Shown: positions 1 to 34,869 of the stretch, piece by piece
Numbering within the stretch: the stretch's first letter is position 1
Layout: each line of letters begins with the position of its first letter
From: Marivita sp.
GTDB taxonomy: Bacteria; Pseudomonadota; Alphaproteobacteria; Rhodobacterales; Rhodobacteraceae
Direction of reading: 5' to 3'
Length of the DNA stretch: 34,869 bases
Assembly: GCF_022763305.1 (NCBI RefSeq)
Contig: NZ_JALEGT010000098.1
Span: forward strand, 1 to 34,869
Notes under the pieces: model-generated
The model's database searches: none
Told to the model about the DNA's origin: nothing
The model's input: only the letters and a program-made list of their open reading frames with translations
Translations under genes and position numbers: made by a program

Positions 1-8
1 CGGTTCTT

Positions 9-650
9 TTGAGCGAACTTGAGACGTCGGAGTTGCAGCTCGAGCGGGCGAAGCCGAATGGCAAGTTCGCGCCCTGGATCTTTCGGTTTTCCGCCTTTGA
101 CGAGGAGAGTGAAACCCATGATCTCGTGTCAGGTGAAGGCGACACATCACTATCTAGAGAAAATAATAACAAAACTATCTTCTCAGGGCTGATCGAAATC
201 ACCGAGAGTTCGAACGTCTTTCAGACCAGTTGGGCAGAGCTCATCAAAGCCGCGAAGGCCACGTTACCCTGCTGGAACATCGACACCCAGGTCATTTGGG
301 ATCGCTTCCTCGCCTTCAACCGGTCCCGAGGCAACGGCAGGGTGCCGGCCGGCTTCCTGCTTGGCTTCATGCGCCGATGGCGAAATTCGTTGGGAACTCC
401 AACTCGTCCCGTGGTCAAGCCGCCCGCGAGACCAATAACGGATCCCAAAGAGCGCGAATTGCTGAGACAGATGCAAGCCGCACCAACTGCGAACCGCCAG
501 TTCCACGCGTCCGACTTGTGTCGCCTGATCGGACACGCTGCCTACGAAGCGCGGGTACTCGATGTGATCCGCAAGTTTGGGTGCCAGAGGTTTTCAGCGA
601 CGTTGGCAGTGCACGGGCGAGCGGTGTTGGCTGGGGAGATATCCAGGTGA
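9..650 (+). CDS. Hypothetical protein, possibly 5'-truncated
   Basis: I do not recognise this protein. The first usable start in the window is a TTG at position 9, but the frame is open to the left edge, so the true start may lie outside and the gene may be longer. The 213-residue product has a basic, Trp/Arg-rich centre (around residues 100-125, including FMRRWR) and no signal peptide or membrane segment, so it is probably cytoplasmic and might bind nucleic acid. It converges on the mcrC gene, with 76 bp between the two stop codons. Its place beside a restriction gene and an IS remnant suggests mobile or defence-type DNA. A plasmid replication protein was considered but no diagnostic motif was found. 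Confidence 0.5.
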   Translation: MSELETSELQLERAKPNGKFAPWIFRFSAFDEESETHDLVSGEGDTSLSRENNNKTIFSGLIEITESSNVFQTSWAELIKAAKATLPCWNIDTQVIWDRFLAFNRSRGNGRVPAGFLLGFMRRWRNSLGTPTRPVVKPPARPITDPKERELLRQMQAAPTANRQFHASDLCRLIGHAAYEARVLDVIRKFGCQRFSATLAVHGRAVLAGEISR

Positions 651-726
651 CAGATAGACTCGAAGAAAGATCCCGCGGCGCTGGTAATCGTTCCGTCATC
701 GGCATGATACGACTGATCTCAAAACA

Positions 727-2007
727 CTACGCGAGTTCGTGTTCCCGAAGTGCTCCTTGGATCAAGTGTTTAAGCGCCTCTGCATGCGTTTGCGACGAGC
801 CAGTGACGTCCATCGTAGCTACTAGGAGGCTGTCCTCCGCGCCTTCGCTTGCAATCGCGTAGCGCGTGCGGATCGGATCGGGTGGCAGGTCGCCGTGGTG
901 TGGATAGAGCAACATGACGTTCGGGCACCGATAGAGTTGGCCGTATGCCATCAATTGATACACATCGGCCTGACTGACGCCTTGCTTCGGATCGTCGATG
1001 CGCGGCGCCATCCTTTTCCATTTCGTGTCGATGACGAGTACGGTTCGATCGCCCTGCCGGATGATGAGATCCGGTTTGGTCCGAAACCGACCTGTACCAC
1101 CTTCGAATAGGCAATCTCGATGACCGCCTTGAGCTGCGACACGGTAACCGCTGTCTGCGAGGGCGCGGGTGACCAGTCTGGCAACATATTGTTCGAACAA
1201 GGCATTCATCTCGAACAAGAGCGCATGACCATCAATAGCTCCAGCAGTGGTTCGCTGATGCCGGTCTGTGAGGAGTAGCCGGGCGAACGAAAGAAGCTCA
1301 CTCCACCGCTGATTTGTGCGATCCAGAGTGATCTGGTCCCATCGCAACGCAGGGACGGAAACCTCGCTCACATCGGCATAGGCAAAGCCAAGCTCGCGTA
1401 GGATACGCTGGTTGTCGGGCGCCTGCGCCACGTGCTGCAAGCGCGTCACGGCGGCGCGCATCACCTGGTTGAGCGGTATATCAGAAGACAGTTCATCGTA
1501 TCGACAGGCCAGCCTCTGCGGCGCGACCGCATGGCGAGAAAACTGGCGGGTGACATCGAGCCTGCCGCGGAGCGCAGGTAGGTCGTCCGCATGATCCAGA
1601 TAACGGCGCGGCAATCCCATTCGCACCGCTTCCATCAGGCGGGCGCAAAAAAGCCGGATCAACAATTCCAGTATGGTGTCCTTCTGCCATCCTAGCTGGG
1701 CCAGCGATCCTGCATCGATGCGCAGATCGTGGACAACCGCCAGCATGTGGATCAGGCGGCGACGCAGAGCATCATCGGAAGCCTCGCGCTCACCAAGGCC
1801 TTCGATCTTCGGAAGGATCTCCAATTGACAGCCTTGCGCGACGATTACGCCGACCACGCCGCGGGCCCGCAGGCCTTTGCGGCCGTGTTCGAGTACACCT
1901 TCTCCACCGCGTCCCGCGAAGGTCGAGCGTGCCGCAACGGCGGCAATCCGATCAGCTTCCGCCTGTGGGATGGTCGTGTCGTCGCCCCCAGCCGGGACCG
2001 GCGCCAA
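727..2007 (-). CDS. mcrC: McrC-family subunit of a 5-methylcytosine restriction system (orphan)
   Basis: McrC is the nuclease partner of the GTPase McrB in type IV restriction of modified DNA. The 426-residue frame has the McrC core: GVIVAQGCQLEILPKI near residue 53, DLPALRGRLDVTRQF near 142, LLFEMNALFEQYVARL near 263, and the PD-(D/E)XK nuclease site seen as P312-D313 followed by D327-T-K329. The start is uncertain. The first available codon is a TTG at 2007 that directly follows an in-frame TGA, and the N-terminus is short of obvious upstream sequence, so a few residues may have been lost. McrB normally lies directly upstream of mcrC in one operon; here that position holds an IS3-family transposase fragment and then unrelated genes. 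The gene is therefore an orphan and probably non-functional as a restriction system. The family call is firm; activity is doubtful. Confidence 0.85.
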   Translation of the reverse strand: MAPVPAGGDDTTIPQAEADRIAAVAARSTFAGRGGEGVLEHGRKGLRARGVVGVIVAQGCQLEILPKIEGLGEREASDDALRRRLIHMLAVVHDLRIDAGSLAQLGWQKDTILELLIRLFCARLMEAVRMGLPRRYLDHADDLPALRGRLDVTRQFSRHAVAPQRLACRYDELSSDIPLNQVMRAAVTRLQHVAQAPDNQRILRELGFAYADVSEVSVPALRWDQITLDRTNQRWSELLSFARLLLTDRHQRTTAGAIDGHALLFEMNALFEQYVARLVTRALADSGYRVAAQGGHRDCLFEGGTGRFRTKPDLIIRQGDRTVLVIDTKWKRMAPRIDDPKQGVSQADVYQLMAYGQLYRCPNVMLLYPHHGDLPPDPIRTRYAIASEGAEDSLLVATMDVTGSSQTHAEALKHLIQGALREHELA

Positions 2008-2125
2008 TCACTCGAGGCGTCGGTCTATCTCAGCATTGATCCGGACGGCGAATAAGCGGCTCCATCATTCGCCGGGTTGCTGCTCCGGCATCTCGTTGGC
2101 AGGTGCGACTGCGCCAGACGCCGCG

Positions 2126-2275
2126 CGGGTGAACGAGAAGCGTATCCGACGGCTGATGCGCCCTATGGGGCTCATGCCGATCTACCAGAAGCCTAATACC
2201 AGCAGACTGGCAAAGGGGTGCAAGACCTATCCTTACCTGCTGAGAGGTCCGCGGGTAGATCGCCCGAACCAGGTC
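2126..2275 (+). mobile_element. IS3-family transposase (OrfB) remnant
   Basis: Translation in the frame of position 2129 gives VNEKRIRRLMRPMGLMPIYQ followed by KPNTSR, KTYPYLLRG and VDRPNQV. This is the classic HTH_21 linker region of IS3-family OrfB transposases, just before the DDE catalytic core. The similarity stops at about 2275, where the catalytic domain should begin, and nothing upstream of 2126 continues it. It is therefore a fragment of roughly 50 codons and cannot be active. No terminal inverted repeats or target duplication could be seen. It lies directly upstream of mcrC, where mcrB is expected, so insertion followed by deletion is the simplest explanation for the missing gene. 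Confidence 0.8.
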
Positions 2276-2710
2276 CTCCTCTCGGGATCATGCTGCGCAT
2301 GACCCTGCCTTGCGCCAGGCGGAATGAGGAAGATCTCCGGTGCCTCACCGGCAGGTTTCTTTCTGAAGACCGGCATGCGGATCTGTTCGTGAATCCGTAT
2401 GTCAGGAAGACCGGGGCCTCCGTATGTATCGCAGTGAGATGCGCATCTGGTGCAGGCCGCTATCGGCATTTCGAATACCCAGTTCGGGGATGAACTGTTC
2501 TGCCGTCATGTCGCCTCAGCTAGCAAGGGGATAGGAATTGAATCGGTCGCCCCGGAACGGTTGCCTGTACGTTTGCGATTGCCGGCAGAGCACTGCGCCC
2601 AGGTTCGGGCGGGCCGGGGGCAAACGCCGACCGAGGTGCCGATCATCGCGGACCGCCGGGTGCCGCCTTGTAAGAGACTTGGAGCGACATTGCCAAGAGA
2701 GGAGCGGACA
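2276..2710. other. Intergenic stretch without a supportable gene
   Basis: No recognisable gene lies between the IS3 remnant and kynureninase. Open frames here do not resemble proteins I know, and the kynureninase frame stays open to 2450, but its upstream residues do not look like the family. The stretch probably holds the promoter of the kynureninase operon; no convincing -35/-10 pair or operator was found. A ribosome binding site (GAGAGGAG, 2697-2704) sits at its right end. It may be debris from the insertion and deletion that removed mcrB. Confidence 0.5.
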
Positions 2711-3907
2711 TTGACCGATTTTTCACAGACACGCAGCCAGTTCGACCTGCCCGAGGGGATGATCTATCTGAACGGCAATTCGCTGGGCCCGATGCCGCGC
2801 GACTCGGTGGGAGCGATGACCAGCTTTCTCAATGACGAATGGCGCACCGAACTGATCAAGGGCTGGAATACCAAGGACTGGTTCATGCAGACCAACACGC
2901 TTGGCGACCGGGTCGGGCGGCTGATCGGTGCCCCGGCAGGCACGACGGTTGTCGGCGACACGCTGTCGATCAAGGTTTTCCAGGCGGTCGCCGCCGGCAT
3001 GGCGATGGTGCCCGACCGCAAGGTGATCCTGTCGGACAATGGCAATTTCCCGACTGATCTCTACATGGTCGAGGGGTTGATGAAGCTGAAGGATGCCGGC
3101 TACGAGCTGCGCATCCCGGACCCCGAGGCGGTGCTGGACGGCATCACCGAAGAGGTCGGCGTGGTAATGATTACCGAGGTCGATTACCGCACCGGCCGCC
3201 GGCACGACATGAAGGCGGTCATCGACAAGGCCCATGCGGCGGGCGCGGTGGTGGTCTGGGATCTGGCGCATTCGGCCGGCGCTGTGCCGGTCGATGTCGG
3301 CGGGCTGGACACGGATTTCGCCATCGGCTGCACCTACAAGTACCTCAATGGCGGACCGGGCGCACCAGCCTTCATCCATGTCGCGCCGCGGCTGCTGGAG
3401 ACGGTCGAGCCGTTCCTGTCCGGCTGGTATGGGCACGAGGCGCCCTTTGCCTTCGACACCGATTATCGCCCGATGCCGGGCCGGATCGAGCGGATGCGGA
3501 TCGGCACACCGTCGATCGCCTCGTTCGCGCTTCTGTCGGCGGCGCTCGACATCTGGGACCAGGTGGACATGGACGCGCTGCACCGGAAATCGGTGGAATT
3601 ATCGGAGCTGTTCATCCGTGAGGTCGAGGCCCGTTGCCCCGGCCTGCACCTGATCAGCCCGCGCGACGCGCAGACACGCGGCAGCCATGTCTCCTTTGCC
3701 TTCGAGCATGGCTATGCCTGCATGCAGGCGCTGATTGCCGACAATGTGATCGGCGATTTTCGCGCCCCCGATGTCATGCGCTTTGGCATCACGCCGCTTT
3801 TCATCGGTGAGGCCGACATCCTGGGTGCTGTCGACCGGCTGGAACGCATCCTCAAGGAGGAACTGTGGAAGGAGGAGCGCTTCCAGAAACGGTCTCTCGT
3901 GACATGA
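2711..3907 (+). CDS. kynU: Kynureninase
   Basis: This PLP enzyme splits L-kynurenine into anthranilate plus alanine, or 3-hydroxykynurenine into 3-hydroxyanthranilate plus alanine. The 398-residue product has the usual length. It begins with the family N-terminus (YLNGNSLGPMP, residues 19-29) and carries VWDLAHSAGA (residues 182-191) and the PLP-lysine motif CTYKYLNGGPG with K210. The start chosen is the TTG at 2711, because GAGAGGAG lies 6 bases before it and the family N-terminus begins there; the frame is open further upstream but is unlike kynureninases. Its stop overlaps the start of the sulfatase gene (ATGA, 3904-3907), so the two are translationally coupled. No tryptophan or kynurenine dioxygenase, formamidase or kynurenine 3-monooxygenase is in the window, so the substrate is probably imported. 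The 3-hydroxyanthranilate dioxygenase at 18580 would take the 3-hydroxylated product. Confidence 0.93.
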   Translation: MTDFSQTRSQFDLPEGMIYLNGNSLGPMPRDSVGAMTSFLNDEWRTELIKGWNTKDWFMQTNTLGDRVGRLIGAPAGTTVVGDTLSIKVFQAVAAGMAMVPDRKVILSDNGNFPTDLYMVEGLMKLKDAGYELRIPDPEAVLDGITEEVGVVMITEVDYRTGRRHDMKAVIDKAHAAGAVVVWDLAHSAGAVPVDVGGLDTDFAIGCTYKYLNGGPGAPAFIHVAPRLLETVEPFLSGWYGHEAPFAFDTDYRPMPGRIERMRIGTPSIASFALLSAALDIWDQVDMDALHRKSVELSELFIREVEARCPGLHLISPRDAQTRGSHVSFAFEHGYACMQALIADNVIGDFRAPDVMRFGITPLFIGEADILGAVDRLERILKEELWKEERFQKRSLVT

Positions 3908-5517
3908 CGGCGCGAAACATCCTGTTCATCATGTGCGACCAGCTCAGATGGGATTACCTGGGCTGCGCCGGGCACCCATCGATCCGCACGCCCAATATCG
4001 ACGCGCTGGCCGCGCGCGGGGTTCGCTTCGACCGGGCCTATGTGCAGTCGCCGATCTGCGGGCCCAGCCGGATGAGCTTCTACACCGGACGCTATGTCAG
4101 GAGCCACGGCTCAACCTGGAACATGGTACCGCTGAAGGTGGGCGAGCGGACGCTGGGCGAATACCTGCGTCCGCTCGGCCGGCGCACAGTGCTGTGCGGC
4201 AAGACCCACATGACCGCCGACATCGAGGGGATGCAGCGACTGGGACTGTCGAAAGAGGACGGGATCGGCGCGTTGCTGTCGGAATGCGGCTTCGAGGTCT
4301 GGGATCGGCTCGACGGGGTGCATCCGACTGGCGGCAAGGTGCCGTCGCATTACAACGATCACCTGGCCGCCGAAGGTTACGACGGCGAGAATCCGTGGCA
4401 GGACTGGGCCAACTCGGGCGAGGATGCGGATGGCAACATCCTGTCGGGCTGGCTGATGAAAAACGCGGGTTTGCCCGCGCGCGTGCGGCTTGAGGATTCA
4501 GAGACCAACTATACCACCCGGCGCGCCATCGAGTTCATCGACAGCGCCGGAAATGCGCCGTGGTGTCTGCATCTGAGCTACATCAAGCCGCATTGGCCCT
4601 ATATCGCACCCGCGCCCTATCACGACATGTATTCCGCCGATGATGTACCGCCGGCAATCCGCGACGAGCGTGAGCGGGCGGATCCGCATCCGCTGTTGGC
4701 GGCCTATCAGGCGCACCGCACTTCGAAATGCATGTCCCGCGACGAGGTGCGCCAAACGGTGATCCCGGTCTATATGGGGCTGATCACCCAGATCGACGAC
4801 CAGATCGGCGAATTGATGCGCCACCTCGAGGCCGCAGGCCGGCTCGACGATACGCTGATCGTCTTCACCTCGGATCATGGCGACTATCTGGGCGACCACT
4901 GGCTGGGGGAGAAGGAGCTGTTCCACGAGCAATCGGTGCGTATTCCGCTGATCGTGGTCGATCCCGACCCGCGCGCGGATGCGACCCGGGGGCAGGTCAA
5001 TTCCGACCTGGTCGAGGCGATCGACCTGGTGCCCACCTTCATCGAGGCGGTGGGTGGTATTGTTCCCGGTCACATCCTCGAAGGCCACTCGCTGCTGCCG
5101 CTCCTGTACGGGTCGACGGAATGGCCGCGTGACGCCTCGGTGTCGGAATACGATTTCGCCTTCCGCGAGGCGCGCGCGCTTCTTGGCAGCGACATTGCCG
5201 ACTGCCGGGCGGTCATGGTCTTCGACGGCCGTTACAAGCTGATCCATGTCCCCGGCCACCGGCCGATGCTGTTCGACCTCGAGGCCGATCCGCGGGAATT
5301 CACCGATCTCGGCGATTATCCTGCGCTCGCCCCGGTGCGCGAGCGACTCGGGCAGCGGCTGTTCCGCTGGATGGAGCAGTTGCGCACGCGCACGACGATC
5401 ACCGATGACCGCGTCGACCGGCTGACCGAGATCGAGAAGGACGAAGGTATCTGGATCGGCTTCTGGGACGAAGCCGATGTCGAATGCGCAAGGAATGCGC
5501 CGAAAGGACGATCCTGA
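3904..5517 (+). CDS. Type I sulfatase (formylglycine-dependent family)
   Basis: The 537-residue product belongs to the alkaline-phosphatase-superfamily sulfatases, which hydrolyse sulfate esters using a formylglycine made from cysteine. It starts with NILFIMCDQLRWDYLG, which contains the metal-binding aspartate near residue 12. It has the modification signature C52-G-P-S-R56 in SPICGPSRMSFYTGR, and TSDHGDYLGDH further on, another metal-binding motif. There is no signal peptide, so it is predicted to be cytoplasmic and to act on an imported sulfate ester. It starts inside the kynureninase stop codon (ATGA overlap) and is 37 bp ahead of tctC. The coupling suggests that the substrate is related to kynurenine. 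Phosphonate monoester hydrolases share this fold, so sulfate specificity is probable but not proven. No maturation gene (formylglycine-generating enzyme) is in the window. Confidence 0.87.
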   Translation: MTARNILFIMCDQLRWDYLGCAGHPSIRTPNIDALAARGVRFDRAYVQSPICGPSRMSFYTGRYVRSHGSTWNMVPLKVGERTLGEYLRPLGRRTVLCGKTHMTADIEGMQRLGLSKEDGIGALLSECGFEVWDRLDGVHPTGGKVPSHYNDHLAAEGYDGENPWQDWANSGEDADGNILSGWLMKNAGLPARVRLEDSETNYTTRRAIEFIDSAGNAPWCLHLSYIKPHWPYIAPAPYHDMYSADDVPPAIRDERERADPHPLLAAYQAHRTSKCMSRDEVRQTVIPVYMGLITQIDDQIGELMRHLEAAGRLDDTLIVFTSDHGDYLGDHWLGEKELFHEQSVRIPLIVVDPDPRADATRGQVNSDLVEAIDLVPTFIEAVGGIVPGHILEGHSLLPLLYGSTEWPRDASVSEYDFAFREARALLGSDIADCRAVMVFDGRYKLIHVPGHRPMLFDLEADPREFTDLGDYPALAPVRERLGQRLFRWMEQLRTRTTITDDRVDRLTEIEKDEGIWIGFWDEADVECARNAPKGRS

Positions 5518-5554
5518 ACGGATCATCACCCATCTCGCAACTTTGGGAGGACCC

Positions 5555-6496
5555 ATGAAACTGAAATCTCTTGCTATCGCGGCGAGTGCCGCCACCGCGC
5601 TGCTGGCGCCGCTTGCGGCACAGGCGGAATATCCGGAAAAACCGGTGTCGTTCGTCGTGCCCTGGCCGCCGGGAGATCTGGCCGACATCACCACCCGGAT
5701 CATCGCGGACGAGTTCCAGGCAACCTATGGCGTGGCCTCGGCGGTCCTCAACAAGCCCGGCGGCGGCGGTGGTCCGTTCCCCGGCGCAGTCTATGTCGCA
5801 CAACAGCCGGCCGACGGCTACACGGTCGGCGCGCTGGTCAACGCGATACCGGCCTTCGGCGACCAGATCGGCATTCCCGAACTCAATCCCGACCCGTTCG
5901 AGCCGCTGGGGATCTATCTGACCTATCCTTTCGTGATCGCCGCACGCGGTGACCTGCCCTTTGACTCGATTGACGGGCTGGCCGCCTATTCGCAAGACAA
6001 TCCCGTCGTGTTCGGGCATTTCGGCGCCAAGCTCCTGCCCACGCGGGCAACATTCGCCCTCGCCAAGACGGCAGGTATCGAATTCGCCTCGAACGCCGCC
6101 TTCGACGCGCTCGACTGCAACACCCTGGCCTCCGGCGATGTCGACGTGATGACGGTGACGGTGCAGACGATCCTGCCGTGTATCGATGATGTGAAGATGC
6201 TGGCGGCCTTCGGCGACACCCGGCTGCCCGTCGCCCCCGATGCTCCGGCGGTCGCCGAACTGGTGCCCAACCTGAACCTGTCGTTGTGGAACGGTCTTTT
6301 CGTGCACAAGGATACGCCGCAGGAGATCCGCGACAAGATCACAGAGGTGGCGCAGAGAGCGGTCGAATCCGAGCGCATGCAGGAGATCGCCGCGCAGACC
6401 GGCGCGCTGATCCGCTGGAAGACCGATGCGGAAGCCCAGGCTCAGATCGCCTCGGACAAGGCGGCGCTCGACACGATCAACGAGCTTCTGCAGTAA
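5555..6496 (+). CDS. tctC: TctC-type solute-binding protein (TTT transporter)
   Basis: This is the periplasmic binding component of a tripartite tricarboxylate transporter. The 313-residue product starts with a Sec signal peptide (MKLKSLAIAASAATALLAPL, cleavage likely after AQA at about residue 24). It continues with the Bug-family opening YPEKPVSFVVPWPPGD and the loop KPGGGGGPFPGA near residues 68-79, which holds the carboxylate of the ligand in this family. The ATG at 5555 was chosen because GGGAGG lies just before it and the signal peptide begins there. TctB and TctA follow at 27 and 9 bp, completing the transporter. TTT systems import di- and tricarboxylates and aromatic acids; the ligand here is unknown, but the kynureninase-sulfatase context points to an aromatic or amino-acid-derived anion. 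Confidence 0.9.
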   Translation: MKLKSLAIAASAATALLAPLAAQAEYPEKPVSFVVPWPPGDLADITTRIIADEFQATYGVASAVLNKPGGGGGPFPGAVYVAQQPADGYTVGALVNAIPAFGDQIGIPELNPDPFEPLGIYLTYPFVIAARGDLPFDSIDGLAAYSQDNPVVFGHFGAKLLPTRATFALAKTAGIEFASNAAFDALDCNTLASGDVDVMTVTVQTILPCIDDVKMLAAFGDTRLPVAPDAPAVAELVPNLNLSLWNGLFVHKDTPQEIRDKITEVAQRAVESERMQEIAAQTGALIRWKTDAEAQAQIASDKAALDTINELLQ

Positions 6497-6523
6497 CGCG
6501 GCCCTCGGGAGGAGAAAGCAAGC

Positions 6524-7066
6524 ATGACCCCGAACACAACCGGCTTCCTGAAGTTCTTCCGCCGCGAGCGGCGCCGGGGGGATTTCATCTTCGCCGCGGC
6601 GATGCTTGCATTCTCACTCTTCCTGCTCGCGAGCTTTCCGTCACAGACCACGCCGGCCGAGGGGACCGCGTGGTCTGCGCAGCCAACGCTCTGGCCCGCG
6701 ATCGGGGTATTTGGCATGACAGCGTTCGCAGCCTTGAACCTGCTCAGCTCGGTTTTGTCGCCGCGCATTCCGGGGCGGTTGGCGGAATTGCGGGTCTGGC
6801 TCGGGTTCTTGGAATATGCCGGATGGTTCCTGGGCTTTGTGCTGCTGGTGCCACAACTGGGTTATCTGCCAACGAGCGTGTTGTTCGCGGTCGCGCTGTT
6901 CTGGCGCTGCGGGTATCGCAGCGCGCGGATGATACTCATCGCCGCCCTGACCGGCATCGGCATCGTCGTGCTGTTCAAGGTCGGGCTGCGCGTGAATGTG
7001 CCAGGCGGGGCATTGTATGAGCTTCTGCCATCCGGATTGCGCAACATCTTCATCGTGTATTTCTAG
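6524..7066 (+). CDS. tctB: TctB-type small membrane subunit (TTT transporter)
   Basis: The 180-residue protein has the four-helix pattern of TctB. Hydrophobic stretches lie near residues 24-40, 60-80, 95-120 and 130-155, after a basic cytoplasmic N-terminus (FFRRERRRGDFIFAA). TctB is the poorly conserved small subunit that pairs with the large permease TctA in the inner membrane. The position between tctC and tctA, with a strong ribosome binding site (GGGAGGAG) 5' of the ATG, makes the assignment secure despite weak sequence conservation. Its stop lies 9 bp before tctA. Confidence 0.85.
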   Translation: MTPNTTGFLKFFRRERRRGDFIFAAAMLAFSLFLLASFPSQTTPAEGTAWSAQPTLWPAIGVFGMTAFAALNLLSSVLSPRIPGRLAELRVWLGFLEYAGWFLGFVLLVPQLGYLPTSVLFAVALFWRCGYRSARMILIAALTGIGIVVLFKVGLRVNVPGGALYELLPSGLRNIFIVYF

Positions 7067-7075
7067 GAGAAAACC

Positions 7076-8557
7076 GTGGAACATCTGCTGCCCGCCATCG
7101 GACTCCTGCTGCAGCCGGCCGTGCTGGTCGCCCTGTTTGTCGGCTCGATCGGCGGTGTTGTTATCGGCGCGATCCCTGGAGTAGGGCCGGCCGTCGCGAT
7201 TGCTATCCTGCTGCCGACCACCTTCATTTTCGATCCATTGGTCGGGCTTTCGCTCTTGCTGGGGATTTACGGTTCGTCGATGTATGGCGGCGCAATCCCG
7301 GCGATCCTGATGAACACCCCCGGAACCGCCGTCAACGCGCTGACCACCTATGACGGTTATCCGATGACGCGAAAGGGCCAGGCTCAGCGGGCGCTCGGTC
7401 TGGCGTATTCGGCATCGTTCTTTGGCGCGATGGTTTCCATCGTCTGCCTTGTCGTGCTGATGCCGGTGCTGACGAAGGTGGCGCCGATGTTCGGTTCGCG
7501 CGAGATCTTCCTTGCCGCGCTGTTCGGTGTCATCCTGGTGATCCTGTCGCATCGCGGCCAGGTCTTCGCGGCCGGAATGATGGCCTGTTTCGGAATCCTG
7601 CTGAACACCATCGGTCTGGAACCGATCAACTATACGCAGCGGTTCACGTTCGGCCAGTCCTGGCTCAGTTCCGGGGTCAACCTCGTCGTTGTCGTACTGG
7701 GTATTTTCGCGCTCAGCCAGGCCTTTCTGCTGCTGTCCGGCTCGGATGACCATGTCGAGCCCCAGAAGGTCCGCGGCAGCGTCTTCAGCGCGATGCGCGA
7801 GGTCTGGAAGCACAAGCGTGTCGCCGGCGTGTCGTCGGTTTTTGGTGTCGGCATTGGTATCATCCCGGGTGTCGGCGAGTTCGTGTCGCAGTTCCTGGCC
7901 TATTCATACGCCCAGCGGACCTCCAGGACGCCCGAGCAGTTCGGCGACGGTTCGCCCGAGGGGCTGATCGCCTCGGAGGCGGCGAACAATTCCGTTCCAG
8001 CGGCGGCACTCATCCCGTTGCTGGCGCTCGGTGTGCCGGGCGAGGCGCTGACCGCAATGATGCTAGCGGTGTTTTATGTGCACAACGTGGTGCCGGGTCC
8101 GCAGCTTTTGACTGGGCAGATGGACTTCGTGATCGCGCTCTATATCGCACTGCTGGTGCTGAATATTTTCGCGTTGGCATTCCTGCTGATCTCCACAAAG
8201 ACCCTGGTTCGTGTGATCAGTATCCCGAACCGGATCATCGGTATTCTGGTGCTGATGTTCTCGTTCGTGGGGGTCTATTCGTTGCGCAACTCGATCACCG
8301 ATTGTCTGATCGCCACCGGATTCGGTCTGTTCGGCGCGATCCTCAAACGGCTGAACGTGCCGATCGTACCGATCATCCTCGGCATGGTTCTCGGCGGGAT
8401 CATGGAGGCGAAGTTCCGCAGCGCCATGGCCCGGGTCCAGTCGCCGCTCGATTTCATCGACCGTCCGATCTCGGCTGTGCTGGTGCTGGCGATCATAGGG
8501 GTTCTTGCGATAAATCTGCGGTCGACCCTGCGGCAGCACCGCGCCCGTTCGAACTGA
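7076..8557 (+). CDS. tctA: TctA-type large permease (TTT transporter)
   Basis: The 493-residue polytopic membrane protein is the transport channel of the TTT system and uses the proton or sodium gradient. Family features seen are the opening VGSIGGVVIGAIPGVGPAVAIAILLP, the loop YGSSMYGGAIPAILMNTPGT, a second related half with GVGIGIIPGVGEFVSQFLAYSYA, and NSVPAAALIPLLALGVPGE. Length is normal for TctA (about 500). The start is a GTG at 7076, preceded by CTAGGAGA; no in-frame ATG fits as well. It completes the tctCBA set and is followed after 82 bp by the PLP-dependent dehydratase, probably in the same transcript. Confidence 0.93.
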   Translation: MEHLLPAIGLLLQPAVLVALFVGSIGGVVIGAIPGVGPAVAIAILLPTTFIFDPLVGLSLLLGIYGSSMYGGAIPAILMNTPGTAVNALTTYDGYPMTRKGQAQRALGLAYSASFFGAMVSIVCLVVLMPVLTKVAPMFGSREIFLAALFGVILVILSHRGQVFAAGMMACFGILLNTIGLEPINYTQRFTFGQSWLSSGVNLVVVVLGIFALSQAFLLLSGSDDHVEPQKVRGSVFSAMREVWKHKRVAGVSSVFGVGIGIIPGVGEFVSQFLAYSYAQRTSRTPEQFGDGSPEGLIASEAANNSVPAAALIPLLALGVPGEALTAMMLAVFYVHNVVPGPQLLTGQMDFVIALYIALLVLNIFALAFLLISTKTLVRVISIPNRIIGILVLMFSFVGVYSLRNSITDCLIATGFGLFGAILKRLNVPIVPIILGMVLGGIMEAKFRSAMARVQSPLDFIDRPISAVLVLAIIGVLAINLRSTLRQHRARSN

Positions 8558-8639
8558 CCTTACCGGCACCGATCCGCAGGCTGCGTCTGCCCCGGCCGGA
8601 GTCTGAAAACCATTCGAGGAAAACAGGAAGCGAAACCCG

Positions 8640-9608
8640 ATGACCGTCCCCTGCCGCCCGACATTGACCGAGATTGCCGAGGCCCGGGCGCGGCTTGCAC
8701 CCTTTCTTGATCCGACGCCGCTGTTCCGGCTGGATATCGGCTCGACGAATCGCAGGCTTTTTCTAAAGCTTGAGACGTTGACCCCGATCGGTGCATTCAA
8801 GTTCCGTCCGGCACTGAATGCGATCCTGTCGCGTGACCGCGCGGAACTGCGCCATGGCGTCGCCGTCCCCAGTTCTGGCAACATGGCCTATGCCATGGCC
8901 TGGGCGGCGCGGGCCGTCGGGGTGCCGATGGCCGCCTACATGTATCGCGATGCGCCCGCCGCCAAGGTCGACGGTGTCCGCGCCCTTGGCGGCGAGGTCC
9001 GGTTCGTCAGCCGGGCGACCTGGTGGAGCTACATCGTCGAGGCCGCGCGGCCCGAGGGGCCGGAGCTGTTCATCAACCCCGTGACCGATCCCGCAGTGCT
9101 GGCCGGCAACGGTACCATCGGCATGGAGATCGTCGAGGCTCTGCCCGGAGTTGGCACGATCCTGATCCCATTCGGCGGTGGCAGCATGACCACGGGCGTC
9201 GCGAGTGCCGCAAAGTCCCTGCGGCCCGAAACGCGGGTTTTTGCCGTGGAGGATACCAGCGCCGCCCCTGTCGGAGCCGCGCTTGCCGCCGGCGCTGTCG
9301 TGCAGGTCGAGACCCGTCCATCCTTCATCAAGAGCATCGGCGGCCCGTCGGTGGTGCCGCAGCTCTGGCCGGTGGCAAGCGGGCTGATCGAGGGTGCGAT
9401 CGCGGTCCCACCGGAGCAGGTGTGCGAGGCAATGCGTCTGCTTTTCTCCAAGGCCAAGGTGGTGGCAGAGGGGGCCGGTGCGGCGGCACTGGCGGCCGCC
9501 TTCGACCGGCAGGACCTGTCCGGTGACATCGTCTGCCTGGTTTCCGGCGGCAATATCGGTGCCGCCGATTTTGCCACGGTCCTGACCGGCGGCATTCCGA
9601 AGGCCTGA
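8640..9608 (+). CDS. PLP-dependent serine/threonine dehydratase-family enzyme
   Basis: The 322-residue product is a fold-type II PLP enzyme of the threonine dehydratase family, without the regulatory ACT domain. The PLP lysine is K54 in LTPIGAFKFRPALNAI. The substrate-carboxylate loop is PSSGNMAYAMAW (residues 77-88), and the phosphate-binding glycine loop is FGGGSMTTG (179-182 being GGGS). Family members deaminate Ser or Thr, or act on hydroxyaspartate or hydroxyectoine-derived amino acids; the sequence does not settle which. It is the last gene of the block that starts with kynureninase, which suggests a role in processing an amino acid released by, or imported with, the pathway substrate. 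It converges on dctM, with 142 bp between the stops. Confidence 0.82.
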   Translation: MTVPCRPTLTEIAEARARLAPFLDPTPLFRLDIGSTNRRLFLKLETLTPIGAFKFRPALNAILSRDRAELRHGVAVPSSGNMAYAMAWAARAVGVPMAAYMYRDAPAAKVDGVRALGGEVRFVSRATWWSYIVEAARPEGPELFINPVTDPAVLAGNGTIGMEIVEALPGVGTILIPFGGGSMTTGVASAAKSLRPETRVFAVEDTSAAPVGAALAAGAVVQVETRPSFIKSIGGPSVVPQLWPVASGLIEGAIAVPPEQVCEAMRLLFSKAKVVAEGAGAAALAAAFDRQDLSGDIVCLVSGGNIGAADFATVLTGGIPKA

Positions 9609-9750
9609 ACGGCACGGGATCGCGGCGGGAAATCCTCCAGTCCTCAGCAGATGACCGGGTGCTCCATGTCGGGATCGGGCTGCGCGCACAATTTCCTTTG
9701 ATCAGCCGCTGCCAGATTGCGCGGATACCCGATCAGCCGGCGTCCGCGGC

Positions 9751-11010
9751 TCAGATCAACGCCGTCGAGAGGTACGGAAACCTGCTGAGAAGTATGAGGA
9801 CCGCCGCAACGGCAAGGAGGAACGGCCACAGCGACCTCAGGATTTGCCCGGGGTTGGTCTTGCTCATCGCCGACGCGATATAAAGGCCGACACCCACAGG
9901 TGGCGTCAGCAGACCGAGCACAAGATTGAGGCACATGACAACACCGAACTGGAATGGGCTGATGCCGTAGTTGGCCATGGCGATGGGAAGCAGGATCGGC
10001 GTCAGCAGGATCAGTGCGGCGATGCCGTCGATCAGCATCCCGACAAACAGCAGGATCAGGTTAACGATCAGCAGGAACAGGAACGGATCGCTGGTCACCG
10101 AGGTGACATAGGCTGCCAGTTTCTGCGGCAGAGCCTCGTAGATGATCACCCAGCCGAACACGTTCGCGGTGGCGATCATGAAGACGATCATCGAGGCGTT
10201 GACCGCCGTGCGCCTGAATACGGCAAACAGTGCCGACGGTTTCAGTTCCCGGTAGACGAGCCAGCCCACGAGGAACGCGATCAGGGATGCGACGGCGGCG
10301 GATTCGGTCGGAGTCGCGATGCCGAGCAGGATGCCGCCGATGATTGCGATCGGTATGAGCGTGGCCGGGGTGCAGTAGAGCAGGGCCGAGAGCGCCTCGG
10401 GCAGGGTGAACCAAGCGCCTTTCGGAAAGCCATGGCGAAAACCGACCAAGGTGATGATGAACACGACGGTGCCGGCCAGGATCAGTCCCGGCAAAATGCC
10501 GGCGAGAAACATGTCTCCGATCGGAATCTGTGCCAGCACTCCGAAGATGACGAACATCATCGACGGCGGGATGATCGGCGCCAGCAGGCCGCCGGCGGCG
10601 GTGGTCGCCGCCGCAAAGCCGCGGTCATAGCCTTCCTTTTCCATCTCGGGCACCAATGCCTGCGCCATGACCGCGATTTGGGCGGTGGCCGAGCCGATGA
10701 TGGCCGCCATGAACATGTTCGCCAGCAGGTTGATATAGGCCAGCCCGCCGCGAAACCCGCCGACAAAGACCCGGGCGGCATTGATCAGGCGGCGCGTCAT
10801 GCCGCCCTCGTTCATCAATTCGCCGGTCAGCATGAAGAGCGGTATCGCCAGCAGGCCGTAGTTTTCGATCCCGGCAAACATCTTCTGTGCGAAACTCTCG
10901 TAGAGAACCGTGTTGCCGCTGGCCCATACATACCCGATTGCGGTCAATGCGAGCACCAGTGCAACCGGCACCGAAAGCATCAGCAGCAGGATGAACAGAA
11001 CGGGCGTCAT
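9751..11010 (-). CDS. dctM: TRAP transporter large permease, DctM type
   Basis: The 419-residue, roughly 12-helix membrane protein is the transport subunit of a sodium-driven TRAP system. Typical DctM segments are visible: AIPLFMLTGELMNEGGMTRRLI near residues 49-70, a long stretch NLLANMFMAAIIGSATAQIA, GGLLAPIIPPSMMFVIFG, and near the end LGLLTPPVGVGLYIAS. The ATG at 11010 was chosen because it overlaps the dctQ stop (ATGA) and the family N-terminus begins there. A longer frame exists but its extra residues are not membrane-like. It is the last gene of dctPQM. The substrate is probably an organic acid. Confidence 0.92.
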   Translation of the reverse strand: MTPVLFILLLMLSVPVALVLALTAIGYVWASGNTVLYESFAQKMFAGIENYGLLAIPLFMLTGELMNEGGMTRRLINAARVFVGGFRGGLAYINLLANMFMAAIIGSATAQIAVMAQALVPEMEKEGYDRGFAAATTAAGGLLAPIIPPSMMFVIFGVLAQIPIGDMFLAGILPGLILAGTVVFIITLVGFRHGFPKGAWFTLPEALSALLYCTPATLIPIAIIGGILLGIATPTESAAVASLIAFLVGWLVYRELKPSALFAVFRRTAVNASMIVFMIATANVFGWVIIYEALPQKLAAYVTSVTSDPFLFLLIVNLILLFVGMLIDGIAALILLTPILLPIAMANYGISPFQFGVVMCLNLVLGLLTPPVGVGLYIASAMSKTNPGQILRSLWPFLLAVAAVLILLSRFPYLSTALI

Positions 11011-11549
11011 TCGATTTCTCCCATATTCGGCCGGATGGCGGGCCGGAACAGGTTCGCCACACCATGCAGTGTCATGCCGGCTGAAAACAGCCAGACCACG
11101 ATCCAGACCCACACTTTGCGGATCCCGAGTGTGGTGGTCTGCTCCGAATAGATGAAATTAAACGTCTCGCCCTGGAATACCTCGGTGTCGAAGCCGGCCC
11201 GCAGCAGCATGTGCGGCGCGAACCACAGCCAACAGAACCAGACCATCAGCAGTGCAAATACAAGTACGATCAGATCGACCAGGCGGGCGCTCACCTTCTG
11301 CAGGGCCGGCGGCAGCGCATCGGTAAGGATCGTGACGGCGACGGCACTGCCGTGATGCACGGCGGCCGAAGCCCCCAGGAACGTCATCCAGACCATTGCA
11401 TAGATGGCCAGTTCATCGGTCCAGAACAGTGCGGCGCCAAGGCTGCGCGTGACGACATTCAACAGGATGAGACCCGTGACGGCGACGGCCAGAACGGCCG
11501 CGGCTACAAGCTCCATGCGCGCCCATGCGGCGGACAGTTTCCCAAGCAT
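11007..11549 (-). CDS. dctQ: TRAP transporter small permease, DctQ type
   Basis: The 180-residue protein has four hydrophobic helices and the DctQ signature around residues 27-60 (LLNVVTRSLGAALFWTDELA followed by IYAMVWMTFLGASAAV). It joins DctM in the inner membrane and is needed for coupling to the binding protein. A ribosome binding site (GGGAGAA) precedes the ATG. The stop overlaps the dctM start by 4 bases, and dctP ends 60 bp upstream, so the three genes form one operon. Confidence 0.9.
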   Translation of the reverse strand: MLGKLSAAWARMELVAAAVLAVAVTGLILLNVVTRSLGAALFWTDELAIYAMVWMTFLGASAAVHHGSAVAVTILTDALPPALQKVSARLVDLIVLVFALLMVWFCWLWFAPHMLLRAGFDTEVFQGETFNFIYSEQTTTLGIRKVWVWIVVWLFSAGMTLHGVANLFRPAIRPNMGEIE

Positions 11550-11609
11550 CGGGTTCTCCCTTGATGCCAGAGCACGCAGGTTCCGTGCTCTCGCCCGTTG
11601 GCCGGAACG

Positions 11610-12952
<1,343 letters not shown>

Positions 12953-13867
12953 CTACCTCCTGAAACCGCACAATTCCCGGGCGATTTCCGCAGCCAGACG
13001 CGCATTGTTGCGGACCAGCGCAATATTTGCTGTCAGGGAGCGCCCTTCCGTGAGTTCGAAAATTCGGGACAGCATATAAGGTGTAACCTCCTTTCCGGTG
13101 ATGCCCCTTTCCTCGGCATTGGCCTGGGCCTGCGCGATGATCGGTGACAGCTCGGTTGCGGCGATTTGATCTGCGGCGGGAATCGGATTGGCAACCAGTT
13201 GGCCGCCTGGCAACCCCATGGTGCCGCGCATCACGTGAGCGCGCGCAATCTGGGCGGCTTGGTCCATGCGAAGCGGTGCTGTCAACTCAGACTGTGATGA
13301 CCAGAAGGCGGGAAAGCTGTCCTGCCCGTATGCGATCACCGGCACTCCGTGAGTCTCCAGAACTTCCAGTGTCTTGGGTAGATCGAGAATGGCTTTGGCA
13401 CCCGCCGCAACGACGGTGACGGGAGTTTGTGCAAGTTCCAGCAGGTCGGCGGAAATGTCGAATGTTGATTCGGCCCCCTTGTGTACGCCTCCGATCCCGC
13501 CGGTGGCAAAGACCTCGATGCCGGCAATGCGCGCGGCGATCATGGTTGCCGCAACTGTCGTCGCACCCATGCCGCCGTTTGCGATACAGACCGGTATGTC
13601 CGCGCGGGAGACCTTTGCCACGTCCTGCTCCGTGCCAAGCGTTGCAAGTTGATCTTCCTCCAGTCCGATGTGGAGAACGCCGCTCAATATCGCGATCGTG
13701 GCCGGTGTCGCGCCGGCATCGCGGATATCCTGCTCGACCTGCGCCGCGACCTCGAGGTTCTGCGGATAGGGCATACCGTGCGTGATGATCGTGCTTTCAA
13801 GCGCGACAATAGGCGCCCCGCTGGCTCTCGCCGCCTGCACTTCTCGTGAGTATGTGATGTCGAACAT
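12953..13867 (-). CDS. psuG: Pseudouridine-5'-phosphate glycosidase
   Basis: PsuG cleaves pseudouridine 5'-phosphate reversibly to uracil and ribose 5-phosphate. The 304-residue product matches the family in length and motifs: VALESTIITHGMPYPQN (with E24, the catalytic-type glutamate), AKVSRADIP (K85, the position of the ribose-binding lysine), NGGMGATTVAATM, VFATGGIGGVHKGAE, and TPYMLSRIFELTEG near the end. The ATG at 13867 follows GAGGAT. The usual partner, the kinase PsuK, is not nearby. The gene follows the sulfatase with a gap of 174 bp, so it may have its own promoter. Its link to the surrounding aromatic-acid genes is not obvious. Confidence 0.93.
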   Translation of the reverse strand: MFDITYSREVQAARASGAPIVALESTIITHGMPYPQNLEVAAQVEQDIRDAGATPATIAILSGVLHIGLEEDQLATLGTEQDVAKVSRADIPVCIANGGMGATTVAATMIAARIAGIEVFATGGIGGVHKGAESTFDISADLLELAQTPVTVVAAGAKAILDLPKTLEVLETHGVPVIAYGQDSFPAFWSSQSELTAPLRMDQAAQIARAHVMRGTMGLPGGQLVANPIPAADQIAATELSPIIAQAQANAEERGITGKEVTPYMLSRIFELTEGRSLTANIALVRNNARLAAEIARELCGFRR

Positions 13868-14041
13868 CGGTTATCCTCGCGGTGTAGCGTTCGTGAAGAG
13901 CAAAGGCAGGAGACAACTTGGTTCCCGAGAACAGATTGGTCGCCTGCGCCTCCCCTATTCTAGCGTCTGCTTTCCGGGCGGTGCGGCGGGCATACTTCTG
14001 TAGCACCGGCATGAGCGGTTCCCATTGCTTCCCGCTTTGCC

Positions 14042-15619
14042 TCAGGCCTGACGGATCGGAACCGGCACCCGGTCGATTGCCCCGATCTCGGCCCGCAGAA
14101 GCTGTTCGGTCAGGGCATGACGAATATCGGCGGCATCGGGCTCGTCCCAAAGGTTGTCGAATTCTCCGGGGTCGGTCTCGAGATCATAAAGCTCACCCCA
14201 GTCGACCCCCTCAATGACCGAGATCCGATAGCGGTCCGTGCGCAGCGAATGCACGCGCGGCGGCACGCCGAGGCCGGGATGAAGACGTTGGTGTTCATAC
14301 TGAATCAACGCCGCGTCACGGCCCGGCCCGTCGATGAAGTCCGCTCCCTGAAAGCCTTCGAAGGGGGCCAGCCCGGCACGTGCCAGGATTGCTGCGCCGA
14401 TATCATGGGTCTGGGCGATCCGTTCGGTCCGCTTTCCCGTTTTTGCTTCCTCCAGCTTGGGATCAGACCAAATAAATGGAACGCGGGTCACTTGCTCGTA
14501 GCATTCGGCCCCCTTCAGAAGCAGACGATGATCGCCCAGGTTCTCGCCATGGTCCGAGGTGAACAGGATCACCGTATCCTCGTCGCAGCCGCTGGCTTTC
14601 AGGGTCTGGCAGATCCGGCCTATGGCGTCGTCGATCATGGTGATCATACCGCAGGTCAGTGCCTGCGCTTCTTGCGCCTCGCGGGCGGAACAGCCGATCG
14701 TGTCCATGCCGGCCAAATTGGCCTTGCCGGTGTCCCGCGCATCCAACCGTCCCTGCACATGTGGTGGCGGCACCCAGTCGTTGCGCGTAAAGGCGGCCGG
14801 GATCGCCATGTCGTCGGGATCATACATGTCCCAATAGCGACCCGGCGGATTGAACGGGTGATGCGGGTCGGGGAACGAGACCATCAGGAAGAACGGGTCG
14901 TCGCCGGCATTCTCCTCGATGCAAGCATCCGCGCATTCGGCGATGTAGCTGGTCGAGTAGAGCTCTTCCGGGATCGCCGTGCGAACCGCTTGAGGGCAGG
15001 AATAGTCATGCGGCAACTGGTTGGCCGCCCCGATCCTGGTCAGGGCGTCAGGATCACGTTCCAGCAACCACCGTCGATAGTCACCACCCAGATCGTCGCC
15101 GTGGCTCGTGACCAGATCGACGTGATCGAACCCGTAGAACGGCGTTTGGACGCGCGCATCGGGCTCCTGCCAGTGGGCCGGATCCTCCTGGCCGTGCGCG
15201 GGGTCGTCGAGCGTCCCCCGGATGGCTGCGGATAGTTCCCGCGGCGGGGGCGTGCCCGTGTCGCTGCCGGTCTCCGGAAACACCGGCGGGCGGCCGGTGA
15301 AATTCTGCAGATGGCTCTTGCCGCAGAGCGCCGTGCGGTAGCCTGCGGCCCGAAGCAGCTCGACGAATGTGACCCGGTCCTGGGACAACGGGATGCCATT
15401 GGCGCGGACGCCGCTGACCGACGGCCACCGCCCGGTCATAAGGCTGGCGCGGTTGGGCATACAAACCGGGCTGCTGACATAGAACCGGTCGAAAGCAAGG
15501 CCGCGGCTGGCCAGAGCATCGATGTTCGGGCTACGCACGACCGGATGGCCGTAGCACCCCAAGAAATCTGCACGCAACTGGTCGGTGATGAAAAGTATGA
15601 AATTCGGCTTGCGGCTCAT
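14042..15619 (-). CDS. Second type I sulfatase family protein
   Basis: The 525-residue product is a second formylglycine-type sulfatase, clearly different from the first. It opens with NFILFITDQLRADFLGCYGH (metal aspartate near residue 13), has the modification site C53-M-P-N-R57 in SSPVCMPNRASLMTGR, and later TSDHGENLGDHRLL. The site has N in place of the usual S/A/T but still fits the core pattern C-x-P-x-R. There is no signal peptide, so it is probably cytoplasmic. Its start overlaps the stop of the TRAP permease by 4 bases (ATGA), tying desulfation to import through the TAXI system. It would therefore act on the compound that system brings in. Arylsulfatase, choline-sulfatase or phosphonate monoester hydrolase activity cannot be separated by sequence alone. 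Confidence 0.87.
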   Translation of the reverse strand: MSRKPNFILFITDQLRADFLGCYGHPVVRSPNIDALASRGLAFDRFYVSSPVCMPNRASLMTGRWPSVSGVRANGIPLSQDRVTFVELLRAAGYRTALCGKSHLQNFTGRPPVFPETGSDTGTPPPRELSAAIRGTLDDPAHGQEDPAHWQEPDARVQTPFYGFDHVDLVTSHGDDLGGDYRRWLLERDPDALTRIGAANQLPHDYSCPQAVRTAIPEELYSTSYIAECADACIEENAGDDPFFLMVSFPDPHHPFNPPGRYWDMYDPDDMAIPAAFTRNDWVPPPHVQGRLDARDTGKANLAGMDTIGCSAREAQEAQALTCGMITMIDDAIGRICQTLKASGCDEDTVILFTSDHGENLGDHRLLLKGAECYEQVTRVPFIWSDPKLEEAKTGKRTERIAQTHDIGAAILARAGLAPFEGFQGADFIDGPGRDAALIQYEHQRLHPGLGVPPRVHSLRTDRYRISVIEGVDWGELYDLETDPGEFDNLWDEPDAADIRHALTEQLLRAEIGAIDRVPVPIRQA

Positions 15620-17520
15620 GGCTGTATCCTGCGTTGCGTCTCCGCCTTGCGGACGACGATGAATTCATAGGCGATGACTGCACTTCCGAGCGCCAGCAGC
15701 ATCAGCGCGGGGATCGTGCCTCCGGGCACATAATGACCGGGAACCAGTAGCACCATTCCAAGAAGGGCATACCCGATGCGCCGCGCGCCCTGAAGACGTG
15801 CCGAGAAGTATCCCACGATCACCGCGGTAATGAGCCAGATGCCGAGGCTGGCGCGAAGCAGTGCCTCGAGGATTTCCAGCGGGGTGCCGTTCATGATCAG
15901 GGCCGGGTCAAGCACGAAGACGAAGGGGATGACATAGGCTGACCAGCCCAGACGCATGGCCTTGAATCCCGTGCGCATCGGCCCTGATCCGGCTATGGCT
16001 GCTGCCGCGAAGGCCGCAATTGCAACAGGCGGCGTCATCATTGACATCATGCCCAGATAGAGCACGAAGAGATGGGCGGCGATCTTGTCGATGCCGACAT
16101 CGACAAGCGGTACGGCAATGAGCGTGGACAGGAGCGCATAGACGCCAACGGTCGGCATACCCATGCCCAGCACGATGCAGATCATGGCGGACAGCAGCAG
16201 CAGGAGCGGCAGGTTGCGTCCGCCAATATCGACGATGGCCTCGGAAATATTGAAGAGCACCCCTGACGAATTCAGTGCGCCAATGACGATCCCCGCGACT
16301 GCCGCAATAAAAATGATTGAGACCGATGCATCGGCGGTTCCGGCCATGGCTTCGGAAAAGGTCTTGATCGTAGGCCTCTTGCCGTGGTGTCCGAAGATCA
16401 TCAACGCCACGATCATCGCTGCCGTGGATGCCAGCGCCGCATATTCGGGACGCCAGACCAGTGCAAACAGGCCGTAGATCAGAACCACGAATGGCAGCAC
16501 GAAAACCCAGCCGTGCCGCAACTCGCCGCGGACCGTTTGACCTTCGTTGCGCTCGCCCCTGATCCCGTCGCGCGCCGCGATCAGGTCGATCTGCAGAAAC
16601 AGGCCGACGTAGTAGAGCACTGCAGGAATGACCGAGGCCAGAACGACGGCTGAATATTCGACCTCGGCGACAACCGCCATCAGGAAGGCGGCGGCCCCCA
16701 TGACCGGCGGCACCAACTGCCCGCCTGTCGAGGCGACGGCTTCGAGCCCGGCGGCGGTGTCATTCTTGTAGCCGGCCTTTTTCATCAGCGGAATGGTGAT
16801 CATCCCGGTCGAGACGACATTGGACACCGCCGATCCCGAAATGGCCCCGAAGAATCCCGAGGCCGTGACCGCGATCTTGGCCGACCCGCCGCGTGACGAT
16901 CCCATCATCGCCCCGGCGAGGTTTGAAAAGAAATCTCCACCGCCCGCAGCCTGCAGGACCGAGCCCATCAGCACGAAGGCAATCACCACGGTGCCGACGA
17001 TCGACAGCGGCGCGCCGAGGATGTTGCCGTCCTGGAAGGCCATCGAATAGAGAAAGGCCTCCGGGCGGAAGGGACGACCTGTCAGGACGCCGGGCAGGTA
17101 CTGCGCGAACACCGCGATCAGAATTGCGGCAAGGGCGATGATCGCCAGCGCCAGCCCCGCGGTACGCCGCACGCCCTCGATCAGCAGCACGATCAGGATT
17201 ACCGCAATCATCAATCCGAAGGACGAATAGTCCCGGAAACTGGCATCGTCGAGAAGCTGGGGAAAGCGGACGACGGTATAGAGCGCGGCCAGCGTGCCCA
17301 AGCCGCACAGCGGGATGTCGATGGCCATGGAAAGCCGGGGGCGGGCCCGGTGAAACGGTTCACGGATGAAGATCACCACCGCCGAGAGCGCCACAAGAAA
17401 ATAAAGGAACTGGCCCTTGTAGAGGTTGAAGCCCAGCATCCGCGGCACGTTCAGTGCCCAAAGCACGGCAGCCGCAACCATCACGGTGCCAAGAATACGA
17501 ACCAGTGTCGCGCGTGTCAT
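15616..17520 (-). CDS. TAXI-type TRAP transporter fused permease (DctQM fusion)
   Basis: The 634-residue membrane protein joins the small (DctQ-like, residues about 1-150) and large (DctM-like) TRAP permease parts in one chain, as in TAXI systems. Family motifs include GAISGSAVSNVVSTGMITIP, LVPPVMGAAAFLMA, GMGMPTVGVYALLSTL and MMSMMTPPVAIAAFAAAAIA. The ATG at 17520 is preferred over the one at 17535, because the G-rich ribosome-binding stretch (AAAGGGCGGGG) lies between them. Upstream is the TAXI binding protein (69 bp gap); downstream is the sulfatase (ATGA overlap). Confidence 0.9.
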   Translation of the reverse strand: MTRATLVRILGTVMVAAAVLWALNVPRMLGFNLYKGQFLYFLVALSAVVIFIREPFHRARPRLSMAIDIPLCGLGTLAALYTVVRFPQLLDDASFRDYSSFGLMIAVILIVLLIEGVRRTAGLALAIIALAAILIAVFAQYLPGVLTGRPFRPEAFLYSMAFQDGNILGAPLSIVGTVVIAFVLMGSVLQAAGGGDFFSNLAGAMMGSSRGGSAKIAVTASGFFGAISGSAVSNVVSTGMITIPLMKKAGYKNDTAAGLEAVASTGGQLVPPVMGAAAFLMAVVAEVEYSAVVLASVIPAVLYYVGLFLQIDLIAARDGIRGERNEGQTVRGELRHGWVFVLPFVVLIYGLFALVWRPEYAALASTAAMIVALMIFGHHGKRPTIKTFSEAMAGTADASVSIIFIAAVAGIVIGALNSSGVLFNISEAIVDIGGRNLPLLLLLSAMICIVLGMGMPTVGVYALLSTLIAVPLVDVGIDKIAAHLFVLYLGMMSMMTPPVAIAAFAAAAIAGSGPMRTGFKAMRLGWSAYVIPFVFVLDPALIMNGTPLEILEALLRASLGIWLITAVIVGYFSARLQGARRIGYALLGMVLLVPGHYVPGGTIPALMLLALGSAVIAYEFIVVRKAETQRRIQP

Positions 17521-17589
17521 TCCCCGCCCTTTCATCGAAAGCGCGGCCGTCCCCGGGGACAGACCGCGCGATGGATTGTTTTCGGCTGA

Positions 17590-18534
17590 TCAATTCCAGA
17601 GACCGGCCTCGGCGTAATAGGCCTGGGCCGCGGCGTGGTAGGGAACCGGCAGAGTGCTGTCGGCCATGCCTTCGACCGACATGCCGGCAAAATTCGACTG
17701 GCCCTTGACCAGCGAGGGCAGGTTTTCGGAAATCGCCTGGATGACCCGCACGACCGTTTCATCCGGTGTGGTTGCCGAAGTGATCAGCACCATCGGTGCC
17801 GAGATCACGTTGGTTTCCCCCTCGATGCCGGCCGCATGACCGTCAGGCAACGCTTCGATGGTCGCGCCGCCGTGGCTGGCGGCCAGTGCGGCCAGCGCGT
17901 CATCGTCTGCAGGCAGCGACAGGATGCGAATACCGACGCTTGCATCCGCCCGTTGAACGATCCCGGAACCGACAGAAAAGATGGTGGCGTCGAGCTGGCC
18001 GTCAATCAGGTCGTCGAGCGACTGCGCGCCGCTCTGCACCGGCACCGGCGATACGTCGTCATAGGTCATTCCCGCCATGCCAAGCAGGGTGGTCACGTAA
18101 TGCGCGAGGTTGCGCTGCGACGAAAATTCTGCGGCAATGCGCCGGCCGCGCAGATCGGCGAGGCTCTCGATCCCGGAATCGTCCCGCACGATGATGCCAA
18201 GACGCAGCGGGTAGAGCGCGGCGGCAATCCGTGTATCCGGCTGCGCCCGGCCGTCGAATGCGCCGCGGCCTTCCAATGCGTCGGCTGCGGCAGTAATGTT
18301 GGCGAAGGAGAACTCGAACTCGCCATCATTCATCGCCGGAATCAAAGCGGTCGGCCCGCCGAGGGGAACCACCGTGAAGGTCTCGCCGAGCGCATCGCCG
18401 ACGACATCGGCGATGACCGAACCCGCTGCGTAGGCAAGCGATCCTTGCGGATTGGTTCCGATTGAGATCGGTTGTGCTGTGGCTGCAGCGCCTGCAGCAG
18501 CGAAGGCAAGAGTGATGGCAAGTGTTCTGATCAT
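17590..18534 (-). CDS. TAXI-family TRAP solute-binding protein
   Basis: The 314-residue periplasmic protein belongs to the TAXI group (TRAP-associated extracytoplasmic immunogenic), the partner of fused TRAP permeases. It has a signal peptide ending near residue 20 (AAATAQ before PISIG). The family opening is ISIGTNPQGSLAYAAGSVIA, with VVPLGGPTALIPAMNDGEFE after it and DLRGRRIA (about residue 127) in the middle. It lies 45 bp downstream of the dioxygenase gene, which places substrate capture and ring cleavage in one transcript. Known TAXI ligands include glutamate and other dicarboxylates, but the ligand here is open. Confidence 0.88.
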   Translation of the reverse strand: MIRTLAITLAFAAAGAAATAQPISIGTNPQGSLAYAAGSVIADVVGDALGETFTVVPLGGPTALIPAMNDGEFEFSFANITAAADALEGRGAFDGRAQPDTRIAAALYPLRLGIIVRDDSGIESLADLRGRRIAAEFSSQRNLAHYVTTLLGMAGMTYDDVSPVPVQSGAQSLDDLIDGQLDATIFSVGSGIVQRADASVGIRILSLPADDDALAALAASHGGATIEALPDGHAAGIEGETNVISAPMVLITSATTPDETVVRVIQAISENLPSLVKGQSNFAGMSVEGMADSTLPVPYHAAAQAYYAEAGLWN

Positions 18535-18579
18535 GGAATTCTCCCCCCTATCTGATCGTGATTTCCGGTATGCGCCGGT

Positions 18580-19143
18580 TCAGAGCTGAACCCAGCCTTC
18601 CGGCGGCTTGCCTTTGCCCGGATGCACGGTCCCGCAATTGGGGCAAGTGCGGGCCTCGGTGCTGTTGTGGAAAGCCTCGTAGATCTTGGGCAGCGCGGTG
18701 ACGATCCCCTCGGGGCTGTCGAGTGTGACCTCCTCGCGGTGCACCAGGCCCTCGCAGTTGAAGCAATACCACTCGAAGCCTTCCGTCATGCCGGGCTGGC
18801 GCGGCGCCTCGACCACGATGCCGAGCGAGTTTTCCTGTGGGCGCTGCGGGGCGTGGCGGGTGTGCGGCGGCAGCAGGAAAACCTCGCCTTCGCGGATCTT
18901 CACGTCATAAATCTTGCCGCCATCGGCGATCTTGAGCATCATGTCGCCCTTGAGCTGAAAGAACCACTCCTCCACCGGATCATCGTGGAAATCGACTCGC
19001 GTGTTCGGTCCGCCGACGACCATGACGATCATGTCGCCCTCCTTGTGCAGGAGCTGGTTGCCGACCGGCGGCTTGAGCTTGTCGGCATTGTCCGCCACCC
19101 ATTTCTGGAAGTTGAACGGTTTCAGCGTCGGATGGTCTGCCAT
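18580..19143 (-). CDS. nbaC: 3-hydroxyanthranilate 3,4-dioxygenase
   Basis: This cupin-fold Fe(II) enzyme opens the ring of 3-hydroxyanthranilate to 2-amino-3-carboxymuconate semialdehyde (ACMS), which can close spontaneously to quinolinate. The 187-residue product has all key residues of the bacterial enzyme: metal ligands H53, E59 and H97; substrate-binding R49 and R101; and acid E112. It also has the C-terminal rubredoxin-like metal site formed by C127-x2-C130 and C167-x2-C170, typical of bacterial HAAO. The ATG at 19143 follows GAGGAGG; a longer frame exists but is unlike the family. It is the first gene of the block that continues with the TAXI binding protein, permease and sulfatase, and a LysR-type box lies 110 bp upstream. 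The expected next enzyme, ACMS decarboxylase, is not in the window. Confidence 0.95.
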   Translation of the reverse strand: MADHPTLKPFNFQKWVADNADKLKPPVGNQLLHKEGDMIVMVVGGPNTRVDFHDDPVEEWFFQLKGDMMLKIADGGKIYDVKIREGEVFLLPPHTRHAPQRPQENSLGIVVEAPRQPGMTEGFEWYCFNCEGLVHREEVTLDSPEGIVTALPKIYEAFHNSTEARTCPNCGTVHPGKGKPPEGWVQL

Positions 19144-19253
19144 GGTGGCCTCCTCTGGGTTGATACGGCGTTCTGGTCGTTGCGGGTCATGTCTCTCTTT
19201 CATGGCCAAGGGTATGGCAGAGCTTTCAATAAAAAAATGAGCATCAGCGGAAA

Positions 19254-19278
19254 TGGGTATAATTATTGCTGATAGCAG
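19254..19278. promoter_or_regulatory. LysR-type box A, upstream of 3-hydroxyanthranilate dioxygenase
   Basis: The site reads TGGGTAT-N11-ATAGCAG, an imperfect inverted repeat with the classic LysR T-N11-A core (TAT-N11-ATA). Near-identical sites occur at 21260-21284 and 23103-23127. It lies 110 bp upstream of the dioxygenase ATG and just past the EamA stop. It also overlaps a wider perfect repeat, ATCAGC (19243-19248) and GCTGAT (19268-19273). The probable regulator is the LysR protein at 22143. Confidence 0.65.
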
Positions 19279-19281
19279 GGC

Positions 19282-20166
19282 TCAGGCGAACAGGATCGCG
19301 GTACCGGCCGCCGCGGTGGTGGCCGCGAGGGCAAGCCGTTTCCGCGGGATCGGCTCCGAATGGGCGAAAACCATGACCAGCCCCGCGGAAAAGAAGACTT
19401 CCAGCGTGCCGAGCACGGCGACGATGCTGACAGGCGCCGATTTCAGGGCGAAGAACTGCAGGGTCTGCCCGACGCTGAGCGCCAGGGCCGTGGCACAGTG
19501 CCAGCGCCCGTGATCGCGCAAGAGATGCCCAACCCCTGCACGGGGGCCGCGCCGGACCACCGCGGCGCCGAAAAACCACAGGCTTCCGACCAGCGCACCG
19601 ATGAATGTGCCGAACGCCGCGTCGGGCAGTGTATCGAGACCGAGACTGCGCATCGTATAGGCCAGCGCATAGAAGAAGGCCGACCCGATCCCCAGCAGCA
19701 GCCCGGGATCGAAGCCGGGGCCGGTCCTGCGCCGTGGTCTCTGCCAGTAGCACATGACACCCGCCAGGATGATTGCGCCGCCAATGATCGTCCTGGCATC
19801 CGGCACCTCTGCCAGCAGCACAAGGGCGCAGAGCAGCGCGAATACCGGCGTCAGGCGACGCAGCAGGCTGGCTCGGACGGCCCCGATGCGCTCGGTCGCG
19901 CGATACATGGTCACGCGGCCCAGCACCGTCGAGAACAGGCCGGCCAGGGCGAAAATGACAAGCGCCTGCCGGCTCTCCGGAGCCAGCAGAGTTCGCGCGG
20001 GAACCTCGCCCCAACCGAACCAGAGCGCCCATGTCAGCGCGGCGGTGGCGACAACCGACAGGAAGACGCCGTTATCGCCGCGCGCGCTGGCCTTGCTCCT
20101 GACGATGGTGACGCCGGCAACCCCGTAGGCCGCCGCTGCCAGCAGCGCGTAAACCTCACCGGTCAT
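19282..20166 (-). CDS. EamA/DMT-family membrane transporter
   Basis: The 294-residue protein has about ten hydrophobic helices in two related halves, the pattern of EamA (drug/metabolite transporter) proteins. The first half opens with VYALLAAAAYGVAGVTIVRS, and the second with LLLGIGSAFFYALAYTMRSL. The ATG at 20166 is preferred to the GTG just before it, because GGGAGG lies 6-7 bases upstream of it. It follows the DapA-family gene by 25 bp. EamA proteins often export amino acids or metabolites, so it could relieve build-up of a pathway intermediate, but no substrate can be read from the sequence. Confidence 0.82.
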   Translation of the reverse strand: MTGEVYALLAAAAYGVAGVTIVRSKASARGDNGVFLSVVATAALTWALWFGWGEVPARTLLAPESRQALVIFALAGLFSTVLGRVTMYRATERIGAVRASLLRRLTPVFALLCALVLLAEVPDARTIIGGAIILAGVMCYWQRPRRRTGPGFDPGLLLGIGSAFFYALAYTMRSLGLDTLPDAAFGTFIGALVGSLWFFGAAVVRRGPRAGVGHLLRDHGRWHCATALALSVGQTLQFFALKSAPVSIVAVLGTLEVFFSAGLVMVFAHSEPIPRKRLALAATTAAAGTAILFA

Positions 20167-20191
20167 CACGCGCCTCCCTGCATTGCCGGGA

Positions 20192-21145
20192 TCAGAGTTG
20201 CAGGCCGCAATCCTCGAAGGCGGCGCTGGTCGCGGCTTTCTCGGCCTCGGTCAGCTCCAGCATCGGATGGCGCACACGCCCGCCGGTCTGGCCCAGGAGG
20301 TCCTGCCAATATTTGCCGTGAGCCGTGGGTTTGCCGCCCGGTTTGGTCTTGCGGATCGCCTCGCGCACCGGGTTGAGGCTGTCGCGGACCCGCCGTGCCT
20401 GATCGAATTTTCCGGCGAAGGCCAATTCGGTATATTCGTGCATCCGGCGGTCGTTGGCGGTCTGAAGCTGGTAGGGCGGCGAGGAGCAGAGATATAGCTG
20501 CCAACCCAGCTCCTCGATATTGTCCAGCCACTCGTCCTCGGACGAGGTCGAGACAAGGATCTTGTCGCCGACCATCCTGGTCAGCCGCGCGTACATTTCG
20601 CGGGGGACCGAATATTTAATTGCCATGATGTTGGGCAAGTCGGCAATGCGCGCACAGGTTTCCGGCTCCATCAGATAGCCGCTGTCGGGATGGCTCCACA
20701 TCGCGATGCCGATGTCGAGCCGGTCGCAGAGATGCTTGTAGTAGTTGTAAAGCACCTCGTCGCGGTCGGAGCAGAAGCTGAGCATCGGCGCATGGACCAC
20801 GACGTAGTCGGCGCCGCAGTCCTGGGCGTGGCGGCCAAGCTCCAGCACCGTGTCCACGTTCTGATCCGAGATCGACATGATGGTACCGGCCTGGCCCGCG
20901 CATTCCTCGGCGGCAAGGGTCATGTTGCGCTTGCGCTCTTCCAGCGACATCGACCAGAATTCGCCCTGTTTGCCGGCGATGAACAGCCCCTGGATGCCGA
21001 GATCGTCGATCCAGTGGCGGATATTGCGGCGCAGCGCAGCCTCATCGAGTTGCAGATCTGCGTCGAAGGGGTTGAGCGCGGCCGCCCAAATGCCGCGCAT
21101 CGTCTCGCGCGCATGGGCCTTGGCTTCGTGCTTGGCGTAATTCAT
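20192..21145 (-). CDS. DapA/NAL-family (dihydrodipicolinate synthase-like) lyase or hydratase
   Basis: The 317-residue product belongs to the class I aldolase family that includes dihydrodipicolinate synthase, N-acetylneuraminate lyase and hydratase-aldolases of aromatic pathways. The Schiff-base lysine is K177 in IMAIKYSV, and the carboxylate-binding loop is AGKQGEF (residues 57-63, in place of the usual GTTGE). It is longer than DapA proper (about 290) and lacks its exact motifs, so lysine biosynthesis is unlikely. The ATG at 21145 follows GGAAGG. It is divergent from the nadX-like gene with a shared LysR box, and co-transcribed with EamA. A role in cleaving or hydrating a ring-cleavage product is an inference from context. 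Confidence 0.82.
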   Translation of the reverse strand: MNYAKHEAKAHARETMRGIWAAALNPFDADLQLDEAALRRNIRHWIDDLGIQGLFIAGKQGEFWSMSLEERKRNMTLAAEECAGQAGTIMSISDQNVDTVLELGRHAQDCGADYVVVHAPMLSFCSDRDEVLYNYYKHLCDRLDIGIAMWSHPDSGYLMEPETCARIADLPNIMAIKYSVPREMYARLTRMVGDKILVSTSSEDEWLDNIEELGWQLYLCSSPPYQLQTANDRRMHEYTELAFAGKFDQARRVRDSLNPVREAIRKTKPGGKPTAHGKYWQDLLGQTGGRVRHPMLELTEAEKAATSAAFEDCGLQL

Positions 21146-21236
21146 GACAGCTGCCTTCCTGTTCGGGTTCTCGGGCGCCGGACCTGCCGGGACAGCAGGG
21201 GCGGATATGGGGGCATACAGTCAGGAAGTTGCCGCC

Positions 21237-21266
21237 ATGCCAAATTCCGAGCGTAGAATTTGGTAT
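21237..21266. promoter_or_regulatory. Inverted repeat in the dapA/nadX divergent promoter
   Basis: CCAAATTC (21240-21247) and GAATTTGG (21256-21263) are perfect 8-bp complements around an 8-bp spacer. With one G-T exception the pairing extends outward to 21237 and 21266. The right arm overlaps the left half of LysR box B, so the two sites may be parts of one extended regulator-binding region serving both divergent transcripts. Confidence 0.5.
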
Positions 21267-21284
21267 CAAAAAAATGTATATCAG
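21260..21284. promoter_or_regulatory. LysR-type box B, between divergent dapA-like and nadX-like genes
   Basis: The site reads TTGGTAT-N11-ATATCAG, with the T-N11-A core and the same spacing as boxes A and C. It lies 114 bp upstream of the dapA-like ATG and 66 bp upstream of the nadX-like ATG, so one bound regulator could control both. The LysR gene is the second gene of the rightward transcript, which fits autoregulation. Confidence 0.65.
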
Positions 21285-21350
21285 ATGGCGAAGGATTTCC
21301 TTTTGATGGCCCTTTGGAGATGGAAGGATGGCCGGGAAAAGGAGACGGAC

Positions 21351-22133
21351 ATGAAGATTGGCCTGATCGGGCACGGCGCCATAGCCGAATACGTATCGGC
21401 ACAGCTTGCGGCACGGGGCATCACGCCGGCCGTGTTCCTGCTGCGGACACCGCGGGCCTTGCAGGGGCCAGATGCGGATGTGCCGCAGGTGACCGCGGCG
21501 CACCTTCTGCCGGACGGGCTCGACCTGATGGTGGATTGCGCAGGGCATTCCGGGCTGTCGACCCATGGGTCGGCTATCCTGTCGCAGGGGATCGACCTGG
21601 TCAGCGTGTCGCTCGGGGCGCTGGCCGATCGCACGTTGCAGAACACCCTGGAAGAGGCGGCCCGGCGCGGCGGCGCACGGCTTCACCTCGCAAGCGGCGC
21701 GATTGGCGCCCTCGACTGCCTGGCAGCGGCTCGGGTCGGCGGGCTCGATGAGGTCACCTATGTCGGGCGCAAACCGCCGGCAGGCTGGCAAGGCTCGCCG
21801 GCCGAGGAGGTACTGGACCTCGACAGGCTAGTCACCGTGTCGGAGCATTTTGCCGGTAACGCGCGCGAGGCTGCCGTCCAATATCCCAAGAATGCCAATG
21901 TTGCCGCTGCGGTGGCTCTGGCGGGGGCCGGGTTCGAGGCGACGCGGGTGCGTCTGGTCGCCGACCCCGGACTCACCGAAAACATCCATGAAATCCATGC
22001 TGCTGGCGCCTTCGGGCGGTTTTCATTCCGCATCGAAGGACGCACACTGCCTGACAATCCGCGCAGCTCCGCGCTGGCAGCGATGAGTGTGATCGCCGCC
22101 ATCGAACGTCAGCGTGAAGTGATTACCATCTGA
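21351..22133 (+). CDS. nadX: L-aspartate dehydrogenase-like oxidoreductase
   Basis: The family interconverts L-aspartate and iminosuccinate with NAD(P). The 260-residue product has the Rossmann loop IGLIGHGAIAEYV (residues 3-15), the motif ASGAIGALDCLAAA (114-127), YPKNANVAAAVALAG (178-192) and the catalytic histidine H213 in ENIHEIHAAG. The ATG at 21351 has AAAAGGAG upstream. No nadA, nadB or nadC is present, so a role in NAD synthesis is not supported by context. Lying between a DapA-family enzyme, a LysR gene and a semialdehyde dehydrogenase, it more likely works on an amino or imino acid from ring cleavage, for example reducing an imine. That substrate is an inference. LysR starts 9 bp after its stop. 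Confidence 0.83.
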   Translation: MKIGLIGHGAIAEYVSAQLAARGITPAVFLLRTPRALQGPDADVPQVTAAHLLPDGLDLMVDCAGHSGLSTHGSAILSQGIDLVSVSLGALADRTLQNTLEEAARRGGARLHLASGAIGALDCLAAARVGGLDEVTYVGRKPPAGWQGSPAEEVLDLDRLVTVSEHFAGNAREAAVQYPKNANVAAAVALAGAGFEATRVRLVADPGLTENIHEIHAAGAFGRFSFRIEGRTLPDNPRSSALAAMSVIAAIERQREVITI

Positions 22134-22142
22134 GGAGAAATC

Positions 22143-23087
22143 ATGGTCTCGCGCCATTCCCGCATCGTCGACCGTGCCCTGACCCGGCTCAAACTGCGGC
22201 AGTTGCGGCTTTTGGTGGCGGTCGGCCGACACGGCAATATCAGAAGTGCCGCGCAGGATCTGGGCATTTCCCAGCCGGCGGCCACCAAGATGATCCAGGA
22301 TCTGGAACTGGATTTCGAGGTCGAGCTGTTCACCCGCACCAATCGCGGTGTGGTCCCGACCGTGTTCGGAGAGGCGCTGATCCGCCATGGCAAGCTGATC
22401 TTCGCGCAGGTTTCCAACGCGGCACAGGAGCTCGATGACCTGAATGAAGGCAGCAGCGGACGGGTTGTGATCGGCACCTTGCTCGCGGCCTCACCTTCGC
22501 TATTGCCCTCCGCCGTCGAACGGCTGTTGGCCGAGCGGCCCAACGTCGCAATCAGGCTTGTCGAAGGGACCAATGAAATGCTGATGCCGTCGCTGATGTC
22601 TGGCGAAATCGACATGGTCGTCGGCCGATTGCCAGTCTATCGCCACCGCTCGACGATCGTACAGGAGAAGTTCTTCGATGAACGGATTGTCATGGTGGCC
22701 GGGCCCGATCATCCCCTCGTTGGCAAGTCGGCGGTCACGTTCGAGCGGTTGAGCGAGTATGGCTGGGTCCTGCCCCCTGTCGAAACCACGCTGCGGCGGC
22801 AGATCGACCAGTTCTTCATTCGTCAAGGCCAGTTCGTGCCTAAATTGGTCATAGAATCCGTCTCGTTTCTGGCAAATCGCGCCTTGTTGCGGAAAAACCA
22901 GATTCTCGGGCTCATGCCCGCCGATGTCGCGGCACTCGATGTGAAGGCCGGCCTGCTGGCGCAGATCGATTGGACCGTGCCATTCGGCGCCGGCCCGGTC
23001 GGGGTCTCGCACCGCGGCGAAGACAGCCTGTCGCCGGCGGGAATGGCGCTTCTTCACCATCTGCGTTTGACCGCCTCGGAACACTGA
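22143..23087 (+). CDS. LysR-family transcriptional regulator (probable regulator of the island)
   Basis: The 314-residue protein has an N-terminal winged helix-turn-helix (residues about 14-73, with LRQLRLLVAVGRHGNIRSAA and ISQPAATKMIQDLE) and a C-terminal ligand-binding domain that begins near GRVVIGTLLAASPSLLP. It resembles the GbpR-like subgroup, which has about ten extra residues before the HTH. A ribosome binding site (GAGGAG) lies between the nadX stop and the ATG, so the two are co-transcribed. Three LysR-type boxes with identical spacing lie around it, at 19254, 21260 and 23103. This is the best evidence that it controls the dioxygenase-TAXI-sulfatase block, dapA-eamA, its own operon and the downstream aldehyde dehydrogenase. 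The inducer is unknown. Confidence 0.9.
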   Translation: MVSRHSRIVDRALTRLKLRQLRLLVAVGRHGNIRSAAQDLGISQPAATKMIQDLELDFEVELFTRTNRGVVPTVFGEALIRHGKLIFAQVSNAAQELDDLNEGSSGRVVIGTLLAASPSLLPSAVERLLAERPNVAIRLVEGTNEMLMPSLMSGEIDMVVGRLPVYRHRSTIVQEKFFDERIVMVAGPDHPLVGKSAVTFERLSEYGWVLPPVETTLRRQIDQFFIRQGQFVPKLVIESVSFLANRALLRKNQILGLMPADVAALDVKAGLLAQIDWTVPFGAGPVGVSHRGEDSLSPAGMALLHHLRLTASEH

Positions 23088-23102
23088 CGGCCCGCAACGA
23101 GG

Positions 23103-23127
23103 CTGGTATAAGACAAGCCGATATCTG
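23103..23127. promoter_or_regulatory. LysR-type box C, upstream of the aldehyde dehydrogenase
   Basis: The site reads CTGGTAT-N11-ATATCTG, the same layout as boxes A and B with the TAT-N11-ATA core. It lies in the 118-bp gap between the LysR gene and the aldehyde dehydrogenase, 78 bp upstream of the latter's ATG. This implies a separate promoter for the dehydrogenase and possibly sulP. Confidence 0.6.
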
Positions 23128-23205
23128 TATTTCGCCAATTCCCTTGAACGAAAGCCTGCCAGCTTGTGTCATTGGCCTCGACATTCATTGGCAAGCGAGA
23201 CTGAT

Positions 23206-24642
23206 ATGACCTCCTATCCGGACCTGAAACTCTATATCGCGGGCGAATGGCGCGACACGCGCGAACACCTTCCCGTCGTCAACCCAGCCACCGAAGTCGA
23301 AATCGGCCGCCTGCCGCATGCTGAAACCTCCGATCTCGACGATGCCTTGTCCGCCGCCGAGGTAGGCTTCCGGATCTGGCGTGCGACCGCGCCGCGCGAC
23401 CGGGCCGACGTCATGCTGAAAGCCGCCGCCATCCTGCGCGACCGGCAGGAGGAGATCGCCCGGGCGATCACCGCCGAACATGGCAAGCCGCTGACCCAGG
23501 CGCGGCTCGAAGTGATCCGGGGCTGCGAGTTCATCGAATGGGACGCGGGCGAGGCGGTGCGCACCTATGGCCGGGTCATCCCCTCCGCACAAGGCGTGCG
23601 CTACGTCGTGCATCACCAGCCGATCGGCGTGGTACTTGGCCTCTCGCCCTGGAACTTCCCGATGAGCCAGCCCTGCCGCAAGGTCGCCGGCGCGCTTGCT
23701 ACGGGCTGTTCGATCATTCTCAAGGCGGCCGAAGAAACGCCGGCCGGGGCCCTGCATATCGCCCGCGCCTTCCACGACGCGGGCCTGCCGCCGGGGGTGC
23801 TGAACCTCGTTTTCGGCACGCCGGCGATGATTTCCGATCACCTGATCCGGCAGGACCCGGTGCGGCTCGTGGCCTTCACCGGTTCGACCGCCGTGGGGCG
23901 CCATCTGACAACGCTGGCCTCGGAAAACATGACCCGCGTGCTGATGGAACTGGGCGGCCATGCGCCGGTGATCGTCTGCGAGGATACCGACGTGGAACGC
24001 GCCGCGATCAGCAGCGCCGTACGCAAGTACCGCAACGCCGGGCAGGTCTGCACCTCGCCCACCCGCTTCTTCGTGCATGACAGCATCTTCGAGCACTATG
24101 CCGACACGTTCGTCAAGCGTGCCGCCGCAACGGTGGTTGGCAACGGCACGGATGCGGGCGTCGAGATGGGGCCGCTTGCCAATGAGCGCCGCGTGCCGGC
24201 GCTGGCCGCGCTGGTCGAGGATGCTCGCGAAAAGGGCGCCGAAGTGCGGACCGGCGGCGCGCGGATCGGCAACAAGGGTTATTTCTTCGAACCCACCGTG
24301 CTGGTCAACGTTCCCGACGACGCCCGCGTGATGCAGGAGGAGCCCTTCGGCCCACTTGCCGTGATCAATCCGGTCTCGTCGCTGGACGAGGCGATCGCCA
24401 AGGCAAACTCCACGCCCTTCGGGTTGGCCGCCTATGGTTTCACCAACCGCGCCGACTATATCGACCGGATGACAGACGAGATCGAGGCCGGCAACGTCTC
24501 GTTCAACACGCTAGAGGCCTCTTTGCCGGAAACCCCGTTCGGCGGCGTCAAGTCGAGCGGCTACGGCCGCGAGGGTGGCATCGAGGGGCTCGACAACTAC
24601 ATGATCGTGAAAAACATCTCGCACAGCATGCAGATCGTGTGA
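23206..24642 (+). CDS. NAD(P)-dependent aldehyde dehydrogenase, succinate-semialdehyde dehydrogenase-like
   Basis: The 478-residue enzyme oxidises an aldehyde to the acid. The catalytic pair is E248 in LMELGGHAP and C282 in AGQVCTSPTRF. PWNFPMSQPCRKVAGALA (residues 148-165) and AFTGSTAVGR (223-232) form the cofactor site. Sequence style and length fit the GabD/succinate-semialdehyde group rather than the longer 2-aminomuconate semialdehyde dehydrogenases, but the latter role cannot be excluded. The ATG at 23206 was chosen because the family N-terminus (LYIAGEW) starts just after it; an upstream TTG at 23164 is less likely. A LysR box lies 78 bp upstream and a strong hairpin follows the stop. 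In context it would oxidise a semialdehyde from the dioxygenase and DapA-type steps. Confidence 0.88.
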   Translation: MTSYPDLKLYIAGEWRDTREHLPVVNPATEVEIGRLPHAETSDLDDALSAAEVGFRIWRATAPRDRADVMLKAAAILRDRQEEIARAITAEHGKPLTQARLEVIRGCEFIEWDAGEAVRTYGRVIPSAQGVRYVVHHQPIGVVLGLSPWNFPMSQPCRKVAGALATGCSIILKAAEETPAGALHIARAFHDAGLPPGVLNLVFGTPAMISDHLIRQDPVRLVAFTGSTAVGRHLTTLASENMTRVLMELGGHAPVIVCEDTDVERAAISSAVRKYRNAGQVCTSPTRFFVHDSIFEHYADTFVKRAAATVVGNGTDAGVEMGPLANERRVPALAALVEDAREKGAEVRTGGARIGNKGYFFEPTVLVNVPDDARVMQEEPFGPLAVINPVSSLDEAIAKANSTPFGLAAYGFTNRADYIDRMTDEIEAGNVSFNTLEASLPETPFGGVKSSGYGREGGIEGLDNYMIVKNISHSMQIV

Positions 24643-24650
24643 GGCTGGCG

Positions 24651-24682
24651 TTCCGCCTTGCCGTATTTCCAGCAAGGCGGAA
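24651..24682 (+). terminator. Strong hairpin after the aldehyde dehydrogenase gene
   Basis: TTCCGCCTTGC (24651-24661) and GCAAGGCGGAA (24672-24682) form a perfect 11-bp stem with a 10-base loop, 8 bases after the stop. No T-run follows, so it may be a weak terminator, an mRNA-stabilising 3' stem, or an attenuator lowering sulP expression. Confidence 0.6.
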
Positions 24683-24706
24683 TGCAGGGGTCACGGACCG
24701 TAGAAC

Positions 24707-26533
24707 ATGGCAAAAGCGGAACCGATATTACCTGTGCAGGGTCTTGCATCGAAGCTGAAGACGGCCGCCGGGCACGCAGTTCCGCCCTGGGCCGGACGGG
24801 TCACGCGCACGACGTTGCGCGGTGATCTGACCGCCGGCCTCACCGGTGCGACGCTGGTGCTGCCGCAAGGGGTTGCGTTCGCGTCAATCGCAGGCCTGCC
24901 GCCGCAATACGGGTTCTATACGGCGATGGTGACGCCGGTGGTCGCCGCGCTCTTCGGATCGAGCTGGCATGCGGTCTCGGGACCGACGACCGCGATCTCG
25001 ATCCTTGTTTTCGGGGCACTGGCCGAACATTTCGTCCCCGGCTCGCCCGACTACATTTCCGCAGCAATCACGCTCGCCCTCTGCGTCGGGCTGTTCCAGC
25101 TGATCCTCGGGATCGCTCGTCTCGGGGTCCTCGTCGATTTCGTATCACATTCGGTCATGACCGGCTTCATCACCGGCGCCGCCTTGCTGATCGCGGTCAG
25201 CCAGATCAGGCACGTGCTCGCCCTGAACATCCCGCGCACCGAGAGCCTGGTCGAACATTTCGGCCTGCTGTGGGAACACCTCCCGCAGACCGACTGGCGC
25301 GCGCTTGCGATCGCCCTGTTGGCCCTGACCACCGGCGCCGCCATCAAGCATGTCCGGCCGCTCTGGCCCAACTACCTGCTGGCGCTCTTCGCCGCGACAC
25401 TGGCCAGCCTGCTCTTCGGCGGGTCCGAGGCCGGGCTGACCACTATCGGCACCATCGAGGGACTGCTGCCTGTCTTCGAGTTGCCGGCGCTCGGTCTGGG
25501 TTTTGTTCAGGAGTTTGGAGGGGCGATTGTCGCCATCGGCCTGGTCGGCCTGCTCGAAGCGATGTCGGTATCGCGCGGCATCGCGCTGCGCTCGGGTCAG
25601 TTGATCGACGGAAACCGCGAGTTCGTGGCGCAAGGCCTCTCCAACATCGCCGCCAGCTTCTTCCGCTGCTATCCCGGCTCGGCTTCCTTTACCCGGTCCG
25701 GGGTCAATTTCGACGCCGGCGCGCAGACGCCGTTGTCGGCGATCTTCGCCGCCCTGTTCCTTGCCGCGATCCTGTTCTTTGTCGCCCCTTTCTTCGCCTA
25801 TGTCCCGATCTCGGGCATGGCCGGGGTGATCCTGCTCGTGGCCTGGAGGCTGATCGACTTTCGCGAGATCCGGCATATCGTCACCACCTCGACCTCCGAG
25901 ATCGTTATCGCGGCGGTTACCTTCCTGTCGGCGCTGTTCCTTTCGCTCGAATTCGCGATCTATGCAGGTGTCCTGCTGTCGCTGGCCCTGTTCCTGAAAG
26001 GCACCGCGCGACCGTTCATCGGTGTCGGAGCGCCCAACCCCGATAGCCCACGCCGGAAATTCATGGCCGCGGCCGAGAACGGGCTGGCGGAATGCCCGCA
26101 GCTCCTGATCGCGCGTATCGACGGGCCGCTCTATTTCGGCTCGGTGGAGTTTCTCCGCCGCCGCTTCCGCCGCTTTGAGATCGAGCGGCCGGAACAGAGG
26201 CACCTCCTGTTCCTCGTCAAGGGCGTCGGCGAGATCGACCTGTCGGGCGCCGATTTCATGATCGAGGAAGCTGCGCGCCGCCAGAAGCGTGGCGGAACGT
26301 TCCACCTGCAGCTCGTGACCCCGAGGACCATCGCCAAACTGGCACGGCTGAAGGTGTTCAAGGCACTTACGAAGGAAAACATCCACCTGTCAAAGGGCGA
26401 CGCCATCGCTGCCGTCGTTCCGACACTCGACCAGTCGATCTGCGCCAGGTGCACCGCCAGGATCTTCCTGGAATGCCCCGGTCCGGAACCCGAACCGTCC
26501 TCGGATTCGGGCAGGTCGGCGTCCGGTACCTAG
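24707..26533 (+). CDS. SulP-family anion transporter with STAS domain
   Basis: The 608-residue protein has the SulP membrane domain (residues about 35-430) and a C-terminal cytoplasmic STAS domain (about 455-570, with LIARIDGPLYFGSVEFLRRR and GEIDLSGADFMIEEAAR). SulP signatures seen are LTAGLTGATLVLPQGVAFAS, GLPPQYGFYTAMVTPVVAAL and SGPTTAISILVFG. Family members move sulfate, bicarbonate or other anions. With two sulfatases in the same island, release or balance of sulfate is a reasonable role, but that is inference. The last residues are Cys- and Pro-rich. Its stop overlaps that of the convergent LysR gene over a CTAG. Confidence 0.9.
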   Translation: MAKAEPILPVQGLASKLKTAAGHAVPPWAGRVTRTTLRGDLTAGLTGATLVLPQGVAFASIAGLPPQYGFYTAMVTPVVAALFGSSWHAVSGPTTAISILVFGALAEHFVPGSPDYISAAITLALCVGLFQLILGIARLGVLVDFVSHSVMTGFITGAALLIAVSQIRHVLALNIPRTESLVEHFGLLWEHLPQTDWRALAIALLALTTGAAIKHVRPLWPNYLLALFAATLASLLFGGSEAGLTTIGTIEGLLPVFELPALGLGFVQEFGGAIVAIGLVGLLEAMSVSRGIALRSGQLIDGNREFVAQGLSNIAASFFRCYPGSASFTRSGVNFDAGAQTPLSAIFAALFLAAILFFVAPFFAYVPISGMAGVILLVAWRLIDFREIRHIVTTSTSEIVIAAVTFLSALFLSLEFAIYAGVLLSLALFLKGTARPFIGVGAPNPDSPRRKFMAAAENGLAECPQLLIARIDGPLYFGSVEFLRRRFRRFEIERPEQRHLLFLVKGVGEIDLSGADFMIEEAARRQKRGGTFHLQLVTPRTIAKLARLKVFKALTKENIHLSKGDAIAAVVPTLDQSICARCTARIFLECPGPEPEPSSDSGRSASGT

Positions 26534-27417
26534 GCCCGCAGAAAAATCCGCCGTTCGTCACGTACCAGCTGATCCAGGATTTCCACGGCAGCGCTGATCC
26601 GACGGGCGACTCTCATATTTTCATGCCAGACGGTCCAATAGGTCCGCGTCGCGAAGGTTTCGGGGAAAAGGCGCTCGATCTCCGCGGCCCCGGCAGCCAT
26701 GAAATCGTGCAGGATACCGATTCCCACGCCGGCGCGGACGGCTTCGAACTGGCCGATCGCGGTGGAGACCTCGACGTCGGACCGCCAGTCGCGCATGAAA
26801 TCGGCGGAATAGTTCAGATCGGGCGAATAGATCAGATCCTCGACATAGCCGAGCAGCGTGTGCCGCCGCAGCTGCGCCAGATCGCGGGGCCGACCGGCCC
26901 GCTCCAGGTAGTCTTTCGATGCGTAGAGTCCGAGGGTGTATTCTGTCAGCTTCCGGACCCGCAATCGCCCCCTGTCCGGACGGCCGACCATGACCGCGAT
27001 ATCGGCCTCGCGCTCCGAAAGCGAGAAACTGCGCGGGACCGGCACGAGCTGGACCTGTAATTCCGGGTGTTGCTGGCGGAACCGGGTCAGCCGCGGCGCG
27101 AGGAAGGCGCTTCCGAATCCATCCGGCGCGCCGATGCGTATCGTTCCGGCGATACGTTCGCGGCGACTTGTCACCCGTGCCACTCCCGACACGACTTCGC
27201 CTTCGACCCTGTCGGCGGTTTCCAGCAGCATCTGGCCGTCCTCGGTAAGCTGGCAGCCCCGCGTCGTCCGGTCCAGGAGCCGCGCGCCCACCGCGCCTTC
27301 GAGCGCGGCTATATGCCGACTCAGAAGCGCCTGGCTGACGCCGCGCCTGCGCGCCGCGCCCAGCATCTGCCCTTCGCGTGCGACGGCAAGAAAATAGCGG
27401 AGGTCATCCCAGTTCAT
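26530..27417 (-). CDS. LysR-family transcriptional regulator divergent from mmsA
   Basis: The 295-residue protein starts with a typical LysR helix-turn-helix (MNWDDLRYFLAVAREGQMLG, then QALLSRHIAALEGAVGARLL), with the substrate-binding domain from about residue 88 (RIAGTIRIGAPDGFGSAFLA). It differs clearly from the LysR at 22143. It is transcribed away from mmsA with 92 bp between the starts, the usual layout for a LysR and its target. The Shine-Dalgarno before the ATG is weak. Its 3' end overlaps sulP by 4 bases on the opposite strand. Confidence 0.92.
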   Translation of the reverse strand: MNWDDLRYFLAVAREGQMLGAARRRGVSQALLSRHIAALEGAVGARLLDRTTRGCQLTEDGQMLLETADRVEGEVVSGVARVTSRRERIAGTIRIGAPDGFGSAFLAPRLTRFRQQHPELQVQLVPVPRSFSLSEREADIAVMVGRPDRGRLRVRKLTEYTLGLYASKDYLERAGRPRDLAQLRRHTLLGYVEDLIYSPDLNYSADFMRDWRSDVEVSTAIGQFEAVRAGVGIGILHDFMAAGAAEIERLFPETFATRTYWTVWHENMRVARRISAAVEILDQLVRDERRIFLRA

Positions 27418-27509
27418 TTCATACGTTTTAGCATAACGGATTATCGGTTGCAGGTATTTATATACGGAAACAAATAGACGATTTAGGCCGCGTAACAGGA
27501 GGAAATCCC
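27418..27509. promoter_or_regulatory. Divergent promoter region between lysR and mmsA
   Basis: This 92-bp A/T-rich gap must carry both promoters. It contains a small dyad GTAT-TTAT-ATAC (27454-27465), but none of the TAT-N11-ATA boxes of the neighbouring island, so the two LysR regulons appear separate. The mmsA ribosome binding site GGAGG lies at its right end. Confidence 0.5.
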
Positions 27510-29009
27510 ATGACCGAGATCACCCATTTCATCGACAACACCCGCGTCAAAGGCATGTCCGGACGCAGCCAGCCGGTCTTTAATCCGGCCACCGGAGAGG
27601 CGGAGAAGACCGTCGCGCTCGCTTCCGCTCAAGAAGTGGGACGCGCCGTGGCTGCGGCACATGCGGCCTTGCCCGCCTGGTCGAAGACTCCCGCCCTGCG
27701 CCGAGCGCGCATCCTCGACCGGTTCAAGATGATCCTGTGGGACCGCGCCGACCAGCTCGCCGAGGCGATCTCGGCCGAGCATGGCAAGACCCATGACGAT
27801 GCGAAGGGCGAAGTAACCCGCGGCCTCGAGGTCGTGGAGTTTGCCGCCGGCGCGCCGCATCTGCTGAAGGGCGAGATCACCGAGAATGTCGGTACCGCCG
27901 TCGACAGCCATTCGCTGCGCCAGCCGCTGGGTGTGGTTGCCGGCATCACGCCGTTCAATTTCCCGGCCATGGTGCCGATGTGGATGTTTCCCGTGGCGCT
28001 CGCCTGTGGCAACACCTTCATCCTGAAGCCCTCCGAGCGCGATCCCTCCGCCTCGCTCCTGATCGCCGAATGGCTCGCAGAGGCCGGTTTGCCGAAAGGT
28101 GTCTTCAACGTCGTGCAGGGCGACAAGGAAGCCGTCGATGCGCTGCTCACCCATCCGGACGTCAAGGCGATCAGCTTCGTCGGTTCGACACCGATCGCGA
28201 AATACATCTACGAGACCGGCACCGCGAATGGCAAGCGCGTGCAGGCGCTCGGCGGGGCCAAGAACCACATGGTCATCCTGCCGGACGCCGATCTCGACAT
28301 GGCCGCGAACGCGCTGATGGGCGCGGCCTACGGGTCCGCCGGCGAACGCTGCATGGCGATCTCGGTCGCTGTCCCGGTGACCGACAAGGTCGCCGACGCG
28401 CTGATCGAAAGGCTGGTACCCAAAATCGAGGCGCTGAAGGTCGGACCGGCAGCGGACCGGTCGTCGGAAATGGGTCCCGTGGTCACCGCAGCGGCGCGCG
28501 ACAAGATCAAGAGCCTGATCGACCGGGGCGAGGCCGAGGGCGCAAAACTCGTCGTCGATGGTCGAGGCTTCACACCGCCGCAGGGCTACGAGAACGGTTA
28601 TTTCGTCGGGCCGACCCTGATCGACAACGTGACCCCGGACATGACGATCTGGAAAGAGGAGGTCTTCGGCCCGGTGCTGTCTGTGGTCCGCCGCAAGGAT
28701 TATGCCGCCGCGGTCGACCTGATCCACGCTCACGACTATGCCAACGGTGTAGCGGTCTTCACCCGCGACGGGGATGCAGCGCGCAGCTTTGCCCATGACA
28801 TCGAGGTCGGCATGGTCGGCGTCAATATCCCGATCCCGGTGCCGATGGCGTTCCACTCCTTCGGAGGCTGGAAGCAGTCGCTCTTCGGCGACCATCACAT
28901 GCATGGCCCTGAAGGCGTCCGTTTCTATACCCGGCTGAAGACAATCACCACGCGCTGGCCATCGGGTGTCCGAACCGATCCGGAGTTCGTGATGCCAACG
29001 ATGGGTTGA
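27510..29009 (+). CDS. mmsA: CoA-acylating methylmalonate-semialdehyde dehydrogenase
   Basis: The enzyme converts methylmalonate semialdehyde to propionyl-CoA, and malonate semialdehyde to acetyl-CoA, with NAD and CoA. The 499-residue product shows the family pattern: the catalytic cysteine C281 in [27 protein letters not shown] (residues 145-161), and [17 protein letters not shown], where the general-base glutamate of other aldehyde dehydrogenases is missing, as is normal in CoA-acylating members. The C-terminal [15 protein letters not shown] is also typical. The ATG has AGGAGG upstream. It is a single-gene unit ending at a good terminator. It usually serves valine, inositol or beta-alanine breakdown; here it might also take a C3 semialdehyde from the island. 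Confidence 0.95.
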
Positions 29010-29016
29010 TCGGGAG

Positions 29017-29039
29017 AAGGCGCGGCAGTGCCGTGCCTT
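29017..29039 (+). terminator. Hairpin terminator after mmsA
   Basis: AAGGCGCGGC (29017-29026) pairs with GCCGTGCCTT (29030-29039) over a 3-base loop, with one G-U wobble, 7 bases after the mmsA stop. It is followed by CCGTTT, a short T-rich tail. This fits an intrinsic terminator. Confidence 0.7.
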
Positions 29040-29082
29040 CCGTTTGCGATTCGGTCGGATCGTGCTGCCGGCGAAGTGAATC

Positions 29083-29490
29083 GTGGACTACAACACTCAA
29101 CAGGCGATCGGGAACCTTCCGTCCACAGGAATTCCGTTCAACCTCGTTCTGCCCGAGTTCGTCCGTGCGTTAGCCTGGGGTGAGGTGAGGGCAGCGCGTG
29201 CCGATCGCGATTTCTGGGCGCTTGTTTCGGCCGTCGAGGGGATCTGGGGCGAAATCATCCCGGTACAACGTCACATCTTGTTTCGCATTGACATGATCCA
29301 GAGCGGCGCGGGCACTTCGACCAATCTTAACTCCAATGAGGTGATCGCCAATCTCGCGCCGAACCGTATGGGCATGTCCCGGACGTCTACGCCCATCTTC
29401 GTCGAAACGATGATGTCATCCGCAGGCAATCGCCGAGGGATGTCTGTCCGGCCGCCCTGCGCCTACCGTTATGTCGCAATGCGCCAAATT
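29083..29490 (+). pseudogene. Decayed fumarase/aspartase-family lyase fragment
   Basis: A frame opened by GTG at 29083 reads as the N-terminal third of a fumarase II/aspartate ammonia-lyase protein: TQQAIGNLPSTGIP, LPEFVRALAWGEVRAA and the signature IQSGAGTSTNLNSNEVIANL. At about 29367 the similarity jumps to another frame, where YGHVPDVYAHLRRNDDVIRR and QSPRDVCPAALRLPL match the family sequence around HPNDDVNxSQSTND. That second frame ends at a TAG at 29535. A frameshift, several unusual substitutions and loss of the rest of the protein mark it as a pseudogene. Aspartase and fumarase cannot be separated from this piece. The same open frame runs on into an unrelated regulator fragment. Confidence 0.78.
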
Positions 29491-29547
29491 TCAGGACACG
29501 CAGCGCCAGCTGGTTGCCACCTGCCAAGATCGCGTAGAGATCAGGTG

Positions 29548-29913
29548 GCATTCAAGATGTCCGCGTCGGAGCCGATGTTGCATGTCGAGGCGCTGCATTT
29601 GTCGGACGCGCATTGGGATATTCTCGAGGATCGTTGGATCTGTTTTTCGACCGTACCGGAAATCGGAGGCATAGACCTAAGTGAGATCAGCGCGAACGTT
29701 TGGCTCGTCCTGAACAGGCCCTATTGCCGCCGCGACCTTCGATTTTATGCCATTTCAGCCGATGAGAAAGTGGCTGAACTTCTTGAAACGACCAAAGGAG
29801 CCGCACTTTCTGTCATCGAACGAACAACTTGGATCGAGAACGCGCCGATCACCACCGCCAAGGCCATCACAATGCCCGGCTATCAACTCCTGACCCCCGA
29901 TCCTCGCAGGTGA
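29548..29913 (+). pseudogene. GntR/HutC-family regulator fragment (UTRA domain only)
   Basis: Residues from about 156 onward of the open frame that starts at 29083 match the C-terminal ligand-binding (UTRA) domain of HutC-type GntR regulators: MLHVEALHLSD, ILEDRWICFSTVPEI, NVWLVLNRPYCRRDLRFYAI, VIERTTWIENAPIT and TMPGYQLLTP. The DNA-binding winged helix that should precede it is absent; lyase debris is there instead. The fragment cannot work as a repressor. It suggests that a metabolic operon once lay here and was rearranged. A chimeric protein could in principle still be translated, but I consider that unlikely to matter. Confidence 0.75.
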
Positions 29914-30024
29914 AAGCTGGTGTGGCCAGAACCATCATAGGATGGCCCTGGACGGGCCGATGCGTTTCATCTGATCGAAGCCGAGTAATTCCAGAGTGAC
30001 ATGTTGCCTGCACGGGTATCATGA

Positions 30025-30732
30025 CTATACCTCTCCCGTCCCACTCAGTTCTTGCACAACGCGGTCCGCCATGTTGGCGCAACGTGCACCATCGAACGGA
30101 TAGATAGCATCAAAGCCCCCTTTCACCCGGCGCTCCAGATCCTGTCGCAACCAGCGGCGTGCCCGGAACAGCCGGGTTTTGACCGTAATCGGGTTGAGTT
30201 CCAGGTCGCGGGCGATCTCTTTCTGCGTCATGCCTTCCGTTTCGCTCAAGACGAACACGAGACGCAATTCGTGGGGCAGACCGTCTACCAGCTCTTCAAG
30301 GATCCGTCGAAGCTGTTGGCGCCCATGCACGGTCTCGGCGGCTTCAGAGACCATTCCCGGAAAAGGCGTAACTGAAGTCACATCGTTCTCATTCACCGTA
30401 TCGTACTCCTCTTCCGGGCGCTTTCGACGCAGTTGCATCAGGGCGGTATTGATCGCAATGCGTGTGATCCAGGTCGAAAAAGCAGAGGTTCCGCGAAAGC
30501 TGTCCAGACGTCGAAACGCTGCGAGATAGGTTTCCTGCACCACATCTTCGGCTTCGGCATCCGTCGCAACGATCCCCCTCGCGACCCTGAACAGCCGAGG
30601 GTTGTTGCGCCGGATCAGTTCCCGGACCGCGGGTTCCGAGCGTGCGGCCGCAGCCGCCAGCAGGTCGCCCTCGCTGGTCGTTTCGTCGATGATCTGGTGT
30701 TGATCGACCCGGTGCCGGGACAGATTGGTCAT
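30025..30732 (-). CDS. ECF-type RNA polymerase sigma factor
   Basis: The 235-residue protein has the two-domain layout of extracytoplasmic-function sigma factors. Region 2 spans about residues 45-105 (DAEAEDVVQETYLAAFRRLD, FSTWITRIAINTALMQLRRK). Region 4 spans about residues 140-200 (LPHELRLVFVLSETEGMTQK and LNPITVKTRLFRARRWLRQ). After region 4 there is an extra tail (204-235) with YPFDGARCANMADRVVQEL, holding one cysteine (C218); such tails can carry a sensing or docking role. No anti-sigma factor is recognisable nearby. It is the last gene of a three-gene unit, overlapping the cupredoxin gene by 4 bases (ATGA). Confidence 0.9.
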   Translation of the reverse strand: MTNLSRHRVDQHQIIDETTSEGDLLAAAAARSEPAVRELIRRNNPRLFRVARGIVATDAEAEDVVQETYLAAFRRLDSFRGTSAFSTWITRIAINTALMQLRRKRPEEEYDTVNENDVTSVTPFPGMVSEAAETVHGRQQLRRILEELVDGLPHELRLVFVLSETEGMTQKEIARDLELNPITVKTRLFRARRWLRQDLERRVKGGFDAIYPFDGARCANMADRVVQELSGTGEV

Positions 30733-31259
30733 TCGTATTCCTCCCGCAGGATCCGGCCCCGGGCGATGATGTCGTCCACCCGCGGAATTCCTGCAAGCGC
30801 CTCGGGCTCAAGATCGTCGCTGTTGCCCGCCGCCCCCTCCCATCCCTGATCGGTTGGCTGACCGACCAAGATCCGGCCAACCATTCCTGCCATTTCATGC
30901 GGCAGGCAATAGTAGTCGTAGACACCGGGAACCGTCAGCGTGACCTCGAAACTCTCGCCTGGCAGCAGGAAATCGCTGTCCCACGCGAGGGCCTGTTCCG
31001 GGATGCGCCGTTGCCGATCAAAAATGTCCGGATGGTAGGCGGTCGCGGTATGGCTGTTCCCGGGATCTCGGTTGATGAAACGTACGGTCGTGCCCGGGGC
31101 CACCGCAAGGCCAACCGGTGCGAACCAGACATGCTCTCCCCGTGCGGTTCCCCTCATCTCAATGGTTTCAACAGGGCCCGCCAATGTGACGCGTGGAAAG
31201 CCGAGGGTGGCGATCACGCCACCCCCGACCATAAGAAACTCTCTGCGGCCTGGCGTCAT
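30729..31259 (-). CDS. Tat-exported cupredoxin (plastocyanin/pseudoazurin-like)
   Basis: The 176-residue protein starts with a twin-arginine signal (GRREFLMVGGGVIATLG), so it is probably exported folded to the periplasm. The copper site matches the plastocyanin pattern: H70 in GNSHTATAYHP, and C118, H121 and M126 in YCLPHEMAGM. Such proteins carry single electrons or bind copper. A C-terminal extension (about residues 135-176) with no known domain follows the cupredoxin fold. It overlaps the upstream secreted-protein gene and the downstream sigma gene by 4 bases each. A copper or electron-transfer role beside a copper-containing cbb3 oxidase makes sense but is inferred. Confidence 0.87.
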   Translation of the reverse strand: MTPGRREFLMVGGGVIATLGFPRVTLAGPVETIEMRGTARGEHVWFAPVGLAVAPGTTVRFINRDPGNSHTATAYHPDIFDRQRRIPEQALAWDSDFLLPGESFEVTLTVPGVYDYYCLPHEMAGMVGRILVGQPTDQGWEGAAGNSDDLEPEALAGIPRVDDIIARGRILREEYE

Positions 31260-31675
31260 TCCGCAAGCCTCGATTTGGCATCCTCGTCGTGGAACAGCAC
31301 GACATGGGCATGGGGCCTGTCCACGCCAGGATGCCCGGCATTGAAGTAGATGTCGACGGATGAAACCGTGTGATTGCCGACCGCCAGCCCGTCATAGGAG
31401 GTACCGCTCTGCAGGTCTTCCAAAGGCGTCATGTAAACCGTGGCCGAGAGATTGCCGTCATGGTCATAGGCCAGGAACGGGCCGGCTGGGAGCGTATCCG
31501 GGTCAACGAACAGCGTGCCGAGACCCGGGATGAATTCCGGCAGGGGCAGCGCATCGCTGACCTGGATATAAGGGGCGCCCGGGGGTGACATCAGCAACGC
31601 GTCCGCGTCTTGGGCAAGGGCATTGCCCGTAGACAAAGTGAGCGCGATCGCGGCGAGAGTGAGAGCGGATTTCAT
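31256..31675 (-). CDS. Secreted protein, tentatively TTHB210/DUF5602-like
   Basis: The 139-residue product has a Sec signal peptide (MKSALTLAAIALTLSTGNAL, cleavage after AQ or ALA near residue 21), so the mature part is periplasmic. It contains short motifs ATVYMTPLEDL, YFNAGHPGVDRPHAHVVLFH and a final acidic tail; the His-rich part (HPGVDRPHAHVVLFHDED) could bind metal. I recall similar sequences as DUF5602/TTHB210-like, a protein linked to an ECF sigma system in Thermus, but this is from memory and uncertain. The ATG at 31675 follows GAAAGGAAG. It is the first gene of the three-gene unit with cupredoxin and sigma factor. Confidence 0.7.
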   Translation of the reverse strand: MKSALTLAAIALTLSTGNALAQDADALLMSPPGAPYIQVSDALPLPEFIPGLGTLFVDPDTLPAGPFLAYDHDGNLSATVYMTPLEDLQSGTSYDGLAVGNHTVSSVDIYFNAGHPGVDRPHAHVVLFHDEDAKSRLAE

Positions 31676-31696
31676 TTTACTTCCTTTCAATGTCTG

Positions 31697-31719
31697 AGGT
31701 GCCACAGTCATGGGCACCT
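31697..31719. promoter_or_regulatory. Inverted repeat in the leader of the sigma-factor unit
   Basis: AGGTGCC (31697-31703) and GGCACCT (31713-31719) are perfect complements around 9 bases, 22 bp upstream of the secreted-protein start. It could be an operator or an RNA stem in the 5' leader. Confidence 0.45.
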
Positions 31720-31726
31720 GTCTCTT

Positions 31727-31751
31727 TGATGCGCCAGAGTCAGAAAGGTTC
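31727..31751 (-). promoter_or_regulatory. Candidate ECF-type promoter for the three-gene unit
   Basis: On the minus strand GAACCT (31746-31751) is followed after 12 bases by CGCATCA (31727-31733). GAAC-type -35 and CGT/TC-type -10 elements are common for ECF sigma factors, so the unit may be driven by its own sigma. The match is short and the -10 is not canonical, so this is weak. Confidence 0.3.
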
Positions 31752-31805
31752 GCGGAAATGTTTTGCCGTCAGGTTTTGGCCCGCCTGGTTGTGGCAGGTT
31801 CCATG

Positions 31806-32084
31806 TTATCTTGCTTGGGCAGCCCTGTTCGGATGACCGACCGGAAACGTGCTCTTTCCCAGAATCTCGCCATGGGCATCCACGATCAACCGCAGGGCGC
31901 GGCCCTGGTGACGGAATGTCAATCGCCAACGGCCCGCGTCCTCACCCTCTCCCGTCTCGCAAAGAGATGCGATCTGCCCGCCTTGCATCCGGTGACGGGT
32001 TTCTTCGACGGAAAGGTCAAACGCTTCGGCCAGAACCAGCGCGTCGACGACGAACTGGTCCCCTCGTCGTTCAACGTCGGTCAT
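31806..32084 (-). CDS. DUF6522-like small protein
   Basis: The 92-residue cytoplasmic-looking protein contains VDALVLAEAFDLSVEETRHR, CETGEGEDAGRWRLTFRHQG and LRLIVDAHGEIL. This is the pattern I associate with DUF6522, a small alphaproteobacterial family seen near respiratory genes; its function is unknown. It overlaps the upstream 77-residue gene by 4 bases (ATGA) and is the last gene of the cbb3 operon. The following 130 bp hold the promoter region of the sigma-factor unit. Confidence 0.65.
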   Translation of the reverse strand: MTDVERRGDQFVVDALVLAEAFDLSVEETRHRMQGGQIASLCETGEGEDAGRWRLTFRHQGRALRLIVDAHGEILGKSTFPVGHPNRAAQAR

Positions 32085-32314
32085 GTCCTGTCTTGCCAGT
32101 AGTCATTTGCCGCCGCGACGGTGGCGAAATGCGTCGCGACCACCTGGCTGACAGCGATCAGGGCGTCGGAGTCTTCGGCGTATTCCGGGCGCAACCGGTC
32201 ACGCACTTCGGCGTCTGGTTGGGTCAGCTTCACGGCCACGCGTGCAAGCTTTACCGCAAGGTCATACCCCTCTTCGGGCGTTGTCGTCTTCAGTGTCGGG
32301 AGCCAGTTTGCCAT
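32081..32314 (-). CDS. Small hypothetical protein in the cbb3 operon
   Basis: I do not recognise this 77-residue soluble protein. It is rich in Ala and Val, begins MANWLPTLKTTTPEEGYDLA and looks largely alpha-helical. The ATG at 32314 was chosen because GAAGGAAAA precedes it. A consequence is a 53-bp overlap with the 3' end of ccoS in another frame. It overlaps the next gene by 4 bases. Its place between ccoS and the DUF6522-like gene suggests a role linked to the oxidase or its assembly, but nothing more can be said. Confidence 0.65.
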   Translation of the reverse strand: MANWLPTLKTTTPEEGYDLAVKLARVAVKLTQPDAEVRDRLRPEYAEDSDALIAVSQVVATHFATVAAANDYWQDRT

Positions 32315-32474
32315 CGGGTTTTCCTTCTGTTTCGTTTTCCTGATCAGGAGGGATGACGCGCCACGCGGCGCCGTCAGGGTCATCGAACTGCCCGTTTCTG
32401 AGCGCCCAGATAAAGGCACAAAGCCCGAGCAGGCCGAGACCGATCGAGAGCGGTATGAGTAACAGGAGGCTCAC
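32262..32474 (-). CDS. ccoS: cbb3 oxidase assembly protein CcoS
   Basis: CcoS is a small single-helix membrane protein needed to insert cofactors into cbb3 oxidase. The 70-residue product starts with a membrane helix (LLLLIPLSIGLGLLGLCAFI) and the CcoS signature FIWALRNGQFDDPDGAAWRV (residues 21-40), then an acidic tail. The start is a GTG at 32474 that overlaps the stop of the DUF2189 gene (GTGA). CcoS normally follows the copper ATPase ccoI; here no ccoG, ccoH or ccoI lies between it and ccoP. Confidence 0.92.
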   Translation of the reverse strand: MSLLLLIPLSIGLGLLGLCAFIWALRNGQFDDPDGAAWRVIPPDQENETEGKPDGKLAPDTEDDNARRGV

Positions 32475-33268
32475 TGCCGCTCACCGGCTATCGCCTGGTA
32501 GGCATGCCAGGTGCCATGACCGAGAACCGGGAACAGGACGATCAGCCCAATCAGGCCGGTTACGACTGACAGGCCCAATCCGAGGGCGACAAACAGACCC
32601 CAAACCAGCATGGGGCGCAGGTTCTGCACGGTCATGACAAAACTCAGCCCCATGGCGGTCAGCGCATCGGTCTTGCGCGAGACCAGCATCGGAATGGAGA
32701 AGGCGCTGATCGCGAAGGCGAAGGCCGCGAACAACCCGCCCACCAGGGTACCGGTGATAACTAGCGCCCATCCCCGGGGCGTCGTCAACACATTGGTCAA
32801 CGCCTCCTCCGCGCCGGGGAACGGGACAAGGCCGAAAAATAGTGCATAAAGAAGATCCGCCGCCCTGAGCCAGAACAGGATCAGCAGGCCGAGTAGCAGT
32901 CCGGCATAGGCCAATTGCCCACCCGACGCCGGCCGGAACACCAGCATGTCGGAAAGCGCAACCTGTTCACCTTGCGCCTGCCTGTGGCTTTTCTCGTAAA
33001 GCCCGATCGCCAGGAACGGACCGACAATCAGGAAACCGGAGATCGCGGGCAGCGCGAGATACAAGAGATGGCTCGCGTGAAGCGCCCAAAGGACCGCATA
33101 GGATATCAGCGTCAGGAACAAACCGTAGGCAAAGCTGGACAACGGCGCCATTCGCACATCACGCCAACCGGCTTGCAACCAATCCAACGCCGAAGACGCG
33201 GGCAGGTCGCGTGCATGGGGTGAGGCGGGCCGATGCGGCTTGCGTAAGGTCGGTAGTGGTTCCAGCAT
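32471..33268 (-). CDS. DUF2189-family integral membrane protein
   Basis: The 265-residue protein has about six hydrophobic helices after a soluble N-terminus of some 40 residues. Features include SALDWLQAGWRDVRMAPLSS (the DUF2189 opening) and GFLIVGPFLAIGLYEKSHRQ. The family is of unknown function; members occur next to terminal oxidase genes and some have been labelled as oxidase-related. The ATG at 33268 follows GAAAGGGAG; a longer frame upstream is not family-like. It starts 13 bp after the 52-residue gene and ends overlapping ccoS. Confidence 0.85.
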   Translation of the reverse strand: MLEPLPTLRKPHRPASPHARDLPASSALDWLQAGWRDVRMAPLSSFAYGLFLTLISYAVLWALHASHLLYLALPAISGFLIVGPFLAIGLYEKSHRQAQGEQVALSDMLVFRPASGGQLAYAGLLLGLLILFWLRAADLLYALFFGLVPFPGAEEALTNVLTTPRGWALVITGTLVGGLFAAFAFAISAFSIPMLVSRKTDALTAMGLSFVMTVQNLRPMLVWGLFVALGLGLSVVTGLIGLIVLFPVLGHGTWHAYQAIAGERQ

Positions 33269-33281
33269 CCCGTTCTCCCTT

Positions 33282-33440
33282 TCAGCAGGACCGCATGGCA
33301 GGCATCGCGCCGGCGGTCTCGCGACAGTCCGGCTGCGATCGCAGGGCAACGGTCAGCAGATGCGCATTCGCACCGAGAAAAAGCAGAACTGCTGCCAGAG
33401 CGGCGCCGATCGCCAGCCGTTTTTGTACGGCCGGCTTCAT
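33282..33440 (-). CDS. 52-residue single-helix membrane peptide
   Basis: This short gene starts at an ATG that overlaps the ccoP stop by 4 bases (ATGA) and ends 13 bp before the DUF2189 start. The product has a basic start (MKPAVQKRL), one membrane helix (residues about 9-33, AIGAALAAVLLFLGANAHLL) and a short tail with two cysteines (PDCRETAG and a C-terminal SC). It has the shape of an oxidase accessory peptide. I do not recognise a named family. The coupling to ccoP and use of the only open frame in this gap make it likely to be real. Confidence 0.7.
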   Translation of the reverse strand: MKPAVQKRLAIGAALAAVLLFLGANAHLLTVALRSQPDCRETAGAMPAMRSC

Positions 33441-34348
33441 TGCCCGCCTCCTGCTGGTTGGCCAAGCCGGGCCACGTAGAGCGCCAGGAGGCTGATTTCG
33501 GCCTCTGACAGGCGACCCGACCAGGCCGGCATCACCCCGTGGCGCCCGCGTCGGAGCGTTCGCATCACCGTTTCCAGGTCCTGGCCATAGATCACCGCCT
33601 CGTCTGTGAGGGAGGGTGCGCCGATTTCGAGACCGCCCGCCCCGGTCTCACCGTGGCAGGAACCGCAATTCTCCGAAAAGAGCGTGCCCGCAGAGCTCTC
33701 GAAACCGACAGCTCCGTCACGCATCTCGGAAACGAATTCGGCCAAGGCCAACCGATCAGACCGCTCCATCCAGTCAAAGGCCGGCATTTCGGCGTAGCGG
33801 GTGTCAGGATCTTCGGTATTGATGCCGTGGCGAATGGCCGTGGCGATTTCTTCCGTGTCGCCGCCCCACAGCCATGTTTCGTCCGACAGGACCGGAAAGC
33901 CCGGCCCTCCCTGCCCGTTCGTGCCGTGGCAGGCCGCGCAGTTGTCGGCGAACAGGCGCGCGGCGGCGGGCATTGCGGTCGCCATCAGTGTCGCGTCGGA
34001 TTGCAGGGCGACGAAATTCTCGCCCTCGAAGCGCGACAGCCAGTCCTGCCGCCTGTCGGCCAGGCTGTTGAAGCCCTTGATCGCTTCTTCGCTCTGGTCC
34101 AGCCCGAGCAAGCCACGTGTGTAATCGCGTCCGGTCGGCCAGGCGGGCAAGAGAATCCAGGCAACGACCGAATAAAGAAACGTCAGCACCAGTGCCCAGA
34201 TCACGACCTTCGGGAACGCGGTATTGAGCTCGGTGATACCGCCCCAGTCGTGCCCCGTGGTGTCGTAGCCGGTGACCGGATCGATCTTGCGATTGCCCGT
34301 ATGGGGATCGGCGCCTGGCAGTTGCCTCGGGTCGGTCGGGTTACGCAT
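33437..34348 (-). CDS. ccoP: cbb3-type cytochrome c oxidase subunit III (dihaem cytochrome)
   Basis: CcoP passes electrons from cytochrome c to the oxidase core. The 303-residue product has one membrane helix (about residues 46-68) and two c-type haem sites: C137-A-A-C140-H141 and C228-G-S-C231-H232. The distal Met ligands probably lie in AEMPAFDW (M188) and GVMPAWSG. The N-terminus DPVTGYDTTGHDWGGITELN is the CcoP hallmark. The ATG at 34348 overlaps the end of ccoQ by 8 bases. Confidence 0.97.
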   Translation of the reverse strand: MRNPTDPRQLPGADPHTGNRKIDPVTGYDTTGHDWGGITELNTAFPKVVIWALVLTFLYSVVAWILLPAWPTGRDYTRGLLGLDQSEEAIKGFNSLADRRQDWLSRFEGENFVALQSDATLMATAMPAAARLFADNCAACHGTNGQGGPGFPVLSDETWLWGGDTEEIATAIRHGINTEDPDTRYAEMPAFDWMERSDRLALAEFVSEMRDGAVGFESSAGTLFSENCGSCHGETGAGGLEIGAPSLTDEAVIYGQDLETVMRTLRRGRHGVMPAWSGRLSEAEISLLALYVARLGQPAGGGQ

Positions 34349-34505
34349 CTCCAACCTCCTTTGAAGGCAGCACGGACCGGGCGGCGGCGTCGTAGGCCTT
34401 GCGCCGGGACGGGCTGTAGGCGCGGAAGACAACAATCAGGAAGAACCCCATCAGCCAGATCAGGCCAACGGTCTTGGACAGATAGACCAGGATGTCATGG
34501 GTCAT
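34341..34505 (-). CDS. ccoQ: cbb3-type oxidase small subunit CcoQ
   Basis: This 54-residue gene lies between ccoO and ccoP, as in all ccoNOQP operons. The product has one membrane helix (about residues 8-28, [16 protein letters not shown]) and then the typical basic stretch [15 protein letters not shown]. The start overlaps the ccoO stop (ATGA, 34502-34505). CcoQ stabilises the oxidase complex. Confidence 0.93.
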
Positions 34506-34869
34506 TGGTTGCCCTCCGTCAGGGTTCGATAGGGCGCATCGGTCAATGTGCCGAGAGACTGGAGATAGGCGACAAGCGCATCCATCTCTGTCAGGCGAGA
34601 CGGATCGCCATCGAAGGCGCGGGCCGCGGGCCGTTCGCCATAGCGCTGCAGAAATCCGTCCACCGCGTCGCTGTCGGGGCGGCTTTGCGCCAGGGCATCG
34701 GCTTCCGCCGTTGCGATCATGTCCTCGTCATAGGGTACGCCAAGCCGGGCCAGCGTGGTCAGGGAGTCAGACAACAGATCGGTATCAAGGGGACGCGTCA
34801 GCCAGGGGTAGGACGGCATGATCGAGGCCGGCACCACGCTGCGCGGGTCGATCAGGTGCGCCACATGCC
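34502..34869 (-). CDS. ccoO: cbb3-type oxidase subunit II, C-terminal part
   Basis: Only the last ~122 codons are inside the window; the gene continues past the right edge. The visible part has the CcoO sequence [20 protein letters not shown], which includes a methionine that serves as haem ligand in the family, and near the end [16 protein letters not shown]. The haem-binding CxxCH and membrane anchor lie outside. CcoO is the mono-haem cytochrome subunit. ccoN is expected upstream of it. Confidence 0.95.

Follow-up and report, generated by a model that had tools for sequence, protein, structure and literature searches.

The NbaCDEF route of Pseudomonas and Burkholderia includes a 3-hydroxyanthranilate 3,4-dioxygenase (NbaC) and an aldehyde dehydrogenase, both of which have counterparts in the gene cluster analyzed here. 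Unlike that route, the present cluster has no recognizable conserved ACMS decarboxylase and carries DapA-like and NadX-like genes instead. Pairs of a DHDPS-family enzyme and a semialdehyde dehydrogenase are also known, such as 2-keto-3-deoxy-sugar-acid dehydratase with KGSADH. The likeness to these pairs lies in a DapA-family enzyme conserved near an aldehyde dehydrogenase (ALDH) that matches KGSADH, whereas the Tyr and Thr positions are replaced here and a ring-cleaving dioxygenase is coupled to the pair.

LysR-type sites are described as T-N11-A, extended as CTATA-N9-TATAG (PMC5002191). The published sites and those reported here share the T-N11-A core, with TAT-N11-ATA nearly invariant here, and, in the predicted layout, a strong distal site with a weaker one beside the -35 element, but the C and G that stand directly outside in the published consensus correspond to a G and a C one free base away (GNTAT...ATANC) (PMC5002191). 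The regulator encoded at our locus is itself ordinary. Its best NCBIfam model is PcaQ of Sinorhizobium meliloti, but its score of 213.3 bits lies below that model's cut-off (303.8), and it passes no cut-off among the best 25 of 54 NCBIfam models. The published PcaQ site, ATAaccgggggatTAT, differs in sequence from the present site (PMC5002191), and the present targets are not pca genes.

The window, meaning the whole stretch of DNA analyzed (34,869 nucleotides of a Marivita sp. contig), contains several GNTAT-N11-ATANC boxes. We conclude, with a probability of roughly 0.87, that these are operators of the LysR encoded at 22143-23087, which would control five promoter regions as a local and probably catabolic regulon: kynU, dctPQM, 3HAO, dapA / nadX-lysR, and aldh. 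The relevant features are as follows.

2458-2480, plus strand: further LysR site before kynU (score 20.1; ~230 bp to the likely start)
2711-3907, plus strand: kynureninase (likely start TTG 2711)
3865-5517, plus strand: sulfatase 1 (CGPSR motif), its frame overlapping the kynU end
5477-8557, plus strand: TctCBA transporter genes, probably in the kynU unit (judged from spacing)
8640-9608, plus strand: PLP-dependent threonine/serine dehydratase-like enzyme, probably in the kynU unit (spacing)
9751-11112, minus strand: DctM
11007-11549, minus strand: DctQ
11610-12596, minus strand: DctP solute-binding protein
12720-12742, minus strand: further LysR site before dctPQM (score 17.6)
14042-15619, minus strand: sulfatase 2 (CMPNR motif)
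15616-17535, minus strand: TRAP fused permease
17590-18534, minus strand: TAXI solute-binding protein
18580-19143, minus strand: 3-hydroxyanthranilate 3,4-dioxygenase (3HAO; likely ATG 19143)
19209-19214, minus strand: putative -10 TACCCT of the 3HAO promoter (promoter profile)
19255-19277, minus strand: LysR site of the 3HAO-TAXI-sulfatase unit (score 23.1)
19282-20169, minus strand: EamA-family transporter, probably in the dapA unit (spacing)
20192-21145, minus strand: DapA-like (DHDPS family) enzyme with GKQGE / MWSHP / IKYS signature
21238-21243, minus strand: putative -35 TTGGCA of the dapA promoter, 29 bp past the site centre
21261-21283, no strand assigned: LysR site of the divergent dapA / nadX-lysR promoter region (score 28.8)
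21351-22133, plus strand: NadX-like (aspartate dehydrogenase family) enzyme (likely ATG 21351)
22143-23087, plus strand: LysR-type regulator, PcaQ-like but under the PcaQ cut-off
23104-23126, plus strand: LysR site of the aldehyde dehydrogenase unit (score 23.2)
23144-23149, plus strand: putative -35 TTGAAC of the aldh promoter, 29 bp past the site centre
23206-24642, plus strand: aldehyde dehydrogenase, SSADH / KGSADH-like (likely ATG 23206)
24707-26533, plus strand: SulP sulfate permease, possibly in the aldh unit (spacing)
26530-27417: second LysR gene

An earlier note had read three boxes by eye, at 19254-19278, 21260-21284, and 23103-23127, and all three 25-mers are present there with a spacer of exactly 11 bp. 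Its description of them as 7-bp inverted halves was too generous, as the halves are imperfect and only 4, 5, and 5 of 7 pairs match. The distances of 66-114 bp that it gave from box to start codon agree with the likely starts of 3HAO (19143), dapA (21145), nadX (21351), and aldh (23206), and the core, GNTAT-N11-ATANC, is an extended form of the LysR T-N11-A pattern it had named. All three boxes are real, but the set was incomplete, as two more such sites were found at 2458-2480 and 12720-12742; judged from sequence, kynU, together with its likely operon, and dctPQM should also be counted in the regulon. In the window, other genes stand between dctPQM and 3HAO. With up to 3 mismatches, TGGTAT-N11-ATATCAG matched 11 times in the window (2.39 expected), a number reached in 0 of 100 shuffles. 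A further match at 34219-34241 was rejected as a sixth operator, as it lies inside ccoP and scores 9.9 (17.6-28.8 for the other five).

Across loci, the conserved part of the site is G-N-TAT / ATA-N-C. In a profile of 197 sites, each base of TAT and ATA was present in 194-197, the outer G in 191, and the outer C in 196, figures that are partly built in, the motif having served as the seed of the refined matrix. The interrupted dyad with its T-N11-A core is that of a LysR operator, with the same seeding and with 11 as the only spacer length that stands out. Over the whole genome (4.43 Mb), 20 distinct places carry GNTAT-N11-ATANC, and this 34.9-kb contig accounts for 6 of these. The remaining 14 are close to the frequency of a reversed-pattern control (13 places genome-wide), which might suggest that the three boxes, in AT-rich intergenic DNA, resemble operators only by chance. 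Near-random occurrence outside the island instead makes the regulon look local, and the regulon claim survives this check, which the earlier note had offered as a possible refutation. One outside match, L121, which scores 18.8 and lies on contig C84 close to where a LytTR-domain protein frame begins, was left as probable chance, being one of 14 such places against a control of 13.

We scanned 80 loci, picked by LysR similarity and related to one another, in which genes were called by tblastn and matches below half length or below a per-gene identity floor were dropped before counting. The matrix of the three original sites, the check proposed in the earlier note, scored at least 10 upstream of aldh in 68/68, nadX in 71/73, and 3HAO in 55/70 loci, compared with 0/68, 1/73, and 1/70 inside the same genes. 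In 1.54 Mb scanned with up to 2 mismatches, the 11-bp spacer gave 113 sites and 17 other spacers gave 12-39, so only N11 stands out among the spacers tried. Among control half-sites at the same tolerance, TTGGAT gave 59 sites and the others 21-36 (113 for the true motif). Sequence comparison establishes both the sites and their spacing. Spacer specificity, conservation at orthologous positions in the matrix scan, the transcription-unit counts given below, and the clustering of 6 of 20 genome places in one contig contradict the chance reading, to which we give almost no credence.

Site presence follows transcription units. Where 3HAO lies behind dapA, a site was found in 33/33 cases with a gap of at least 82 bp and in 0/6 with a gap of at most 67 bp, and behind eamA in 19/19; by this unit count, siteless 3HAO genes (12/70) comprise the six with the short dapA gap, five that lack a mapped upstream gene (L067, L073, L089, L102, and L114), and that of L099, which follows aldh. 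A dctP behind 3HAO never had its own site (0/41), and the single dctP behind aldh did (L084), though weakly, at 12.6 and with a right half departing from the core; the dctP of the window, which stands apart from 3HAO, has one as well. Similarly, kynU with no mapped upstream gene had a site in both other loci (2/2) as well as in the window, compared with 0/5 behind aldh or 3HAO. The lysR gene had its own site in 6/7 loci without an adjacent nadX and in 1/73 with one. The nadX-lysR units had a site in 62/62 cases divergent from dapA, 9/9 divergent from a Mo-oxidoreductase (MoH), and 0/2 with no mapped upstream gene, where L080 and L113, with nadX at or near the record end, were both counted as siteless. 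The unit that encodes the regulator thus has a site next to it or in its divergent promoter region, as in LysR-type operators. These counts and the matrix scan agree on conservation of the motif in front of orthologous operons, and the link between sites and units, established on sequence alone, bears out the earlier proposal that each box serves a separate transcript.

Sites also accompany this LysR across genomes, as had been predicted. They were present in 5/7 genomes with a LysR of at least 50% identity, 1/5 with 39-46% identity, and 0/20 without it (Fisher p = 2.6e-4 for 5/7 versus 0/20). Genomes classed as "without" gave no match at E 1e-55 when 5 candidates were scored in each. For G188 and G216 only dapA was considered, and the four genomes in which 3HAO matched but no locus was fetched (G466, G169, G298, and G193) were omitted. 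In all three same-family genomes with 3HAO-dctPQM on a different contig from lysR, a site was present there (scores of 19.1, 18.7, and 24.9); these places took no part in building the matrix, and since G090, G071, and G096 belong to both the relatives set and the class-wide set, the in-trans and co-occurrence counts are not wholly independent. The co-occurrence is apparent from these comparisons, which together with the matrix scan support the regulon proposed in the earlier note (dioxygenase, TAXI transporter, sulfatase, DapA-like, EamA, NadX-like, and semialdehyde dehydrogenase). We infer from them that the linked LysR binds the sites. Alternatively, real operators could be bound by some other regulator, such as the second LysR of the window (26530-27417) or one encoded elsewhere, and the linked LysR would then be a passenger. 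Two genomes whose LysR is close agree with this: G419 (63% identical) has no recognizable site before dapA or 3HAO, and G096 (52%) has none before those genes, with sites near lysR and a TAXI gene. However, site presence follows the linked LysR even when the target is on another contig, LysR and sites occur together in loci titled Alpha- and Gammaproteobacteria, and across the neighborhoods of 9 relatives the second LysR was matched only twice, in G006, at no more than 26% and 31% identity. We therefore consider a different binding protein very unlikely.

The predicted promoter layout fits activation by the linked LysR, which would then probably act as an activator rather than a repressor. A T at +15 from the site centre has a frequency of 1.0 in the profiled aldh, dapA, and 3HAO promoters and was found in 5/5 kynU and dctP promoters kept out of the matrix. 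TTG occupies +29 to +31 in the aldh and dapA promoters (99-100% of profiled aldh promoters). With predicted starts, this arrangement would suit a recognition site about 65 bp ahead of the transcription start plus a weaker activation site next to the -35 element; the nadX-side promoter lacks the shared T and -35 geometry and does not fit. A LysR tetramer would sit on the strong recognition site, centred near -64 from the putative transcription start. Upon inducer binding, its second dimer would occupy the weaker half-sites found roughly +12 to +27 from the site centre, around the conserved T, and so stand beside the -35 at +29 and recruit RNA polymerase. The divergent dapA / nadX-lysR site would serve both dapA activation and self-regulation, and the inducer may come from the pathway itself, as 3-hydroxyanthranilate or its ring-opened product.

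The encoded enzymes bear on what the regulon is for. Residue conservation was assessed in alignments of 79, 74, 69, 71, and 81 sequences (loci plus window, none lost). 3HAO belongs to its family (253.4 bits; cut-off, 220), and its R, H, E, H, R, and E columns, which we take to be metal or substrate residues, are conserved in 71/71. True DHDPS has a Schiff-base Lys with a catalytic Tyr and a Thr pair (Tyr133 and Thr44/45). The DapA-like protein has a DHDPS/NAL-like fold and keeps the Lys (IKYS), but Tyr (MWSHP) and the Thr pair (GKQGE) are replaced in 79/79, and by these residues it does not fit a true DHDPS. The NadX-like protein has an Asp_DH_C domain and, in 74/74, the NIHEI histidine, presumably a functional residue, and belongs to the aspartate dehydrogenase NadX family. 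The top solved-structure match of the ALDH is alpha-ketoglutaric semialdehyde dehydrogenase. With identity floors of 42% for MoH and 60% for aldh, MoH was found in 10 loci, aldh in 68, both in 0, and neither in 2. A role as pyridine hydroxylase was rejected for MoH. Among NCBIfam models it scores best with glyceraldehyde dehydrogenase alpha, although under the cut-off (546.8 and 669.1 versus 790 bits for two members), and this model and the mutual exclusion of MoH and aldh make an aldehyde oxidiser the better guess.

3HAO and kynureninase also serve NAD synthesis, and given the NadX-like gene, the regulon might be real but devoted to making NAD via quinolinate. Against this, its units carry uptake systems (DctPQM, TAXI, and TctCBA), an aldehyde dehydrogenase or Mo-oxidoreductase, and the DapA-like enzyme. 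The LysR is also patchy, occurring in 10/147 genomes including its own, where one match was found at E 1e-60 among 15 of 39 candidates scored, and this suits an optional catabolic island. A biosynthetic role is therefore unlikely.

Every further gene family (at least 110 aa, 40% identity) was limited to 6 or fewer of the 80 loci, and no conserved ACMS decarboxylase or deaminase was found there. ACMSD belongs to the Amidohydro_2 family and is represented in the PDB, and the three Amidohydro_2 proteins of this genome above the cut-off match other hydrolases in the PDB, not ACMSD; a fourth match was sub-threshold. The combination of 3HAO, an odd DapA-like enzyme, a NadX-like enzyme, and ALDH or Mo-oxidase with no recognizable ACMS decarboxylase was not found in the literature searched. 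Tentatively, and with more doubt than confidence, we suggest that the regulon encodes an undescribed bacterial 3-hydroxyanthranilate route that bypasses this decarboxylase. Once 3HAO has opened the ring, the NadX-like enzyme might act on the imine form of the product, which has an iminosuccinate-like end (compare the aspartate dehydrogenase reaction) and, left alone, would cyclize to quinolinate. The resulting compound could then be cleaved or deaminated by the unusual DapA-like Schiff-base enzyme, and the aldehyde would be oxidized by ALDH or the molybdenum oxidoreductase, each replacing the other among loci.

A motif read by hand has thus become a well-supported regulon, whose LysR occurs in many Alphaproteobacteria and in some loci titled Gammaproteobacteria. 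There is one site per transcription unit, with a separate site where dctPQM lies apart from 3HAO, and operon and operator change together. The regulon probably serves for eating a tryptophan breakdown product, and its regulation marks out the enzymes of a 3-hydroxyanthranilate route seemingly without the usual decarboxylase and thereby opens the route to direct testing.

The window, which is the whole of contig G000:C14 in a 4.43-Mb genome, carries three boxes with an 11-bp spacer exactly where an earlier note had placed them (19254-19278, 21260-21284, and 23103-23127). The note was right to propose a regulon around the three boxes but too modest: with two further sites, one for kynU (2458, score 20.1) and dctP's own (12720, score 17.6), the window has five predicted operators of a LysR regulon that is both local and conserved. 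A loose pattern search of the window gave 11 matches against 2.39 expected, a number reached in 0 of 100 shuffles. Across the whole genome, the pattern GNTAT-N11-ATANC occurs at 20 places, 6 of them in the window contig (reversed-pattern control, 13). Only 1 of the 14 places elsewhere scores at the level of the island sites (L121, 18.8); it lies at 1500-1522 of that locus (G000:C84:40665), close to the start of a frame for a LytTR-domain protein, and is probably due to chance.

Features of the island; start codons are the likely ones by homology
2711: start (TTG) of kynU
3865-5517: sulfatase 1, CxPxR motif, in or beside the regulon
12596: start of dctP
14042-15619: sulfatase 2, CxPxR motif, in or beside the regulon
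19143: start of 3HAO (3-hydroxyanthranilate dioxygenase)
21351: start of nadX
23206: start of aldh (aldehyde dehydrogenase)
24707-26533: SulP permease, within or next to the regulon

Family models identified kynureninase, two sulfatases, a PLP dehydratase, 3HAO, DapA-like and NadX-like enzymes, and an SSADH/KGSADH-like aldehyde dehydrogenase, together with TctCBA, DctPQM, TAXI, EamA, and SulP transport genes and the LysR regulator. TAXI, sulfatase, and PF04227 genes separate 3HAO from dctP in the window. A second aldehyde dehydrogenase is encoded at 27510-29009 (+) (Aldedh, 484.5 bits), and a long antisense frame at 27483-28904 matched nothing in Pfam or NCBIfam. The frame at 29083-29913 (+), possibly a deletion fusion, resembles aspartate ammonia-lyase in its N-terminal part (residues 4-100) and UTRA/HutC proteins in its C-terminal part. 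Close to the contig end is an McrBC-family protein (727-2007, - strand; Pfam McrBC, 244.7 bits) that matched no PADLOC model.

The LysR protein had matches in 10 of 147 genomes, its own included; the window genome and G006 belong to the same genus. We fetched the best 80 of 161 loci, and these contained dapA (78), nadX (73), 3HAO (70), aldh (68), dctP (42), eamA (20), a Mo-oxidoreductase gene (10), and kynU (7); no further gene family (≥110 aa, 40% identity) was common to more than 6 of the 80. A spacer scan of 1.54 Mb found 113 sites with N11 (up to 2 mismatches) and 12 to 39 with each of 17 other spacers, while five of six control half-sites at N11 gave 21 to 36 and TTGGAT gave 59. The refined site is GNTAT-N11-ATANC. 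The earlier note's proposed matrix scan of relatives bore out its prediction: a matrix built from the three window sites only, at a score of at least 10, found sites upstream of aldh in 68/68, nadX in 71/73, and 3HAO in 55/70 cases, and within these genes in 0/68, 1/73, and 1/70 (0, 5, and 4 at a looser score of 8). A matrix trained on one promoter class also finds the other classes.

The predicted sites track the transcription unit rather than the gene. Behind dapA, 3HAO has a site in 33/33 loci where the gap is at least 82 bp and in 0/6 where it is at most 67 bp; behind eamA the count is 19/19, behind aldh 0/1, and with no mapped upstream gene 6/11. For dctP it is 0/41 behind 3HAO and 1/1 behind aldh (L084, a weak site, 12.6), and for kynU 2/2 with no mapped upstream gene, 0/4 behind aldh, and 0/1 behind 3HAO. 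A site precedes aldh in 68/68 loci and nadX wherever it diverges from dapA (62/62) or the Mo-oxidoreductase gene (9/9), but not nadX with no mapped upstream gene (0/2); lysR has one in 6/7 loci without nadX and in 1/73 behind it.

In G047, G054, and G089, the 3HAO-dctPQM operon and lysR lie on different contigs, and the operon has a site in all three (19.1, 18.7, and 24.9, respectively); the unlinked 3HAO of G096 lacks one (0/1). G042 and G090, which lack a match to this LysR, have no site near 3HAO (0/2). In a class-wide set of 385 genomes, 36 besides the window genome had dapA or 3HAO and 32 were judged; G434, with a LysR match but neither gene, was left out. In this test of co-occurrence between site and regulator, which the note had proposed, a site stood at dapA or 3HAO in 5/7 genomes with LysR at ≥50% identity (misses, G419 and G096), in 1/5 at 39 to 46% identity, and in 0/20 lacking a match; the Fisher test between the first and last groups gave P = 2.6e-4. 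One MoH-dapA-3HAO cluster (L157, in G042; MoH, Mo-oxidoreductase large subunit), with neither a match to this LysR nor a nearby site, adjoins a different LysR-like gene (29%) and is probably the same pathway under another regulator.

Counted from the site center toward the gene, T at +15 has a frequency of 1.0 in the profiled aldh, dapA, and 3HAO promoters (68, 67, and 58 with a site) and recurs in 5/5 sites outside matrix training (window kynU, window dctP, and three others); it is absent in the nadX direction. TTG follows at +29 to +31 (aldh, 0.99 to 1.0; dapA, 0.78 to 0.99; exact TTG at +29 in 6/12 promoters shown individually), and aldh and 3HAO match a -10 element with their A (+53/54) and T (+57), at frequencies of 0.76 to 0.90. 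We infer from sequence a -64 position for the site. This geometry fits the LysR scheme outlined in PMC5002191, in which a dimer of dimers uses two sites, the distal one strong and the proximal one weak.

Expected residues are kept in 3HAO (71/71), as are the histidine of the NadX-like enzyme (74/74) and Cys and Glu of ALDH (69/69). The DapA-like enzyme (predicted model pLDDT, 92.6; DHDPS/NAL fold) keeps the Schiff-base lysine, but unlike in DHDPS, the Thr pair and Tyr are replaced by GKQGE and MWSHP (79/79). Among the best 80 of 161 loci, aldh and the Mo-oxidoreductase gene never share a locus, so their products probably oxidize the same aldehyde; MoH, its family assigned from relatives, stands in aldh's place in 10/80 (L050, L056, L062, L064, L077, L088, L100, L104, L105, and L111). 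ACMSD is an Amidohydro_2 member with a structure in PDB; none of the three Amidohydro_2 proteins above the cutoff in the genome lists an ACMSD structure, so the usual ACMS decarboxylase seems absent. A tryptophan dioxygenase gene lies elsewhere in the genome, on a contig with no exact-pattern site. A sulfatase-1-like gene recurs in 5/80 loci, and sulfatase 2 occurs together with TAXI in L061 (Paracoccus halophilus); speculatively, a sulfated kynurenine-type compound may be the natural substrate. A literature search, with subscription literature mostly outside its coverage, found no paper by title on this gene set. The mechanism of the regulator is ordinary, and the pathway that it would control may not be.
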